DNA of 64,000 nt from the NCBI RefSeq assembly GCF_003387155.1, contig NZ_QUMT01000002.1, forward strand, positions 439,694 through 503,693, written 5' to 3'. The number at the start of each line of letters is the position of its first letter. Position 1 is the stretch's first letter. Under the pieces are notes generated by a model that saw nothing but the letters and a program-made list of their open reading frames with translations, ran no database searches and was not told the DNA's origin. This DNA comes from Roseateles depolymerans (GTDB lineage Bacteria > Pseudomonadota > Gammaproteobacteria > Burkholderiales > Burkholderiaceae_C). The position numbers and the translations under genes are program-made. Positions 1 through 64,000 of the stretch are shown here, piece after piece.

Positions 1-1348
1 GCCACGGGCAGATGCCGAAGGACTCCGGGTTGGGCCATGGGATGTGCCAGAAGGTGATGATGGTGGCCTTGGGCAGCTTCTCGCGCACCATGGCCGGCAG
101 CAGGGCGAAGTGATAGTCCTGCACCAGCACGATCGGGTCGTCGCTGCGGGCCTCGGCCACCACCGCATCGGCAAAGCGCTGGTTCACCGCGCGGTATTGC
201 GCCCAGTCGGACTCGCGGAAGACGGGCCGCACGTGGGCCACGTGGCACAGCGGCCACAGGCCTTCGTTGGCAAAGCCCTGGTAGTAGCCCTGTTCCTCTT
301 CCTCGGTGAGCCAGATGCGGCGCAGCACGTAGTCCTGGGTGTCGGGCGGGACGGCCACGCGGTCGTGCTCGTCCACCGTCTCGCGGTCGGCGCTGCCGCT
401 GCCGTGCGCGATCCAGGTGCCGGAGCAGGCCCGCATCACCGGCTCCACCGCCGTCACCAGGCCGCTGGCCGGTCGGCTCACCTGGATGCCTTCCTTGCCC
501 TTGATGTGGATGTAGGGCTCGCGGTTGGACACCACGATCACCTGGTCGCCCCGCAGCTGCGTGCGCAGCAGGCCGCGCAGCCGCTCCGGGTCCCACGGCG
601 TGAGGGGGCCGTGCTCACGGTAGAGGTTGTCCTCCAGCTCGCGCAGATGCTGGCGGATTTCCACCTCCAGCGGCTGCAGCTCCGGGGGGGCGCTGTCGCC
701 GCCGGTGCTGGTGCCGCCGGTCTGCAGCAGCGGCCGCACCAGCCCTTCGCCGCGCAGGATGGCCCGCATGCCGGACACCCAGCCGCGCCAGCTCAGCTGC
801 GCCACGATCATGGTGATGCCCGCCACCGCCAGACCCAGCACGGTGATGAAGATGATCATGTAGCGCCGCGTGTCGATACTGCGGCGGTCCGGCAGGCTCA
901 GGTCATGCAGCAGCACCAGCCGGTCGGAATCGGCCTGCTGCGGATTGACCGGGAAGTCGCCGATGTGCACCGCACCGCTGGACAGCTCCAGCCGCGGGTT
1001 CTGCTGCAGCGCAATCTCCCGCGCCTCCTTGCAGGTCAGCGAGCCGGGGAAGCCCTTGGTGCTCAGGATCTGCTGGTTGGTGGCACTGCACAGCGCAATG
1101 CCCACCAGGCGCTCGTCCAGCACGCCGCGCTCGAGCAGGCCGCGCAGGCGGTCCAGCTTGGCATTGGGCTCGATGTCGGAGATGGCCAGCGACAGCGTCT
1201 TGGCCACCATGGCGCCGCGTGCGCTGAGGTCGCGCGAGAACCAGCGCAGTGTCATGCGATCCAGCAGCGGCAGCGCCAGCAGCGCGGCCACGGTCAGGGT
1301 GACCATCAAGGGCACCAGGAACCGGATCTGAAGATGGATGGATTTCAT
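1..1348 (-). CDS. Membrane-anchored trehalose-6-phosphate synthase (GT20), C-terminus beyond the window
   Basis: The glycosyltransferase family 20 part makes trehalose-6-phosphate from UDP-glucose and glucose-6-phosphate, giving the osmoprotectant trehalose after dephosphorylation. Only the first ~449 residues are in the window. A leading hydrophobic helix (about residues 10-30), a loop of roughly 100 residues and a second helix (about residues 140-165) precede a linker and the start of the GT20 fold. That fold shows VSNREPY, VQDYHFALLP and HIPWPNPESFGICPW, all typical of trehalose-phosphate synthases. The ATG at 1346-1348 overlaps the stop of the upstream gene as ATGA, which supports both the start and co-transcription. 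Soluble OtsA lacks such an N-terminus; the two helices with a periplasmic loop look like a sensor or anchor module. The catalytic assignment is firm from motifs; the role of the membrane part is inference. Confidence 0.9.
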   Translation of the reverse strand, partial: MKSIHLQIRFLVPLMVTLTVAALLALPLLDRMTLRWFSRDLSARGAMVAKTLSLAISDIEPNAKLDRLRGLLERGVLDERLVGIALCSATNQQILSTKGFPGSLTCKEAREIALQQNPRLELSSGAVHIGDFPVNPQQADSDRLVLLHDLSLPDRRSIDTRRYMIIFITVLGLAVAGITMIVAQLSWRGWVSGMRAILRGEGLVRPLLQTGGTSTGGDSAPPELQPLEVEIRQHLRELEDNLYREHGPLTPWDPERLRGLLRTQLRGDQVIVVSNREPYIHIKGKEGIQVSRPASGLVTAVEPVMRACSGTWIAHGSGSADRETVDEHDRVAVPPDTQDYVLRRIWLTEEEEQGYYQGFANEGLWPLCHVAHVRPVFRESDWAQYRAVNQRFADAVVAEARSDDPIVLVQDYHFALLPAMVREKLPKATIITFWHIPWPNPESFGICPW

Positions 1349-1878
1349 TCGCCCCTCCCGGGCCGCGAGGGCCACCACGGTCGGTCTTCGGACCGGCCGT
1401 CGGTGTGCTCGCTGTGATCGTGATCAGAGGTCTCGTCGCGCAGGGCCATCAGGCCGCCAAAGGCCAGGCCAGCGGCAAAGCCGCCCCACAGCAGCCATTT
1501 GCTGCCGGCCTCCGCGGCGCGGTCGGCCGATGGCGTCAGGCGCCGCGGACGCAGCACCTCGTCGATGCCAGCGGCCACTGCGGTCAGCATCAGCGCGTCG
1601 GTGCAGGCATTGAGGCGGGTCTGGCGCCGCCGCAGGCAGCGCACCCGGTCGTAGAGGGCACCCCAGAAGATGGAATGGGCGGCATGCAGCGCCAGCGTGG
1701 AAGCGCGGGCAGACAGCGGCGGACGACCGACGCGGTATTCCCGCGCACCGGTCAGCGGGCCCACGCGGTGGGCATGGTCGGTGCGGCTGCCTCGCAGCAA
1801 GGCCACGCCGGACAGCAGGCTGGCCCACATGCCTTCAACGGCGGCGCGTCGCAGCGCCTGGATCAGCAAACCCTTCAA
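1345..1878 (-). CDS. Hypothetical small membrane protein upstream of the trehalose-phosphate synthase
   Basis: A protein of 177 residues of unknown function. The chosen start is TTG at 1876-1878 because AGGAG (1885-1889 on the complement) lies six bases ahead; an ATG at 1921-1923 would add 15 residues but has no clear ribosome-binding site. The N-terminal half is amphipathic with several hydrophobic stretches, and a clear membrane helix (LLWGGFAAGLAFGGLMAL) sits near residue 150, followed by a charged, His/Asp-rich tail. The stop overlaps the next start by four bases, so the two genes are probably translated together. Translational coupling to a membrane-bound GT20 enzyme hints at a shared envelope or osmotic-stress role, but no family was recognised. 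Confidence 0.65.
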   Translation of the reverse strand: MKGLLIQALRRAAVEGMWASLLSGVALLRGSRTDHAHRVGPLTGAREYRVGRPPLSARASTLALHAAHSIFWGALYDRVRCLRRRQTRLNACTDALMLTAVAAGIDEVLRPRRLTPSADRAAEAGSKWLLWGGFAAGLAFGGLMALRDETSDHDHSEHTDGRSEDRPWWPSRPGRGE

Positions 1879-2021
1879 AGGCGACTCCTGTGACAGAGAG
1901 AAACAACCCCCGGTCCTAGGCAATCACCGTGCCAAGCCTGGCCGCCGGACGCAGCCGCATGTCGAACGAATCAGGTTCGCCGGGCCGCAAAGCCCGATGG
2001 CATCGGGCCTGCGGGGCCAGG

Positions 2022-2240
2022 CTACTGCAGGGCGGTGGGCGGCGGCATGTAGGGCGGCTCACGCACAGGCACCGGGTTCTCCGGCAGGGGCGGGTCGATG
2101 ATTTCCGGGGGGCCGGGCTCCGGCACGGTTGGCGGGCCGTGCGGGGGCGGCGGCACGCTGGGCACTTCGTCGGGGAAGGGCGGCGACGGCGGAATGCTTT
2201 GGGCCTGCACTTGCGCAGATCCGGCAAGAGTGGGTGTCAT
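2022..2240 (-). CDS. Small proline-rich hypothetical protein
   Basis: A 72-residue protein in which about a third of the residues are proline (PPSPPFPDEVPSVPPPPHGPP and similar runs). It has no recognisable fold or clear signal peptide, although the first 13 residues are mildly hydrophobic. The ATG at 2238-2240 has AAGGA about eight bases upstream, the main reason to consider it real. It is divergent from the SDR gene at 2366 and shares the 125-base spacer. Similar short proline-rich ORFs are seen in Burkholderiales genomes (recollection, not searched). Low-complexity composition means a chance ORF cannot be excluded. Confidence 0.5.
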   Translation of the reverse strand: MTPTLAGSAQVQAQSIPPSPPFPDEVPSVPPPPHGPPTVPEPGPPEIIDPPLPENPVPVREPPYMPPPTALQ

Positions 2241-2365
2241 GAACGGTGTCCTTGGAAGTGTGCGCAGTCGTCCTGCAAGCGGCGCGCCCGGTGCGCGGCT
2301 TGCCAGTCCTTGGCATTCGCTCCCATTTCTTCAACATCGTTTCCACATCGACAAGGACCTTCGCC

Positions 2366-3352
2366 ATGACCAGCAAGACCACCCAGGAGCTGCAGCGCCA
2401 CATTCAGCAGCAGCAGGACCAGTCGGATCAGGCCGGTCAGCAGGACGCATCGTCCAAAGGCCAGGATGAGAAGAAGAAGCCCCTGCAAGCCGGCGCGCGC
2501 GAACAGCCCAGCCGTTTTCCAGCCCAGCATCTGGACAAGCCTGGCCATGAAGCGGACCTGACCTTGGCGCCCCGTTTCCTGGCGCCGGACTACAAGGGCT
2601 CGGGCAAGCTGCAGGACATGGTGGCGCTGATCACCGGCGCCGATTCCGGCATTGGCCGGTCGGTGGCGGTGCTCTACGCCCGCGAAGGGGCCGATGTGGC
2701 CATCGTCTACCTGAACGAGGATGACGACGCCCGCGAGACCCAGCGTCACATCGAAGCGGAAGGGCGACAGTGCCTGCTCATCCGGGGCGATGTGCAGGAC
2801 CGCGCGTTCTGCAAGGACGCGGTCCGCCAGACGGTGGAGCGCTTTGGCAAGCTGGACGTGCTGGTCAACAACGCCGCGTTCCAGGAGCATGCGGAGTCGC
2901 TGCAGGACATCACCGAGGAGCGGCTGGACCTGACCTTCCGCACCAACATCTTTGGCTACTTCCACATGGCCCAGGCCGCGCTGCCGCACTTGAAGGAAGG
3001 CAGCGCCATCGTCAACACCGGCTCGGTGGTGGGCCTGCAGGGCAGTGGCACGCTGCTGGACTATGCATCGACCAAGGGCGCCATCCATGCCTTCACCAAG
3101 TCGCTGGCGCAGAACCTGCTGCCCAAGGGCATCCGGGTGAATGCGGTGGCGCCGGGGCCGGTGTGGACGCCGCTGAATCCCGCGGATGCGCCGGCGGACA
3201 AGGTCGCGACCTTCGGCAGCACCAGCGACGTCAAGCGCGCAGCGCAGCCGGAGGAGCTGTCGCCGGCCTATGTGTTCCTGGCCTCGCCGGTGTGCGCGGG
3301 CTACATCACCGGGATCGTGCTGCCGGTGACGGGCAGCATCGGCGCGATTTAA
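2366..3352 (+). CDS. SDR family NAD(P)-dependent oxidoreductase (YghA/YhdF-like)
   Basis: A 328-residue cytosolic short-chain dehydrogenase. An N-terminal ~75-residue extension rich in Gln, Lys and Asp precedes the Rossmann fold. The cofactor motif TGADSGIGRSVAV is near residue 90, NNAAF near residue 170, and the catalytic YASTKGA (Tyr and Lys) near residue 235, followed by PGPVWTPLNP and the C-terminal TGIVLPVTGS. Members of this extended subgroup, including E. coli YghA and Bacillus YhdF, are general-stress oxidoreductases with poorly known substrates. Start ATG 2366 has AAGGA at 2353-2357; earlier in-frame starts lack one. It stands alone, followed by about 300 bases with tandem repeats. 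Confidence 0.9.
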   Translation: MTSKTTQELQRHIQQQQDQSDQAGQQDASSKGQDEKKKPLQAGAREQPSRFPAQHLDKPGHEADLTLAPRFLAPDYKGSGKLQDMVALITGADSGIGRSVAVLYAREGADVAIVYLNEDDDARETQRHIEAEGRQCLLIRGDVQDRAFCKDAVRQTVERFGKLDVLVNNAAFQEHAESLQDITEERLDLTFRTNIFGYFHMAQAALPHLKEGSAIVNTGSVVGLQGSGTLLDYASTKGAIHAFTKSLAQNLLPKGIRVNAVAPGPVWTPLNPADAPADKVATFGSTSDVKRAAQPEELSPAYVFLASPVCAGYITGIVLPVTGSIGAI

Positions 3353-3488
3353 GGCCCTCAGCGGCATGCGCCACCTTCGCGGCGCGCGCTGCCTTGGCGG
3401 CGCTCGCGGCGCGTCTCCCGCACCCTGCTTCAAAGCGGGGTCGCGGGACCTCTTTGTCGCCGGAAGGGATCCATCGGAGACCCTGGCG

Positions 3489-3632
3489 CGTAAGAAGGGC
3501 ACCCCGTTTGCCACAGGACTGGCATTCCAGTTGCCGGATGAACGGCATCTCGTTCCCCGGATGAATGGCATCCCGTTTCCCCGGTTGAGTGGCAGCGCGT
3601 TCCCCAGATGAAGCGCCGCTCGCTCTCCGGGA
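3489..3632 (+). repeat. Imperfect ~24-bp tandem repeat upstream of the PAS gene
   Basis: Five to six degenerate units of 22-25 bp run head to tail. The clearest are CGGATGAACGGCATCTCGTT, CGGATGAATGGCATCCCGTT and CGGTTGAGTGGCAGCGCGTT, each followed by TCC or TTCC, with more diverged units on both sides. The array fills the spacer between the SDR stop and the ribosome-binding site of the PAS gene. Its degeneracy suggests age rather than a recent slippage product. Confidence 0.7.
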
Positions 3633-3655
3633 CACTGCCAAGGAGGCAATCGAGC

Positions 3656-4285
3656 ATGAATGACGACAAGCCCTTTGAAACCCCCTGGCAACTGTTCTGG
3701 TGCGCGGACGCGGCCGATGAACGCCTGCTGCATGTCAGCGACTCGGTGGCCTCGGTGCTGGGCATGACGCCCGGCGCGCTGATGGAAGATCCGCTGCAGT
3801 GGAACCATGCGGTGCTGCCGGCGGACGCTGCGGTCCTGCCCCGACCTTTCTTTGCCCAGACGGTGCCGCAGGCGGGCGACCCGCTGCTGGAGTACCGCAT
3901 GCTGGGCGCCGACCTGCATCTCTATCAAGTGCGGGAACGCCGCTACCGCTGGCGCGACCCGGTGACGGGGCGCCTTCACATCTTCGGCCTGGTGGAAGGG
4001 GTGCAGGAGCTGCGCCGTTCGCCAGAGCAGGAGGTGGAGCCGTCCTGGGAGCATCTGTGGGCCAGCGGCGACCCGGACACCAGCCGCTCCGGCAGCGTGC
4101 CGCGCACGCCGGACCCGGCCAGGCAGACCGATGACAATGCCGACGACAAGGGACCGCCGCAAGAGGTGCCGAACGATCCGGGCGTGCATCCGGACGGGCC
4201 CAAGCGCTACCACGATGACTACGGCTCCACGCGGCGCATGTCCTCCCGCGGCCAGCCTCAGGCCGTGGCGGAGCCTCTGCCATGA
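3656..4285 (+). CDS. PAS-fold sensor-like protein without an output domain
   Basis: A 209-residue cytosolic protein. Residues ~10-120 read like a PAS domain of the PAS_3 type (LFWCADAADERLLHVSDSV, then an FFAQTVP/LEYRMLGADLHLYQVRERRY strand region and HIFGLVEGVQELR). The last ~85 residues are disordered, rich in Asp, Pro, Arg and Ser. There is no kinase, cyclase or DNA-binding output, so any signal must be passed to a partner. Start ATG 3656 has AAGGAGG at 3640-3646; an in-frame ATG at 3608 lies in the tandem repeat without a ribosome-binding site. The stop overlaps the hemerythrin gene start (ATGA, 4282-4285), making that protein the likely functional partner. The PAS call is from sequence pattern only. 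Confidence 0.75.
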   Translation: MNDDKPFETPWQLFWCADAADERLLHVSDSVASVLGMTPGALMEDPLQWNHAVLPADAAVLPRPFFAQTVPQAGDPLLEYRMLGADLHLYQVRERRYRWRDPVTGRLHIFGLVEGVQELRRSPEQEVEPSWEHLWASGDPDTSRSGSVPRTPDPARQTDDNADDKGPPQEVPNDPGVHPDGPKRYHDDYGSTRRMSSRGQPQAVAEPLP

Positions 4286-4842
4286 GCCATGTCTTCCAGC
4301 CCTTGGACCTGCCGTGGCAGGGGGAACGCCAAGCGCGGGATGAAGCCGTCGCCCTGTTGATGGAGGACCATCAGCAGGTGCTGCTGGCCCTGCGTCAGTA
4401 CGAGCGTCTCAGCGCCGGTGCGGGTGCCTCGGCCGCCGAGCGCGAAGCCCAGGTGCGCCGCATCTGTGCCCTGATCACGCTGCACAGCACGCTGGAAGAA
4501 GAGGTGCTCTACCCCGCGCTGCGGCGTTGCCCGGACGTGGGCAAGGCCGAGCGCCGGCTCATCCACGAAGCGGAAGTGGAGCAGCTGGTGGTGCGCATCC
4601 TGATGTCACAGCTGCGCCGCATGGAGGCGCAGGACCCGCAGTTCGAGCCGCTCCTGGGTGTGCTGGGACGGTATGTGGAGCATCACGTCAAGGACGTGGA
4701 GCAGGGCATCTTGCCGCGCCTCAATGCCGTGGCGTCGCTCGGATGGCAACGGCTGGCGACGGATCTGCATCGGCGTCGCGAGGAGCTGCGGGTGCAGTGG
4801 CAGCAGGACCTGGGCACGCCGGGCAAGGCGCCTCGCGCTTGA
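4282..4842 (+). CDS. Hemerythrin/HHE domain protein
   Basis: A 186-residue protein with a four-helix hemerythrin-like fold expected to bind a di-iron centre. Candidate ligands are visible in order: the His in LMEDHQQ (~residue 30), the His and Glu in LITLHSTLEEEVLYPAL (~70-80), the His in LIHEAEVEQLV (~95) and the His residues in VEHHVKDVEQGILP (~135). Small HHE proteins of this kind are linked to oxygen or NO sensing, iron-sulfur repair or stress responses. It is translationally coupled to the upstream PAS protein by a four-base overlap, suggesting a two-gene redox-responsive unit. Function beyond metal binding is inference. Confidence 0.88.
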   Translation: MSHVFQPLDLPWQGERQARDEAVALLMEDHQQVLLALRQYERLSAGAGASAAEREAQVRRICALITLHSTLEEEVLYPALRRCPDVGKAERRLIHEAEVEQLVVRILMSQLRRMEAQDPQFEPLLGVLGRYVEHHVKDVEQGILPRLNAVASLGWQRLATDLHRRREELRVQWQQDLGTPGKAPRA

Positions 4843-4866
4843 GTGTCGGAACCTTGAGCTGGGGCC

Positions 4867-5913
4867 TTAGCCCTGACCCGGCAGAAACTTGATGCCTGTG
4901 CGACGAACCAGTTCCTCGTAACTGATCGGCGGCTGGATGCGCGCCGTGGCCGTGTTGGGCAGCCAATGCGCCCAACTGCGGCCGGTGGTGTCGTCATGCA
5001 CCAGCTTGTACATCGCAGAAGGAATGGCCGGACCGTCCTCACCCAGCCGCGCCGGCCGGGCCTCGTAATAAGCGCCGGTGATGATCGTCACTGGACCGCT
5101 GGCCCGCATCACATACGCGCGGGTGTCCTTCTCGATCTTGTTCCAGGGCTGCTGGTTGTTGACCGCGTTCTGCGGCACCACGTTCGCCAGCGAGAAGGAC
5201 TGCGCCATGGACCGCTCGTCCCGCATGTCCCGGGCGGGCGTCAAGTGGCCGCGGTCGTGGCGCTCGGCCTTGGGCAGGCGCGATTCACCGGCATAGTCGT
5301 CCAGCTGCGCCCGCTCGCGCTCGGGCAGCCGGGCGTCGGCGAAGAAAGCCTTGCGTCCATCCGGACGCTTGACGTCCGCCCCCTCGCGCAGTTCCTCGGC
5401 GGTCAGGCGCTCGGCGGAGAACAGCGGCCCCTTGAGGCCGCCCGCATGCAGCACTGCGAACTGGTCGTAGCACAGGGCGCGCAGCGTTCCGTAGCGGGAG
5501 AGGCCGGCCTCTCCTGAAGGCCCGGCCACCACCACGGGCGCTTGCCCGCGATAGAAGTGGGATGCGCAAGCCTGGAACGAACCGGAGACCGGCGGCAGGT
5601 CCGCCGTGCGGCTCTGCGAGGGGCTGCCCCGGCCGCCGGAAGAACGGCCGCCGGGCGACTGCGGAGCGCCGAATGGTTCCAGCGCGCGTTGCAGATCGCG
5701 AGTCAGCGATCGGGTGGTGTCCGCCGTCGCAAAGCCTGGCATGGACAGCCCGGCAGCCAGCAGCAAGGCTGTGACGAGGCGCGAAGGTGTCGAACGACTC
5801 GTCGCCTCAGCTGACGTTTCACAGAAGACGGGGTGATCGTGGAGGGGTCGGGATCCTCCGAGGCGATGGACAGGAGGGGCGGAACGCAGCAGACGCAAAG
5901 AAGGGACCAGCAC
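4867..5913 (-). CDS. Exported DNA/RNA non-specific endonuclease (NUC1 family)
   Basis: A 348-residue protein with the catalytic DRGH motif of the beta-beta-alpha-metal nucleases (ERHDRGHLTPARDM, around residue 225) and the downstream metal-binding Asn region (NVVPQNAVNNQQPWNKIE), where the last Asn fits the magnesium ligand. These enzymes cut single- and double-stranded DNA and RNA without sequence preference, usually outside the cytoplasm. A hydrophobic stretch (LVTALLLAAGLSMPGFATA, ~45-63) looks like a signal peptide, but it starts unusually late. The start used is a GTG at 5911-5913 with only a weak GAG nearby; a later start is likely, although no good in-frame site was found. It converges with the hemerythrin gene. 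Confidence 0.88.
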   Translation of the reverse strand: MLVPSLRLLRSAPPVHRLGGSRPLHDHPVFCETSAEATSRSTPSRLVTALLLAAGLSMPGFATADTTRSLTRDLQRALEPFGAPQSPGGRSSGGRGSPSQSRTADLPPVSGSFQACASHFYRGQAPVVVAGPSGEAGLSRYGTLRALCYDQFAVLHAGGLKGPLFSAERLTAEELREGADVKRPDGRKAFFADARLPERERAQLDDYAGESRLPKAERHDRGHLTPARDMRDERSMAQSFSLANVVPQNAVNNQQPWNKIEKDTRAYVMRASGPVTIITGAYYEARPARLGEDGPAIPSAMYKLVHDDTTGRSWAHWLPNTATARIQPPISYEELVRRTGIKFLPGQG

Positions 5914-6012
5914 GCAACTCTAGGGGGGACTCAATGACGGTGCGAGGCTACCGGTGAATGGCAGTGCGTCGCTGCATGTGTGTGCGCGTTGCGGTGCGGC
6001 TGTGATGGATGG

Positions 6013-6047
6013 AAAAACGCCGACCGTCTTTTTGGACAGTCGGCGTT
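6013..6047 (-). terminator. Rho-independent terminator after the catalase gene
   Basis: AACGCCGAC (6016-6024) pairs perfectly with GTCGGCGTT (6039-6047), with a further GTC/GAC inside. Read on the minus strand, the stem ends in GTTTTT (complement of 6013-6018), the expected T-run, about 60 bases after the catalase stop. Confidence 0.85.
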
Positions 6048-6106
6048 CAAGGTGAGGGGAGGTCAGGCCAAAGCCAAGGCCGGACGCTCGCCCGGCCCCT
6101 CGGACA

Positions 6107-8785
6107 TCAGACCATCGGCGGGTCCGTCTCGCGCTCAAACGGACGATGCTGGCCGATGGCAGTGACGAAGGTACTCAGCACATCGCCGTCCACATCGCCC
6201 TGGCCATCGGCATCCAGGAAGAACAGACCCGGATCGCCGCCGCCTTCTTCCGCCGTGCCCGGCGCGCCCGTGGCTGCCAGCAGCGCACTGCCGCTGCCCA
6301 GCACCAGGATCGGCTTGCAATGCCGGTACAGGTCCTGCACGAAGCTCACCGCCTGGCCGGAGATGGACAGGTTGGGGCGCTCGGCCGATTCATCCGGCAG
6401 CACGACCGCATCCCACAAGGCGCCCGGCGCGGTCTCCAGGGTGATCTCCACCTGCATCGGGTCGCCGCTGGCCGGCTGCACGTCGCCCAGACGGTGGCCG
6501 ATCAGGCGCGGCACGCCGCCGGCCTTCAGGATGGCCGTATGCACCGCGCGGATGGCCGCACCGTCCACGCCCTGATGCACCAGCAGCGCGACCCGACGGC
6601 CATTGAGCGCGCCGTCCCCTGGACGCGCCAGCAGCGACAGCGCCGGCGACTGGGTCACCTCCGGCGGCTGCACCGAGCCTTCCACGCCGGCGCCGACCTC
6701 GCTGCCGGGCGCAAAGTCCGGCAACGGTGGCGGCACCTCCATGCCCAGCCCGTCGGCCACGCGCTGCACCAGGGTGGCATCGATCCGGGCCAGCAGCGCC
6801 AGCACCCGCTGACGGATGGCCGGCGTCTGCACGCGGGTCAATTCAAAGCGGTAGGCGCCCACGATGTGGTTCTGCTCCGCCTCGCTCTGGCTGTTCCAGA
6901 ACAACCGGGCCTGGTTGTAGTGCTCCGCAAAGCGCTCCGGCTTGCCGCGCAGCGCTTCGCCCTGGATGGCCTTGGGATAGGACACAAAGCCGCTGCGCCC
7001 CGCCTGGAAGGGGCAGCCGCCGCCCAGCGAATTGGGCTCATAAGCCACCCGACCGCGCGGAATGGCCTGGCGGTGCAGGCCGTCGCGCTGGTTATTGTGG
7101 ATCTGCGTGACCGGCGCGTTGATGGGAATCTCGTGGAAATTCGGGCCGCCCAGGCGGGTGATCTGGGTGTCCACATACGAGTGGATGCGGCCGGCCAGCA
7201 GCGGGTCGTTGGTGAAGTCCAGCCCCGGGATGATGTGGGCGGTGCAGAAGGCCACCTGCTCGGTCTCGGCGAAGAAGTTGTCCGGATTGCGGGTCAGCAC
7301 CATGCGGCCGACCGGGCGCAGCGGCACCAGTTCTTCCGGCACCAGCTTGGTCGCATCCAGGATGTCGAAGGACCATTGCTCGGCCTGCTCTTCGGTGAAG
7401 ACCTGCAGGCTCAGCTCCCATTCGGGATAGTTGCCGGCCTCGATGGCTTCCCACAGGTCGCGGCGGTGGAAGTCGGAATCCGCGCCGGAGATCTTCACCG
7501 CTTCGTCCCACACCAGCGAATGGGTGCCGGCCTTGGGCGTCCAGTGGAACTTGACGAAATGGGCCTCGCCGTTGGCATTGATCATCCGGAAGGTGTGCAC
7601 GCCGAAGCCCTGCATCATCCGGTAGCTGCGGGGAATGGCCCGGTCGGACATGGCCCACATCAGCATGTGGGCCGATTCGGGCATCAGCGACACGAAGTCC
7701 CAGAAGGTGTCGTGGGCGCTGGCAGCCTGCGGCATGCCGTGGTGCGGCTCGGGCTTGACGGCGTGGATCAGGTCCGGGAACTTCATCGCATCCTGGATGA
7801 AGAACACCGGGATGTTGTTGCCCACCAGGTCCCAGTTGCCTTCGTCGGTATAGAACTTGACGGCAAAGCCGCGCACGTCCCGCGCGGTGTCGGTCGATCC
7901 GCGTTCGCCCGCCACGGTGGAGAAGCGAACGAAGACCGGCGTGCGCTTGCCGGCGGCCGCAAAGGGCGCGGCGACGGTCAGGTCATCCAGCGCTTCGTAG
8001 CTCTCGAAATAGCCGTGGGCGGCGGAGCCGCGTGCATGGACCACCCGTTCCGGGATGCGTTCATGGTCGAAGTGGGTGATCTTCTCGCGGAGGATGAAGT
8101 CCTCCATCAGCGTCGGACCGCGCAAGCCGGCCTTGAGCGAGTTCTGGTTGTCGGCGACACGCACGCCTTGGTTGGTGGTCAGCGCCTGGCCGCTCGAGTC
8201 CACCCGCACGCGGTCCAGGGCTTCATTGGTCGGGTTGTAGCTCAGCTCCGGCATGCCGTCGCCGACCTTGTCGGAGGCGAAGTCCTCGGTGACGGTGCTG
8301 CCGGAGACGATGTCGTCGGGGCTGTCGACCGTCGTGCCTTGGGGCGGCGACACGGCGTTGTCACGGCCATGTTCGGCCGCCTTGTTCTCGTTGGAGGGAA
8401 TGGCCGCGGCCAGGGATTCCGTGCCGCTCATTTTGCGGGCCAGCCGCACTTGCGACTCGGTGGCGGCGGCGCTGGTGACCAGTTCGCTGCGGGCCGGGCC
8501 GGCAATGGTGCTCATGGCCGAGCCCAGGCCTTCGTCAGGCGGGCCCGGGGGCAGGGCGGTGGTGGTGGTGGACTTGCCGCCACGGGCCGGCGACTTGGTG
8601 GCCGCTGCGCTGCGTGAGGGGGCCGCACCGCCGGCGGACTTGGCAGGGGCCTTGCTGCTGGCGGCGGCCTTGGCGTCTGCCTTGGCGGGGGTCTTGGCGC
8701 TTGCAGTGCTGGATGCGGATGACTCGGTCTTGCGGGCAGGCGCGGTGCCGCTGGCGGCGCTAGGCGCGGGTTTCTTGGTGGGCAT
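6107..8785 (-). CDS. katE: Large-subunit monofunctional catalase, HPII/KatE type
   Basis: An 892-residue haem catalase that converts hydrogen peroxide to water and oxygen. The catalytic His lies in [12 protein letters not shown] (about residue 250), and the haem-ligand Tyr in [18 protein letters not shown] (about residue 537). After the core, residues ~700-892 form the DJ-1/PfpI-like C-terminal domain typical of large (clade 2) catalases. The first ~90 residues are a disordered Ala/Lys/Ser/Pro-rich tail resembling histone H1-like tails, longer than in E. coli HPII (753 residues overall). Start ATG 8783-8785 has GAGGA five bases upstream; a longer reading frame to 9007 has no ribosome-binding site. 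A strong terminator follows. The partner DUF6496 gene is divergent. Confidence 0.97.
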
Positions 8786-8955
8786 GAGAGTCCTCGTCTG
8801 TGCGAATGGGTCCGGGCGTGCCGGCATGGGAGGGAGGGCGTGGGGCGCGATTGGGAACGCCAGGGAAAGATGGCAAGCCCCGTGCCGTGGGCAGTGCGGC
8901 AGCGCGGTCAGCGGTAGAGCGACGCGATGCGCTGTGGCGCCGGGCTGCGTCGGAC

Positions 8956-8982
8956 GGGTGGCATGGGTGGCATGGGTGGCAT
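8956..8982 (+). repeat. Three 9-bp direct repeats GGGTGGCAT
   Basis: Three exact copies of GGGTGGCAT run head to tail in the divergent spacer between katE and the DUF6496 gene. No gene covers them. Confidence 0.85.
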
Positions 8983-9056
8983 CCGGGTTGCCGGTTCCAA
9001 GGACCAAGCGGCGATGTTCCTGCGCATCGCTCCTTCATCCTTCATCGGAGATCATG

Positions 9057-9251
9057 ATGACCACCAAGTACGGCAAGAAGGCCCAGGAAGAAGTGGGGAA
9101 GGCGCTTCATGAGGAGAAGCACCATGAACTCAAGAGCGGCAAAAGCGGCAAGACGGTGACCAGCCGCAAGCAGGCCATTGCCATCGGACTGTCCAAGGCC
9201 CGCAAGGAAGGGGCCAAGGTGCCGTCCAAGCGCAACGCGACGCGCCATTAA
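9057..9251 (+). CDS. Small basic DUF6496-like protein
   Basis: A 64-residue, very basic protein (KYGKKAQEEVGKALHEE, then KSGKTVTSRKQAIAIGLSKA) that matches, from memory, the short stress-associated DUF6496 family common in Proteobacteria. Function is unknown; the Lys-rich, helix-forming sequence would suit nucleic-acid binding. The ATG at 9057 has GGAG at 9047-9050; an adjacent ATG at 9054 is too close to it. Its position opposite the catalase suggests stationary-phase or oxidative-stress expression (inference). A terminator follows at once. Confidence 0.85.
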   Translation: MTTKYGKKAQEEVGKALHEEKHHELKSGKSGKTVTSRKQAIAIGLSKARKEGAKVPSKRNATRH

Positions 9252-9274
9252 CCCTATAACGGGCGAAGGAAAAC

Positions 9275-9306
9275 AAAAGGGGCAGCCGTTGAAGCTGCCC
9301 CTTTTT
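9275..9306. terminator. Bidirectional rho-independent terminator
   Basis: AAAAGGGGCAGC pairs with GCTGCCCCTTTT around a six-base loop, giving A/T tracts on both sides. It can serve the DUF6496 gene from the left and the sugar dehydrogenase gene, which ends at 9382, from the right. Confidence 0.9.
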
Positions 9307-9381
9307 GCATGGTGGCCTTGTCAGCGCCTGGGTCCTAAGCCTTGAGGCTCGGGGCCAGGCGCTCACTGCGCCTGAGCCGGT

Positions 9382-10725
9382 TCAGCGCGCCTGCACCTTC
9401 CAGATCACATTGCCGACGTCATCGGCCACCAGCAGCGCGCCCTGCTTGTCCAGCGCCACGCCCACCGGCCGGCCCTGGGCCTGGCCCTTGGCATCGAGGA
9501 AGCCGGTCAGCACATCCAGCGGCATGCCGCTGGGCTTGGCGCCGACGAAGGGCACGAACACGACCTTGTAGCCGGCCGGATTCTTGCGGTTCCAGGAGCC
9601 ATGCTGGCCGATGAACATGCCGTGGGCGTACGCTTGCGACAGCTTGTTGCCATCGCTGGCGGCCAGGCCCAGGGACGCGGTGTGGGCGCCGACGGCATAG
9701 TCCGGCACGATGGCCTTTTCCACCAGGTCCGGGCGCGGCGGCGTCACGCGGGTGTCGACGTTCTTGCCGTAGTAGCTGTAGGGCCAGCCGTAGAAGCCGT
9801 TTTCCTGCACCGAGGTGATGTAGTCCGGCACCAGGTCGTCGCCGAGTTCATCACGCTCGTTCACCGCCACCCACAGGGCCTTGCTGGTCGGCTCCCAGGC
9901 CATGCCCACCGGATTGCGCAGGCCGCTGGCGAAGACGCGGCTGGCGCCGGTCTTGATGTCGATCTCCAGGATGGCCGCACGCTCCTGCTCCGCCTCCATG
10001 CCGTTCTCGGCCACGTTGCTGTTGGAGCCGATGCCCGCATAGAGCTTGGTGCCGTCGCCATTGGCGATCAGGCTCTTGGTCCAGTGGTGGTTGATGCGGC
10101 CGCCGGGCAGGTCGGTCACCTTCATCGGCGGGCCTGCCAGCCGGGTCTGGCCTTCGCTGTAGGGGAACTTCACGATGGCATCGGTGTTGGCCACGTAGAA
10201 CTGGTCGCCCACCAGCGCCATGCCGAAGGGCGAGTTCAGGCCTTCCGCGAACACGAAGCGCTGGTCGGCCACGCCGTCGCCATTGGTGTCACGCAGCAAG
10301 GTGATGCGGTTGGCGCTCTTGACCGTGGCGCCGGCCTTCTTCTGGAACTGCTTGGTCACCCAGGCCTTGGGGCCCTTGCCGTCATCCGGCCGCTCGGGGC
10401 CGTTGGTCTCGGCCACCAGCACGTCGCCGTTGGGCAGCACATAGATCCAGCGCGGATGCACCAGCTTGTCGGCAAAGCGGACCACCTTCAGCCCGGCCGC
10501 TGCCTGCGGCTGCGCCTGCCCGGACCATCCCACCGCCTTGGCGACGTTGATGGTGGGCACCAGCAGGGCCTTGTTGGGCTCGGGCAGGGTGGGGTTGGGG
10601 CCGTAGCCCGGCGGCGTGGTCGGCGGGGCCTCCTGGGCCTGCACGGTGGACACACCGAGGCAGGCCAGCAGGGCGGCCGCCATGACGACGGGTCGCAAGG
10701 CGGGCAGGACATTGTTCTTGTGCAT
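9382..10725 (-). CDS. Periplasmic PQQ-type sugar (sorbosone-like) dehydrogenase
   Basis: A 447-residue beta-propeller protein of the soluble glucose/sorbosone dehydrogenase family (COG2133), expected to oxidise aldoses in the periplasm with pyrroloquinoline quinone (PQQ). A signal peptide (ALRPVVMAAALLACLGVSTVQA, cleaved near residue 27) is followed by repeated propeller strands: HPRWIYVLPNGDVLVAET, NSPFGMALVGDQFYVANTD, GRINHHWTKSL, YAGIGSNSNV, NPVGMAWEP, ENGFYGWPYSYYG and QHGSWNRKNPAGYKV. The last block holds the His/Arg region near the cofactor in relatives. Start ATG 10723-10725 has GGAG six bases upstream. The YncD/PqqU-like receptor gene 2.3 kb away fits a need to import PQQ. The actual substrate cannot be read from the sequence. 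Confidence 0.88.
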   Translation of the reverse strand: MHKNNVLPALRPVVMAAALLACLGVSTVQAQEAPPTTPPGYGPNPTLPEPNKALLVPTINVAKAVGWSGQAQPQAAAGLKVVRFADKLVHPRWIYVLPNGDVLVAETNGPERPDDGKGPKAWVTKQFQKKAGATVKSANRITLLRDTNGDGVADQRFVFAEGLNSPFGMALVGDQFYVANTDAIVKFPYSEGQTRLAGPPMKVTDLPGGRINHHWTKSLIANGDGTKLYAGIGSNSNVAENGMEAEQERAAILEIDIKTGASRVFASGLRNPVGMAWEPTSKALWVAVNERDELGDDLVPDYITSVQENGFYGWPYSYYGKNVDTRVTPPRPDLVEKAIVPDYAVGAHTASLGLAASDGNKLSQAYAHGMFIGQHGSWNRKNPAGYKVVFVPFVGAKPSGMPLDVLTGFLDAKGQAQGRPVGVALDKQGALLVADDVGNVIWKVQAR

Positions 10726-11020
10726 GAAAGGCTCCGGTCTGGACGGGGACGAGGACAGATGCCGCAGGCGATGAGACACAGGCCTGCAGAGAGGCTTGCG
10801 CCTAAGGCGAGCGGCGACCGGGCCCTGTCCAGCAATCGGGGTGCCCAGTGCGCTTGGGAATCCGGTCGCGGCGGGTCCGGTGCTTCACGGGCCTGAGCAG
10901 GCGGCGCCGCCTCTCATCGCGTCCTCAAGACTGATGACGCCGTACAGCAAGCTGGGGATGGCCCGCAGCGCCGGTGCATGAAAAAAAGCCGCCTTTGTGC
11001 CCATGCCCCAAGGAGCGCTC

Positions 11021-12094
11021 ATGCCCACCAGTACGTTTGTCCACCCGCTCTTCGGCGAGGTGACCTTCCGCACCGCCAATGCCACGCAGTGGGTGCGCGG
11101 CGACCGCATCAGCTTCATCGGCGGTTTTGACGAGAGCGAGATCGTCCCCGTCCAGATCCCGCAGCTGGCAGCCGTTCCGGGCTCGGACGCTGGCACGCTG
11201 CCGTTTCATCGCCGGGGCCATGCGCAGCTGAAGAAGGCCTTTGCGGACATCGAGGCGGCCGGCGTGCTGCATCACATCCGCACCTGTGCCGGCACGTTGA
11301 ACCGTCGCCTGCGCAGGCCTACGTCCGGCGGCTTGAGCAAGCTGCCCTCCAACCATGCCTTCGGGGTGGCCATCGACCTGAACTCGGATGATGGAAGCCT
11401 GGGCGCTTCGGTCGCCCCGGTGGCGCCGCATTTCATTGCCAATGGATTCACCTGGGGCGCGGACTTCGCGGACCCGATGCACTTCGAGGTGCGCAAGTTC
11501 TCCGAGCCTGTGGACGCTCCCGCCGCCACCGGCGACAGCACCTTCACCGCCTGCCTGCAGCGGGTGCACAACCGGGGTCGGCCGCCGGTGGACTTCCTGC
11601 AGGCGCTGGTGGCCTGGGGCCGGGACGCACCGGTGGAGATCTTCCAGCGCAACACCGCCGCGGACATCTACACCAGCGTGGTGGGGGTGCTCGGGCCGTG
11701 GCAGAACGATCTGCATCGGCGGGCCGCGATGCTGGAAGTGCTGCGGGTGCTGGGCGGCTTTGAGAGTTCCTGGGACTGGCAGGCGGGACGGGATGTGACC
11801 AATCCGTCCTCCAATACGCCTTGCACCGAAGAGGCGGGCATCTTCCAGTGCTCCGGCAATTCGATGAGCCTGGCGCCGGGCCTCAAGGAACTGCTGATCG
11901 CCGCGGGCGGGGACGGCAGCTGCGAGAGCTTCATCGCGCAGACCAAGGCCAATCACGCGTTTGCGCTGGAGTACTGCGCCCGTTTGCTGCGGGTGACCAT
12001 CAAGCATCACGGGCCGATTCGCAATGGACTCATCCACCCATGGCTGCGTCGGGATGCGATGGGGGAGTTGATGCGGTGTGTGCAGTTGGGCTGA
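11021..12094 (+). CDS. M15-type peptidoglycan peptidase with an extra C-terminal domain
   Basis: A 357-residue protein. Residues ~1-170 are a D-Ala-D-Ala/L-Ala-D-Glu carboxypeptidase-like M15 domain with zinc ligands in SNHAFGVAIDLN (His and Asp) and DPMHFEV (His), which cuts peptide cross-bridges. Residues ~185-357 form a second conserved-looking domain (VLGGFESSWDW, EAGIFQCSGNSM). Its Glu-Ser-Ser surroundings recall the catalytic Glu of lysozyme-like transglycosylases, but this is only a resemblance. No signal peptide is evident, so export might be by lysis or a dedicated system, as with phage or T6SS effectors. Start ATG 11021 follows AAGGAG at 11010-11015. It stands alone; its 3' end overlaps a convergent ORF by 65 bases. 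Confidence 0.85.
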   Translation: MPTSTFVHPLFGEVTFRTANATQWVRGDRISFIGGFDESEIVPVQIPQLAAVPGSDAGTLPFHRRGHAQLKKAFADIEAAGVLHHIRTCAGTLNRRLRRPTSGGLSKLPSNHAFGVAIDLNSDDGSLGASVAPVAPHFIANGFTWGADFADPMHFEVRKFSEPVDAPAATGDSTFTACLQRVHNRGRPPVDFLQALVAWGRDAPVEIFQRNTAADIYTSVVGVLGPWQNDLHRRAAMLEVLRVLGGFESSWDWQAGRDVTNPSSNTPCTEEAGIFQCSGNSMSLAPGLKELLIAAGGDGSCESFIAQTKANHAFALEYCARLLRVTIKHHGPIRNGLIHPWLRRDAMGELMRCVQLG

Positions 12095-12737
12095 GGCTGG
12101 AGGCCCCAGCGAGCGGACTCAAGCCGGGGGCCATCGACAGGAGAAGGGTGAGCTCGCCCAGCGATTGAATGAGCAGGTCTCGCAGAGACGCAGGCATCGA
12201 GGGAGCGGGGACGCGTTCCGGGGACGAGTCGGCCTCGGGGCGCCGGGCGGTCATGGTGATCTGGTCCAGGGTGTCGATCAGCGCCTCGTTGTGCAGCCAC
12301 GCCTGGGTGCGCTCCACCAGCGCCTGAGCGACCGCCAGGTCCGGCCCTGACAGCGGCAGGGCCTGCACCCATTCGCAGTGCCAGTGGCTGAGCTGCAGGC
12401 ACAGCGCGTGGCTGAGTTCCAGCACTGACCTGCCGCCATGCGGACGCTCCGGATGGGGCGAGCCCGCCTGCAACGTGTCGCCCTTCGATGCATCGCCTGG
12501 CGGTGCAACGATGCGCGGTGGGCCGTTCCCCGTGTCATCCCACCGCGCTTGTCCATTCGGCGGCAAGTGCAACGCTTGCAGCCAGGCTTCCAGGCTCACT
12601 CGGAAAGCCAGCCACCCTTCATGCAAGCCAATCGCCCAATCCGGCCAGGGGTCGCCCGCCAGGGCCGCCGCAGGCGAGGCCGTCGAGGAGGTTGGGGATG
12701 AGGACAGTCGGCGGGGCGAATCGATCATGGGCGACAT
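12030..12737 (-). CDS. Hypothetical protein convergent with and overlapping the M15 peptidase
   Basis: A 235-residue reading frame of unknown function. The middle part (PWPDWAIGLHEGWLAFRVSL and LELSHALCLQLSHWHCEWVQ) has believable amphipathic helices rich in Trp and Leu, distantly like phasin-type proteins; both ends are low-complexity Ser/Pro/Ala. No good ribosome-binding site precedes ATG 12735-12737 or the in-frame ATG at 12726-12728. Its last 65 bases lie inside the 3' end of the M15 gene on the other strand. It is retained because the helices look protein-like and no better gene fills the 640 bases outside the overlap. Confidence 0.4.
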   Translation of the reverse strand: MSPMIDSPRRLSSSPTSSTASPAAALAGDPWPDWAIGLHEGWLAFRVSLEAWLQALHLPPNGQARWDDTGNGPPRIVAPPGDASKGDTLQAGSPHPERPHGGRSVLELSHALCLQLSHWHCEWVQALPLSGPDLAVAQALVERTQAWLHNEALIDTLDQITMTARRPEADSSPERVPAPSMPASLRDLLIQSLGELTLLLSMAPGLSPLAGASSLSPTAHTASTPPSHPDAAMGG

Positions 12738-12992
12738 CGGCGGCGCAGCGCCGCGGCAATAACAGGCTGTGGCTTGGGTGAAGATCCGCTCCCCGGCGGT
12801 TCCCCGTTGGCGACCTGTTCACCCGGAGACCGGGCTCGCGGCTTGCCGTCGCGTGCCATCCGCCACATCGGGTGGGGTCTCCGGCGTCGCCGTGGGAACC
12901 TTTCAGAGCGCGGATACTGACGTGAAACCCATGAAACGCACAAAACAGGCCGCAGGGGACAAGCGCTCTTCGGGCCTCGAGAGGATGTACGG

Positions 12993-15173
12993 ATGATTCG
13001 AAGCAGGGATGTTTTGCAGCGCGCGTGCCCGAATGCGGCCATGGCGACGGCCGTGGCAACCGCTGTGGCCACGCTGATGGGACTCAGTGGCGCAGCCGTC
13101 GCGCAGTCCCAGACGCCGCCAGCCGCCGTGCTCCCCGCCGTGGTCGTCACCGGCAGCGTCTCCGAACGCGCGCTGGAAGCCGCCCCGTACGCCGCTTCCG
13201 TCCTGGACGCCGACACTCTGCGCCAATCCGGCCCGATGGTGAATCTGTCCGAGGCCCTGGTCCGCGTGCCAGGCATCACCGCCAACAACCGCCAGAATTA
13301 CGCCCAGGACCTGCAGCTCTCCTCGCGCGGCTTCGGCGCCCGCGCGCCCTTTGGCGTGCGCGGCCTGCGGCTCTACACCGACGGCATTCCGGCCACCATG
13401 CCGGACGGCCAGGGCCAGGTCTCCCACTTCGACATTGCCTCGGCGCAGCGCGTGGAAGTGGTGCGCGGCCCGTTCACGGCCTTGTACGGCAACAGCTCGG
13501 GCGGCGTCATCGCCGCCTTCACCGCACCGGTCACCCAGGCCGGTGCCGACCTGTCCCTGGATGCCGGCGCGGACGGCCTGCGCCAGGGCCGCGTCAGCAT
13601 CGGCGCGCCGCTGGGCAGCGGCTGGGACGGGCAGGCCAGCCTGAGCGGCCTGCATATCGACGGCTTCCGTCCGCAGAGCGAGGCCCATCGCACGCTGGCC
13701 ACCGGCCGACTGGCCTGGTCCGGCGAATCGGACCGGCTGGTGCTGCTGCTCAACACCTTCCGCCAGAACGCCCAGGACCCGCTGGGCCTGACCCGCGCGC
13801 AATGGCAGCAGGACCCGGACCAGACCACGCCGCAGGCGATCCAGTTCAACACCCGCAAGGAAGCCAGCCAGACCCAGCTGGGCGGACGCTGGACCCATCG
13901 CTTCGACGCCGCCAGCCCGCTGTCCAGCAGCAGCCTGATGGCCTACACCGGCTGGCGCAGCGTGACCCAGTGGCAGTCGATCACCGTCGGTGCCCAGTCG
14001 GCCGCGGGCAGTGGGGGCGGCGTGGTCGACGTGGACCGCCGCTATGACGGTGTGGATGGCCGCCTGGTGTGGCGCCTGGCCGGCGGGTCCCTGGCCACCG
14101 GCGTGAACCTGGAACGGCAGCGGGACGACCGGCAGGGCTTCCAGAATTTCATCGGCACGGGCGCCGCCCAGCAACTGGGCGTGACCGGCGCTTTGCGGCG
14201 CGACGAGGACAACCGCGCCACCACCCGAGAGGCCTATGCCCAATGGGACGGCGCGCTCACCTCCACGCTGGACGCGATGGTGGGCGTGCGCGGCGGCGAG
14301 GTGCGCATGTCCGCGCAGGACCGTTTTCTCAGCAATGGCGACGATTCCGGCGCGCGCCGCTTCCGCTACGCCAATCCGGCCGTGGGCCTGGGCTGGCGCC
14401 TGACGCCCGCGCTGCTGCTGCATGCGGCGGTTGGCCGGGGCTTCGAGTCGCCCGCCTTGAACGAGCTGGCCTACCGCTCGGACGGCACGGGTGGCTTCAA
14501 CACCGCCCTGAAGGCGCAGAAGAGCCAGCAGCAGGAACTGGGGCTGAAGTGGCGGGGCGAGCGGGCCTCGCTGGATGCCACGCTCTTTCACATCGGCACC
14601 CGCGACGAGATTGCCGTGCTGACCAACAGCGGCGGCCGCTCCAGCTACCAGAACGTTGGCCGCACGCGGCGCAGCGGGGCAGAGCTGTCCGGTGACTGGC
14701 GTCCGGCCGCTGCCTGGCGCCTGGCCGGAACGCTCAGCACCCTGACCGCACGCTACCGCGACAGCTTCGTCACCTGCACCGGCACGCCTTGTCCCACGCC
14801 GACGGTGGCGGTGCCCTCCGGCATGCGCATTGCGGGCACCAACGGCGGCAGCGCCTTTGTGGAACTGGCCTGGAAGCCCCCCGTGTGGCGCGGCGGCGAA
14901 GCCGCGCTGGAGTGGCGTGGCGTGAAGAAAACGGCGGTCAACGACACCAACAGCGAGTTCGCGCCGGGGTACGGGCTGATGCACTTGCGGCTCACCCAAG
15001 ACGGACAGGCGAGCGTGGGCCGCTGGACCTGGACGGCGCGTGTGGAGAACCTGATGGACCGCCGGTATGTGGGCAGCGTCATCGTGAACGATGGCAATGG
15101 CCGCTTCTATGAACCCGCGCCGGGGCGCACCTGGTGGCTGGGCCTGAAGCTGGCCACGACGCTTGGCTCCTGA
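12993..15173 (+). CDS. TonB-dependent outer-membrane receptor, YncD/PqqU-like
   Basis: A 726-residue outer-membrane receptor: signal peptide (residues ~1-38, ending GAAVAQ), TonB box region (VVVTGS), plug domain (about residues 50-165) and a 22-strand barrel ending in an aromatic-rich C-terminus. Plug motifs NRQNYAQDLQLSSRGFGAR and LYTDGIPATMPDGQGQ, and the barrel motifs VGSVIVND and YEPAPGR, closely recall E. coli YncD, renamed PqqU after it was shown to import PQQ (recollection of published work). A PQQ-type dehydrogenase gene lies nearby. Start ATG 12993 has AGAGG at about 12980-12984. A siderophore role remains possible because the family is broad; no iron-regulatory box was recognised upstream. 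Confidence 0.88.
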   Translation: MIRSRDVLQRACPNAAMATAVATAVATLMGLSGAAVAQSQTPPAAVLPAVVVTGSVSERALEAAPYAASVLDADTLRQSGPMVNLSEALVRVPGITANNRQNYAQDLQLSSRGFGARAPFGVRGLRLYTDGIPATMPDGQGQVSHFDIASAQRVEVVRGPFTALYGNSSGGVIAAFTAPVTQAGADLSLDAGADGLRQGRVSIGAPLGSGWDGQASLSGLHIDGFRPQSEAHRTLATGRLAWSGESDRLVLLLNTFRQNAQDPLGLTRAQWQQDPDQTTPQAIQFNTRKEASQTQLGGRWTHRFDAASPLSSSSLMAYTGWRSVTQWQSITVGAQSAAGSGGGVVDVDRRYDGVDGRLVWRLAGGSLATGVNLERQRDDRQGFQNFIGTGAAQQLGVTGALRRDEDNRATTREAYAQWDGALTSTLDAMVGVRGGEVRMSAQDRFLSNGDDSGARRFRYANPAVGLGWRLTPALLLHAAVGRGFESPALNELAYRSDGTGGFNTALKAQKSQQQELGLKWRGERASLDATLFHIGTRDEIAVLTNSGGRSSYQNVGRTRRSGAELSGDWRPAAAWRLAGTLSTLTARYRDSFVTCTGTPCPTPTVAVPSGMRIAGTNGGSAFVELAWKPPVWRGGEAALEWRGVKKTAVNDTNSEFAPGYGLMHLRLTQDGQASVGRWTWTARVENLMDRRYVGSVIVNDGNGRFYEPAPGRTWWLGLKLATTLGS

Positions 15174-15195
15174 CGGGAGCGGAGCCGATCTCCGC

Positions 15196-17166
15196 TCAGG
15201 CGCTCTGCGTCAGCTGCTCCATCATCCGCAGCAGCTGCTGCGGACGCAGCGGCTTGCTGAGATGGGCATCAAACCCGGCCTGCAGTGCCTGCTGTCGGTC
15301 CAGGTCGCGGGAGAAGGCCGTCAGCGCAATCGCCGGCAGGCGTCGCCCCGCAGCTTCGCGCTGCCGCAGCTCGCGGATCAGCTCGTAGCCGTCCTTGCCG
15401 GGCATGCCCACGTCGCTGATGAGCAGGTCGAAATGCGTGCGCGCCAGGGTGGCCAGCGCGTCATCGGCGGACTGCACCAGCGTCACGCGGATGTCGCGCT
15501 CACCCAGGATCAGGCGCAGCATCGAACCCGCATCGGCATCGTCGTCCACCAGCAGCACCTTCAGGCCCGCCAGCCCGGCGGCATTGGTGGTCTCCGGGCC
15601 CTCGGCGGGGCCCAGCAGGCCGGCACCGGTGTCCGGACCCTCCGCCGGCTGCGAGGCATCGGCGCCCGGCAGCCAGAAGGCGATGCGGGCGCCCAGGCCG
15701 GGCCCGTCGCTGTGCACCTGCACCCAGCCGCCATGCGCCTCCACCAGGCTCTTCACGATGGCCAGGCCCAGTCCCAGGCCCCCGTGCTGGCGGTTGCTGG
15801 AGGCGTCACTCTGGGTGAAACGGTCAAAGATGTAGGGCAGGAACTCGGGGTCGATGCCCTGGCCCTGGTCGCGCACCTCGATCAGCGCGCCGCCGTCCTG
15901 CGCCCGCAGCGTGAGCGTGATGGTGCTGCCCTTGGGCGAGAACTTCGCGGCATTGCCCACCAGGTTCCAGATCACCTGCTGCACCCGGCCGCTGTCGGCC
16001 ATGAGCAGCAGATGCTCGTCCTGCAGATCCAGCTCCAGCGTATGGCCGCCGGCCTGCACCCCCGCCTGCACGGCCGAGACGGCCGCCCGCACGATGGCGC
16101 CGGCTTCCTCCACCTCCCGGCTCAGCGGCAGCTTGCCGACATTCAGCCGCGACATGTCCAGGATGTCGGAAATCATCCGCGCCTGGATGCTGACGTTGCG
16201 CTCGATGGCGGTCAGGCCCTTGCTGAGCAGCTCCGGCGGGCTGTGGCGCTGCAGCACATGGGCCCAGCCCATGATGGCATTGAGCGGCGTGCGCAGCTCG
16301 TGGGAGAGCACGGCGATCAGGTCGTCCTTGAGGCGGCTCAGCCGTTCGGCCTCGCTGCGGGCGGTGCGTTCGCGGTCCAGCATGGCCTGCCGCTGCTGCA
16401 CCAGTTGCTGCTGGTGCGACACATCCATGGCCATCACCATGCCCACGCCGGGCTCGACCGGCGGGGAGGTGGTCCACTCCACCGTCACCGCATCCCCGGA
16501 CGGGGTGAGCAGCGAGAACTGGGCCCGGTGGCCGCTGTCCTCAAGCTGCTGGAAAAACTGCAGGGCCACTGGCCGGTCCGCCGGGGCCACGAAGTCCAGC
16601 ATCGGCTGGCCCACCACCTCGGCGCTGCTGCGCTCCAGCAAGGCCAGCATGGCGGGGTTGGCGTCCAGCACGGCGCCGTCGCTGGCCTGCAGCAGGCAGA
16701 TGCCGCTGGGCGCCTGGGCATACACGGTGCGGAACTTCACCTCGCTCGCCCGCATTGCCGCCTCGGCGGCCTGGGTGCGCACCAGCGCCTGGATGGTGGA
16801 CACCAGCACCGCCGGTTCGACCGGATGGGTCAGGTAGGCGTCCGCGCCGGCATCCAGGCCACGCACCTTGTCCTCATCGGACAGGTAGGCGGCGGTCAGG
16901 TGGATCACCGGCAGACGGAAGGTGATGTTGCGGGCGCGCAGCCGGCGGCACAGCTCGAAACCGTCGATGTCCGGCAGGTGGATGTCGAGCACCACCGCCG
17001 AGATGCCCCGGTCGGCAATCTCCAGGGCCTGGGCGCCGGTGGCGGCTTCCTCGGTCGGGAAGCCGGCGGCATTGAGCAGGCGCACGGTGGTGTAGCGGCC
17101 GACCGGGTCGTCGTTGACCACCAGCAGCCGGTGCTGGGAGCGATCGATGGCCCGAGGCTCGTTCAT
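15196..17166 (-). CDS. Hybrid histidine kinase, REC-PAS-HisKA-HATPase-REC
   Basis: A 656-residue cytosolic kinase, last gene of the stressosome operon. The N-terminal receiver (residues ~12-130) has the acidic pair, Asp61 and Thr91, but the invariant Lys is replaced by His114 (LTHPVEP). A PAS domain (~135-250) has the pattern FRTVYAQAPSGICLLQASDG. HisKA carries the phospho-accepting His289 in VLSHELRTP, followed by an intact ATPase domain (NLVGNAAKF, RDQGQGIDP, GGLGLGLAI) and a normal C-terminal receiver (LLVDDDADAG, LISDVGMPG, LTAF, LSKPLR). It overlaps the upstream kinase by four bases. The altered first receiver may not switch on phosphorylation in the usual way. Targets are unknown. Confidence 0.95.
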   Translation of the reverse strand: MNEPRAIDRSQHRLLVVNDDPVGRYTTVRLLNAAGFPTEEAATGAQALEIADRGISAVVLDIHLPDIDGFELCRRLRARNITFRLPVIHLTAAYLSDEDKVRGLDAGADAYLTHPVEPAVLVSTIQALVRTQAAEAAMRASEVKFRTVYAQAPSGICLLQASDGAVLDANPAMLALLERSSAEVVGQPMLDFVAPADRPVALQFFQQLEDSGHRAQFSLLTPSGDAVTVEWTTSPPVEPGVGMVMAMDVSHQQQLVQQRQAMLDRERTARSEAERLSRLKDDLIAVLSHELRTPLNAIMGWAHVLQRHSPPELLSKGLTAIERNVSIQARMISDILDMSRLNVGKLPLSREVEEAGAIVRAAVSAVQAGVQAGGHTLELDLQDEHLLLMADSGRVQQVIWNLVGNAAKFSPKGSTITLTLRAQDGGALIEVRDQGQGIDPEFLPYIFDRFTQSDASSNRQHGGLGLGLAIVKSLVEAHGGWVQVHSDGPGLGARIAFWLPGADASQPAEGPDTGAGLLGPAEGPETTNAAGLAGLKVLLVDDDADAGSMLRLILGERDIRVTLVQSADDALATLARTHFDLLISDVGMPGKDGYELIRELRQREAAGRRLPAIALTAFSRDLDRQQALQAGFDAHLSKPLRPQQLLRMMEQLTQSA

Positions 17167-18053
17167 GCGCGCGTTTCTCCGGCGAAGCCAGGGGCCAGCC
17201 GCAGCGGCACCGTCACGGAGAACACCGAGCCCTTGCCCGCCTCGCTCTGCAGCCCCACATGCCCCCCCAGCAGTTCCGCCAGCCGCTTGCTGAGCGACAG
17301 GCCCAGGCCCGTGCCCCGCAGGCGCTTCTGAATGGGCGAATCCAGCTGGATGAAGTCCTGGAAGATGGCGTCGTGGAATTCCGGCGCGATGCCGATGCCG
17401 GTGTCGCTGACCGAGAACACCATGCTCTCGCCTTCCTGCACCGCCGACACCCGGATTTCCCCGTGCTGGGTGAACTTGAGGGCGTTGGAGATGAAGTTGC
17501 GCAGGATCTGCGACAGCTTGCCGTTGTCGGTGAAGAGCTGTCCGGTGCCCACCGGCTCTTCGAAGATCAGCTGCACCTCCGGATTGACCAGCACCGGCTT
17601 GAACATGCCGCGCAGGGCGGCAAACAGATCGACCAGTTCAAACCAGGCCGGAGAGATGTCGATCCGGCCGGCCTCCACCTTCGCCAGGTCGAGCAGGTCG
17701 TTCACCATGTCGGTAAATTCCTCCGACGTGGTGCGGATGAACTGGATCTGTTTTTCCTGCTCCGGCGTCAGCGGCCCGTCCACCCGGTCCAGCAGCAGCC
17801 GGGTGAGGCTGCGGATGGAGGAAATGGGGGTGCGGAACTCATGGCTCATGTAGGCCAGGAAGCGGCTCTTGAGCTCGGTGGCCTGGCGCAGTTGCTGCGC
17901 CTGGGTGTCCAGTTCGGCATACAGCGCCAGCACGCCGCGGTTGGTTTCGTCCAGCTCCATCTGGAGCTCCTGGAGCTGTCGCCGGGTCTGATCCAACTCG
18001 GCCAGGGCCGCACGCAGGGCATCGGGATCTTGATCAGGCAGTGCTTCGGTCAT
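17163..18053 (-). CDS. Histidine kinase of the stressosome operon
   Basis: A 296-residue soluble kinase. An N-terminal coiled coil (residues ~12-60) leads into HisKA with His71 in AYMSHEFRTP and a complete HATPase domain: FISNALKF N-box, SDTGIGIAP and RGTGLGLSLS. It has no transmembrane or separate sensor domain, so input probably comes from a partner such as the Rsb proteins encoded just upstream. The ATG at 18051-18053 follows the phosphatase gene by eight bases, and its stop overlaps the hybrid kinase start. This order (stressosome genes, then phosphatase, then kinase) is known from non-sigmaB stressosome loci in other proteobacteria. Confidence 0.93.
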   Translation of the reverse strand: MTEALPDQDPDALRAALAELDQTRRQLQELQMELDETNRGVLALYAELDTQAQQLRQATELKSRFLAYMSHEFRTPISSIRSLTRLLLDRVDGPLTPEQEKQIQFIRTTSEEFTDMVNDLLDLAKVEAGRIDISPAWFELVDLFAALRGMFKPVLVNPEVQLIFEEPVGTGQLFTDNGKLSQILRNFISNALKFTQHGEIRVSAVQEGESMVFSVSDTGIGIAPEFHDAIFQDFIQLDSPIQKRLRGTGLGLSLSKRLAELLGGHVGLQSEAGKGSVFSVTVPLRLAPGFAGETRA

Positions 18054-18061
18054 CGTTCGGG

Positions 18062-19087
18062 TCAGGCAACAGGGCGGCGGGGCGCCGCGACCACCACGGT
18101 GGCATCGTCGCGGCCGCGGAGGTGGTCCCGCAGAATCCAGGCGGCCACGCAGGCCGGTCCGGCTTGCAGCAGGCCCGGTACATCATCAAGCTTCCAGCGG
18201 CTCTGGATGCCATCTGAATGCAGGACAAGCACCGCATGGGCCGGCCACTCGTAGCGCATGTCCTGCAATCGGCGCACCTGCACCCCCAGCGTGCCATGTT
18301 GGACCAGGAGGCTGCGGTCGACCACCCCCGAGATCAGGCGCCCGCTGACGTTGCCGGCCCCCGACACCACCAGGCTCGGCGTTGTCAGGTCCAGGCAGGC
18401 CAGGGTGACGGCGGCGCCGCGGGTGCTGCGCATCGGGTCATGGGTCCGCTCCAGGATCGATGCGGGAGACGCGGTGCCATCCGGCATCCGGTGCAGCAAA
18501 CTCACCATGAGGTCCGCCGCCTCGGCAGCGTCGGGCCCATGGCCCAGCCCGTCGGCCACCAGCAGCAGGCAGTGGTCCTCCAGCGTCCGCACGGTCCAGG
18601 CATCGCCACTGACCTGCTCGCCGGGAGCGGCCAGGGTCAGGCCGACGATGTCGAAGCCGGGAGTGGGCGGCACGACAGGGCGGCGCTCCGGGGCGTCGGC
18701 CGAGGCGCGGGTGGCGATCACCGTGCCGCGGCCCGGGGCGGAGAAGGCGTCAAAACGCGCCGCCAGCCGCCGGATGGCGCCCAGGCCCGTGCCGGCTGTG
18801 CCGCCGGTGCTGTAGCCGTCCTGCAGGCAGCGGTGCACGTCCATGCCGGGGCCCTGGTCCAGGGACAGCACCTCCACCTGGCCGTCCACGGCCGCCATCA
18901 GCAGCGCGGCCTGCCGGCCGGGGCCGACATGGCGGTGCAGGTTGGTGCCCAGCTCGGTGACCATCAGGGCCAGCCGTCCGCAGGCCTCGGGGTCGAAGCC
19001 CAGGCCGCCCGCCAGATGCAGGGCCGCCCGGCGCGCTTCGCCCACCTGGCTGACGTCCTCGATGGGAAAACGCAGATGCGGCTGCAT
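18062..19087 (-). CDS. Anti-sigma-type ATPase fused to an RsbX/SpoIIE-like PP2C phosphatase
   Basis: A 341-residue two-domain protein. Residues ~1-135 form a GHKL ATPase like RsbT/RsbW (TELGTNLHRHV, LDQGPGMDV, AGTGLGAIRR). Residues ~150-341 are a PP2C/SpoIIE phosphatase with metal-binding aspartates in VSGDAW, VADGLGHG, LHSDGIQ and GRDDATVVV. In stressosomes RsbX-type phosphatases remove phosphate from RsbR and RsbS and so reset the complex. Here the extra ATPase domain could add a kinase or partner-binding activity. It starts three bases after the rsbT stop and is tightly packed in the operon. The opposing activities joined in one chain are seen in the sequence; how they balance is inference. 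Confidence 0.92.
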   Translation of the reverse strand: MQPHLRFPIEDVSQVGEARRAALHLAGGLGFDPEACGRLALMVTELGTNLHRHVGPGRQAALLMAAVDGQVEVLSLDQGPGMDVHRCLQDGYSTGGTAGTGLGAIRRLAARFDAFSAPGRGTVIATRASADAPERRPVVPPTPGFDIVGLTLAAPGEQVSGDAWTVRTLEDHCLLLVADGLGHGPDAAEAADLMVSLLHRMPDGTASPASILERTHDPMRSTRGAAVTLACLDLTTPSLVVSGAGNVSGRLISGVVDRSLLVQHGTLGVQVRRLQDMRYEWPAHAVLVLHSDGIQSRWKLDDVPGLLQAGPACVAAWILRDHLRGRDDATVVVAAPRRPVA

Positions 19088-19090
19088 CGC

Positions 19091-19525
19091 CTATTTCCAG
19101 CGGGTGATGGTGACCCGTGTGCCCTGGCCAGGCGCCGTCTCGAGCTCGAAGTCGTTCACCAGCCGCTTGCTGCCGGACAGGCCCATGCCCAGGCCGCCGC
19201 CGGAGGTCCAGCCGTCCTTGAGCGCCAGGTCGATGTCGGCAATGCCGGGGCCCTGGTCCACGAAGGACAGCCGCAGGCCCTGGCGCAGGCCGTTTTGGAC
19301 CAACTGCCACAACATGTCGCCGCCGCCCCCGTAGATGAGGGTGTTGCGGGACAGCTCGCTGGCCGCGGTGATCATCTTGGTCTGGTCGACCAGGCTGAAC
19401 TTGAGCTGCTGCGTGAGCCGGCGCACCTGCTGGCGGGCCAGCACGATGTCCGCCTCGCTGCGGATGGGCATCTGGCCCTGTTCGGACTCAGTCGACATCG
19501 TGGTGATCGCGGTCATGGCCGTCAT
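19091..19525 (-). CDS. rsbT: RsbT-like switch serine kinase
   Basis: A 144-residue GHKL-fold protein kinase that phosphorylates RsbR and RsbS in the stressosome and is then released to act on a downstream partner. The N-box (ASELSRNTLIYG), G1 (DQGPGI) and G2 (GLGMGLSGSKRL) are intact. Start ATG 19523-19525 is chosen because GAGGAG lies seven bases ahead; it overlaps the rsbS 3' end by 38 bases, and later in-frame ATGs exist. In Bacillus the freed RsbT activates RsbU and then sigmaB; neither is present here, so the partner must be another protein, possibly the neighbouring phosphatase or kinases (inference). Confidence 0.93.
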   Translation of the reverse strand: MTAMTAITTMSTESEQGQMPIRSEADIVLARQQVRRLTQQLKFSLVDQTKMITAASELSRNTLIYGGGGDMLWQLVQNGLRQGLRLSFVDQGPGIADIDLALKDGWTSGGGLGMGLSGSKRLVNDFELETAPGQGTRVTITRWK

Positions 19526-19889
19526 GGAACTGCTCCTCGTCCGTTGCCTTGAGCAGCTGCAGGCCGCGTTCCACATTCAGGGCGGTCCGCACGCCGTCCA
19601 GCGACAGTCCCAGCTCCACCAGGGTGATGGCCACCGCCGGCTGCATGCCCACCACCACGGTGGTGGCGCCCAGCACCCTGGCAATGCCGGAAATGCTGGC
19701 CAGCATGCGGCCGATGAAGGAATCGACGATTTCCATGGCGGAGATGTCGATCAGCACACCGGTGGCGCTGGAGGACTGGATCTTGTTGGCCAGGTCGTCC
19801 TGGAGCGCCAGGGCGGTCTGGTCCTGCAGGTCGACCTGGATGGTCACCAGCAGGGTCCGGCCCATTTGCAGGATGGGGATGCGCTGCAT
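19488..19889 (-). CDS. rsbS: RsbS-like STAS scaffold of the stressosome
   Basis: A 133-residue single STAS-domain protein. The signature GVLIDISAMEIVDSFIGRML contains the Ser (in IVDS) that matches the RsbT phosphorylation site of RsbS, with the usual Asp before it. RsbS forms the stressosome core with RsbR and holds RsbT until phosphorylated. The C-terminus is a short His/Asp-rich tail (FHDGHDRDHHDVD) not typical of RsbS; it is encoded where rsbT overlaps, so it may be a by-product of that overlap. Three bases separate it from rsbR. Confidence 0.93.
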   Translation of the reverse strand: MQRIPILQMGRTLLVTIQVDLQDQTALALQDDLANKIQSSSATGVLIDISAMEIVDSFIGRMLASISGIARVLGATTVVVGMQPAVAITLVELGLSLDGVRTALNVERGLQLLKATDEEQFHDGHDRDHHDVD

Positions 19890-19892
19890 GGC

Positions 19893-20774
19893 TCAGTCCA
19901 TCCGGCCGGAGACGACTTCCGCGGCGCCGCGGTTGCGGGTGATCACGTACCCGGTGCGGCGCAGGGCCAGCGACAGGGCGTCGGCCAGCGACGCCTTGGT
20001 GGTGATGCCTTCCAGATCGATCCCCAGGTGCACGATGGTCTGGGCGATCTGCGGACGGATGCCGCTGATGATGCAGTCCGCCCCCATCAGGCGGATGGCG
20101 GTGACGGTCTTCATCAGATGCTGGGCGACCAGCGTATCCACCGTGGGCACGCCGGTGATGTCGATGATGGCCAGCGCAGAGCCCGTCTCAACGATGCGCT
20201 CCAGCAGCGCTTCCATGACGATCTGGGTGCGACCGCTGTCCAGCGTGCCGATCATGGGCACGGCCAGCACGCCCTCCCAGAGCTTGACCACCGGCGTGGA
20301 CAGCTCCAGCAGGTCCTGCTGCTGGCGGGCGATGATGTCTTCGCGGGTGCGCTGGTAGGCGGACACCGTGTGCTGGGCCATGGCGTCCAGCAGGGTGGAG
20401 ACCTCCCAGGTGGCGGCGAAGAGCAGGTCCGGCTGGCTGCTGAAGGCGCGCTGCAGGCCGCCGAACAGCGGCTTCTTGAGGGCCAGCACGAAGCGGCTGG
20501 TGTCCGCGGCGGTCGCCCCTTGGGCCGCGCGGGAGGCGGACAGGCGGGCCAGCAGGTCGCGCAGGCGGGACCAGCCGGCGGCGTCCAGGTCCGTCAGGCC
20601 GCCGCTGGCGCGCAGGCCGGCCAGCAGCGCCTCCAGCAGTTCGCTGGTTTCGCGGCTGTCGCTGTGCAGGTCACGGCCGCCCCCGGTGGCGCGGAGTTCC
20701 GCCTGCCATTCGGACAGGACCTGTTCCTTGTGATGGGCCAGCAGGTCTTCAACCGCAACGCTGTGTGGATTCAT
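19893..20774 (-). CDS. rsbR: RsbR-like stressosome sensor
   Basis: A 293-residue protein: residues ~1-150 are a helical, non-haem-globin-like sensory domain, and ~158-280 a STAS domain. The two Thr positions phosphorylated by RsbT in Bacillus RsbR are kept: Thr177 in MIGTLDSGR and a Thr in IDITGVPTVDT (207 or 211). The conserved stretch SGIRPQIAQTIVHLGID is typical of RsbR. The start ATG 20772-20774 has GAGGA just upstream. It is the first gene of the six-gene leftward operon. The N-terminal turret domain normally sets which stress is sensed; its ligand cannot be told from sequence. Confidence 0.94.
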   Translation of the reverse strand: MNPHSVAVEDLLAHHKEQVLSEWQAELRATGGGRDLHSDSRETSELLEALLAGLRASGGLTDLDAAGWSRLRDLLARLSASRAAQGATAADTSRFVLALKKPLFGGLQRAFSSQPDLLFAATWEVSTLLDAMAQHTVSAYQRTREDIIARQQQDLLELSTPVVKLWEGVLAVPMIGTLDSGRTQIVMEALLERIVETGSALAIIDITGVPTVDTLVAQHLMKTVTAIRLMGADCIISGIRPQIAQTIVHLGIDLEGITTKASLADALSLALRRTGYVITRNRGAAEVVSGRMD

Positions 20775-20905
20775 GGATTCCTCGGGTGGACTGGGGGAAC
20801 GGAGAGGGCGACACAATGCGTGTCAAAGGGGAGGCGGCGGCATATTAACCCTGCCTTGGAGGACTGCCGACCCTACAGTGGGGGCCTTGTTGTCCCTGAG
20901 GGGGG

Positions 20906-20920
20906 TGGCACGCCGTTTGC
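20906..20920 (+). promoter_or_regulatory. Sigma54 (RpoN)-type -24/-12 promoter
   Basis: TGGCACGCCGTTTGC matches the RpoN consensus TGGCACG-N4-TTGC exactly, with the GG and GC dinucleotides twelve bases apart. It lies 42 bases before the receiver-kinase gene start, so transcription would begin near 20932. An enhancer-binding activator would be needed; none is encoded in the window. Confidence 0.7.
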
Positions 20921-20961
20921 CCATCTGGATTTGGCGGTGGCCTACCGCACAAGACTGACGA

Positions 20962-22155
20962 ATGATGAAGATGCTGATCGACTGGGAGACAGAAGTGGCG
21001 CAAGAGCAGACCCCCGGCACCAACGCCGGGGCGGCGGACGTGTCGCCACGGCGGCCAATGAATGTGCTGGTGGTGGACGACAAGCCGCAGAATCTGCTGG
21101 CCATGAAAGCCTTGCTGGGAGATGGCCTGGAGCCGGACCTGCAGGTGCTGACGGCGGATTCGGGGCCGGCCGCCCTGGAACTGCTGCTGGAACACGAAGT
21201 CATGCTGGCCTTGCTGGATGTGCAGATGCCAGGCATGGATGGCTTCACCTTGGCAGAACTGATGCGGGGCACGGAACGTACCCGGCATGTGCCCATCATC
21301 TTCCTGACCGCCGGGGCCCGGGAAGCGCAGCGCAGCTTCAAGGGCTATGAGGCGGGGGCGGTGGACTTCATCTACAAGCCGGTGGACGCCCATGTCATGC
21401 GCAGCAAGGTGGCGGTTTTTGCCGACCTGCATCGCCAGCGCCAGTTGCTGGCCGAACGGATCGAGGCCCAGGAGCGCCTGGCCCGGGTCAATGCGCTGAT
21501 GCTGAGCGCACTCTCCCATGACATCCGCGGCCCGCTGTCCGTGATGATGCTCAATGCCGAACTGCTGATCCGCCAGGCGGACCAGCCGGTGCTGCAAAAG
21601 GCCGGCGCCCGCATGAAGGCGGCTGCCACGCTGCTGGGTCGCCAGGTGGACCATCTGGGCAGCCTGGCCCAGCGCCCGTGCGAGCTGCTGGAAGTGCATC
21701 CGCGCCGGGGCGACCTGGCCGCGCTGACGGCCCAGCGGCTGGACCTGGAGAGCAACCAGGCCGTGCTGTGGGCGCCGCCGAGCTTCGAGCGCATCGGCGA
21801 CACCGCCGGGGACTTCGACGCGGAGGCGCTGGCCCGTGCCATCGACCAGCTGTTGATGCAGGCCGCCACCCATGCCGGCGATGCCCCCATCCGCATCCAG
21901 GTGGACGGCAGTGCCCACCGGTCGCTGATGCTGCGGCTGAGCTTTGACACGGTGCTGTCGGCCGAAGCTTCCATCCATCTGTTCGGCGGCCATGAGCCGG
22001 TCTCCGGCATGGCCTCGCCCCATGTGGGGCCGGGCCTGGAAGAGCCGGAGCGGGTGGCCCGCGCCCATGGCGGCTCCCTGATCGGTGGCTCCCGGCAGCG
22101 TCAGGGTACGCTGCTCGAGCTGCTGCTGCCCCGCCACCAGGCCGATCGCCCCTGA
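20962..22155 (+). CDS. Receiver-histidine kinase fusion with degenerate ATPase domain
   Basis: A 397-residue cytosolic protein. The N-terminal receiver (~33-150) is complete: VVDDKPQN, phospho-acceptor Asp in LLDVQMPGMDG, LTAGA and the Lys in YKPVD. It is followed by HisKA with His186 in ALSHDIRGPL. The ATPase region (~255-395) lacks the N-box asparagines (QLLMQAATHA) and a DxGxG motif, keeping only HGG and GTLLELLLP-like ends. It may thus be a kinase-dead phosphatase or scaffold, or need a partner's ATPase. It is divergent from the stressosome operon and has an RpoN-type promoter. ATG 20962 is used; 20965 is equally possible, as no clear ribosome-binding site helps. Confidence 0.88.
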   Translation: MMKMLIDWETEVAQEQTPGTNAGAADVSPRRPMNVLVVDDKPQNLLAMKALLGDGLEPDLQVLTADSGPAALELLLEHEVMLALLDVQMPGMDGFTLAELMRGTERTRHVPIIFLTAGAREAQRSFKGYEAGAVDFIYKPVDAHVMRSKVAVFADLHRQRQLLAERIEAQERLARVNALMLSALSHDIRGPLSVMMLNAELLIRQADQPVLQKAGARMKAAATLLGRQVDHLGSLAQRPCELLEVHPRRGDLAALTAQRLDLESNQAVLWAPPSFERIGDTAGDFDAEALARAIDQLLMQAATHAGDAPIRIQVDGSAHRSLMLRLSFDTVLSAEASIHLFGGHEPVSGMASPHVGPGLEEPERVARAHGGSLIGGSRQRQGTLLELLLPRHQADRP

Positions 22156-22244
22156 CGCTTCCACTGGCTTCCCCCATCGCGCACCGGCCGGACGAAACCG
22201 GCCAGAATGCGCCCCCTCATGGCTGAACGGCTTTCTTGACTCCC

Positions 22245-25200
22245 ATGACCACCTCCTCTTCGGCTTCGACCCCGGACCTGGCCCTCCACCGGATCCGATG
22301 GCTGCCGGCACCCACGATGCTGGGCTTTGCCCTGGCCATCCTGACGATCTTCATGACGGCCTTCATGTCCTGGCGCTCCCAGCAGGAGCAGTCGGCCACC
22401 GCCGATGCCATGGCCAGTACGCTGGTCGTGCAGGAACAGATCCAGGCGCTGGGCTCGGCGATCAAGGATGCAGAGACCGGCCAGCGGGGTTATCTGCTGA
22501 CCGGCGTGGACACTTATCTGCTGCCGTTCAACACCGCCCAGGTGGTGCTGCCGCTGGCAGTGCAGCGTCTTCGGGTGAGCTGGGCGGACAACCCGCCGCA
22601 GCTGGCCCGGCTGGATACGGTGGAGATGCTCTACAAGACCAAGCTCACCGAAATGCAGGAGACCATCGACCTTCGCCGTCGTGGGGACCGCATCGATGCG
22701 CTCAACACCGTGCAGGGCGACCGCGGCCGCATCCTGATGGACCGCATCCGCACGCTGCTGGGCGAGATGGAGCGCGAGGAGCGCGAACGCGCCGCCAACC
22801 GGCGGTCCACCTGGGACGCTGCCGTGCTGCAGACCCAGGCGATGCTCTGGGGCGGCTCGGCGCTGCTGCTGGTGCTGGTGCTGGTGGCCCTGGTGCTGAC
22901 CATCCGCAACTATCGAGCCACCAAGGCCGAGGACTGGATCAAGGCGGGTAAATCCCAGCTGGTCGCGCAAATGCAGGGAGATCCGCGCATCGAGCGTCTG
23001 GGTGAAATCGTGGTGAGTGCGCTGGCCCGGTACACCCAGGCGCAGGTTGGCGCTTTTTATGTCGCCCAGGAAGACGGAAGCTTTGAGCGAGTCGCTGGCT
23101 ACGCTTTGCCCACCGGCGATGCCGCCCCGCCGCTGGTGCGCAGTGGCGACAGTTTGCTGGGCCAGGCCGTCAAGGACCGGCGCACGGTGCACCTGAAGAA
23201 TCTTCCGAAGGACTACTTCAATGTGGCCTCCAGCCTGGGGAAGTCCAACTCGCGTGAGGTGCTGATTGGACCTTCCGGCATCGATGGCGGCATTCAGTGC
23301 GTGGTCGAACTGGGCTACTTGCGCGAAGTGGGAGAACACGAGCGTGAGCTCTTGACCCGCGCCGGGGAGTTCATCGCCATGGCCCTTCGCTCGGCCAAGG
23401 ACCGCAGCCGTCTGGAACAACTGCTGGAAGAAAGCCGTCGCCAGTCCGAGGAACTGCAGGCTCAGCAGGAAGAACTGCGCGCCAGCAATGAAGAGCTGGA
23501 AGAGCAGGGCCGCGCCCTGCGTGAATCGCAGCTGCGGCTGGAGCATCAACAGACCGAGCTGGAGCAGAGCAATGCCCAGCTGGAAGAGCAGGCCAAGCAG
23601 CTGGAGCTGCAGCGCTCCGAGCTGGAGAGTGCCCAGGGGCTGCTGACGGAGCGGGCGGATGCGCTGGAGCGGTCCAACCAGTACAAGAGCGAGTTCCTGG
23701 CCAACATGAGCCACGAGCTGCGCACCCCGCTGAACTCCACCCTGATCCTGGCCAAGCTGCTGGCCGACAACAAGGACGGCAACCTGAGCTCCGAACAGGT
23801 GCGTTTTGCCGAGACCATCACCTCGGCCGGCAACGACCTGCTGGCGCTGATCAACGACATCCTGGACCTGTCCAAGATCGAGGCCGGCAAGGTGGAGGTT
23901 CAGATCGAGCGGGTGCCGGTGCCGCGCCTGCTGCAGCAGTTGACGCAGACCTTCGCGCCCATCGCCGCACAGCGCCATCTGGCCTTCGGCCTGAACCTGC
24001 AGCCGGGCGCGCCCGACTGGCTGGAAACCGACGAAGGCCGCATCAGCCAGGTGCTGAAGAACCTGCTGTCCAACGCCCTGAAGTTCACCGAGAAGGGCTC
24101 GGTGCGGATGGAAGTGGGCGGCACCGCGGACGGCCGCCTGGTGTTTGCGGTGAAGGACACCGGCATCGGCATCGCGCCGGAACATCAGGACCAGATCTTC
24201 GAGGCTTTCCGCCAGGCCGATGGCAGCACCCACCGCAAATATGGCGGCACGGGGCTGGGCTTGTCGATCTCGCGGGACCTGGCCCGTCTGCTGGGCGGGG
24301 ACATCTATCTGGAAAGCAGCCCGGGCCTGGGCAGCACCTTCAGCCTGGTGTTGCCGCAGAAGCATGTGGCGCCGGCGCAGAGCGACTCGCCGCGTTCGCT
24401 GCCGCCGGCCCAGGCACCTTCGCCCGCCCGCTCGCCAGTGATGGCGCCGCCCGCCATGGTGCCGGCCATCAGCGCGGTGGCGACGGGGACCCTGGCAGGG
24501 GGAAGTGGCGGCGAAGGCGACATCCCGAGCCGTCCCGCCCCCGCCACCCACGAAGCGCGTCTGCCGCAGCTCGACGACGACCGCCTGCGCTGGGTGCCGG
24601 GTGCCCGCTCCATCCTGGTGATCGAGGATGACGAGCGCTTTGCCGCCATCCTGCGGGACCTGATCCGCGAAATGGGCTTCCTGTGCCTGATGGCCCACAC
24701 CGCGGAAAACGGCCTTGCGGTCGCGCAGCGGTATGCGCCCAGCGCCATCCTGCTGGACATGAACCTGCCGGACCATTCGGGCCTGGGCGTGCTGGATCGC
24801 CTCAAGCGCGACCCGCTGACCCGTCACATCCCCGTGCATGTGGCCTCGGTGGAAGATTACAGCCATGAGGCCCTGGAGCGCGGTGCCATCGGCTATGCGC
24901 TCAAGCCGGTCAAGCGCGACGAGCTCGAGCATGCGCTGCAGCGGCTGGAGGCCAAGTTCTCGCAGCGCATGCGCCGCGTGCTGGTGGTGGAAGACGACGC
25001 CCGCCAGCTCGACAGCATCCGCCACCTGCTGGCGGCCGATGATGTGCAGATCCAGGGCGTGGCCACCGCGGCCGAGGCGCTGGAAGCCCTGCGCAGCACC
25101 ACCTTCGACTGCATGGTGATGGACCTGCATCTGCCGGACATGAGTGGCTTCGACCTGCTGGACCAGATGGCCCTGCAGGACGAGGTGGCCTTCCCGCCGG

Positions 25201-25808
25201 TGATCGTCTACACCGGCCACAACCTCTCGCCGGTGCAGGAGACGCAGCTGCGCCGCTATTCCCGCTCCATCATCATCAAGGGCGCCCGGTCGCCCGAGCG
25301 GCTGCTGGACGAGGTGACGCTGTTCCTCCACCAGGTGGAAGCGCAGCTGCCGCCGGAGCGTCAGCGCATGCTCAAGGAGGTGAGGGCGCGCGACAACATG
25401 CTGGAAGGCCGTCGCATCCTGGTGGTGGAAGACGATGTGCGCAACATCTTTGCGCTGTCGGCCGTGCTGGAGCCCAAGGGTGTGAAGGTGGAAATCGCCC
25501 GCAATGGCCGCGAGGCGCTGGAGCGGCTGGCCCAGTCGTCCGGCCCCGGACCGGGCGAGGGCGGCAACAAGCCACCGATCGACCTGGTGCTGATGGACAT
25601 CATGATGCCGGAGATGGACGGCTTCACCGCCATGCGGGCCATCCGCGAGCGGCCGGACTGGCGCCGCCTGCCGATCATCGCGCTCACGGCCAAGGCGATG
25701 AAGGACGACCAGGAGAAGTGCATGGCCGCGGGGGCGAATGACTACATCGCCAAGCCGCTGGACGTGGAAAAGCTGCTCTCCCTGGTGCGGGTCTGGATGC
25801 CGCGCTGA
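22245..25808 (+). CDS. Large hybrid histidine kinase: CHASE3-GAF-HisKA-HATPase-REC-REC-REC
   Basis: A 1187-residue inner-membrane kinase. Membrane helices at ~25-43 and ~200-218 flank a periplasmic CHASE3 domain (KDAETGQRGYLLTG). A GAF domain (~240-375), a long Gln/Glu-rich coiled coil (~380-480), HisKA with His490 in NMSHELRTP and an intact ATPase domain (LLSNALKFTEKG, KDTGIGIAP, GGTGLGLSIS) follow. After a Pro/Ala linker come three receivers starting near 789, 911 and 1057, with phospho-Asp in LLDMNLPD, VMDLHLPD and LMDIMMPE. ATG 22245 is preferred over an upstream TTG at 22236. The gene is followed with a one-base overlap by cheR, a pairing often seen for kinase/CheR signalling loci. Signal and output are unknown. 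Confidence 0.95.
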   Translation: MTTSSSASTPDLALHRIRWLPAPTMLGFALAILTIFMTAFMSWRSQQEQSATADAMASTLVVQEQIQALGSAIKDAETGQRGYLLTGVDTYLLPFNTAQVVLPLAVQRLRVSWADNPPQLARLDTVEMLYKTKLTEMQETIDLRRRGDRIDALNTVQGDRGRILMDRIRTLLGEMEREERERAANRRSTWDAAVLQTQAMLWGGSALLLVLVLVALVLTIRNYRATKAEDWIKAGKSQLVAQMQGDPRIERLGEIVVSALARYTQAQVGAFYVAQEDGSFERVAGYALPTGDAAPPLVRSGDSLLGQAVKDRRTVHLKNLPKDYFNVASSLGKSNSREVLIGPSGIDGGIQCVVELGYLREVGEHERELLTRAGEFIAMALRSAKDRSRLEQLLEESRRQSEELQAQQEELRASNEELEEQGRALRESQLRLEHQQTELEQSNAQLEEQAKQLELQRSELESAQGLLTERADALERSNQYKSEFLANMSHELRTPLNSTLILAKLLADNKDGNLSSEQVRFAETITSAGNDLLALINDILDLSKIEAGKVEVQIERVPVPRLLQQLTQTFAPIAAQRHLAFGLNLQPGAPDWLETDEGRISQVLKNLLSNALKFTEKGSVRMEVGGTADGRLVFAVKDTGIGIAPEHQDQIFEAFRQADGSTHRKYGGTGLGLSISRDLARLLGGDIYLESSPGLGSTFSLVLPQKHVAPAQSDSPRSLPPAQAPSPARSPVMAPPAMVPAISAVATGTLAGGSGGEGDIPSRPAPATHEARLPQLDDDRLRWVPGARSILVIEDDERFAAILRDLIREMGFLCLMAHTAENGLAVAQRYAPSAILLDMNLPDHSGLGVLDRLKRDPLTRHIPVHVASVEDYSHEALERGAIGYALKPVKRDELEHALQRLEAKFSQRMRRVLVVEDDARQLDSIRHLLAADDVQIQGVATAAEALEALRSTTFDCMVMDLHLPDMSGFDLLDQMALQDEVAFPPVIVYTGHNLSPVQETQLRRYSRSIIIKGARSPERLLDEVTLFLHQVEAQLPPERQRMLKEVRARDNMLEGRRILVVEDDVRNIFALSAVLEPKGVKVEIARNGREALERLAQSSGPGPGEGGNKPPIDLVLMDIMMPEMDGFTAMRAIRERPDWRRLPIIALTAKAMKDDQEKCMAAGANDYIAKPLDVEKLLSLVRVWMPR

Positions 25809-26701
25809 TGGACGAGGGCGGTGTCATGAAGTCCGGGACTGAAGGCGCGTTCGGGGGGCTGCTGGGCGATGACCACCTGCCGGCCCATCCGGAGGTGGAC
25901 ATCGAGGTGCGGTTGATCCTGGAGGCGATCTACCAGCGCTACCACTACGACTTCCGGGATTACGCCCAGACGTCGCTGCGCCGGCGGCTCAAGGCGGCCA
26001 TGCAGCGCTTCGACTGCCCCACGCTGTCCCAGTTGCAGGGGCGCCTGCTGCGGGAGGGCGAAGTCTTCCGCTCGGTCCTGAAGGACCTGACGGTGCAGGT
26101 CAGCGAGATGTTCCGCGACCCGGAGTACTTCCGGGCCCTGCGCGAGCAGGTGGTGCCGGTGCTGCGCACCTATCCGTCCCTCAAGATCTGGGTGGCGGGC
26201 TGCAGCAGCGGGGAGGAGGCGTATTCGCTGGCCATCCTGATGAAAGAAGAAGGGCTGCTGGAGCGCACCCTGATCTACGCGACCGACATCAGCCAGGAAG
26301 CGCTGATGCAGGCCCAGGCCGGTGTCTACCGGATCGACCTGGTGCCTGGCTTCACCGAAAACCATCGTCTCTCGGGCGGCAAGGGCTCGCTGTCGGAGCA
26401 CTACACCGCGGCTTATGACCACATCCTGCTGGACAAGGCGCTGAAGGAGCGCATCGTCTTCAGCGACCACAGTCTGTCCACCGACAGCGTGTTTGCGGAG
26501 GTGCAGCTGGTGTCCTGCCGCAATGTCCTGATCTATTTCAACCGGGCGCTGCAGGACCGGGCTTTCGGGCTGTTCAGCGAGGCCCTGTGCCGCAATGGCT
26601 TCCTGGGGCTGGGCGCACGGGAGACCCTTCGGTTCTCGGCGCATGCCGGGGATTTCAACGAAGTGGCGCCGCACGAGCGGATCTACCAGCGCAAGGGGTA
26701 G
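25808..26701 (+). CDS. CheR-type protein-glutamate methyltransferase
   Basis: A 297-residue SAM-dependent methyltransferase. The N-terminal helical CheR_N domain (YDFRDYAQTSLRRRLKAAM) is followed by the SAM-binding motif VAGCSSGEEAYSLAI, ATDISQEAL and VSCRNVLIYFN. CheR methylates glutamates of chemoreceptors, but here no chemoreceptor, CheA, CheW or CheB is near. Methylation may instead act on the CHASE3/GAF kinase or its coiled coil (inference). The ATG at 25808 shares its A with the kinase stop TGA, indicating translational coupling. The frame has no downstream CheB partner, which differs from many similar loci. Confidence 0.92.
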   Translation: MDEGGVMKSGTEGAFGGLLGDDHLPAHPEVDIEVRLILEAIYQRYHYDFRDYAQTSLRRRLKAAMQRFDCPTLSQLQGRLLREGEVFRSVLKDLTVQVSEMFRDPEYFRALREQVVPVLRTYPSLKIWVAGCSSGEEAYSLAILMKEEGLLERTLIYATDISQEALMQAQAGVYRIDLVPGFTENHRLSGGKGSLSEHYTAAYDHILLDKALKERIVFSDHSLSTDSVFAEVQLVSCRNVLIYFNRALQDRAFGLFSEALCRNGFLGLGARETLRFSAHAGDFNEVAPHERIYQRKG

Positions 26702-26730
26702 TCGCCTGCCCACACAGGCGCGGGCCTTGC

Positions 26731-26756
26731 CCTGGAAAGGCATTCCCCTTTCCAGG
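26731..26756 (+). promoter_or_regulatory. Perfect hairpin covering part of a ribosome-binding site
   Basis: CCTGGAAAGG (26731-26740) pairs with CCTTTCCAGG (26747-26756) around a six-base loop. The right arm runs into AGGAG (26754-26758), the ribosome-binding site of the next gene. There is no T-run, so a translation-control element fits better than a terminator. Confidence 0.55.
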
Positions 26757-26766
26757 AGCAGACATC

Positions 26767-27168
26767 ATGGCAACCAGCAGCATCCTCGGCGGCACGCCCG
26801 CCCCCCAGCAGGCCGACGGCCGCGGCACCGACGCCCTGGGCCCGAGCGACAGCTCGGACAGCGGCAGCGACGTGATGGGCGAACGCCCGATGGCCACCGG
26901 TCCGGATGATCCGGACAACCTCGGCGCCGTGCCCAGCAACCCCGGCAGCGACAGCGACCGCTTCGGTACCGGCGAGCGCGCCTCGGCCACCCCCGGCGGC
27001 CGCAATGACCGCGCCGACGGCGACATCAGCCCCGACCGCATCGCCGAAGCGGACGCGGTGCTGGGCCAGGTGGACGACAGCATCGATGTGGACGAACTGG
27101 CCAGCGGCGACGATCCGTCGGCCGGGCCGGATCCCGAGCATGAGGACGAGGACCTGGACGCCGCCTGA
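26767..27168 (+). CDS. Small acidic, probably disordered hypothetical protein
   Basis: A 133-residue protein made mostly of Asp, Glu, Gly, Ser and Pro, with no hydrophobic core and no signal peptide. A short helix-like stretch (RIAEADAVLGQVDDSIDVDELA, ~95-115) is the only ordered-looking part. Such proteins may be chaperone-like or interaction tails; no family was recognised. ATG 26767 has AGGAG at 26754-26758, partly within a perfect hairpin. It lies between the CheR gene and the heat-shock promoter of clpB, and may belong to the upstream signalling operon. Confidence 0.75.
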   Translation: MATSSILGGTPAPQQADGRGTDALGPSDSSDSGSDVMGERPMATGPDDPDNLGAVPSNPGSDSDRFGTGERASATPGGRNDRADGDISPDRIAEADAVLGQVDDSIDVDELASGDDPSAGPDPEHEDEDLDAA

Positions 27169-27227
27169 GGTCCGCCGGCGCGGTTGTTGACAAAAGTCGA
27201 CCGCGCCGCGCTCTCCTCCGATAGGCT

Positions 27228-27255
27228 CTTGAAATAGAGGGACACAGTCCCATCT
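27228..27255 (+). promoter_or_regulatory. Sigma32 (RpoH) heat-shock promoter of clpB
   Basis: CTTGAAA (27228-27234), a 13-base spacer and TCCCATCT (27248-27255) agree closely with the RpoH consensus CTTGAAA-N11-16-CCCCATNT. The clpB start codon is 25 bases further on, so the leader is short. Confidence 0.85.
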
Positions 27256-27279
27256 GCTCGACCAACGGAGGTTCATCCC

Positions 27280-29874
<2,595 letters not shown>

Positions 29875-29883
29875 GCGCGGAGG

Positions 29884-29915
29884 GCAGACGGGCTCGGTAG
29901 ACCGGGCTCGTCTGC
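29884..29915 (+). terminator. Possible hairpin after clpB
   Basis: GCAGACG (29884-29890) pairs with CGTCTGC (29909-29915); the inner part pairs only partly (GGT/ACC). No T-run follows, so rho-independent termination is uncertain. Confidence 0.35.
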
Positions 29916-29919
29916 TGCG

Positions 29920-30390
29920 TGTGGATGGCGTGCGCCGCCTGCTGCGTGTGCCTCGTCCTTCTGACGGGGGCATTCGCTCACGCGGTCGTTGGTACTGCCG
30001 GCGCCGCGCGGCTTTGTAGAGGCGCTACGGTTCCTGTTGCCGCTGCAACTGCTGCAACTGCTGCGCTCTCAGAGGCTGCTGCACCGGCTGCCACTGCACC
30101 GGCTGCAACTGCGCCGTCTGAGATTGCTGCTCCTGCGCCTGTGCGCTCTGACAGGGCAGATACTTGCTGATGCTGCTCAGGGAGCGCCACTCGTCGGCGA
30201 GCCAGGAATTTCCAGCGCGTCGAAGAACGAAAGCGGCGCTGGATCGAAGGCGGGGACTGGGTGCACGGCAATCCTTGCGGCCCCGCAGGGTGGGAGCCTG
30301 CGGGGTCAGTCACCCGAGAGGGGGCAGGTGTTCCATCGGAATCGCGCCGCACTGAAGCCGCGGCGCGATTCCCCCGCCTGCCGCGCAGGG
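29920..30390. other. Gene-poor stretch with Ala-codon-like imperfect repeats
   Basis: About 470 bases between the clpB and pirin genes. Bases ~30030-30130 consist of GCTGCAACT/GCACCGGCT-like imperfect repeats. Short frames on either strand (for example 29919-30170 plus and 29978-30352 minus) mainly reflect this Ala-rich repeat and lack ribosome-binding sites. No convincing gene was found. Confidence 0.5.
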
Positions 30391-31113
30391 TCAGGCCGGC
30401 AGGTCGAACACCAGCACTTCAGCGTCCTGGCCGTTTTCCAGCACCACCCGTTCTTCCTGACTCATCTGCAGCGCGTCGCCGGCGGACAGCTTTTCTCCAT
30501 TCACCGTCAGTTCACCGCGCACCAGGTGCACATAGCTCAGGCGCCCCGCCGCCAGCGGCAGTTCCGCCCGTTCATCGCCATTGAACAGACCCACATGCAG
30601 GCGGGCGTCCTGATGGAGGGACACCGAATCCTGCGCACCATCCGGCGAGGCGATCAGGCGCAACTGGCCTCGCTTGTCGCTGTCCGGGAAGTGCTTCTGC
30701 TCATAGCTCGGGGCCACGCCTTGACGGTCCGGCATGATCCAGATCTGCAGGAAGTGGGTCTGGCCGTCCTTCGAGTGGTTGTACTCGCTGTGCATCACGC
30801 CGGTGCCAGCGCTCATACGCTGCACGTCCCCGGGACGGATGACGCCGGCGTTCGCACCGCCCGGCTTGCCGTTGCCCATGCTGTCCTGGTGGGCGAGCTC
30901 GCCGCTCAGCACATAGCTGATGATCTCCATGTCCCGGTGGCCGTGGGTGCCAAAACCGGTGCCGCCGGCCACCTTGTCCTCATTGATCACCCGCAGTGGG
31001 CCGAACCCCATGCGACGGGGGTTGTAGTAGTTGGCAAACGAAAAGCTGTGGAAGCTCTTGAGCCACCCATGGTCCGCATAACCACGGTCCGAGGACTTGA
31101 TCAGTTCACGCAT
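30391..31113 (-). CDS. Pirin-family bicupin (YhhW-like)
   Basis: A 240-residue two-cupin protein like E. coli YhhW, which has quercetin 2,3-dioxygenase activity in vitro. Metal ligands are visible: the two His in GTHGHRDMEI (~58-60) and the His and Glu in MHSEYNH (~102-104). Family members are iron-binding and often respond to redox stress; the natural substrate is unclear. It is divergent from a LysR-type regulator with a 100-base spacer, the typical arrangement for a regulator and its target. Confidence 0.93.
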   Translation of the reverse strand: MRELIKSSDRGYADHGWLKSFHSFSFANYYNPRRMGFGPLRVINEDKVAGGTGFGTHGHRDMEIISYVLSGELAHQDSMGNGKPGGANAGVIRPGDVQRMSAGTGVMHSEYNHSKDGQTHFLQIWIMPDRQGVAPSYEQKHFPDSDKRGQLRLIASPDGAQDSVSLHQDARLHVGLFNGDERAELPLAAGRLSYVHLVRGELTVNGEKLSAGDALQMSQEERVVLENGQDAEVLVFDLPA

Positions 31114-31161
31114 GTTGTTGCTCCTTGTTGACTTGCGATGGCTTCACTGTAGGCAAGCGCG

Positions 31162-31185
31162 CCCCTCCCGAGGGGGAGGGGTTTT
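31162..31185 (+). terminator. GC-rich hairpin with T-tract in the pirin/LysR spacer
   Basis: CCCCTCCC (31162-31169) pairs exactly with GGGAGGGG (31174-31181), followed by TTTT. On the plus strand it looks like an intrinsic terminator, but it sits just 30 bases before the LysR gene. It may block read-through between the divergent genes or act in the leader. Confidence 0.5.
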
Positions 31186-31213
31186 GAGGCCTGCATTCAA
31201 ATAAGATGAAGGC

Positions 31214-32176
31214 ATGTCACAACACGACAAACGACGGGCCCTGACGCCGGAAGCCCTGGCGATGATGGACAGCATCGCGCGCAGCGGCAGCTTTGCCGCG
31301 GCCGCGCGGGAGATGGGCAAGGTGCCCTCGGCGCTGACCTACAGCGTTCGGCAGCTGGAAGATGCGCTGGATGTGCTGCTGTTCGATCGCAGTTCGCGGC
31401 AGGCGGTGCTGACCTCGGCCGGGCAGGAGCTGCTGACGGAAGGGCGGCGCCTGCTGCTGGAGATCGATGCGGTGGCCAACCGGGTGAAGCGGGTGGCCAC
31501 GGGGTGGGAGAGCGAGCTGACCATCGCGGTGGACGATGCGCTGGCGCGGCGGGCACTGTTTGATCTGATGGAATCGTTTTATCAGTACACCGAGGACGGT
31601 CATCCGCCGCCCACGCGGCTGAAGCTGCGCACAGAGGTGATGGCGGGCACCTGGGAGGCGCTGATGTCCGGTCAGGCAGACCTGGCCATCGGGACCAGCG
31701 CGCAGCCGCCGGGCAGCTCGGTGATCTGCGAGGTGCTCGGGCCGATGGAGATGGTGTTTTGCGTCGCTCCGCATCATCCGCTGGCGAAGGTGGAAGGCAC
31801 GTTGACTTCGGCGGATCTTGCGCCGCATCGCATCGTGGCGGTGGCGGATACGGCGCGCAGTCTGGCGCCGATGACGCTGGGGGTGATGCCCGGGCAGGAG
31901 GTGCTGACGGTGCCGTCGATGGCGACCAAGCTGGAGGCGCTGGTGCGGGGGCTGGGCTGCGGGTTCCTGCCGACGTCGATGGTGCGCCGGCATGTGGAGG
32001 CCGGGCGGCTGCTGGTGAAGCAGACGTTCCAGGGCAAGCGGGTGTCGCCGATGAACTATGCGTGGCGCAATACGGGGCATCCGCCGGCGAAGGCGCTGGC
32101 GTGGTGGTTGAAGCAGTTGCACAACGAGACGACTCGGCGGGCGTTGTTGGAGCAGCATGAGGGGCTGCTGCTGTGA
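31214..32176 (+). CDS. LysR-type transcriptional regulator
   Basis: A 320-residue regulator: winged helix-turn-helix (~8-68; [26 protein letters not shown]) followed by a periplasmic-binding-protein-like effector domain (~92-300). The divergent pirin gene is its likely target, since LysR regulators usually act on the adjacent divergent gene. Start ATG 31214 is preceded by GAAGG almost directly, so the true start is slightly uncertain. Its 3' end overlaps the gluQ start by four bases (GTGA), so the two are co-transcribed. Confidence 0.93.
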
Positions 32177-33126
32177 GACCCTATCGCGGGCGGTTTGCGC
32201 CGTCACCGACCGGGCCGTTGCATGAAGGCTCGCTGGTGGCGGCGCTGGCCAGTTGGCTGGATGCGCGGGCGCATGGGGGGCAGTGGCTGGTGCGGATCGA
32301 GGATGTGGATCGGCCCCGGTGCCCGCCGGGGACGGACGCCCTGATCTTGTCCCAGTTGCATCAGGCGGGGTTGCGGCCGGATGAGCCGCCGGTGTGGCAG
32401 TCGGCAGCAGCGCAGGAGTTGCGCTATCAGCAGGCGCTGGAGTCGCTGGCTGCGCAGCGGTGGGCTTATCCGTGTGCATGTTCGCGGAAGGACATCGCCC
32501 AGGCGCTGCAGGCGCAGGGGGAGGCTCGGGAGCGGCATGGGGAACTGGTGTATCCCGGCACTTGCCGATGCGGCTTGCGGGGGCGGGAGGCGCGGGCGTG
32601 GCGGCTTTTGAGTACGACGGAGCCTGGTGCCGGGCAGTGCGAGGGGCAGGATCTGACACTGTCCTGGGAAGATCGGCGGTTGGGGGTGCAGCAGCAAAAC
32701 CTCACCCGCGAGGTGGGAGACTTCGTGCTGCTGCGGGCGGATGGGCTGTGGGCCTATCAGCTGGCCGTGGTGGTGGACGACGGGTGGCAGGGAATCACCG
32801 ACGTGGTTCGCGGGGAAGACCTGGCGGACAACACGCCGCGGCAGATTCGGCTTCAGCAGTTGCTGGGGTTGCCCCAACCCCGTTATCTGCACACGCCGTT
32901 GGTGCTGGGGGATAACGGGGAAAAACTCTCCAAGCAGAACGGGGCTCAGGCACTGGATCTTTCGGATCCGGTTGGGGCGCTTTTACGCGCTGCAGCGCGA
33001 CTGGGGCTGGGGTTGGGGCTGGGGTTGGATCGCGACCTTTCCGGCGGGCGTCGGTTCACCGTGCCAGAGGTGCTGGCTTCGGCGGTCGCCGCTTGGCGTG
33101 ACAAGGTCGGGCTTCGGCACTGGTAG
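32173..33126 (+). CDS. gluQ: Glutamyl-Q tRNA(Asp) synthetase
   Basis: A 317-residue paralogue of glutamyl-tRNA synthetase lacking the anticodon domain; it attaches glutamate to queuosine in tRNA-Asp. Motifs: [16 protein letters not shown] (the HIGH equivalent, with HEGS where HFGS is usual), a Cys/Tyr zinc site (CACSRKD ... YPGTCRCG) and KLSKQNG for KMSKS. The start is GTG 32173, overlapping the lysR stop. An unusual (Leu-Gly)4 run near residue 277, in a loop before the C-terminal helix region, is encoded by a hexanucleotide repeat at 33001-33030. Confidence 0.94.
33001..33030 (+). repeat. In-frame hexanucleotide repeat inside gluQ
   Basis: CTGGGG, CTGGGG, TTGGGG, CTGGGG and TTGGAT follow each other in frame, encoding alternating Leu-Gly. 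Gain or loss of units would keep the frame. Confidence 0.85.
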
Positions 33127-33303
33127 CGCCGGTAGTCGGGGCGCTGTGCTCTTTGACTGCGCCCGAAAGGGCCTAGCTGGCCCCTGTTTGCTCCATGGCC
33201 AGGGCCAGTGGCCCCACACGGCGCCGCAGCCATCGCTGCCTGCCCGTGGGCTGCAAATACGTGATGCGGATCAAGTCATCATCGAATAAGGGAGTATGTA
33301 GTA

Positions 33304-34161
33304 ATGGAGGTGAAAAATGGAGCCATCAAGAGAATGACAAGAGTTCGCTTGACCGTGGCGGCTCTGGTCTGTGCGTTCCTGACTTCGGCGACATGGGCCG
33401 GCGAGGAAGTACCCAGTCGATGTGAGAAGGGGACATACGCGGGAAAGGTTCCTGGGAAAACCTCATACCGCAAGGACTCCTTCGTGTGGGCCGTTTCGGC
33501 CAAGTTTGCGGCAGATTACTGCATGCCGGATAGCTTCGTGGACGCTGACCTGCCGCAGGGTGTCGAGGCAGTGGCTTATCGGCGAGCAGAAGACTACGAC
33601 ACGCAGGCGTGCATCCTGACTGAAGGCGTCGAGACGTGCAATCCGCTGAAGGACCATGTTCTCGAAATCTACGTCCGACACAACGCTGTGATGCATGCAC
33701 GTGAAGGTCGTTTTTTCGACAGCATCTCGGCCCCTTCGGTAAACCTGATCAACGAAAAGCTTTCTTCCACCCAGGCTCGTCTGAAGAGCGGTCAGGTCCC
33801 CGCAGGTGCTAGTGGAGTGAGCATCTTCGATTCCAGTCAAATTTTGTTGGCTACGGTGGCGGACGGAAAGACCAATATCCGCTTTGGAGGCATGTACCTG
33901 CGAACGTTCTTTGAGGGAATTCTGGATGGTCTCGATTACCTCGCCGTTCACGGACAGCTCGGATTCACACACCGATCCATCTGGAAGCGGCGAACTTCTC
34001 AACAGGATCTTTATTTTCTGATCGACCACTTGCGTCGTCCGGACGAACAGCGATTGAGCTGGGCAGAATCGATAGCACCACGAGAGCTTGAGACTTTTGT
34101 CTTTTCCCTGAAGATTCCTAAGAGAATTGAGGCTGCAATGATTGCAGAAGACCAGAGGTAA
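33304..34161 (+). CDS. Exported hypothetical protein (low-GC island, gene 1)
   Basis: A 285-residue protein of unknown family. A basic N-terminus and hydrophobic core (VRLTVAALVCAFLTSATWAG) form a signal peptide cleaved near residue 32; the mature part carries four cysteines (SRCEKG, DYCMP, QACILT, ETCNP), consistent with periplasmic disulfides. ATG 33304 has GGGAG nine bases ahead; ATG 33334 is a possible shorter start. The base composition is clearly less GC-rich than the flanking genes and codon choice is mixed, suggesting recent transfer with the two genes that follow. No catalytic motif was recognised. Confidence 0.75.
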   Translation: MEVKNGAIKRMTRVRLTVAALVCAFLTSATWAGEEVPSRCEKGTYAGKVPGKTSYRKDSFVWAVSAKFAADYCMPDSFVDADLPQGVEAVAYRRAEDYDTQACILTEGVETCNPLKDHVLEIYVRHNAVMHAREGRFFDSISAPSVNLINEKLSSTQARLKSGQVPAGASGVSIFDSSQILLATVADGKTNIRFGGMYLRTFFEGILDGLDYLAVHGQLGFTHRSIWKRRTSQQDLYFLIDHLRRPDEQRLSWAESIAPRELETFVFSLKIPKRIEAAMIAEDQR

Positions 34162-34212
34162 GCGCCCGGGTGCGCTGAGGAAAAATATTAAAATTGAAAG
34201 AGGGAAAATGTC

Positions 34213-34797
34213 GTGAAATCCGCCAAATACAGTCTTTTGACGCTTTTCCTGGCAAATGCTTTATCAGGGTTCGTGGTGAGCGCCGAACCGCTTCCCCAAG
34301 AGACGCGGCTGCGGGACATCGAGTTGGCGCGAGTCGTCGTTGAACGTCTCGTCAACAATCGCGAGCTGTCAGGTTTCTCCCCATCTCGCCTAAAGCAGAT
34401 TCCCGGGTTTTTGGTTGAAGAAGAGGTTGATGCGGGAGGCGAGAAAATTCTGAAGGGGCGAGTTGAATCTAGGCTGATAGAAGCAATAAGTCTGGGCATC
34501 GGTGAGGCAAAAGATCCTCAGTGGGCGGCTCAGTTGTTATCGATTGATTTTGCGGCTGGTGAAACGGGAAATCGCACATTTTTCCTGAAGGATTGTTTTT
34601 CCACGCAAGATCTGCGGCGACTCATGTCCCCGGAATGGAAGCAAGCGGTCTCAAGTCACCATATGCGTTTTGATTTTCAAAGAGACGATGGTAGTCATCA
34701 ATATATGTTGCGGACTAATCCACCGTATGACGATGGCTCTCGCACTGGCATTGGAGCATGTCTGAAGAGTATCTCAATTTTTTATCTCTATAACTAA
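34213..34797 (+). CDS. Exported hypothetical protein (low-GC island, gene 2)
   Basis: A 194-residue protein with a signal peptide (YSLLTLFLANALSGFVVSA, ~5-24) and no recognised domain. The mature sequence has a charged helical part (RLRDIELARVVVERLVNN) and only two cysteines (KDCF, GACL). The start is GTG 34213, with GAGGG about 10 bases before it. It lies 51 bases after gene 1 and 67 before gene 3, all on the plus strand, so an operon is likely. Low GC as in its neighbours. Confidence 0.7.
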   Translation: MKSAKYSLLTLFLANALSGFVVSAEPLPQETRLRDIELARVVVERLVNNRELSGFSPSRLKQIPGFLVEEEVDAGGEKILKGRVESRLIEAISLGIGEAKDPQWAAQLLSIDFAAGETGNRTFFLKDCFSTQDLRRLMSPEWKQAVSSHHMRFDFQRDDGSHQYMLRTNPPYDDGSRTGIGACLKSISIFYLYN

Positions 34798-34864
34798 CAA
34801 AATCTTGGCTTTGAGTCACAAAGATTTGCGAGTTGTCGATGAGCCCTTTTTGTAGAGATTAGTG

Positions 34865-35827
34865 ATGAATATTGTCCGAGCGTTGACGTTGGTGATCCTG
34901 TCTCTCATGATGCAGAGCACATTCGCGGCAGGATTTTCGTGTGTTGACGCGACGTCAAAAGTGGAATTTACAATTTGCCTAGATGCCAGGTTGTCGCACA
35001 TGGACGGGCAAATAGCGCGTGTCTATGTAAAACGGCTAGCGACAAGTGAAGATCCAGCGGGCTTGCGAAATTTGCAGCGCACCTGGATCGCCGAGAGAAA
35101 TCAGTGTCAGTCGCGTGAATGTTTGCTAAGGATTTACAGGCAGCGGCTAAAGGATATCGGGGAGAAGTCTTTTATTCCCGATGCCCAGGAATCATGGGAA
35201 ATGAAATTCCCAAATGGCTGGTGGATATCAGGAGTTAATTCGACCTCCGCCGGCATTTTGGATGCGGTTGCGGTACTCGACAATAAAGGGAAGCTACGAC
35301 AGTTCTCGGTTCCGGCAAAGAAAGAAATTGATGTTCGGTCTGGACGGCATCCTGAGTTAATACTCTTTGATGACGATTTCCAGCTGTGGAATCATAAGCG
35401 TCTCTCTATCGAGAATTTTAGAGGTCTTGGCTACTGTGGTGCCAGCTCGGCCGTACTTCGCGTAGTAGAGACCGCAGGCGGTGAAACGCGAAGGTTGATG
35501 GCCCTTTCGAGACGTCTTCATGACGAAGGGGTTAAGAGTTGCAAAGAAGTCGCGCGGACGTTTGATTTCAACGGGCTGGGTGCGATCTGGTTATTCAACC
35601 AATATGCCGCATTCGCCCCGCCTCCAAGAGAAATACTCATTCGCCTCACGTCAGATTTCGACTCGGATGCACTGTCGCTCAACCAAGGGATTCATCTTGT
35701 GGATTTGAACGACCTTTTGCCCTTGGTCGAAAAGAAATGCGGTCCAATCAGTTTGGGGCTGGACCTACGCACGGAGGTGTCTTGCGTCGATAATGCTATC
35801 GAAAAGCTTTTTGAAAGATCGTTTTGA
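34865..35827 (+). CDS. Exported protein with LprI/DUF1311-like N-terminal domain (low-GC island, gene 3)
   Basis: A 320-residue exported protein. After a signal peptide (residues 1-21, ending TFAAG) comes an LprI/DUF1311-like helical domain (~22-100) with its cysteine pattern: FSCVDATSKVEFTICLD, RNLQRTWIAERNQCQSRECL. In mycobacteria LprI inhibits lysozyme; in proteobacteria the domain is common in periplasmic proteins of unclear role. The remaining ~220 residues show no known fold. ATG 34865 directly follows an alternative GTG at 34862. Low GC composition and operon-like spacing tie it to the two genes before it. Confidence 0.78.
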   Translation: MNIVRALTLVILSLMMQSTFAAGFSCVDATSKVEFTICLDARLSHMDGQIARVYVKRLATSEDPAGLRNLQRTWIAERNQCQSRECLLRIYRQRLKDIGEKSFIPDAQESWEMKFPNGWWISGVNSTSAGILDAVAVLDNKGKLRQFSVPAKKEIDVRSGRHPELILFDDDFQLWNHKRLSIENFRGLGYCGASSAVLRVVETAGGETRRLMALSRRLHDEGVKSCKEVARTFDFNGLGAIWLFNQYAAFAPPPREILIRLTSDFDSDALSLNQGIHLVDLNDLLPLVEKKCGPISLGLDLRTEVSCVDNAIEKLFERSF

Positions 35828-36092
35828 AAGTTGAATGCGAAAGACAATGACTGATACGAAAACCCTGTCATTGACGACATATCAAACGCGCAGGCCTCAT
35901 CAAGACCAGGAGCCTCCCGAGCGGCCAAGGTCCCTCAAACCTTCCAATAGCCCAGCCGCTTCGGCCAACTCCCGCCTGCATCAAGGCTGATCGCCCCTGG
36001 AGCGGCCTCGGTGTATCCACCCCGCACACCCCTCCGCCTCAGGCAGGTTCAAGGGCTGGCATCATGCGGGTTTTGCAATTCCAAGGATCACC

Positions 36093-36815
36093 ATGACCAC
36101 GACCCCCAGCGGCCTGCAATACGAAGACACCACGCCAGGTACTGGCGCGACCGCCAAGGCCGGTCAGGACGTGAAGGTGCATTACACCGGCTGGCTCTAC
36201 CAGGACGGCCAGAAGGGCGCCAAGTTCGACTCCAGCAAGGACCGCGGCGAGCCGTTTGAGTTCGAGCTCGACGGCGGCATGGTCATCAAGGGCTGGGACG
36301 AAGGCGTGCAAGGCATGCAGGTGGGCGGCACCCGCGTGCTGGTGATCCCGCCGAATCTGGGCTACGGCGCCCGCGGTGCCGGTGGCGTGATTCCGCCGAA
36401 CGCAACGCTGATGTTCGAAGTGGAGCTGCTGGGCGTGAGCGGCGGCTCCGAGCCCATCTCGCTGACCCTGACCAGCACCCCCAGCGGCCTGCAGTATCAG
36501 GACACGGTGGAAGGCGAGGGCGCCGTGGCCGAAGCCGGCAAGCGCGTGACCGTGCACTACACCGGCTGGCTGTTCAAGGACGGTCAGCGCGGCCGCAAGT
36601 TCGATTCCAGCAAGGACCGTCGCGATCCGTTCCGCTTCCATCTGGGCGGCGGCGAAGTGATCCAGGGTTGGGATGAAGGCGTGCAAGGCATGAAGGTCGG
36701 CGGCACCCGCTATCTGGTCATCCCGTCCGAGCTGGGCTATGGCGCTTACGGCGCCGGCGGTGTGATTCCCCCGCACGCCACCCTGCTGTTCGAAGTGGAA
36801 CTGCTGGCGGTCTGA
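36093..36815 (+). CDS. Tandem FKBP-type peptidyl-prolyl isomerase
   Basis: A 240-residue cytosolic protein made of two FKBP domains of about 115 residues each, clearly an internal duplication. Both start with TPSGLQY and contain VHYTGWL, KFDSSKDR, GWDEGVQGM and GGVIPP. Active-site aromatic residues (Tyr/Trp/Phe of the FK506 pocket) appear conserved in both halves. Most bacterial relatives have one such domain; the first half keeps FEFELDGGMVIKG where the second has FRFHLGGGEVIQG. It speeds proline isomerisation in protein folding. A weak ribosome-binding site (AAGGA) lies before ATG 36093. It stands alone. Confidence 0.95.
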   Translation: MTTTPSGLQYEDTTPGTGATAKAGQDVKVHYTGWLYQDGQKGAKFDSSKDRGEPFEFELDGGMVIKGWDEGVQGMQVGGTRVLVIPPNLGYGARGAGGVIPPNATLMFEVELLGVSGGSEPISLTLTSTPSGLQYQDTVEGEGAVAEAGKRVTVHYTGWLFKDGQRGRKFDSSKDRRDPFRFHLGGGEVIQGWDEGVQGMKVGGTRYLVIPSELGYGAYGAGGVIPPHATLLFEVELLAV

Positions 36816-36891
36816 TCGACCGCGGTGGGCCGCCCCGGCGTCGAGTCGGGGTGGCGCCATCCGTGCCGCAGCGTCTGGGACGGTGCTATGG

Positions 36892-36960
36892 CAGGCGCCA
36901 CATTGAAGGCGTCTCTACAGACGCCGTTGCAGACGCAGTTGAACGCGCCGTTGCAGGCGC
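36892..36960. repeat. Imperfect CCGTTGCAG repeats between FKBP and mnmH
   Basis: CGCCGTTGCAGACGC and CGCCGTTGCAGGCGC recur with related ACGCAGTTG segments. The run ends at the mnmH stop and could form several overlapping hairpins. No gene is seen here. Confidence 0.5.
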
Positions 36961-38063
36961 TATGTCAGTTGCGGTGCCGCAGCCGTGAGCCCTGGCGGTG
37001 GCACCATGAGCGTCCGCAATTCTGCGGCGGCTCGTGCCAGTTCGGCTTCGCTGGCGTCGCGCAACAGCACCTTGGGCGCCTTGGCCAACTGCGGGAAGTG
37101 GTTGGTGAGCGAGCGTTCGTACCCGGGGTCGTAGTGGTCCCGCATGAGCTCCCCGAAAACGTCGGCCCATTGGCCCGCGCTGGCCTGCGACTGCCAGCGA
37201 CGCACGCGCTCGCGGCCGCGCAGGCTGACCAGGCCCTCCAGGAGTGCGCCGAAGGCGTCCGGCTGAGCATGGAAGTGGGCATAGTCCTCCAGCAGCAGCT
37301 GGACGCGGCCCGCTTCTTCCATTGAGATCCAGATGCACTGGCCGTTGTCGCGCAGTTGCTGGTGCAGCGGCTCAGGGAGCTGCACGCTGCCGATCTTGCG
37401 GCTCTCGCTCTCCACAAAGACCGGGCGCTGAGGGTCGAGGCGGGAGAGTGCCTGCCACATCGCCGTGTCGAAGGCCTTCTGGCTGGGTTGCGGTTCTCCC
37501 GGCAGTGCGCCCAGGACCGAGCCGCGATGGCGGGCCAGGCCTTCCAGGTCCAATACCTGCTCGCCTTGCTCCGCCAGGTGGCGAAGCAACCGCGTCTTGC
37601 CGGTGCCGGTGCGCCCGCACAGGACCACGAAGCGCAGTTGCCGCGGCAAGTCCGCCAGCGTCTTGATGACTTCGCCGCGGAAGGCCTTGTAGCCGCCCAC
37701 CAGTTGCAGGGACTTGAAGCCAATCTGGTTGAGGAACCAGTTCATGCTGCCGGAGCGCTGGCCCCCTCGCCAGCAGTACACCAGCGGCCGCCAGTGCTTC
37801 TGCATCAAGTCCCGCTGCTCGTCCAGGTGGCGGGCAATGTTGCGGGCCACCATGGCTGCACCCACCTTGCGCGCCTCCAGCGGATCCTGCCGGTACAACG
37901 TGCCCACCGTCACTCGCTCTTCGTTGCTCAGCACCGGCCAGTTCACGGCGCCGGGAACGTGATCCTCGGCAAACTCCAGCGGCGTGCGCACGTCAATGAT
38001 GTGGTGGAACGCGTCGAGCTTGGCAAAGGCCTGGTCGGCGGGAATCTGGTGGTAGGTGCTCAT
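36960..38063 (-). CDS. mnmH: tRNA 2-selenouridine synthase
   Basis: A 367-residue enzyme that replaces sulfur by selenium (through a geranyl intermediate) in wobble 2-thiouridine of tRNA Lys, Glu and Gln. The N-terminal rhodanese domain has IIDVRTPLEF and the catalytic Cys in PLVYCWRGGQRSG (~93). The C-terminal P-loop domain has CGRTGTGKTRLL. It needs selenophosphate from SelD, which is not in the window. ATG 38061-38063 is used; a TTG at 38075 would add four residues. The leader carries a hexanucleotide repeat. Confidence 0.94.
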   Translation of the reverse strand: MSTYHQIPADQAFAKLDAFHHIIDVRTPLEFAEDHVPGAVNWPVLSNEERVTVGTLYRQDPLEARKVGAAMVARNIARHLDEQRDLMQKHWRPLVYCWRGGQRSGSMNWFLNQIGFKSLQLVGGYKAFRGEVIKTLADLPRQLRFVVLCGRTGTGKTRLLRHLAEQGEQVLDLEGLARHRGSVLGALPGEPQPSQKAFDTAMWQALSRLDPQRPVFVESESRKIGSVQLPEPLHQQLRDNGQCIWISMEEAGRVQLLLEDYAHFHAQPDAFGALLEGLVSLRGRERVRRWQSQASAGQWADVFGELMRDHYDPGYERSLTNHFPQLAKAPKVLLRDASEAELARAAAELRTLMVPPPGLTAAAPQLT

Positions 38064-38110
38064 AAGCCCGAACAATTGAGAAAGGTCGCCGGCCCGTCAC
38101 CGGATGACCT

Positions 38111-38146
38111 CGAAGCCGAAGCCGAAGCCGAAGCCGAAGCCGAAGC
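38111..38146 (+). repeat. Six exact CGAAGC hexanucleotide repeats
   Basis: Six uninterrupted copies of CGAAGC lie in the 219-base spacer between the glnD stop and the mnmH start, on the leader side of mnmH. Such exact arrays are prone to slippage. Confidence 0.9.
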
Positions 38147-38282
38147 CGCGGTGGGAACCGGGCTGCAGGGCCACTGCCACTGGACGGCCGCCAGGAGACG
38201 GGTCCAACGGTGGAGCAATCGGGAGGCCCCCGCGTGATTGTCCTGGTGCCGTCGGTTGATGCGGTCGGTGGGGCGCCGAGGG

Positions 38283-40919
38283 TCAGTGGACCGACAGCAC
38301 GTCCAGCAGTTCCCCTTCGATCTGCAGTTGCATCCGGCTCTGCTGCAGCGCGGCTCCATCCAGCAGGAACGTATCTTCCACCCGCTCGCCCAGGGTGGAC
38401 ACCTTCGCCAGCTGCAGGTTGATGCCGTGACGCGCCAGCACCCGGGCGATGCCGTACAGCAGCCCCGCACGGTCGCTCGCGCTGACCGACAGCAGCCAGC
38501 GCTGCGCACGTTCGTCCGGCCGCAGGTCCACCCGGGGCGTGAACGGGAAACTCTTGACCCGACGCGAGAGCCGCCCCTTGCGCGGCTCCGGCAGCGGGTT
38601 GGGCGAGACCAGCGCCAGCGAGAGCTTGGACTCCACCAGCGCCGTCAGGTCGCGGTGGTGCAGGTCCAGCTCCGGCGCGATGACCTGGAAGGTGTCCAGC
38701 GCATAACCGCTGCGCGTGGTGTGGACCTTCGCGTCCAAAATGTTGAAGCCAGCGCCATCGAAGTACCCGCAGATGCGGGCAAACAAGTCCTGCTGGTCCC
38801 GGGCATAGACCAGCACCTGCAGGCCTTCGCCCACCGGCGACGGGCGCGCCCGCACCACCGGCTCGGTGCTGTCGACATGGCGCCAGAGCGCGCGCGCATG
38901 CCAGGCCAGGTCCTGGGCGTCATGCCGGGCAAAGTAGCTGAGGTCCAGCGTCTTCCACAAGGCGTCCTCCGTGCCCGGCAACTGCGCCAGCAGTGCCAGC
39001 GCATGGCGCGCTTCGGTCTTGCGGGCCTCGATCTCGGCCGCCAGATTGGGCTTGGCACCGCCCAGAGCGCGCAGCGTCAGCCGGTAGCAGTCTTCCAGCA
39101 GCTTGCCCTTCCAGGCATTCCAGACCTTGGGGCCGGTGCCGCGGATGTCCGCCACCGTCAGCAGGTAAAGCGCGGTGAGGTGGCGCTCGTCCTTGACCAG
39201 CGCCGCGAACTGCTCGATGACGTCCGGGTCGGACAAGTCCTCTTTCTGCGCCACCCGAGAGAGGGTGAGGTGATGCTCCACCAGGAACTCCACCAGGTCG
39301 GCATCTTCCTTGGACAGGTGATGCGCTCGGCAGAACCGACGCGCCTCGACCGCGCCCAGCTCGGAATGGTCCCCGCCGCGGCCCTTGGCAATGTCGTGGA
39401 AAAGGGCGGCGATGTAGAGCACCTCCGGCCGGTCGAACTGCACCGCCAGTTGCGAGCAGAACGGATATTCGTGGGTGTGCTCCGGCACAAAGAACCGGCG
39501 CATGTTGCGCAGCACCATCAGGATGTGCTGGTCCACCGTGTAGACGTGGAACAGGTCATGCTGCATCTGCCCGACGATGGCGCGGAAGGGCCACAGGTAA
39601 CGGCCCAGCACCGAGGTCTGGTTCATCAGGCGGAAAGCGTGGGTCTGCCCCTGCGTCTGCTGCAGGATGCGCATGAAGGTCTCGCGGTTGGCCGGGTCGC
39701 GCCGGAAGCCGCTGTTCATGAGGCCACGTGCGTGATACAGCGCGCGCAGCGTCTTGGCCGACAGGCCTTTGATACCGGTGGTCTGCTGGTAGACCAGGAA
39801 GGTCTGGAGGATGGCCTCGGGATGCCGCTCGTAGAGGTCATCCGTGACGACTTCCAGCATGCCGGAACGCTCAACGAAGAAGTCGTTGACCGGGCGCAGG
39901 CCGTTGTCCCGCGTGCCGTTGACCTGCTCTTCCAGGTTGAGCAGGGTGATCAGGTTCAGCTGGGTCACCGCCTTGGCGGCCCAGTAGTAGCGTCGCATCA
40001 GGTGTTCGGACGCGCGCAGGGACGGGGTGGAGGCATAACCGAAGCTTTCCGCAACGGCTGTCTGCAGGTCGAAGACCAGGCGGTCCTCGCGCCGGCCCGC
40101 CGCAATGTGCAGCCGGCAGCGGATGAGCTTGAGCACGCCTTCGTTGCGCTGCAGGGCACGCGCTTCCAGGGCGGTGATCAGCCCCTTGGCCGCCAGTTGC
40201 GGCCAGGTCTTGCCCAGCGACGCGGCCCGTGCAATCCAGATGAGCACCTGCAGGTCCCGCAGTCCACCGGGGCTTTCCTTGCAGTTGGGCTCCAGCGCGT
40301 AGGGTGTGTCCTCGTACTTGGTGTGCCGCTGCCGCATCTCAAGGGTCTTGGCCCGCATGAAGGCGCGCGGGTCCATGGCCTGGTTGAAGGCCTTGTCGAA
40401 CTGCCGCACCAGCGCGCGGCCGCCCGCCAGCCAGCGGGATTCGAGCAGCGCCGTCTGAATGGTCACGTCCGCCGCCGCCTCGTCCAGGCATTCCCGCACC
40501 GTCCGCACCGACGAGCCGATCTCCAGCCCGATGTCCCAGCAGGCCGTGATGAAGGTTTCGATGGCCTGCTTCAGCGGACCCGGCTGGTCCGCTTCCAGGC
40601 CCTCGGGCAGCAGCAGCAGGACGTCGACGTCGGAATGGGGGAAGAGCTCGCCGCGGCCATAACCGCCCACCGCCACCAGCGCGGCGTCGGGTGCCTGCTC
40701 GGCGAGGCCGGCGAAGGTCCACAGGCGCTGCAAGGTGCCGTCCACATGACGAGCCAGTTGGCGCATCAGCCGGGTGGCGGCCGAGATGGTCGGCTTGGAA
40801 GCGGCGAATTCCTGCAGCAGGGCCTGCTTGCCGGACTTGAAGTCCTGTCGCAGCGTCGCAATCGGGGTCGGGGCACCCGCAGGGGCGGGCATGCGGCCGG
40901 GGGCAGGGACTGCGCTCAT
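38283..40919 (-). CDS. glnD: Bifunctional uridylyltransferase/uridylyl-removing enzyme of PII
   Basis: An 878-residue nitrogen sensor that adds UMP to PII proteins under nitrogen limitation and removes it when glutamine is high. The nucleotidyltransferase domain has [19 protein letters not shown] (~87-105), the HD hydrolase domain has [18 protein letters not shown] (~500-520), and two ACT glutamine-sensing domains follow (~690-770 and 805-878; [21 protein letters not shown] and [20 protein letters not shown]). The length is normal. It lies 77 bases downstream of map on the same strand, the usual order in Burkholderiales. Confidence 0.97.
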
Positions 40920-40995
40920 GTCACGGTGCTCGGGAAAAGGGCGGGCAGGATCGTCGCGCAGACGCGGCTGGATCCGGCCCGCGGGCGCTCACGGG

Positions 40996-41814
40996 TCAGG
41001 CCGAAGCCGTCTGCGCCAGCACAAAGGCGGGCGGGGGCGGCGTGCCGGCCGACTGCGTCAGGATCTCGTAGCCGGTTTCGGTGACCAGGACGGTGTGTTC
41101 CCACTGCGCGGAAAGGGAGCGGTCCTTGGTGACGATGGTCCAGCCGTCCCGCAGTTCGCCGATTTCGCGGCGGCCGGCGTTGATCATCGGCTCGACGGTG
41201 AAGATCATGCCGGGCACCATCTCCTGCAGCGTGCCGGGGCGGCCGTAGTGCAGTACCTGCGGCTCTTCGTGGAACTTCTGGCCGATGCCGTGCCCGCAGT
41301 ATTCGCGCACCACGGAGAAGCCCGCGCTTTCGGCAAAGGTCTGGATGGCATGGCCGATGTCGCCCAGGCGCCCACCCGGTCGCACCTTCTGGATGCCCTT
41401 CCACATGGCTTCATAGGTGAAGTTGCACAGCCGATTGGCGGCAATGGAGCCTTCCCCCACCACAAACATGCGGCTGGTGTCCCCGTGCCAGCCATCCTTG
41501 ATGACGGTGACATCGATGTTGAGGATGTCCCCGTTTTTCAGCGGGCGGTCATTGGGGATGCCATGGCACACCTGATGGTTGATCGAGGTGCAGATGGACT
41601 TGGGGTAGGGCGTATAGCCGGGCGGCTGGTAGTTCAGCGGCGCTGGAATGGCCTGCTGCACATTGACGATGTAGTCGTGCGCCAGCTTGTCCAGGTGTTC
41701 GGTGGTCACGCCGGGTTTGACATGCGGGGTGAGCATGTCCAGCACCTCGGAAGCGAGGCGGCCGGCGATGCGCATGGCGTCGATGTCGGCGCCGGTCTTG
41801 ATCGTGATGGTCAT
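40996..41814 (-). CDS. map: Methionine aminopeptidase, type I
   Basis: A 272-residue cobalt/iron/zinc enzyme that removes the initiator Met from new proteins. Metal ligands are in place: Asp in NIDVT and GDTSRMF, His in GHGIGQKFHEEP, Glu in FTVEPMI and in WEHTVLV. The CTSINHQVCHG segment is typical of type Ia enzymes. Start ATG 41812-41814. A 14-bp tandem repeat lies in the leader upstream. Confidence 0.97.
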   Translation of the reverse strand: MTITIKTGADIDAMRIAGRLASEVLDMLTPHVKPGVTTEHLDKLAHDYIVNVQQAIPAPLNYQPPGYTPYPKSICTSINHQVCHGIPNDRPLKNGDILNIDVTVIKDGWHGDTSRMFVVGEGSIAANRLCNFTYEAMWKGIQKVRPGGRLGDIGHAIQTFAESAGFSVVREYCGHGIGQKFHEEPQVLHYGRPGTLQEMVPGMIFTVEPMINAGRREIGELRDGWTIVTKDRSLSAQWEHTVLVTETGYEILTQSAGTPPPPAFVLAQTASA

Positions 41815-41894
41815 GGGCCCGATTCTAGCGAACAGGGCCTGTCCAGGCAGGCATCAGGGACAGTGCCGGGCGGGCTGACGCCAATTCCGCACAA

Positions 41895-41964
41895 GGGCGT
41901 CCGGCTCTGGGCGTCCGGCTGTGAGCGCCCGGCTCTGGGCGCCCGGATGCCGGCGCCCGGCTTC
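41895..41964 (+). repeat. Five 14-bp tandem repeats upstream of map
   Basis: GGGCGTCCGGCTCT, GGGCGTCCGGCTGT, GAGCGCCCGGCTCT, GGGCGCCCGGATGC and CGGCGCCCGGCTTC follow head to tail between the uppP stop and map start. The units are GC-rich and contain GGCGCCC-type palindromes. Confidence 0.85.
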
Positions 41965-41970
41965 GTCCGC

Positions 41971-42801
41971 TCAGTCTTGCCAGACCACGACGCCGGTGTA
42001 GGCCGTCACCAGCACCACGATGCCAAAGGCGATGCGATACCAGGCAAACGGCGTGAAGCTGTGGCTGGCGATGTAGCGCAGCAGCCAGCGCACGCAGATC
42101 CAGGCACTGATGAAGGAAAACAGCAGGCCCACGGCAAACAGCGGCACATCGGCCACCGCCAGCGAGTCGCGCTCCTTGTAGAGGCTGTACAGGCCCGCGC
42201 CGATCAGGGTCGGGATGGCCAGGAAGAAGCTGAAGTCGGTGGCCGCCTTGCGGGACAGGCCCAGCAGCATGCCGCCGATGATGGTCGAGCCCGACCGGCT
42301 GGTGCCCGGCACCATGGCCAGGCACTGCACCAGGCCAACCTTCAGGGCATCCCAAGGGGTCATCTGGTCGACCTCATGCACCCGCACGGCACTGGCGGGA
42401 CGACGCTCCGCCCAAAGGATGATGATGCCGCCCACGATGAAGGTGGTGGCCACCACCACCGGCGTGAACAGGTGGGCCTTGATGGCCTTGCCGAAGAGCA
42501 GGCCCAGGATCACCGCCGGCAGGAAGCCGATGGCCACGTTCAGCACGAAGCGGCGGGCCCGCTCATCATTGCCCAGGCCCGCAGCCGTCTCGCGCAGGCG
42601 CTGCCAGTAGACGATGATCACCGCCAGGATGGCGCCGGTCTGGATGGCAATCTCGAAAACCTTGCCCCGGGTGTCATCGAACCCGCCGAGCAGCGAGCCC
42701 GCCAAAATCAGATGGCCGGTCGAGGAGATCGGCAAGAATTCGGTCAGGCCTTCCACGATCCCCATGATCGCGGCTTTGATCAACATCACTGTGTCCAACA
42801 T
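41971..42801 (-). CDS. uppP: Undecaprenyl-diphosphatase
   Basis: A 276-residue inner-membrane enzyme that recycles the undecaprenyl carrier for peptidoglycan synthesis and gives bacitracin tolerance. Hallmarks are [18 protein letters not shown] near the N-terminus and [14 protein letters not shown] (~170), with about eight membrane helices. ATG 42799-42801 is given; the next codon, TTG 42796-42798, is better spaced from GGAG and matches the family N-terminus (MDxVxLxKA), so it may be the real start. It is the first of the leftward uppP-map-glnD run. Confidence 0.96.
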
Positions 42802-43049
42802 CAACTCCAGGTGGGCTACCGTCCGCTTTCCGGACATCGGCGCGGGGCCGGGGCATGATAGGGGAGTTGCCCGGGGCCCACGGGCGAATCGCGGCGCTTC
42901 GTACCCCCGAATGAACGTTGGACAGCGAACAGACAACTCGCTGACAGCCCGCAGACAGCTTCGAAGTGTCCGGGGAACAGACAGCGCGGTGAGCAGGCAG
43001 GTGGTGGGGGTGAGTGCCCCTTGCTGTGCCCGGGTCCCGGCGCTACAGT

Positions 43050-43066
43050 ACTGACCGGTTAGTCAG
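43050..43066. promoter_or_regulatory. Palindromic operator before the TetR gene
   Basis: ACTGAC and GTCAGT form an inverted repeat with a six-base centre (CGGTTA). It ends eight bases before the TetR start codon, the usual place for an autoregulatory TetR operator; the ACCGGTTAGTCAGT half is a common TetR-type site. Confidence 0.65.
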
Positions 43067-43074
43067 TTGCGCCC

Positions 43075-43755
43075 ATGTCATCCCCCTCCCACGCCTCCCC
43101 CTCGCAGCGACAGCGGCGCAAGGAAGCCCGTCCGCAGGAACTGCTGGATGCGGCCCTGGCCCTTTTCGTCGAAAAAGGCTTCGCCGCGACCCGGTCGGAA
43201 GAGGTGGCCGCACGGGCCGGCGTGTCCAAGGGCACGCTGTACCTGTATTACCCGTCCAAGGAAGAGCTGTTCAAGGCGGTCATCCGCGAGTCGCTGGGCA
43301 GCAAGATCGCCGAGGGGCGCGAAGAGCTGGACAAGCACCAGGGCCCGATGGCGGAACTGCTGGTCTGGCTGATGCAGGAATGGTGGATGCGCCTGGGCCA
43401 GACGCCTGCTGGCGGCATCATGAAGATCATGCTGGCCGAGGCCCGCAATTTCCCCGAGATTGCCGCGTTCTATGTGGACGAGGTGATCGACCCCAGCTGC
43501 AACATGCTGGCCGAAGTGATCCGCCGCGGCGTGGCCAGCGGCGAATTCCGCCCGGTGGACCCCGATGCGGCCGTGCATGTGCTCATCGGGCCGGTGCTGC
43601 ATCTGGTGCTGCATCAATACTCCATCGGCGCCTGCGGACTCGACCTGGGGCCCAAGAAAGATCCCGAAGCGGTCATCGCGCTGCACATGGACCTGCTTTT
43701 CAAGGGACTCCTCAACCGCCCGGACCATGAAGGCGGGTCCGCCGCCCACGCCTAG
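43075..43755 (+). CDS. TetR/AcrR-family repressor
   Basis: A 226-residue regulator with an N-terminal helix-turn-helix (LLDAALALFVEKGFAATRSEEVAARAGVSKGTLYLYY, ~23-62, split here by the recognition helix GVSKGTLYLYYPSKEEL) and a C-terminal ligand-binding domain (~85-215). It starts a plus-strand cluster with a Pcm-like methyltransferase, a rhodanese and a TolC-family channel, so efflux of a small molecule is the likely response. A palindromic operator overlaps the leader, suggesting autorepression. The cognate pump genes are not in the window. Confidence 0.92.
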   Translation: MSSPSHASPSQRQRRKEARPQELLDAALALFVEKGFAATRSEEVAARAGVSKGTLYLYYPSKEELFKAVIRESLGSKIAEGREELDKHQGPMAELLVWLMQEWWMRLGQTPAGGIMKIMLAEARNFPEIAAFYVDEVIDPSCNMLAEVIRRGVASGEFRPVDPDAAVHVLIGPVLHLVLHQYSIGACGLDLGPKKDPEAVIALHMDLLFKGLLNRPDHEGGSAAHA

Positions 43756-43802
43756 AATATCGCCCGCATCGGTGCGCCATGGGGCCACCGGAAGGACTGG
43801 AC

Positions 43803-44456
43803 ATGAACTTCGAAAAAGCCCGCTTCAACATGATCGAGCAGCAGATCCGCCCCTGGGATGTGCTGGACACCTCCGTGCTGGATCTGCTGGCCGTCGTCAA
43901 GCGCGAGGACTTCGTTCCCGCCGCGCTGCGCGACAAGGCCTTCACCGACGTCGAGCTGCCCCTGGGTCAGGGTCGCCATGCGCTGCCGCCGCGGGTGGAA
44001 GCCCGCTGGATGCAGGAGCTGCAGGTCAAGCGGCATGAGAAGGTGTTGGAAATCGGCACCGGCACCGGCTATCTGGCCGCGCTGCTGGGCTACAAGGTGC
44101 AACAGGTGTTCACCGTCGAGCGCGACGCCGCGCTGGCCGCGCAGGCGCGTGAGTCGCTGCGCCGCGCCGGGGTGCTGAACGTCACGGTGGTGGAGGGCGA
44201 CGGTGCCAAGGGCCTGCCCGGCGAAGCGCCGTTCGACGTGATCCTGCTGTCCGGATCGGTGCATCAGGTGCCTCAGGTGCTGCTGGACCAGCTCAAGGTC
44301 GGCGGCCGTCTGGGCGCGATCGTCGGGGACGAGCCGGCGATGGTGGCCAGCATTACCTACCGCACTGGCGAGCGCGAATACAAGCGTGAGAACCTGTTCG
44401 AGACGGTGGTGGAGCGCCTGCCTGGCTTCGAAGCCGGTTCGCAGTTCACGTTCTGA
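43803..44456 (+). CDS. Pcm-like SAM-dependent methyltransferase
   Basis: A 217-residue methyltransferase of the protein-L-isoaspartate methyltransferase family. The SAM motif VLEIGTGTGYLAALL (~80-95) and ILLSGSVHQVPQVLLDQLKVGG are clear. The Pcm substrate signature GHGQTIS, present in the second Pcm at 63.4 kb, is here replaced by LPLGQGRHALPP. Repair activity on isoaspartate is therefore doubtful and the true substrate unknown. ATG 43803 has GAAGGA about seven bases upstream. It sits between TetR and a rhodanese in a common Burkholderiales order that leads to TolC. Confidence 0.88.
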   Translation: MNFEKARFNMIEQQIRPWDVLDTSVLDLLAVVKREDFVPAALRDKAFTDVELPLGQGRHALPPRVEARWMQELQVKRHEKVLEIGTGTGYLAALLGYKVQQVFTVERDAALAAQARESLRRAGVLNVTVVEGDGAKGLPGEAPFDVILLSGSVHQVPQVLLDQLKVGGRLGAIVGDEPAMVASITYRTGEREYKRENLFETVVERLPGFEAGSQFTF

Positions 44457-44493
44457 CGGTCACGCCGCCAGGCCCACGTCCGCTCGCTCACGT

Positions 44494-44517
44494 CCACGCC
44501 CACGACCACGCCCACGA
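44494..44517 (+). repeat. Four CCACGM hexanucleotide repeats
   Basis: CCACGC, CCACGA, CCACGC and CCACGA lie in tandem just before the rhodanese gene, in a 70-base spacer with further CCACGT-like units. They leave no room for a usual ribosome-binding site. Confidence 0.8.
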
Positions 44518-44525
44518 CTCCCACC

Positions 44526-44855
44526 ATGCTCACCCTGACTGTCGAGGAACTGGACGCCTGGGCCCGGCAGACGCCATCGGCGCTGCTGCTGGACGTGCGC
44601 GAGCCGTGGGAGGTGGCGCTGGCCCGCATTGACGTGCCGGGTCTTGCCAGTCTGCATCTGCCGATGGGGGATATTCCGTCAGACTTGCAGCGGCTGGATC
44701 CTGAGCAGCCCATCGCCGTTTATTGTCATCACGGTGTCCGAAGTCAGCAGGTCGTCGCATTTCTGACCCGGCAAGGCTTTGATGTCGTCTATAACCTCGC
44801 CGGCGGCATCGACGCCTGGTCCAGGGAGATCGACCCATCGGTGCCGCGTTACTGA
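44526..44855 (+). CDS. Rhodanese-like sulfurtransferase domain protein
   Basis: A 109-residue single rhodanese domain. The active-site Cys is in AVYCHHGVRSQQVV (~72), and LLLDVREPWE and YNLAGGIDAW mark the fold. Such proteins move sulfane sulfur or act as stress-related thiol carriers. No ribosome-binding site is obvious before ATG 44526, where CCACG repeats lie. It belongs to the TetR-to-TolC run. Confidence 0.9.
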   Translation: MLTLTVEELDAWARQTPSALLLDVREPWEVALARIDVPGLASLHLPMGDIPSDLQRLDPEQPIAVYCHHGVRSQQVVAFLTRQGFDVVYNLAGGIDAWSREIDPSVPRY

Positions 44856-44899
44856 CCCATTGCCTGTTCGAGAACATTACATAGACAAGAGGAAGCTTC

Positions 44900-46246
44900 A
44901 TGGCCGCTGATCGCCGTACATCCCTGACCCGCCGCCCGCTGCGGATGACGCTGTTGATGGTCGCCCTCGGGCTGGCCGGCGCCGTGCGTGCACAGAGCCT
45001 GCAGGAGCTGTATGAAGCTGCCCGCGCCTATGACGCCACCTATCTGGCCGCCCGTGCGGTGGCAGACTCGGCCCAGTATCAGCTGGGGCAGGCCGAGGCG
45101 CTGAACCGGCCGAAGGTCGGGTTGGGGGTGAGCGCCACCCGGACCGAGACCGATCCGCCCAGCAAGGTGTCGCGGGATCGGTTTGGGAACACCGTGTCGA
45201 ATGCGGGGTTGACGGCGTCGTATGCGTTGTTCAATCGCAGCAACAGCGTGACCATCGAGCAGGCGCGGAAAAATGTGGAGGTGGCGCAGTCCGATCTGGA
45301 TACGGCGGAGCAGGATCTGATCATTCGGATTGCGACGGCTTATTTCGATGTGCTGGCTGCCAAGGATGCGCTGGCGACGACGCAGGCGAACAAGACGGCG
45401 ATTGCGGAGCAGTTGGCTTCGGCGAAGCGAAACTTCGAGGTGGGTACGGCCACCATCACCGATACGCGGGAAGCGCAGGCGCGGTATGACCTGGCAACGG
45501 CGCAGGAACTGGCGGCCGACAATGACCTTCGGGTGAAGGGCGTGACGCTGGACCAGTTGGTCGGCCGGGTGGGCGTGCAGCCGCGTCCGCTGGCACAGCC
45601 GGTGGCGCTGCCGCCGGTCACGCCGTCCACCGTGGATGCCTGGGTGAATACGGCGGAGAGCAGTCATCCCGCTATTCGGAAGGCGCAGTTGGGGCTGGAT
45701 GTGGCGCGGTTGGAGATCGATAAGGCGAAGGCGGCGCGTCTGCCGACCGTGGACCTGAGCGGCAGCTTCGGTAGCCAGCACACCACCGGGACTGGGGTCA
45801 GCTACACCGGCACGACCACCAATGCGCAGGCAGCGGTGGCGTTGAACATGCCTCTTTACAGCGGCGGTGCGATCACCAATCGAATCCGTGAAACGGTCTC
45901 GCTGGAAGAGAAGTCGCGTAACGATCTGGCATATGCGCAGCGCAGCGTGGAAGAAGGCACCAAGCGAGCCTTCTTTGGGGTGCAGTCGCTGTTGGCTCAG
46001 GTGAAAGCCTATGAAGCCGCCGAAGCATCCTCCCAGTTGGCGCTCGAGGCCACCCAACTCGGCTACAAGGTCGGGGTGCGGGTCAACCTGGATGTGCTGA
46101 ATGCGCAGCTCCAGCTCTACACAACGCAGCGCGATCTGGCGCGTGCTCGATATGACGTGCTGGTCAACAGCCTGCGGTTGCGGCAAGCCTCAGGGCAGTT
46201 GCGGCCGGAAGACGTGACGGCGGTGAACGGGCTCTTGGCTCGGTGA
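44900..46246 (+). CDS. TolC-family outer-membrane efflux protein
   Basis: A 448-residue outer-membrane channel: signal peptide (MTLLMVALGLAGAVRA, ~14-29) followed by the doubled alpha-helical/beta TolC repeat. The two halves begin SLQELYEAARAYDATYLAARA and HPAIRKAQLGLDVARLEIDKA. The length matches TolC. AGGAAG lies about 10 bases before ATG 44900. TolC trimers connect inner-membrane pumps or type I secretion systems to the outside; the pump partner is not encoded here, but TetR at the head of the run suggests efflux. Confidence 0.95.
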   Translation: MAADRRTSLTRRPLRMTLLMVALGLAGAVRAQSLQELYEAARAYDATYLAARAVADSAQYQLGQAEALNRPKVGLGVSATRTETDPPSKVSRDRFGNTVSNAGLTASYALFNRSNSVTIEQARKNVEVAQSDLDTAEQDLIIRIATAYFDVLAAKDALATTQANKTAIAEQLASAKRNFEVGTATITDTREAQARYDLATAQELAADNDLRVKGVTLDQLVGRVGVQPRPLAQPVALPPVTPSTVDAWVNTAESSHPAIRKAQLGLDVARLEIDKAKAARLPTVDLSGSFGSQHTTGTGVSYTGTTTNAQAAVALNMPLYSGGAITNRIRETVSLEEKSRNDLAYAQRSVEEGTKRAFFGVQSLLAQVKAYEAAEASSQLALEATQLGYKVGVRVNLDVLNAQLQLYTTQRDLARARYDVLVNSLRLRQASGQLRPEDVTAVNGLLAR

Positions 46247-46314
46247 TCGGTTTTGGCCACCTTCGGGTGGCTTCTGTCTTTTTAGGGTTTTGGGTTTTTG
46301 CACTGCGATCGGAA

Positions 46315-46409
46315 GCGGCGAGCCGGGCACTGTTTGCTCCATGTCATTCCTGTCCGGCTTCGCCGGCCATTCCCTTCTTAACTTCCGCAAACAGCACCCG
46401 GCTCGCCGC
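46315..46409. repeat. Long inverted repeat with nested hairpin
   Basis: Arms of 23 bp at 46315-46337 and 46387-46409 match at 21 positions when one is reverse-complemented. The 49-base interior contains a tight CCGGC-TTC-GCCGG hairpin (46354-46366). It could be a small MITE/REP-like element or a structured RNA. Confidence 0.8.
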
Positions 46410-46542
46410 TCCCTCCAGCAGTGGTGTGCGGGAGAGTAGGGGGGGGTCTGCAACGAGTGAGGCATCGAACGGCCAGCTAAGCAGGCCAAGGGCCATCCGC
46501 ATGGCTGCCTCCGGCGCCGAGCAAACAGTACGCAGCAACCGT

Positions 46543-46587
46543 CACCGCCTCCACCGCCTCCACCGCCTCCACCGCCTCCACCGTCGG
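46543..46587 (+). repeat. CACCGCCTC 9-bp tandem repeat
   Basis: Four exact copies of CACCGCCTC plus a diverged fifth (CACCGTCGG), 175 bases upstream of yaaA. Confidence 0.9.
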
Positions 46588-46762
46588 CGAGGCTGCTCTG
46601 CGGGTCATGGCGTGAGGCAAGGTGTTGCGAACTGTGACGGGGTGGGGTGTCGCAGGGCCAGTCATTGCGGGGTAAGTGCCGGCGGGGCTCTGTGCGCGTC
46701 ATGCGTGGGTCAAGGCGCCGGTTTGGTTCGGGGTGCGCCGGCGCTCGGCGACAATCGCCGCC

Positions 46763-47548
46763 ATGCTGTTTGTGATCTCTCCCGCCAAGTCACTGGACTA
46801 CGACACCCCCACGCCGGCCGAGGTCGCCGCGCTGGCCACCCGTCCCTCGTTCATCCCGCAGTCCGCAGAGTTGATCGAGTTGCTGAAGGCCAAGAGCCAA
46901 GCCGAGATTTCCGGGCTGATGGACATCTCGGACGCACTGGCGTCGCTGAACCTGGCCCGCTATGAGGCATGGTCCACCCGCTTCACCGAGGCCAATAGCA
47001 AGCCCGCGGTGCTGGCGTTCAATGGCGACGTCTACGACGGGCTGCAGGCCAGCACGCTCAGCGTGGCAGACCTGCAGTGGGCCCAGCAGCACCTGGCCAT
47101 CCTCTCCGGCCTCTATGGCGTGCTGCGTCCCCTGGATCGGCTGCAACCCTATCGGCTCGAGATGGGGACGGCGCTGGCCAATCCGAAAGGCGCCAATCTG
47201 TATGCGTACTGGGGAGACACCATTGCGCAGCATCTGAATGAACGCAGCGCCCAGTTGCAGTCGCCCGTGATCGTCAACCTGGCCTCCCAGGAATACTTCA
47301 AGGCCGCCGCCCGCAAGACGCTCAAGCCTCGAGTGATCGAATGTCAGTTCGAGGACTGGAAGGGCGGTCGCTACAAGATCATCAGCTTCTTCGCGAAACG
47401 GGCCCGTGGCCTGATGGCGCGTTATGCCATTCAGAATCACATCCAGACACCAGCGGCTCTGCAAGAATTTGCTGTGGACGGCTACGCTTACGCCTCCGAG
47501 GTCAGTACCCCGGACCGTCTGGTGTTCCGGCGCCGGCTGACGGACTGA
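46763..47548 (+). CDS. yaaA: Peroxide stress protein YaaA
   Basis: A 261-residue member of the YaaA/DUF328 family, which lowers free iron and limits oxidative DNA damage during peroxide stress and can bind unusual DNA structures. Family marks are MLFVISPAKSLDY at the N-terminus, FNGDVYDGL, GLYGVLRPLD and ARGLMARY. Start ATG 46763 fits the family N-terminus; an upstream frame to 46676 is not conserved. No strong ribosome-binding site. It may be co-transcribed with the dioxygenase gene 44 bases downstream. Confidence 0.95.
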   Translation: MLFVISPAKSLDYDTPTPAEVAALATRPSFIPQSAELIELLKAKSQAEISGLMDISDALASLNLARYEAWSTRFTEANSKPAVLAFNGDVYDGLQASTLSVADLQWAQQHLAILSGLYGVLRPLDRLQPYRLEMGTALANPKGANLYAYWGDTIAQHLNERSAQLQSPVIVNLASQEYFKAAARKTLKPRVIECQFEDWKGGRYKIISFFAKRARGLMARYAIQNHIQTPAALQEFAVDGYAYASEVSTPDRLVFRRRLTD

Positions 47549-47592
47549 ATCAGATACAGGAGCACCCCACAGGGACGCGCAGGCACACCATC

Positions 47593-48453
47593 ATGAGTAG
47601 CTCGCAATATCTCACCACCGAACTGCGTCAGTGGATCACGGCGCAACTGCACAACGGCATCACACGTGAGGCGCTGTACCAAGCCATGCTCAGCAGCGGC
47701 TGGCAGCCCGATCTGGCCCGCCAGGCCCTGGAAGAGCATCCGTCCGCAGAGCCGGCGCTCAGCCTGCCCGTGGTCGCCGAGCCCGTCGTGCAGCCCGGCG
47801 TGGTGCCCGAGCCGGATCTCGGCGACCAGCGCTCGGTGCTGTTGCCCGATGGCCATCGGGTGGAAGTGCTGATGAGCCTGGCGCGTCCGCGCGTGGTGGT
47901 GTTCGGCGGCCTGCTGACTGAAGAGGAGTGCGATGCCATCGTGGCTGCCGCCAGCGTGCGCCTGGCACGGTCAGAAACAGTGGCCACACAGAAGGAAGGC
48001 AGCGAGGTGAATGCCGCCCGCACCAGCGAAGGCATGTTCTTCGAGCGCGCGGAGTCCGAGGTGGTGGCCCGCGTGGAAGCGCGTATTGCCGCGCTGCTGA
48101 ACTGGCCCGTGCGCAATGGCGAAGGCCTGCAGGTGCTGCGCTATCGCACCGGGGCGGAATATCAGCCCCACTACGACTACTTTGATCCGCGTCATGCCAG
48201 CAGCAAGGCGATCTTGCAGCGCGGCGGGCAGCGGGTGGGAACGCTCGTGATGTACCTCAATACACCGACGCGCGGCGGTGCGACCGTCTTCCCGGATGTG
48301 AAGCTGGATGTGATGGCGCAAAAAGGCAATGCCGTGTTCTTCAGCTACGACCGGCCCGAACCCGGCACCCTGACCCTGCACGGCGGCGCGCCCGTGCTGG
48401 AAGGGGAAAAATGGGTGGCCACCAAATGGCTGCGTCAGGGCGAGTTTGTCTGA
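47593..48453 (+). CDS. 2-oxoglutarate/Fe(II) prolyl-4-hydroxylase-like dioxygenase
   Basis: A 286-residue enzyme. A short helical N-terminal part (~1-60; TAQLHNGITREALYQAMLSSGW) resembles a UBA-like helix bundle. The double-stranded beta-helix domain (~90-286) has the iron triad His and Asp in PHYDYFD and the distal His in LHGGAPV, with the Lys of EKWVATKW binding 2-oxoglutarate. Family members hydroxylate proline in proteins or free peptides; bacterial targets include EF-Tu in some species (established for Pseudomonas PPHD). ATG 47593 was chosen from the protein's length and fold; upstream frame belongs to yaaA. Confidence 0.92.
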   Translation: MSSSQYLTTELRQWITAQLHNGITREALYQAMLSSGWQPDLARQALEEHPSAEPALSLPVVAEPVVQPGVVPEPDLGDQRSVLLPDGHRVEVLMSLARPRVVVFGGLLTEEECDAIVAAASVRLARSETVATQKEGSEVNAARTSEGMFFERAESEVVARVEARIAALLNWPVRNGEGLQVLRYRTGAEYQPHYDYFDPRHASSKAILQRGGQRVGTLVMYLNTPTRGGATVFPDVKLDVMAQKGNAVFFSYDRPEPGTLTLHGGAPVLEGEKWVATKWLRQGEFV

Positions 48454-48561
48454 TCTCGGGGACCTGCCCGCCTTTCACTGTGCGGTCCCCCACCCAGCGG
48501 CGATAGACTGCCGCAAGCGATGCAGCGCTGCATCCCTGAACCCTTTCCTGCCGAGGTATTC

Positions 48562-49101
48562 ATGAACCCCTTGTCCGCCATCAAGTCCGCCGCCTTGGGC
48601 GTGGCGATCGGTGTTTCCGCACTGCTCGCGACGCCCGTGATGGCCCAGCAAGGCATGGTGGCGCCAGCGGTGGCCGGCACGCCAGCACCGGCGGCCGCGG
48701 AGTCCGGCTCGCGGCAAAACGCCGCCAAGAAACCGGCTGCCAAGAAGCCGGCTGCGAAGAAGGCTGCGTCTCAAAAGGCCAGCAAGAAGGCCAAGGCCAC
48801 CAAGCAGGACGGCAGCAAGAGCAGCGGCAAGGTCGGCAAGACGGCCAAGTCCACAAAGTCTGCCAAGCCGGCGAAGTCCGGCAGCCAGGCGGCGGGCAAG
48901 AGCAGCAAGCCGGCCCGGTCGACGATGAACTCGGCGCGCGCAGGCGGATCGCCATCGTCTTCATCGTCCGCTCGCGCGCCTGCGACTGGCGGGTCCTCGC
49001 GTCACGCGGCCTCAAGCCAGGGTCGGTCCACGGTCGTGGCCAAGCGCCATGCGCGCCCCGTGTCCGACAAGCATCATGGGGCCGGCACGGTACGGACCTG
49101 A
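48562..49101 (+). CDS. Exported histone-H1-like Lys/Ala/Ser-rich protein
   Basis: A 179-residue protein. A signal peptide (ALGVAIGVSALLATPVMAQ, ~10-28) is followed by a low-complexity mature chain of AAKKPAAKK-type repeats, later Ser/Lys/Gly-rich and ending with several His. Its composition resembles histone H1-like DNA-binding proteins such as AlgP, but those are cytosolic. Here export is predicted, so it may coat the periplasm or cell surface, bind extracellular DNA or anionic polymers, or be anchored in the envelope (inference). ATG 48562 has GAGG at 48553-48556. A bidirectional terminator follows. Confidence 0.8.
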   Translation: MNPLSAIKSAALGVAIGVSALLATPVMAQQGMVAPAVAGTPAPAAAESGSRQNAAKKPAAKKPAAKKAASQKASKKAKATKQDGSKSSGKVGKTAKSTKSAKPAKSGSQAAGKSSKPARSTMNSARAGGSPSSSSSARAPATGGSSRHAASSQGRSTVVAKRHARPVSDKHHGAGTVRT

Positions 49102-49116
49102 AAAGCCAGCGGAAAT

Positions 49117-49145
49117 AAAAAAAGCAGCCCGCGGGCTGCTTTTTT
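49117..49145. terminator. Bidirectional rho-independent terminator
   Basis: AAAAAAAGCAGCCC and GGGCTGCTTTTTT form a 13-base stem with a GC loop. It lies between the convergent exported protein gene and efp and can stop both. Confidence 0.93.
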
Positions 49146-49202
49146 GTTGGGGCGCTCCCCGCTCCCGTGGGGGAGGGAGGCGCCCGGCGTCAGCCGTGAG
49201 GC

Positions 49203-49757
49203 TTAGACGCGCTTGCGATACTCGTGCGTACGGGTGTCGATTTCGATGTTGTCGCCTTGGGCCACGAAAATGGGCACGGGGATTTCGAAACCGGTGGAGA
49301 TCTTGGCAGGCTTGAGCACCTTGCCCGAGGTGTCGCCCTTGACGGCAGGTTCCGTCCAGGTCACTTCACGCACCACGCTGGTCGGCAGTTCCACCGAGAT
49401 GGCCTTGCCGTCATAGAACACCACTTCCACTTCCATGCCGTCTTGCAGGTAGTTGATGGCGTCGCCCATGTTCTCGGCTTCCACTTCGTACTGGTTGTAC
49501 TCAGTGTCCATGAACACATACATCGGGTCGGCGAAGTAGGAGTAGGTGCACTCCTTCTTGTCCAGAATGATCTGGTCCATCTTGTCGTCAGCCTTGAAGA
49601 CGACTTCAGTGCCCGAATTGTTCAGCAGGCTCTTCAGCTTCATACGGACCGTCGCGGCATTGCGGCCACCGCGGCTGTATTCCGTCTTCAGCACGACCAT
49701 CGGGTCCTTGCCGTGCATGATCACGTTGCCGGCGCGAATTTCTTGAGCAATCTTCAT
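49203..49757 (-). CDS. efp: Elongation factor P, arginine-rhamnosylated type
   Basis: A 184-residue three-domain translation factor that relieves ribosome stalling at polyproline. The tip of domain I reads [10 protein letters not shown], placing Arg32 at the modified position, as in Pseudomonas and Neisseria EF-P, where it is rhamnosylated by EarP; the lysine type uses Lys34 instead. The earP gene lies 210 bases upstream on the same strand, supporting this modification. TDP-rhamnose genes are not in the window. Confidence 0.97.
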
Positions 49758-49967
49758 GATGATTCCGGGATAGATCCGGGACAGTCTCTGGGGTGCGGCT
49801 CAGGCCGCGGGCCCGATGGGGTGACCGCGTGCCTGATATGGCGAGATCCGTACTGCTCCGGCAGTGTGGGGCCACAGGCATGGCAGTCCGGCTCGCCCGT
49901 TCAAACCCTTAAAACAGTCAAAACAGGTGGCCCAAACTGGAGGCGGTGCGGCGAAAAGCCTCGCATT

Positions 49968-51227
49968 CTAGCTCGAAAGCCCCGCCTTCCCCAAGGCAAA
50001 GCCCATGAGCTGGGTGACGAGATCCGGCTGCCGCATCAATTTGGCACGCCAGGCCAGACTCTGCGGTCCGATCGCGTCAAGGTTTGCAGCGGTCACCTCC
50101 GGCACCCCCTCCCACGACGTGAGGCCATTCCAGGCCTGGGCCAGGCGCGTCCACGACGACCGCACCGCTGCATCCTCGCCGTCCCACGCCAGGTCCAGGA
50201 AGGCCTGCAACTTGGGACCGTGCGCGCCATCGTCCTGGAAGTAGATCTGCCAGAGCATCGGCCGCCCTGCCCATTGCGCCCGCACAAAGGAGTCTTCCCC
50301 CCGCACCAGGTTCAGGTCGCAGGACCACAGCAGCCGGTCGTAGTCCGCCTGGCTGAGATAGGGCAGTGCGATGCTGCGCTGGCCCGGTCGCAGGCGCGGC
50401 GGGACCGTCTGCTGGGCACTTCCCGGGCACAGCAGCAGGAGCCATGGGCCGGTCAGATGTTCCAGCAGCGCGTCCCAGGGGGCGTGCGGATAGGCAAAGG
50501 CGCTCAGCACCCGTTCGCCCGCACCCGGCGCCCAGCCGCGTTCGGCCAGCCAGGCGCGGCCGTCGTGCCGCTGGACCGCATCGATCAGCGCCGGTTCACG
50601 CAGCAAGCCGCCTGTGCGTGAGGTAAAGCCGGGGTAGAAGAACCATTTGCTCAGGCCGGCGCCCGGCCCGCTGAACTGCGGCGACTGGAGACCGTGGCTG
50701 CGCTCGACATACGCTTCGGCGCTCAGGTATTCCAGGTTGATCCACACCGGTGGAACCTCGCGGGCCGCCATGCGGGCCAGATAGACCTGTGGCAGGTTGC
50801 AGCCGAAGGTCTCAAGGACCACATCGGCGGGTTCTGCCTCTGACAGCGAGAGCGATGCCGTGTCGTGGGTCACCTCGCTGCTCTGGGCCAACGCGGGTGC
50901 ACCGGCCGCAGACGACGCCATGGCGCCGCCTGCATCCTCCTGCCACGGCAGCACCTGCAAGCCGGGCACAGGCGTCGGCTGCATCCACGCCAGCGCCGAC
51001 AGGTCGTCACACCACAGCCGCACCTGCGCACCTCGGGCGGCGAGGTCTCGCCCCAGCCGCAGGCACACGCCCAGATCCCCATGGTTGTCGATGACGCGGC
51101 AGAACAGGTCCCAGCGGCGCAGGGTGTGGGGCAGGGCGGTGGTCGGGGCGTGGAGCAGCGGGTTGGAGGCGTCGTTGGGCACGGGATGGGCAGCGGTGGT
51201 CGGGGTGCAATCTGGAGGCTCGGCCAT
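49968..51227 (-). CDS. earP: EF-P arginine rhamnosyltransferase
   Basis: A 419-residue GT-B glycosyltransferase (DUF2331) that transfers rhamnose from TDP-rhamnose to Arg32 of EF-P. Diagnostic parts are [20 protein letters not shown], with the catalytic Asp of DNHGD, and [19 protein letters not shown], with the TDP-binding Glu/Asp. The first ~30 residues are a variable extension. Start ATG 51225-51227 was chosen over a longer frame that runs into uvrC on the other strand. The start codon of uvrC is 31 bases away, so the two promoters must overlap. Confidence 0.95.
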
Positions 51228-51258
51228 CGGTGGATTATCCGGCGGCACAATTCCGCCC

Positions 51259-53478
51259 ATGAGCACCATTCCGACCGACCCGGATCTCCCGGCGCCGGCT
51301 TCCCCTTCTTCCGATTCCACCGACCCCACCCCGCGCGACCGCCAGGCCCAGACCTGGAACGAGCAAGGCCAGGCCATCGAGGTGGCCGAAGGCCAGCGCG
51401 TGCGAGACATGGAGCGCGCCGCCTGCGAGGTGCGCGACCGCGTCCTGGCGGAAGTGGCGGCCCTGCCCGCACTGCCCGGCGTCTACCGCTATTTCGATGC
51501 CCAGGACCACGTGCTGTACGTGGGCAAGGCCAAGAACCTCAAGCGCCGCGTCTCCAGCTACTTTCAGAAAGACCACGGCGGCACCCGCATCGGCATGATG
51601 GTGGCGCGTATCGCCCGCCTGGAAACCACGGTGGTGCGCACCGAGGCCGAAGCGCTGCTGCTGGAAAACAACCTGATCAAGGCGCTGAACCCGCGGTTCA
51701 ACATCCTGTTCCGGGACGACAAGAGCTATCCGTATCTGCGCCTGTCCGGGCATCAGTGGCCCCGCATCAGCTACTACCGCGGCGCGGTGGACCGGCGCCA
51801 TCGGTATTTCGGGCCGTTCCCCAGCGCCTGGGCGGTGAAGGAGTCCATCCAGCTGCTGCAGAAGGTCTTCCGCCTGCGCACCTGCGAGGACACCGTCTTC
51901 AACAACCGCAGCCGGCCTTGCCTGCTCTACCAGATCCACCGCTGCTCCGGCCCCTGCGTGCCGGAAGGGCAGACGGAGGACTACGCCCGCAACGTCAGCC
52001 ATGCCGAGCGCTTCCTGCTGGGCGAGACCCAGGAGGTGATGGACGGGCTGCAGGCGCAGATGATGGCGCATGCCGAACGCATGCAGTACGAGCAGGCGGC
52101 GGAGCTGCGCAACCAGATCTCTGCGCTGTCCAAGGTGCTGCAGCAGCAGGCCGTGGATGAAAACAGTGCCACCGGCCGCGACCGCGATGTCGACATCCTG
52201 GTGGTGCGGCTGCAAGGCGGCCGTGCCTGCGTCAACCTGGCGATGGTGCGGGGCGGACGACATCTGGGCGACCGGGCGTATTTCCCCAAGCATGTGGAAG
52301 ACGCGACGGCGGTGTCCTTGCTGGAAGACGATGACGTCGTCCTCGCAGAGGAGGAGGTCGCCTCGGTCCATGAAGGCGCTGCGGTCCCTGTGGCGGGCGT
52401 CACAGGGGAGGTCTTCCCTGTGGAGGGTGTTCCTGTGGAGGGGGCTCCTGCGGACGCAGCCCCCTCGGAGGGTGCACCCTTGGCGGCTGCCCCGGCGCCG
52501 CGTCGTGCGCCGCCCAGCGCAGAACGCCAGGTGCTGGAGGCCTTCATCGCCCAGCACTACCTGGAAGCGCCGGTGCCCTCGCTGCTGGTGCTCTCTCACG
52601 CGGTCGACCCCGCCTTGTCCGAGGCCCTGAGTGCACAAGCCGGTTATCGCGTCACCACGCAGGCGCAGCCGCGCGGCCAGCGACGCATCTGGCAGGAGAT
52701 GTGTGCCAAGGGCGCCGAACTGGCCCTGGCGCGGCTGCTGTCCGAAGAAGGCTCCCAGCAGGCCCGCACCCGGGCGCTGGTCGATGCCCTGGATCTCAGC
52801 ATCACCGAATTGGACAAGTTCCGCATCGAATGTTTTGACATCAGCCACACGGCCGGCGAGGCCACGCAAGCCTCCTGCGTGGTCTTCGAAGGTCACCAGA
52901 TGCAGAGCAGCCAGTACCGCCGCTTCAACATCGAAGGCATCACCCCCGGCGACGACTATGCCGCCATGCGGCAGGTGCTGACACGTCGTTACAGCCGCAT
53001 GGCCGAAGCTGCCCAGAATGGCACCGGGCGCCTGCCGGACTTGGTGCTGGTGGACGGCGGCAAAGGCCAGGTGTCCATGGCCCGTGAAGTTTTTGAGGAA
53101 CTGGGCCTGGATCTGTCGCTGATCGTCGGCGTGGAGAAGGGTGAAGGCCGTAAGGTGGGCCTGGAAGAGCTGGTGTTTGCCGACGGGCGGGAGAAGGTCT
53201 ATCTGGGCCGGGATTCCGCCGCGCTGATGCTGGTGGCGCAGATCCGGGACGAGGCGCACCGCTTCGCCATCACCGGCATGCGGGCCAAGCGCGCGTCCGT
53301 GCGCACCGGGGCGTCCCGGCTGGAGGACGTGCCGGGCGTCGGGCCCAAGAAACGCGCCCAGCTGCTGCAACGCTTTGGCGGTGTGCGCGGGGTGGCGGGT
53401 GCCAGCATTGAGGAACTGGCCAGTGTGAAGGGGGTCTCCCGTGAACTGGCCGAAGAGATTTACCGTGCCCTGCACTGA
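51259..53478 (+). CDS. uvrC: Excinuclease ABC subunit C
   Basis: A 739-residue nuclease that makes both incisions in nucleotide excision repair. A ~70-residue N-terminal extension precedes the GIY-YIG domain (LPGVYRYFD ... [16 protein letters not shown]), then the UvrB-binding UVR region (~268-300), the RNase H-like endonuclease domain ([21 protein letters not shown]) and a C-terminal helix-hairpin-helix ([19 protein letters not shown]). It is longer than E. coli UvrC (610 residues), because of the extension and a ~75-residue Val/Pro/Glu/Ala insert around residues 346-424. The insert is encoded by imperfect CCTGTGGAGGG-like repeats. ATG 51259 is preferred. Confidence 0.96.
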
Positions 53479-53487
53479 ACAGCAAAG

Positions 53488-54273
53488 ATGCGTGTGACGA
53501 CAATGAATTCAACAAAGATGAGCCAGGCCGCAGAGGATGCAGTCAGCGGTGGCAAGGTGCAGGGCACCGAGGGCCGTGAGGCCGTGCTAACGCCGGTCGC
53601 AGTGGCGGCGGTAGACGTGATGTCGGGTGTCGCGGCGACTTTGACGAGGACTGAGACGAGGACTGAGACAAGGGCTGTGACGGGGACTCTGACAGGCACT
53701 GTGACGGGGAGCTTGGCCGCTCTGCGTGACACCCTGCGGCAAGGGCTGCGCTGGGCTGCGGTGCTCGGCGCTGGTGTGCTGATGGCCGGTTGCGGCGGTG
53801 GCCCGTCGCAGCGAACCGCCACGGCGCCGGCCACGTCGCCCGCTGCCAGCGCCCGGCCCGCATCGCCAGCGTCCCCCGCACCGGTGCCCGCGCCGGAGGT
53901 CCCCGCCGCCCTGGTCAATGCCCAGGGGCGTCTGGATCCGCCGCATGCGGTCTCCACCCATGAGGAACTGCGCCATCAGGCGGCCCTGCGCCTGGTCGCC
54001 GCCAATCCCGATGGCACGTACATGGGGGAGGTGCCTGCCGTGCTGCTGGCCATCCCGGTGCTGGAGGTCGAACTCAACCGCGACGGTTCGGTACGCAACA
54101 TTCGCGTGCTGCGGCGTCCGGGCCAGGCCGTGGACACCATTGAACTGGCCATGGCGGCGGTGCGCAAGGCTGCTCCCTATGGCGATGTGAGCCACCTGCC
54201 GCATCCCTGGAAGTTCAATGAAGTCTTCCTGTTCAACAACGACCGCCGGTTCAAGCCCCGCACGCTGGACTGA
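53488..54273 (+). CDS. Lipoprotein with TonB-C-like domain
   Basis: A 261-residue frame. A lipoprotein signal (RWAAVLGAGVLMAGC) places the lipidated Cys near residue 105, which is far from the annotated start, so translation probably begins inside, perhaps at a GTG or TTG near 53701-53713. The mature part has a Pro/Ala linker and a C-terminal domain (IPVLEVELNRDGSVRNIRVLRRPG, KFNEVFLFN) like TonB C-terminal or energy-transducer domains. The region upstream of the lipobox consists of a 12-bp tandem repeat encoding TRTE/TGTL units. It lies between uvrC and pgsA, where Burkholderiales often have such a lipoprotein (recollection). Confidence 0.7.
   Translation: MRVTTMNSTKMSQAAEDAVSGGKVQGTEGREAVLTPVAVAAVDVMSGVAATLTRTETRTETRAVTGTLTGTVTGSLAALRDTLRQGLRWAAVLGAGVLMAGCGGGPSQRTATAPATSPAASARPASPASPAPVPAPEVPAALVNAQGRLDPPHAVSTHEELRHQAALRLVAANPDGTYMGEVPAVLLAIPVLEVELNRDGSVRNIRVLRRPGQAVDTIELAMAAVRKAAPYGDVSHLPHPWKFNEVFLFNNDRRFKPRTLD
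53644..53715 (+). repeat. Six 12-bp tandem repeats in the lipoprotein 5' region
   Basis: Two exact ACGAGGACTGAG units are followed by four diverging ones (ACAAGGGCTGTG, ACGGGGACTCTG, ACAGGCACTGTG, ACGGGGAGCTTG). If translated they give Thr-Arg/Gly-Thr-Xaa repeats. Confidence 0.9.
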
Positions 54274-54375
54274 GGCGGCAGGGCGGGGGGGCGCCGAGCC
54301 CGCCCCAGGAATTCATTGCATGCAAACCCGCAAGATCGGGGCGAACACCCCCAAAAGGTGGGCACAATCCCGTCC

Positions 54376-54942
54376 ATGTTCCTGACCCTGCCAACCCTGT
54401 TGACCTGGGCCCGCATCGTGGCCATTCCACTGATCGTGGGGCTGTTCCATCTTCAGATGACACCCGCGCATCAGAACCTGATCGCGACGGTGCTGTTCAT
54501 CACGGTGGCACTGACCGATTGGGCGGACGGCTATCTGGCGCGCAAGCTCAACCAGACGTCCTCTTTCGGTGCCTTCCTCGATCCGGTGGCGGACAAATTC
54601 CTGGTCTGCGCAGCGCTGCTGGTGCTGCTGGAGCAGCAGCGGGTCGATGCACTGGTGGCGCTGGTGATCGTGGGGCGTGAGATCGCCATCTCGGCCCTGC
54701 GCGAATGGATGGCGCAGATCGGCGCCTCGCGTTCGGTGGCGGTCCACATGCTGGGCAAGCTCAAGACGACCGTGCAGATGGTGGCCATTCCCTTCCTGCT
54801 GTACGACGGGGTGCTGTTCGGCCTGATCCACACCCGGCTGTGGGGCACCTGGCTGATTTATCTGGCGGCGGTGCTGACCATCTGGTCGATGGTCTATTAC
54901 CTGCAAAAAGCCCTGCCGGAAATTCGCGCCAAGGTGCGCTGA
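54376..54942 (+). CDS. pgsA: CDP-diacylglycerol-glycerol-3-phosphate 3-phosphatidyltransferase
   Basis: A 188-residue inner-membrane enzyme for the committed step of phosphatidylglycerol synthesis. The CDP-alcohol phosphotransferase motif D-x2-DG-x2-AR-x8-G-x3-D-x3-D is seen in DWADGYLARKL and SFGAFLDPVADKF. About five membrane helices. Start ATG 54376 matches the family N-terminus (LTLPTLLTWARI). Confidence 0.96.
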   Translation: MFLTLPTLLTWARIVAIPLIVGLFHLQMTPAHQNLIATVLFITVALTDWADGYLARKLNQTSSFGAFLDPVADKFLVCAALLVLLEQQRVDALVALVIVGREIAISALREWMAQIGASRSVAVHMLGKLKTTVQMVAIPFLLYDGVLFGLIHTRLWGTWLIYLAAVLTIWSMVYYLQKALPEIRAKVR

Positions 54943-55162
54943 ACGGCCAGCGCAGCCATGGGCGACCGGCGAGCGTGTCCTTTGTATCGGGACTTTTCCC
55001 TGATCGGGCGCCGAGGTGAATCCGTCTAGAATCCGCTTCCCGCGCCTCACGGGGAACAGCATGTTTTTCCCCCTGTGAACCCGTGAAGCGCAACCGGATC
55101 GGGTCGTGCGGCGGCCGCCAAGGTGGCGTCTCCCGCGTTGAAACCATAGAGGGGGTACCTTC

Positions 55163-55435
55163 GTGAACAAGTCCGAATTGATCGAGCACATTGCCAAGCA
55201 GGCGGATATCTCCAAAGCTGCTGCGGGGCGTGCGCTGGAAGCCTTGATCGGCGGCGTCAAAACCACGCTCAAGAAAAACGGCTCGGTGTCGCTGGTGGGC
55301 TTTGGCACCTTCAGCGTGACCAAGCGCGCTGCACGCAGCGGCCGTAACCCGCGCACCGGCGATGCGATCAAGATCAAATCGGCCAAGGTTCCGAAGTTCC
55401 GTCCCGGCAAGGCACTGAAGGACGCAGTGAACTGA
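55163..55435 (+). CDS. HU-family DNA-binding protein
   Basis: A 90-residue histone-like protein that bends DNA and helps organise the nucleoid. The family signature [21 protein letters not shown], including the DNA-arm proline, is complete (here split as [12 protein letters not shown] and SGRNPRTG). Start GTG 55163 has a strong GAGGGGG site at 55149-55155. It is followed by tRNA-Val and precedes ppiD, as lon-hupB-ppiD does in many proteobacteria, although lon is not here. Confidence 0.96.
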
Positions 55436-55512
55436 TTGATTCTTTTGAGGCCTCCAGTTTCTGGTAGGCTTCGCCCCCCAACCCGGCATTTGCAGGGAAG
55501 GGACAGATCCTC

Positions 55513-55588
55513 GGGCGCTTAGCTCAGTTGGTAGAGCGGCTCCCTTACAAGGAGTAGGTCGGCGGTTCGAGACCGTCAGCGCCCACCA
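55513..55588 (+). tRNA. tRNA-Val (anticodon TAC)
   Basis: A 76-base cloverleaf beginning GGGCGCTTAGCTCAG. The acceptor stem pairs GGGCGCT with AGCGCCC, the anticodon loop CTTACAA gives TAC (GTA codon), the T-loop GGTTCGAGACC is normal, and CCA is encoded. A hairpin terminator follows. Confidence 0.97.
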
Positions 55589-55613
55589 ATCCCGAGGCTA
55601 GAATGCCGCTGCG

Positions 55614-55640
55614 CAAAGGCGAACCGAGGTTCGCCTTTGT
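55614..55640 (+). terminator. Terminator hairpin after tRNA-Val
   Basis: CAAAGGCGAACC pairs exactly with GGTTCGCCTTTG. The T-tract is short (TTTGT), so strength is uncertain. Confidence 0.6.
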
Positions 55641-55672
55641 CGTATGTGCGCAAGGCTCATCTGAGGTTGTTG

Positions 55673-57604
55673 ATGTTTGATTTCGTTCGCAAGCACACGC
55701 GACTGCTCCAGTTCCTGCTGCTGATTGTGATCCTGCCGTCCTTCGTGCTGGTGGGTGTCGAGGGCTACAGCCGTTTCATGGACGGCAGCAATTCCGCCGT
55801 CGCTTCGGTGGGTGATCGCAAGATCACGCAGACCGAATGGGATGCGGCCGTGCGAGACCAGCAGGAGCGCATGCGCCAGCAGGCGCCCAATGCGGATCCC
55901 AAGCTGTTCGACACGCCCGAGATGCGCCGCCAGGTGCTCGACACCCTCGTGCGCGACCGCGTGGTGGCCACGGCCGTCGAGAAGGAACACCGCAGCCTGA
56001 GCGATCAGCAGCTGGTGAGCCTCATCCGCACCGACCCTCAGCTGTCCTTCCTGTATGACGAATCGGGCAAGCTGCGCAAGGAGATGCTGTCGGCCATGGG
56101 CCTGACGGCGGATGGCCTGCTGGCACGTGTGCGTCAGGGCGCGCTGTCCAACCAGGTGCTGGGCCCGATTGCCGAAAGCGCGCTGCCGACGCAGTCCAGT
56201 GCGAACCTGGCCTTCGATGCCCTGCTGCAGCAGCGTGAGGTGCAGTTCCAGCGTTTTGACGTGCGTGAATTCGCTGCGACGCTGACGCCCACCGATGCCG
56301 ACCTCGAAACCTTCTACAAGGACCCGAAGGTCTCCGCCAAGTTCGTGCAGCCGGAGACCGCCGACATCGAATACGTGGTGCTGGACCAGGCCGCGCTGAG
56401 CAGCAACGTCACGATCAATCCGGCGGACGTTGAAGGCTTCTACAAGCAGAACGAAAAGAACTTCAAGGCTCCGGAAGAGCGCCGCGCCAGCCACATCCTG
56501 GTGAAGACGACGCCGGACATGTCGGCGGCCGACAAGGCCAAGGCCAAAGCCAAGGCGGAATCGCTGCTGGCCGAAGCCAAGAAGAACCCTGACGGTTTTG
56601 CCGAACTGGCCAAAAAGAACTCGGACGACCCGGGTTCCGCCGCGCGCGGAGGCGACCTGGACTTCTTCGGTGAAGGCGCCATGGTCAAGCCGTTCCAGGA
56701 CGCGGCCTTCTCGATGAAGGAAGGCGAGATCAGCAACCTGGTGGAGTCGGACTTCGGCTATCACATCATCAAGCTGACCGGCATCCGCGGTGGCAAGCTG
56801 CGTCCGCTGGAAGAAGTGCGTCCCGAAATCGAAGCAGCCCTGCGCAAGGAACTCGCGCAGAAGCGCTACACCGAGATGGCCGATGACTTCGGTAATCTGG
56901 TCTACGAGCAAAGCGACAGCCTCAAGCCGGCCGCTGACAAGTTCAAGCTGACCGTGCAGAAGGCCACCGTGCAGCGCAAGCCGGCTGCCAATGCGACCGG
57001 CGTGCTGGCCTCGAGCAAGCTGCTGGATGCCGTGTTTGCCAACGACACGCTGAACAACAAGCGCAACACCGCTGCGGTGGAGACTGGCTCCAGCCAACTG
57101 GTGTCGGCCCGCGTGGTGGCCTACCACCCGAGCCGCACACCGGCGCTGGCCGATGTGAAGGCTGCTGTGGCCGCCGCCTGGGTGCAGCAGCATGCCAAGG
57201 AAGCGGCCACGAAGGCGGGCCAGGCGCGCTTGGCGGAACTGCAAAAGGGCGGTGATGCCAAGGGTCTGAGCGAAGCGACCGTGGTGTCGCGCGCCAAGCC
57301 GTCGGGCCTGCAGGGCAAGGCGCTGGAGCAGGTGCTGCGTGCGGATACGTCCAAGCTGCCGGCCTTCGTGGGCGTGGATGCGGGCGACGGTCAATACTTG
57401 GTGGTGCGCATCAACAAGGTGCTGCCGCGTGACCCGTCGCTGATCGATCCGAAGCGCGCGTCGGACCAGTACGCCCAGACCTGGGCGGCTGCGGAACTGA
57501 TGAGCTTCTACAACGCGATGAAGACCCAGTACAAGGCCGCCATCAAGCCGGCGGTGCAGAAGTCGCTGGCGGCTTCGGAAGCGGCCTCGTCGCCAGCGCC
57601 GTAA
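55673..57604 (+). CDS. ppiD: Periplasmic folding chaperone PpiD
   Basis: A 643-residue chaperone anchored in the inner membrane by a single helix (LLQFLLLIVILPSFVLVGVEGY, ~11-33) next to the Sec translocon. A SurA-N-like domain (~40-180) precedes a parvulin domain (~268-368; RRASHILVKT, GGDLDFFGEGAMVKPF, HIIKL) and a second chaperone domain. PpiD helps proteins leaving SecYEG fold. ATG 55673 has GAGG with six-base spacing. The length fits the family. Confidence 0.96.
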   Translation: MFDFVRKHTRLLQFLLLIVILPSFVLVGVEGYSRFMDGSNSAVASVGDRKITQTEWDAAVRDQQERMRQQAPNADPKLFDTPEMRRQVLDTLVRDRVVATAVEKEHRSLSDQQLVSLIRTDPQLSFLYDESGKLRKEMLSAMGLTADGLLARVRQGALSNQVLGPIAESALPTQSSANLAFDALLQQREVQFQRFDVREFAATLTPTDADLETFYKDPKVSAKFVQPETADIEYVVLDQAALSSNVTINPADVEGFYKQNEKNFKAPEERRASHILVKTTPDMSAADKAKAKAKAESLLAEAKKNPDGFAELAKKNSDDPGSAARGGDLDFFGEGAMVKPFQDAAFSMKEGEISNLVESDFGYHIIKLTGIRGGKLRPLEEVRPEIEAALRKELAQKRYTEMADDFGNLVYEQSDSLKPAADKFKLTVQKATVQRKPAANATGVLASSKLLDAVFANDTLNNKRNTAAVETGSSQLVSARVVAYHPSRTPALADVKAAVAAAWVQQHAKEAATKAGQARLAELQKGGDAKGLSEATVVSRAKPSGLQGKALEQVLRADTSKLPAFVGVDAGDGQYLVVRINKVLPRDPSLIDPKRASDQYAQTWAAAELMSFYNAMKTQYKAAIKPAVQKSLAASEAASSPAP

Positions 57605-57741
57605 TGGCTTTGGGCAGCCACCGCGAAGGTGGCTGCTCGCTCATCGCACATGCGTTGAGTGCGATTCAAAAAATTCTCAGGAAATGTTCTTCAGACGCTT
57701 CCTACAGAGAGAAATCTGAGCCATAATCTATTTCTTCGCCG

Positions 57742-57817
57742 GTGGCTGTAGCTCAGTTGGTAGAGTCCCAGATTGTGATTCTGGTTGTCGTGGGTTCGAG
57801 TCCCATCAGCCACCCCA
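57742..57817 (+). tRNA. tRNA-His (anticodon GTG)
   Basis: A 76-base cloverleaf beginning GTGGCTGTAGCTCAG, with anticodon loop TTGTGAT (GTG), T-loop GGTTCGAGTCC and encoded CCA. G at 57741 is the typical extra G-1 opposite C73. A -10-like CATAAT at 57722-57727 suggests its own promoter; the -35 is weak. Confidence 0.98.
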
Positions 57818-57841
57818 CCGGATAAGGCAGCAATGCCGCGA

Positions 57842-57875
57842 ACGCCGACAAGATCAACGTCTTGTCGGCGTTTTT
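57842..57875 (+). terminator. Rho-independent terminator after tRNA-His
   Basis: ACGCCGACAAG pairs with CTTGTCGGCGT around an eight-base loop, followed by TTTTTG. It shares the ACGCCGAC stem with the katE terminator. Confidence 0.93.
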
Positions 57876-58055
57876 GTTTGTGGCGTTGCCAAAGCCCTGC
57901 ATGGCACGCATTGGTCGGTGACGGTGCGGCAGTGGTCGCTGCGCGGGCGAGGGCGCCTGAAGGCGCAGGAAGCCGCTTGGAGGGGCTGGAAAGCGATTGA
58001 AGGATCACGGCGGCGCATGGCCAGCGCCAAGGCCATCGATTGGGGTGTCTTGCGC

Positions 58056-58586
58056 TTACGGCGCTGTCTTTCCTTCAATCACCACCAGCCGATCCAGCCA
58101 CGAGGCGTCCGATTGCAGGCCCAGAATCGCCGTGGTGATCATCCCGATCACCGCCACCAGCCACGTCAGTGAGAACGCAAGAAGAAACCAGTGGGCGCGG
58201 CTGATCCCTGGAATGAGCACGGACTCAGCCGGTGCATCCGGGTTGTATCGCACCACCACGGTTCTGGCCGACTCGAGCTTTCTCACCAGTGCCTCATGGG
58301 CGGATGCGTCGCTGGACCCGCCATATCCGACGGACAGGGTGCTGCCCTCGTAGGACTGTCCACCCACCCGGTAGGTGTAGCGGACGTCAGCTTCGTAGGT
58401 GGCGCGTTTGGATGCGGTATGCCGCTTCAGCTCCACCGAAGTCAGCGCAGCGGTCGCTGTGGGCCACGATGATGTCCGGTGACTCTTGAGAAGGTTGCTG
58501 AGCGCGCCGTACAGAAAGAAGAGCCCCGCCAGCACGAACACCGATGCCAGGAGCGTGAGCATGATCGGGACCATTTTGTCTTTCAT
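58056..58586 (-). CDS. DUF3592-like membrane protein
   Basis: A 176-residue membrane protein with two helices: MLTLLASVFVLAGLFFLYGAL near the N-terminus and WFLLAFSLTWLVAVIGMITTAILGL near residue 140. They flank a beta-rich extramembrane domain (TSSWPTATAALTSVEL, YEADVRYTYRVGGQSYEGST, VVVRYNPDAPAESVL), the common layout of DUF3592. Function is unknown. No good ribosome-binding site before ATG 58586. Confidence 0.8.
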   Translation of the reverse strand: MKDKMVPIMLTLLASVFVLAGLFFLYGALSNLLKSHRTSSWPTATAALTSVELKRHTASKRATYEADVRYTYRVGGQSYEGSTLSVGYGGSSDASAHEALVRKLESARTVVVRYNPDAPAESVLIPGISRAHWFLLAFSLTWLVAVIGMITTAILGLQSDASWLDRLVVIEGKTAP

Positions 58587-58684
58587 TGGCGGGGGACAGG
58601 CGCGCCCAGGTCAGGCGCTGATGGGTGGACCGCCGAGTGTAGAGGCCCCGCCATCCCAAGCGTCCCGCTTTGCGCGCCTGCGTC

Positions 58685-59197
58685 TCAAGGCTTGAGCGGT
58701 GCGAGCCTTGCCACGATGTTGCCGCTCTCGTCCACCAAGGTCAGCCGCTTGGGCTCGGTGCGCACCGAGCGCGTGGCCAGCATGGCGGCATTCCATCCGC
58801 GAGAGACGGACTCCGCCTCGCCCGGGCAAGCCATGCGCGTGGAGGCACCCCCCGCATCATCAAAGCGCAACGCGGACGGCACGTCCGACGCCGGCTTGAG
58901 TGGACGCCGATATCGGTTGCAGCCATCGGTCCCCGAGGCCACGCCGTCCTGGATGCTCAAGGTGGGGCGCGGGCCCGTGACGGGCAGTTCAGCGCCATTC
59001 AGGGCCGTCACCACCCATTCCTGCTGATCCCAGCGCGAAGTGTGAGGCAGGCTGCCCGCAGGCGTCGTCGGGGTGGCCGGCCCGCTGGCGCAGGCGCTCA
59101 AGCCTGCCAGCAGCGCAGCGGCCGCCATGACCATGAGGGGTGCACGCCGCTGCAACCCTGTGCGTGTCGCCGATGAAGGAGGCTGGGATGTTGTCAT
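58685..59197 (-). CDS. META-domain (HslJ-like) lipoprotein
   Basis: A 170-residue lipoprotein. The lipobox LLAGLSAC (Cys near residue 36) follows a basic N-terminus. The META domain (residues ~55-170) has the family pattern WVVTALNG, SGTDGCNRY and MACPGEAESV. E. coli HslJ is a heat-inducible outer-membrane protein linked to novobiocin resistance. ATG 59195-59197 has GGAG eight bases ahead; a longer frame has none. Confidence 0.88.
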   Translation of the reverse strand: MTTSQPPSSATRTGLQRRAPLMVMAAAALLAGLSACASGPATPTTPAGSLPHTSRWDQQEWVVTALNGAELPVTGPRPTLSIQDGVASGTDGCNRYRRPLKPASDVPSALRFDDAGGASTRMACPGEAESVSRGWNAAMLATRSVRTEPKRLTLVDESGNIVARLAPLKP

Positions 59198-59328
59198 GGG
59201 TTTTCTCCAGGTTCTGTCGATCAACCGTGATCGTGTCGAACCCAGCTTACCCAAGGCAACAGAGTTGTGCCGCCGATGAGAGGATGACTCTCCCATCGGG
59301 GAGGGCAATCTGTCCGCCAGAAGGGGTG

Positions 59329-59431
59329 TTAGACCAATCCCTGCTTGCTGGCCAGCACCGTCGCCTCTGCGCGGCTGGACACATTGAGCTTCTTGTAGAT
59401 GCTCTTGATGTGGTCATCGGCGGTGAACCAC
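59329..59431 (-). pseudogene. Detached 3'-end copy of a LuxR-type response regulator
   Basis: 103 bases match the last 103 bases of the response regulator gene at 60496-60598 at about nine of ten positions. Read on the minus strand they encode the end of a LuxR helix-turn-helix (WFTADDHIKSIYKKLNV ... SKQGLV, then TAA). Upstream sequence shows no homology to the regulator, so the fragment has no start or receiver. It marks one edge of an about 1.06 kb insert or the rest of a deleted paralogue. Confidence 0.88.
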
Positions 59432-59606
59432 ATATGAAGCACAGCGCGGCGGAGGTCCACGTCGCTCGCCTAGCCCTCTAGTGGCGTTGGGACGTCTGCG
59501 GGAAACGAGGGGTGGGGCGGGCCGTACTTTGGCCCGATTCGCTATCAAATACCCGCTGACATTTTTCGGCTGGAAGTCGCGAGTCTGGGGTGGTCCGGAT
59601 GCACTG

Positions 59607-60311
59607 CTACAGGTCTGCGACCAGAGCTTCGACGCCTGCAACCATTGCTCTGGCGTCTTGGTCTGAATAGTCGTTCCATTTGCCATGAGCAGCCTTGTTG
59701 CCAATATCTGCCCAAGCCGTGATCTGCTTCTGTTTGGCCATGTTGTAGGCGCCAGCTTGGCAAAGTTCTACGTTCATCTTTTCTAGCTTCCCTTGTGGCA
59801 GGCCGTGCATGTCGGCAAGGTCTTTTAAGGTGGACTCAAGTGCGACGCGGGCGAGGACACAGGCAGGGTCTTTGTAGCCAGACGCCAGAAGCGACTGCGC
59901 TTGGCTCAGCGCGTCCGAAAGGACTTCTGCTTTCGCAAGGGTCCGCATCCGAAACAGGTAGCCGCCCTCGTAGTCCTCCCGGGCTGCGCAGAAGATGGCA
60001 AAACTGTCCTCGCCGTCGCGCAGCCATCCTTGAAATGCGCTGTAATGTTCGGAAAAGTGCTTGTAATGGACGCTGTCTTGCCCGAATGTGCGGTGCAGTA
60101 AGTTCAGGACGTTGGTCGCCCATTCCTTGTAGGCATCGGACGGCACCTTGTAGACAGGACGACCTTCCAAGGTTGTGAAGTCCACGCTCTTGGCAGCAAG
60201 CACCGCTTCCCCCTTTTGCTTGAGTTCAGCAAAGCGGCGTGTGACGATGGGATCAAGATGCATGACGAGCGAGGCGCGTTGGTGGTCGCCAATGCTATGC
60301 CATCGTGGCAT
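59607..60311 (-). CDS. DUF4145/HEPN-like protein in an insert
   Basis: A 234-residue protein. The last ~80 residues (ALESTLKDLADMHGLP and ADIGNKAAHGKWNDYSDQDA) resemble DUF4145, a HEPN-clan fold with an aaHG motif found in defence and restriction proteins; the clan's RNase motif R-x4-6-H is not clearly present. The N-terminal part is unrecognised. The gene has lower GC content and different codon choice from its neighbours and lies between the duplicated 3' ends of a response regulator. The start could be ATG 60311 or ATG 60263 (218 residues); neither has a good ribosome-binding site. A defence role is inference. Confidence 0.7.
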   Translation of the reverse strand: MPRWHSIGDHQRASLVMHLDPIVTRRFAELKQKGEAVLAAKSVDFTTLEGRPVYKVPSDAYKEWATNVLNLLHRTFGQDSVHYKHFSEHYSAFQGWLRDGEDSFAIFCAAREDYEGGYLFRMRTLAKAEVLSDALSQAQSLLASGYKDPACVLARVALESTLKDLADMHGLPQGKLEKMNVELCQAGAYNMAKQKQITAWADIGNKAAHGKWNDYSDQDARAMVAGVEALVADL

Positions 60312-60495
60312 TGGACCGAAGCGAGGCCAGTCGCTTTCAGACTCGTGCCACGTATGTACTAACCGTGTGCCAGAACGAGCCCGTTGCAGCCCCTAAAAGG
60401 CTTTGTTTAAGCGTGCCGTGGCTCGTCCGAGGCGCGCACTGGTGGCATAGAAGCCACAAACCCCGAAAGACTAAGTTCTTGCCTTCATAGGCAAA

Positions 60496-61236
60496 TCAAA
60501 CCAGCCCCTGCTTGCTGGCCAGCACGGCCGCCTCTGCGCGGCTGGACACATTGAGCTTCTTGTAGATGCTCTTGATGTGGTCATTCACGGTGAACCACTT
60601 GATGCCCATCAGGTTGGCGATTTCCTTGATGGTGAAGCCCTTGCTCAAGTAGGTCAGCACCTCATTCTCGCGAGGCGTCAGCCGTTCCCATTCGGGCAGC
60701 GGGTCCAGCGTGACGCCGCGCCCGCTGGGCGTGGCGCTGGAGGTGAGGGTGCCGAAGCCCGAGTTCAGACCCATCGGGCCTGAATCGCCGCTGGACCCTG
60801 GCCGGAAGTGCGACAGCAGGCGCCGCGCAATGGCGGGGGACAGCGGCGGCTGGCCGCGCACGATGCGCTGCAGCTCTTCCACCAGCACCTCGAAGCGGTC
60901 TTCCTTGAGCAGGTAGCCGTCCGCCCCACGCTGCAGGGCGGGGAAGAGGTGATCGTCGTCGGAATACAGCGTGGTGACGATCTTCACCGCCGGCCGATTG
61001 GCCAGCTCGCCCAGGAACTCCATGCCGTTGCCGTCCGGCAGTTCCAGGTCGATGAGGATCAGCTTGAAGCCGGGGCTGCCCGCCTCGGCGTCCGCGCGGG
61101 CCAGCTGCTGGCGCGCGCCTTCCAGGTCGCCGGCTTCAGTGATCTCCATGCCGTCGCTGAAACTCTCGCGCACGACCCGGCACAGGAAGCTGCGGGCTAC
61201 CGGATTGTCTTCGACGATGAGAACTTTGACGGCCAT
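60496..61236 (-). CDS. NarL/LuxR-type response regulator
   Basis: A 246-residue regulator: receiver (~1-125) with acidic residues in IVEDNP, phospho-Asp63 in LIDLELPD and Lys in YLLKED, then a Ser/Gly linker and a LuxR helix-turn-helix (~183-246; LTPRENEVLTYLSKGFTIKEI). No kinase lies next to it. The 3' 103 bases are duplicated at 59329-59431, suggesting that an element restored this gene end when it inserted. ATG 61234-61236. Confidence 0.93.
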   Translation of the reverse strand: MAVKVLIVEDNPVARSFLCRVVRESFSDGMEITEAGDLEGARQQLARADAEAGSPGFKLILIDLELPDGNGMEFLGELANRPAVKIVTTLYSDDDHLFPALQRGADGYLLKEDRFEVLVEELQRIVRGQPPLSPAIARRLLSHFRPGSSGDSGPMGLNSGFGTLTSSATPSGRGVTLDPLPEWERLTPRENEVLTYLSKGFTIKEIANLMGIKWFTVNDHIKSIYKKLNVSSRAEAAVLASKQGLV

Positions 61237-61357
61237 GGGAATGCGTAAGCTAGAGCTCCGGCATCCTAGCGCAGGCTCAGTCCCCCCACGCCCCCGCGAA
61301 GAGGGTGGAGGCCGGCTTTTTTATGGGGCAGTCTCCAGAACTGTACCCCTGTTCGTC

Positions 61358-62338
61358 TCAGGTACGGTTGACCACCACCAGCTTGCCCACGACCGCGCGG
61401 CCGCTCATGCGGGCAAAGGCCTGCGGCAGGTCCTCCATCGCCAGCACCTGGTCGATCACCGGCTTGACCTTGCCCTGTGCATACCAGGTGGCCAGAGCCT
61501 TCATCATCTCCGCATTGCGCTTCGGTTCCCGCTTCGCGAATTCGCCCCAGAACACGCCCACGATCGAAGCGCCCTTGAGCAGCGCCAGGTTCAGCGGCAG
61601 CGCCGGGATCTGGCCTTGTGCAAAGCCCACAACCAGGTATCGACCGCGCCAGGCGATGGAGCGGAAAGCGGCTTCGGAGAGATCGCCACCCACCGGGTCG
61701 TAGATGACGTCCGGGCCGCGGCCCTCGGTCAAGGTCTTGAGTTCATCCCGCAGCGACTGGGTGCCGTAGTTGATGGTGGCGTCGGCCCCCAGCTCCTTGC
61801 AGCGGGCGCACTTCGCGTCCGTGGACGCGGCAGCGATGACCCGGGCGCCGGCGGCCTTGGCAATCTGGATGGCGGCGGTGCCGACCCCACCGGCAGCGCC
61901 CAGGATCAGCACCGTCTCTCCGGCTTGCAGCGCGGCCCGGTCCATCAACGCATGGTGGCTGGTGGCATAGGTGCAGATGAAGGCGGCTGCGTCTTCGAAC
62001 GGAAAGCCCGCGGGCAGTGGCAGCGCCAGCGCGGCGGGCACCAGGGCTTCGGTGGCGAACCCGCCGGTGCCGGTGAAGGCGGCCACCGTGTCGCCCGGCT
62101 TGAAGCCGGTCACGCCGTCGCCCACCGCATCCACCACGCCCGCGAATTCCGTCCCCGGCACAAAGGGCAGCGGTGGCTTCATCTGGTACTTGTTCTGGAT
62201 GATCAGCAGGTCCGGAAAGTTCAGGCTCGCCGCGCGGATGCTCACCCGCAGCTGGCCCGGCCCGGGTTGCGGCTGGGGCAGGTCCTTCCATTGCAGGGCT
62301 TCGACGCCGGTCGGGTTCTCGCAGAGCCAGGCTTTCAT
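61358..62338 (-). CDS. NADPH:quinone oxidoreductase (MDR, zinc-free)
   Basis: A 326-residue medium-chain reductase. The GroES-like N-terminal domain has the PGTEFAGVVDAVG pattern, and the Rossmann domain has AAGGVGTAAIQIAKAAGARVIA (~145-165, here split AAGGVGTAAIQIAKA). The catalytic zinc ligands of alcohol dehydrogenases are lacking, as in quinone oxidoreductases. It likely reduces quinones or enones with NADPH. The gene is divergent from surE. Confidence 0.93.
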   Translation of the reverse strand: MKAWLCENPTGVEALQWKDLPQPQPGPGQLRVSIRAASLNFPDLLIIQNKYQMKPPLPFVPGTEFAGVVDAVGDGVTGFKPGDTVAAFTGTGGFATEALVPAALALPLPAGFPFEDAAAFICTYATSHHALMDRAALQAGETVLILGAAGGVGTAAIQIAKAAGARVIAAASTDAKCARCKELGADATINYGTQSLRDELKTLTEGRGPDVIYDPVGGDLSEAAFRSIAWRGRYLVVGFAQGQIPALPLNLALLKGASIVGVFWGEFAKREPKRNAEMMKALATWYAQGKVKPVIDQVLAMEDLPQAFARMSGRAVVGKLVVVNRT

Positions 62339-62439
62339 GGGGGCGCTCCTTGTGCTTGTCGGTTCAATGTCGGGTCGATGATAGGGAGCCGCCCGGGGCT
62401 GCTGCGTCCCTCAGGTGACGTCTGCCTACAATGCGGTTC

Positions 62440-63195
62440 ATGCGCATACTTATCGCCAACGACGACGGATACCTCGCCCCTGGTCTGCACGCGCTGGTGC
62501 GTGCCTGCGAAGGGCTGGGGCAGATTGAGGTCATTGCCCCTGAGCAAAATGCCAGCGGCACTTCGAATTCGCTGACGCTGACCCGACCGCTGTCGGTGTT
62601 CACCGCGGCCAACGGCTTCCGGTATGTCAACGGCACGCCGTCGGACTGCGTCCACCTGGCGCTGACCGGGCTGCTGGATTACCGGCCCGACCTGGTGCTC
62701 TCCGGCATCAACAACGGCGCCAACATGGGCGACGACACCCTGTATTCGGGCACCGTTGCGGCAGCCACCGAGGGCTACCTGTTCGGCATCCCGTCCATTG
62801 CGTTCTCGCAGGTCGAAAAGGGCTGGGGCCACCTGGATGCGGCCGCTGCCATGGCCCGCCAGCTGGTGCAAGAGGTGATCGCCGGCGGGCTGGGCCAGCC
62901 CTTCCTGCTGAGCGTGAACATTCCCAATCGTTCCGATGCTGCTCAACTGCCGCGTGAAGTCACCCGCCTGGGCCGCCGGCATGCCAGCGAAGCGACCATC
63001 CAGCAGCGCAGCCCGCGCGGCGAGATGATCTACTGGATCGGCCCGGCCGGCGATGCGCGCGAGGCCGGGGAGGGCACCGACTTCCACGCCACGGCCAGCG
63101 GCAAGGTCTCCATCACCCCGCTGCAGGTGGACCTGACCGAGCATGCCTCCCTGGGGGCCTGGCGCCAGCGCCTCAAGCTCAACGGCGCGGCATGA
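62440..63195 (+). CDS. surE: 5'-nucleotidase SurE
   Basis: A 251-residue metal-dependent nucleotidase/exopolyphosphatase for stationary-phase survival. The N-terminal [15 protein letters not shown] has the metal-binding Asp pair; [25 protein letters not shown] and [19 protein letters not shown] follow, with the usual catalytic residues. ATG 62440 matches the family start; ATG 62431 would add three residues. It overlaps pcm by four bases, the widespread surE-pcm-nlpD-rpoS order. Confidence 0.97.
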
Positions 63196-64000
63196 GTGAC
63201 ACCCCGCCGCGCGCCAAGCGGTTCCCGCTGTCGCTGCAACAGCTGGGCAGCACGCCCAAGCCTGGCGCCGCCGTGGCGCGTGAACCGCTGAAGCCGCAGG
63301 GGCACTGGCAGCAGGCGGCGGCCCTCAAGGCGCGCACGACGCCGCCCAGCGGCCTCGGGCTGGACTCGGCCGGCGTGCGCCAGCGCATGGTCCAGCGGCT
63401 GCGGATGGAAGGCTTGACCGATGAGCGGGTGCTCAATGCCCTGGCCACTGTGCCGCGGCACGAGTTCGTCGACACCGCCCTGGCCATCCAGGCCTACGAG
63501 GACACGAGCCTGCCCATTGGCCACGGCCAGACCATCTCCAAACCGTCGGTGGTGGGGCGCATGATTGCGCTGATGCTGGCGGCGCCGGGCGCGCAGGCCC
63601 GGGGCGACCTCGGCCGCGTGCTGGAGATCGGCACCGGCTGCGGTTATCAGGCGGCGCTGCTGATGCAGGTGGCACGCCAGGTGGTGTCGGTGGAGCGGCT
63701 CAAGCCGCTGCACGACAAGGCCCGTGGCCATCTGACCGGTTATTCGCGGGTACGCCTCGTGTGGGGCGACGGCATGCTCGGCCATGCGCCCTCGGCCCCT
63801 TACGACAGCATCATTTCAGCCGCCGGCGGGGACGACATCCCCCAGGCCTGGCTGGACCAGCTCGCCCCGGGTGGCCGCCTGGTGGCCCCGATGACCGCCC
63901 CCAGCGGCCGCGGCCAGGTGCTGGTGCTGATCGACCATGTGCGCGATGCGCAGGGTTCTCGCTTTGTGCGCAGCTTGCATGAGGCGGTCCTGTTCGTGCC
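63192..64000 (+). CDS. pcm: Protein-L-isoaspartate O-methyltransferase, 3' end beyond the window
   Basis: At least 269 residues. A ~60-residue Pro/Ala-rich N-terminal extension precedes the core. The Pcm motifs are complete: [15 protein letters not shown] (substrate site) and [15 protein letters not shown] (SAM site). It methylates isoaspartyl residues to start their repair in aged proteins. ATG 63192 overlaps the surE stop (ATGA). Confidence 0.96.

Follow-up and report, generated by a model that had tools for sequence, protein, structure and literature searches.

A six-gene operon on the minus strand of the window (the whole stretch of Roseateles depolymerans DNA analysed, 64,000 nucleotides), running from 20774 to 15196 in the order rsbR, rsbS, rsbT, X, K1 and K2, may encode a stressosome that signals to histidine kinases, with an RsbR/RsbS core, RsbT as its kinase, and a two-component relay as its output, reached by RsbT-type action on a helix of K1. 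We hold this reading tentatively, at a little under even chances. In Bacillus, the RsbRST complex frees RsbT, which activates RsbU and, through it, sigmaB. The question addressed here is how a stressosome signal could reach two-component proteins without RsbU. Stressosomes linked to two-component proteins have already been published (Heinz 2022, PMC9237108), and a first-pass annotation of the window had noted that comparable non-sigmaB loci occur in some proteobacteria; for the Vibrio system, Heinz et al. report no positive RsbT-kinase interaction.

Reading frames and Pfam domains confirmed the gene series from rsbR to a hybrid kinase that the first-pass annotation had proposed, together with its close packing, adjacent genes being at most 8 bases apart or overlapping (Table 1). 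The two-component proteins K1 and K2 lie directly downstream of rsbR-S-T-X, and the junctions measure +3 (rsbR/rsbS), about -11 (rsbS/rsbT), +3 (rsbT/X), +8 (X/K1) and -4 bases (K1/K2). The start codon of RsbT was picked by comparison with orthologues of 134 amino acids; in-frame ATG codons also occur at 19516 and 19525. A promoter scan of positions 20750-20990 returned no sigma-70-like site.

Table 1. Genes and features of the operon, with positions in the window.
Feature	Positions	Strand	Description
RsbR	19893..20774	-	RsbRD_N (1.1e-19, globin-like N-terminal domain) and STAS (3.5e-13); phosphosite candidates Thr214, Thr246
RsbS	19488..19889	-	STAS domain (Pfam); phosphosite candidate Ser57
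RsbT	about 19091..19498	-	HATPase_c; GHKL switch kinase; N-box, G1 and G2 intact
X	18062..19087	-	HATPase_c_2 (3.3e-8) and SpoIIE/PP2C (1.1e-12); RsbT-like ATPase fused to RsbX-like PP2C phosphatase
K1	17163..18053	-	Histidine kinase: signature helix, HisKA (His71), HATPase_c; without the RsbT-like N-terminal domain of its relatives
K1 signature helix ELDETNRGVLALYAELDTQA	17898..17957	-	K1 residues 33-52
K2	15196..17166	-	REC-PAS-HisKA-HATPase_c-REC hybrid kinase

A synteny check of rsbRST loci, proposed in the first pass, found the order rsbR-S-T-X in all 34 loci studied (the window, L037-L044, L046, L057-L064 and L086-L101), with rsbR on the opposite strand in L063; such recurrence indicates that the arrangement is not due to chance. 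These loci were chosen by similarity to X, so the fusion is present in them by construction, and K1 was defined as the gene directly after X. A K2 with REC first follows K1 in 29 of the 34. Excluded from the set were L045, L047-L056, L065 and L102-L117. They comprise a fragmentary X, X of one domain, pairs of RsbR and X, paralogues and one filler stretch; 25 of them, all but L110, L111 and L112, were inspected. In L045, from genome G293 of the order sample, X is a fragment at the end of a contig and lacks the first 88 residues; no RsbR, RsbS or RsbT was found next to it, and the K1 helix gave just a weak match (36 bits) elsewhere in the genome.

As in the Bacillus subtilis RsbRST-RsbU-SigB system, RsbR, RsbS and RsbT carry conserved phosphosite positions and ATPase motifs. 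Aligned to solved RsbR, Thr214 and Thr246 of RsbR fall at the phosphosite motifs, as does Ser57 of RsbS when aligned to solved RsbS; these residues are the phosphosite candidates here. RsbR Thr177, which had been named as a phosphosite in the first pass, is the wrong residue by the RsbR alignment. Across the set, the first phospho-Thr position is kept in 34/34 loci and the second in 33/34 (the exception, L063, has a cut reading frame), the RsbS position is Ser in 33 loci and Thr in one, and the N-box, G1 and G2 of RsbT are intact in every locus. The RsbT sequence had no match in the PDB at E 0.01. A predicted model of RsbR shows fold similarity to one chain of the Listeria stressosome (TM 0.48/0.51) and is possibly globin-like (BpeGReg match, E about 0.005, TMt about 0.67). 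The RsbR of Vibrio is a haem globin in the descriptions available, whereas here the domain is RsbRD_N and no alignment column has His in at least 40% of 33 rows; with the conserved His absent, Vibrio-like haem sensing was judged unlikely.

The proposed wiring without sigmaB agrees with the genome, which, unlike that of B. subtilis, has no match to RsbU_N (PF08673; among 14 control genomes, only B. subtilis gave one), no SigB/F/G sigma factor over the cut-off (TIGR02980; all five matches fell below it) and no RsbV-like protein among its four STAS matches (RsbR, RsbS, one of transporter length and one MlaB-like, labelled by sequence inspection). A HATPase_c_2 search returned 36 places, 12 of them over the cut-off and in frames of at least 342 residues; as RsbT was not among the 36, small proteins of the RsbW kind could escape this search. 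By sequence inspection, the best HATPase_c_2 match is an ATPase with additional parts on both sides, and the second SpoIIE match is a Ser/Thr phosphatase adjoining a Hanks-type kinase. A SigB/RsbU partner elsewhere in this genome is thus unsupported by the RsbU_N, sigma factor, STAS and SpoIIE searches.

Pfam finds no sensor domain in K1, as the first-pass annotation had noted; its comment that a sensorless kinase fits needs rewording, since K1 probably lost an RsbT-like input domain still seen in its relatives. K1 opens with such an ATPase domain, N-box and G1 intact and followed by the signature helix, in 16/34 loci; the domain is degenerate in four (L040, L042 and L043 are among the loci with degenerate motifs) and absent in 14. 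Thirteen of the 14 domain-less K1 genes, including that of the window, form one clade (100/98), so the sensorless K1 looks like a product of loss, and this clade, together with the degenerate copies elsewhere, suggests that the domain was lost once, in the window's clade. In the ATPase tree, drawn with a midpoint root and from which three degenerate K1 domains were omitted, the K1 domains group as a single clade (98/95) that falls on the side of RsbT, away from X's ATPase (100/98); RsbT is not strictly one clade, the L099 copy falling outside and a single clade appearing in 8% of bootstrap trees. We infer loss over gain from the remnants and from the domain's single clade, under the same midpoint root. 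The domain also precedes a kinase with an NtrB-like H-box (by visual reading), helix retained, in L087 and L088, and a HisKA_2 kinase in L099; placed before such different outputs, it resembles, to judge by domain order, an input module that can be exchanged. Its ATPase motifs have decayed in some lineages, where catalysis may therefore not always be needed. Among the titles and abstract openings listed in literature searches, none mentions a histidine kinase with a fused RsbT-like domain.

The presence of this domain in K1 relatives supports a tie between RsbT-type proteins and the kinase and, with the kinases as constant neighbours, partly supports the first-pass idea of a bridge from RsbT or the phosphatase to the kinases; a takeover test gave it no support. 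RsbT of the domain-less clade has one differing column and X's ATPase there likewise one, neither of them towards the lost K1 domain, and a control clade with the K1 domain has nine, four of them towards it. That RsbT or X's ATPase took on features of the lost domain was thus not borne out, in a test made weak by one informative column each.

X has intact motifs for both its ATPase and its phosphatase. The best sequence match of its phosphatase domain among solved structures is PDB 3ZT9 (E 2.8e-13), presumably MtX, the stressosome phosphatase of Moorella thermoacetica; 3ZT9 is a single phosphatase domain of 193 residues, whereas X carries an additional ATPase domain. We infer that X works in both directions, as a kinase like RsbT and a phosphatase like RsbX, which would put kinase and phosphatase for one switch in a single chain. 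In a class sample of 369 genomes, X was found in 22 at E 1e-30, and at 1e-122 or better only in the window's genome and G608. K1 might be controlled by X rather than by free RsbT, either because X's ATPase replaces the lost K1 domain or because its phosphatase acts on Ser/Thr of K1, and we consider this unlikely. It is favoured by the position of K1 directly after X in 34 loci (K1 being so defined), by the invariance of X's ATPase motifs (N-box and G1 intact in 34/34) and by 16 further loci in which X, motifs intact in 16/16, adjoins RsbR as the sole RsbT-type ATPase found in the stretch examined, with kinases next in two of them (L116 and L117). However, X's ATPase is related more distantly than RsbT to the K1 domain, as the placement of that domain in the tree shows, and X's ATPase has no shift in the domain-less clade (one informative column).

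The helix on which RsbT-type action is proposed has the motif ETNRGVxALYAELD, follows the RsbT-like domain in relatives and reads ETNRGVLALYAEL in the window. Conservation within K1 is highest here: identity is 0.84 in the helix versus 0.67 in the catalytic part for loci without the domain (9 of 13 compared), and 0.78 versus 0.51 for loci with it (12 of 16). The motif is missing in L064 and L099 and variant in L100 (3/34), two of the three retaining the RsbT-like domain. In a phylum sample of 398 genomes, the 17 helix matches of at least 49.6 bits coincide genome for genome with the 17 X matches at E 6e-103 or better. The helix model had been built without 13 of these genomes, and eight further genomes with weaker X matches gave no helix match. 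In the order sample (300 genomes), 10 helix matches above 96 bits fall in the 10 genomes with complete X, all of them used in building the model. A literature search with the motif returned no paper. Conservation of the helix and its constant neighbourhood would equally arise if it served only K1 dimerisation.

The RsbT-like domain of K1 could also be a docking piece that takes RsbT's place on the RsbR/RsbS shell; after its loss K1 would be free, sensing through the PAS and REC of K2, and the operon link would be historical co-expression. We think this improbable. In its favour, at L107 and L108, two of four helix-kinase paralogue loci, an orphan RsbR gene and the gene of a kinase with the RsbT-like domain are divergent neighbours, and the 10.5 kb examined showed neither RsbS nor RsbT nor X; the degenerate motifs noted above are compatible with docking minus catalysis; yet after domain loss the helix is still the most conserved part of K1, and the middle part of K2 varies, L059 and L060 having no room for a PAS between REC and kinase. 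That RsbT phosphorylates K1 on Ser/Thr, as proposed for Vibrio in the available text of PMC9237108, agrees with the intact ATPase motifs of RsbT but is very doubtful, as the 20 conserved residues of the window's helix include two Thr, of which only that of ETN/DTN is conserved, and zero Ser, and Pfam shows no substrate domain of STAS type in K1.

Under the preferred reading, a stressosome acting on the K1 helix, RsbT and X would set the phosphorylation of RsbR and RsbS, X resetting or tuning it, and K1 would receive the signal from an ATPase domain of RsbT type working on the helix that precedes HisKA. Many relatives have this domain joined to K1, where it would act in cis; the window's clade has probably lost it, and the part would be played in trans by RsbT or by the ATPase domain of X, resembling the ordering of the RsbU linker by RsbT. 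K1 would then autophosphorylate at His71 and pass the phosphate on to K2, at its N-terminal REC; the operon does not contain the final output. The intact motifs of X, kept also beside RsbR where no free RsbT was found, the L107 and L108 loci and the recurrence of K2 after K1 count in favour of this reading too. More speculatively, and with rather less confidence, an ancestral module may have contained RsbT-type ATPase domains in three forms, as RsbT alone, on the phosphatase X and on the kinase K1, all competing for the same RsbR/RsbS sites, the kinase itself being a stressosome client, with the helix left as RsbT's trans target once the K1 domain was gone from the window's clade.

Known systems offer partial parallels, described here from the available portions of the papers cited. 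RsbT acts on a coiled-coil linker of RsbU (PMC12143880), and in K1 such a linker before the effector is likewise the proposed target of an RsbT-type protein; unlike RsbU, K1 lacks the RsbU_N dimerisation domain, and its relatives carry the RsbT-like domain within the kinase chain. Vibrio vulnificus shares the order rsbR-S-T-X followed by two-component proteins, without SigB, and its RSTX-module and VvD1/VvD2-module mutants are phenotypically similar (PMC9237108, PMC10014275). The RsbX of these globin-type clusters is described as a single-domain PP2C, whereas X combines its PP2C with an RsbT-like ATPase, and those portions of the two descriptions make no mention of an RsbT-like domain or ETNRGV helix. 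HsbR/CrsR likewise has a GHKL kinase and a PP2C phosphatase on a single polypeptide, both directed at the same STAS protein, but its order is REC-PP2C-kinase, whereas X has its ATPase first and no REC, and HsbR acts on the anti-sigma antagonist HsbA, not on a stressosome (PMC6482189). In Moorella thermoacetica, a diguanylate cyclase forms the stressosome output, according to citations in PMC4976288 and PMC12143880.

What the comparison adds, at the level of protein sequence, is the RsbT-like domain on K1 of relatives and the conserved helix where that domain is missing. A named domain and a 20-residue stretch are thereby offered as a testable link between stressosome and kinase, and the switch from cis to trans, if true, joins Ser/Thr and His/Asp signalling directly.

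The six-gene operon described in the first-pass annotation, rsbR-rsbS-rsbT-X-K1-K2, in which X is an ATPase-PP2C fusion, K1 a histidine kinase and K2 a hybrid kinase, is present, each gene having domain matches. Junctions from rsbR to K2 measure, in order, +3, about -11, +3, +8 and -4 bases. Among named relatives, the closest in X are a Rubrivivax MAG, with 88% identity, and Roseateles terrae, with 81%. In alignments to RsbR and RsbS of solved structure, the phosphosite motifs fall on RsbR Thr214 and Thr246 and on RsbS Ser57; Thr177, the RsbR phosphosite proposed initially, is not among the residues so aligned. The operon end faces a convergent TonB-dependent receptor gene 22 bases away. Its divergent REC-HisKA neighbour has no recognisable HATPase domain; this gene and the following CHASE3-GAF-kinase-triple-REC gene have the same divergent placement in L057 and L058. 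Elsewhere in the window, one region has a G+C of 0.49 versus 0.63-0.67 in adjoining 2-kb steps.

Coordinates and domains of the operon, its surroundings and selected features of related loci
Feature	Location	Strand	Domains or remarks
RsbR	window, within 20774-15196	minus	RsbRD_N + STAS
RsbS	window, within 20774-15196	minus	STAS
RsbT	window, within 20774-15196	minus	GHKL ATPase
X	window, within 20774-15196	minus	GHKL ATPase fused to SpoIIE/PP2C
K1	window, within 20774-15196	minus	helix, HisKA, HATPase_c; sensor domain absent
K2	window, within 20774-15196	minus	REC-PAS-HisKA-HATPase_c-REC
TonB-dependent receptor	window, 12993-15173	plus	
REC-HisKA protein	window, 20962-22155	plus	
CHASE3-GAF-kinase-triple-REC protein	window, 22236-25808	plus	
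CheR	window, 25808-26701		
Low-G+C region	window, 34001-36000		
LprI-domain protein	window, 34862-35827		inside low-G+C region
RsbR frame	L063 (MAG), 7045-8112	opposite to rsbS/rsbT/X	STAS match cut short
K1-position protein	L100, 10267-12426		PAS-GGDEF-EAL
Orphan RsbR and RsbT-like-domain kinase	L107, 4740-7243		
Orphan RsbR and RsbT-like-domain kinase	L108, 3518-6021		

Wiring without sigmaB, also claimed originally, agrees with genome searches for RsbU_N, SigB/F/G, STAS and SpoIIE, which found no SigB branch. The RsbU_N profile had zero matches in the genome, and the five sigma factors matching the SigB/F/G model all fell below cut-off. Of the four STAS matches, two were RsbR and RsbS, one was a frame of 762 residues, probably a transporter, and one was a small protein resembling MlaB; SpoIIE matches were X and a Ser/Thr phosphatase adjoining a Hanks-type kinase. 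A small RsbW-like protein may be present and have been missed, as even RsbT was not among the places listed by the HATPase_c_2 search.

Among loci fetched by similarity to X (L numbers), 34, including the window, were chosen for having RsbR, RsbS, RsbT and X together, a set that, being picked by X, gives no measure of X fusion frequency. The set spans Pseudomonadota, Nitrospirota, Acidobacteriota and Verrucomicrobiota, and a K2 starting with REC follows K1 in 29. The N-box, G1 and G2 of RsbT are intact in all 34, as are the N-box and G1 of the X ATPase. The RsbS phosphosite is Ser in 33 and Thr in one; equivalents of RsbR Thr214 and Thr246 are conserved in 34 and 33, respectively, the remaining sequence being cut short. 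The RsbR model (8 rows, mean pLDDT 81.0, pTM 0.51) best matched a chain of the Listeria stressosome and weakly a Bordetella pertussis globin sensor domain. No alignment column has His in at least 40% of 33 rows, which makes Vibrio-like haem sensing unlikely.

K1 indeed lacks a sensor domain, as first annotated. In 16 of the 34 loci, K1 has at its N-terminus an ATPase domain resembling RsbT, its N-box and G1 intact (G2 loop altered in L063 and L064). Three others retain the domain without N-box Asn, G1 and G2 (L040, L042, L043), and L062 keeps a mere remnant, which the model missed and visual inspection revealed. The domain is absent from 14: 13 window-like kinases and L100, where a PAS-GGDEF-EAL protein takes the K1 position. 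The N-terminus of that protein holds a related-looking helix (SSQGLIAITLELE). The 13 domain-less loci form a single clade (support 100/98) in a tree of joined RsbR-STAS, RsbS, RsbT and X domains. An ATPase-domain tree (128 columns, midpoint root, weak inner forks, L099 RsbT outside other RsbT) resolves X ATPases (100/98) and K1 domains (98/95) as clades, the latter grouping with RsbT on the side opposite X. For these trees, both without an outgroup root, the simplest reading would be three old ATPase paralogues, one loss in the window's clade and separate decay in two other lineages.

Directly upstream of HisKA lies a signature helix, E-L-[DE]-[DE]-T-N-R-G-V-x-A-L-Y-A-E-L, present in some form in 31 of 34 loci, with Gln or Lys replacing Arg in some. 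Across 9 of the 13 loci in the domain-less clade, pairwise identity is 84% in the 20-residue helix, compared with 67% in the catalytic part and 35% in the preceding stretch; with the K1 domain (12 of 16 loci) the values are 78%, 51% and 44%. In the kinase of L061, as predicted by AlphaFold2 (6 rows, mean pLDDT 80.6, pTM 0.48), an unbroken helix (160-246) joins the RsbT-like domain to the HisKA region. A sample of 300 genomes from the order gave ten helix matches above 96 bits, all in genomes used to build the helix model and the same ten that have complete X; all others scored at most 43 bits, and an eleventh genome (G293) had only an X fragment and a weak helix match. Across 398 genomes from the phylum, 17 matches of at least 49.6 bits fell exactly in the 17 genomes with X at 6e-103 or better, 13 of them absent from the model. 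Eight further genomes with weaker X (4e-86 or worse) had no helix match at 1e-8, and three weaker matches (38 to 43 bits) lay elsewhere, one being a paralogue.

The RsbT-like domain also precedes kinases with an H-box that we read as NtrB-like, helix retained (L087, L088), and a HisKA_2 kinase (L099). Paralogues outside the module, about 490 residues long, combine it with a diverged helix; an RsbR gene divergently adjoins such a kinase in two of four paralogue loci (L107, L108), with RsbS, RsbT and X not found within 10.5 kb. RsbR was not found in the 10.5 kb examined at the L106 paralogue locus, and the L109 locus stops at a contig edge.

In stressosomes, RsbT phosphorylates RsbR and RsbS and RsbX reverses this, according to passages of PMC9237108. 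We propose that an RsbT-type domain would act on the K1 helix, a step suggested by the fusions, by how well the helix is conserved and by the way RsbT acts on the RsbU linker (passages of PMC12143880). The KDG-motif Asp of window RsbT, 14 residues on from the G1 Asp (taken as D78), appears equivalent to D92, which contacts a linker Arg in RsbU (same passages); this putative equivalent is retained in 32 of 34 RsbT, 34 of 34 X domains and none of 16 intact K1 domains. Against the helix step count a negative takeover test with a single informative column, in which RsbT did not adopt features of the lost K1 domain, the three loci missing the motif, and Vibrio, where passages of PMC9237108 record that no RsbT-kinase contact was found. 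Gram-negative stressosomes adjoining two-component proteins, phosphorelays included, are already known (passages of PMC9237108 and PMC10014275), and RsbT possibly acting on kinases with RsbU_N has been proposed (PMC12143880, likewise). In the literature surveyed by listings and passages, which did not extend to older subscription papers, there was no mention of a histidine kinase carrying an RsbT-like domain, of the lack of this domain in K1 of the window's clade, of the helix or of the ATPase-RsbX fusion.

X phosphatase residues D162, D179-G180, D292-G293 and D327-D328 are invariant in 18 aligned sequences. Beyond the set, X adjoins RsbR at 16 further loci (L047-L054, L102, L103, L105, L113-L117) with its ATPase motifs intact throughout, and no free RsbT was found, mostly within 6 to 10 kb in each direction (1.5 kb in one direction at L117); this supports the X ATPase as a possible kinase for RsbR. 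RsbR and the fusion form two-gene pairs in L047-L052, L054, L102, L103, L105 and L113-L115, with neither a separate RsbS gene nor free RsbT found in the stretch examined. Such pairs could possibly constitute a minimal switch.
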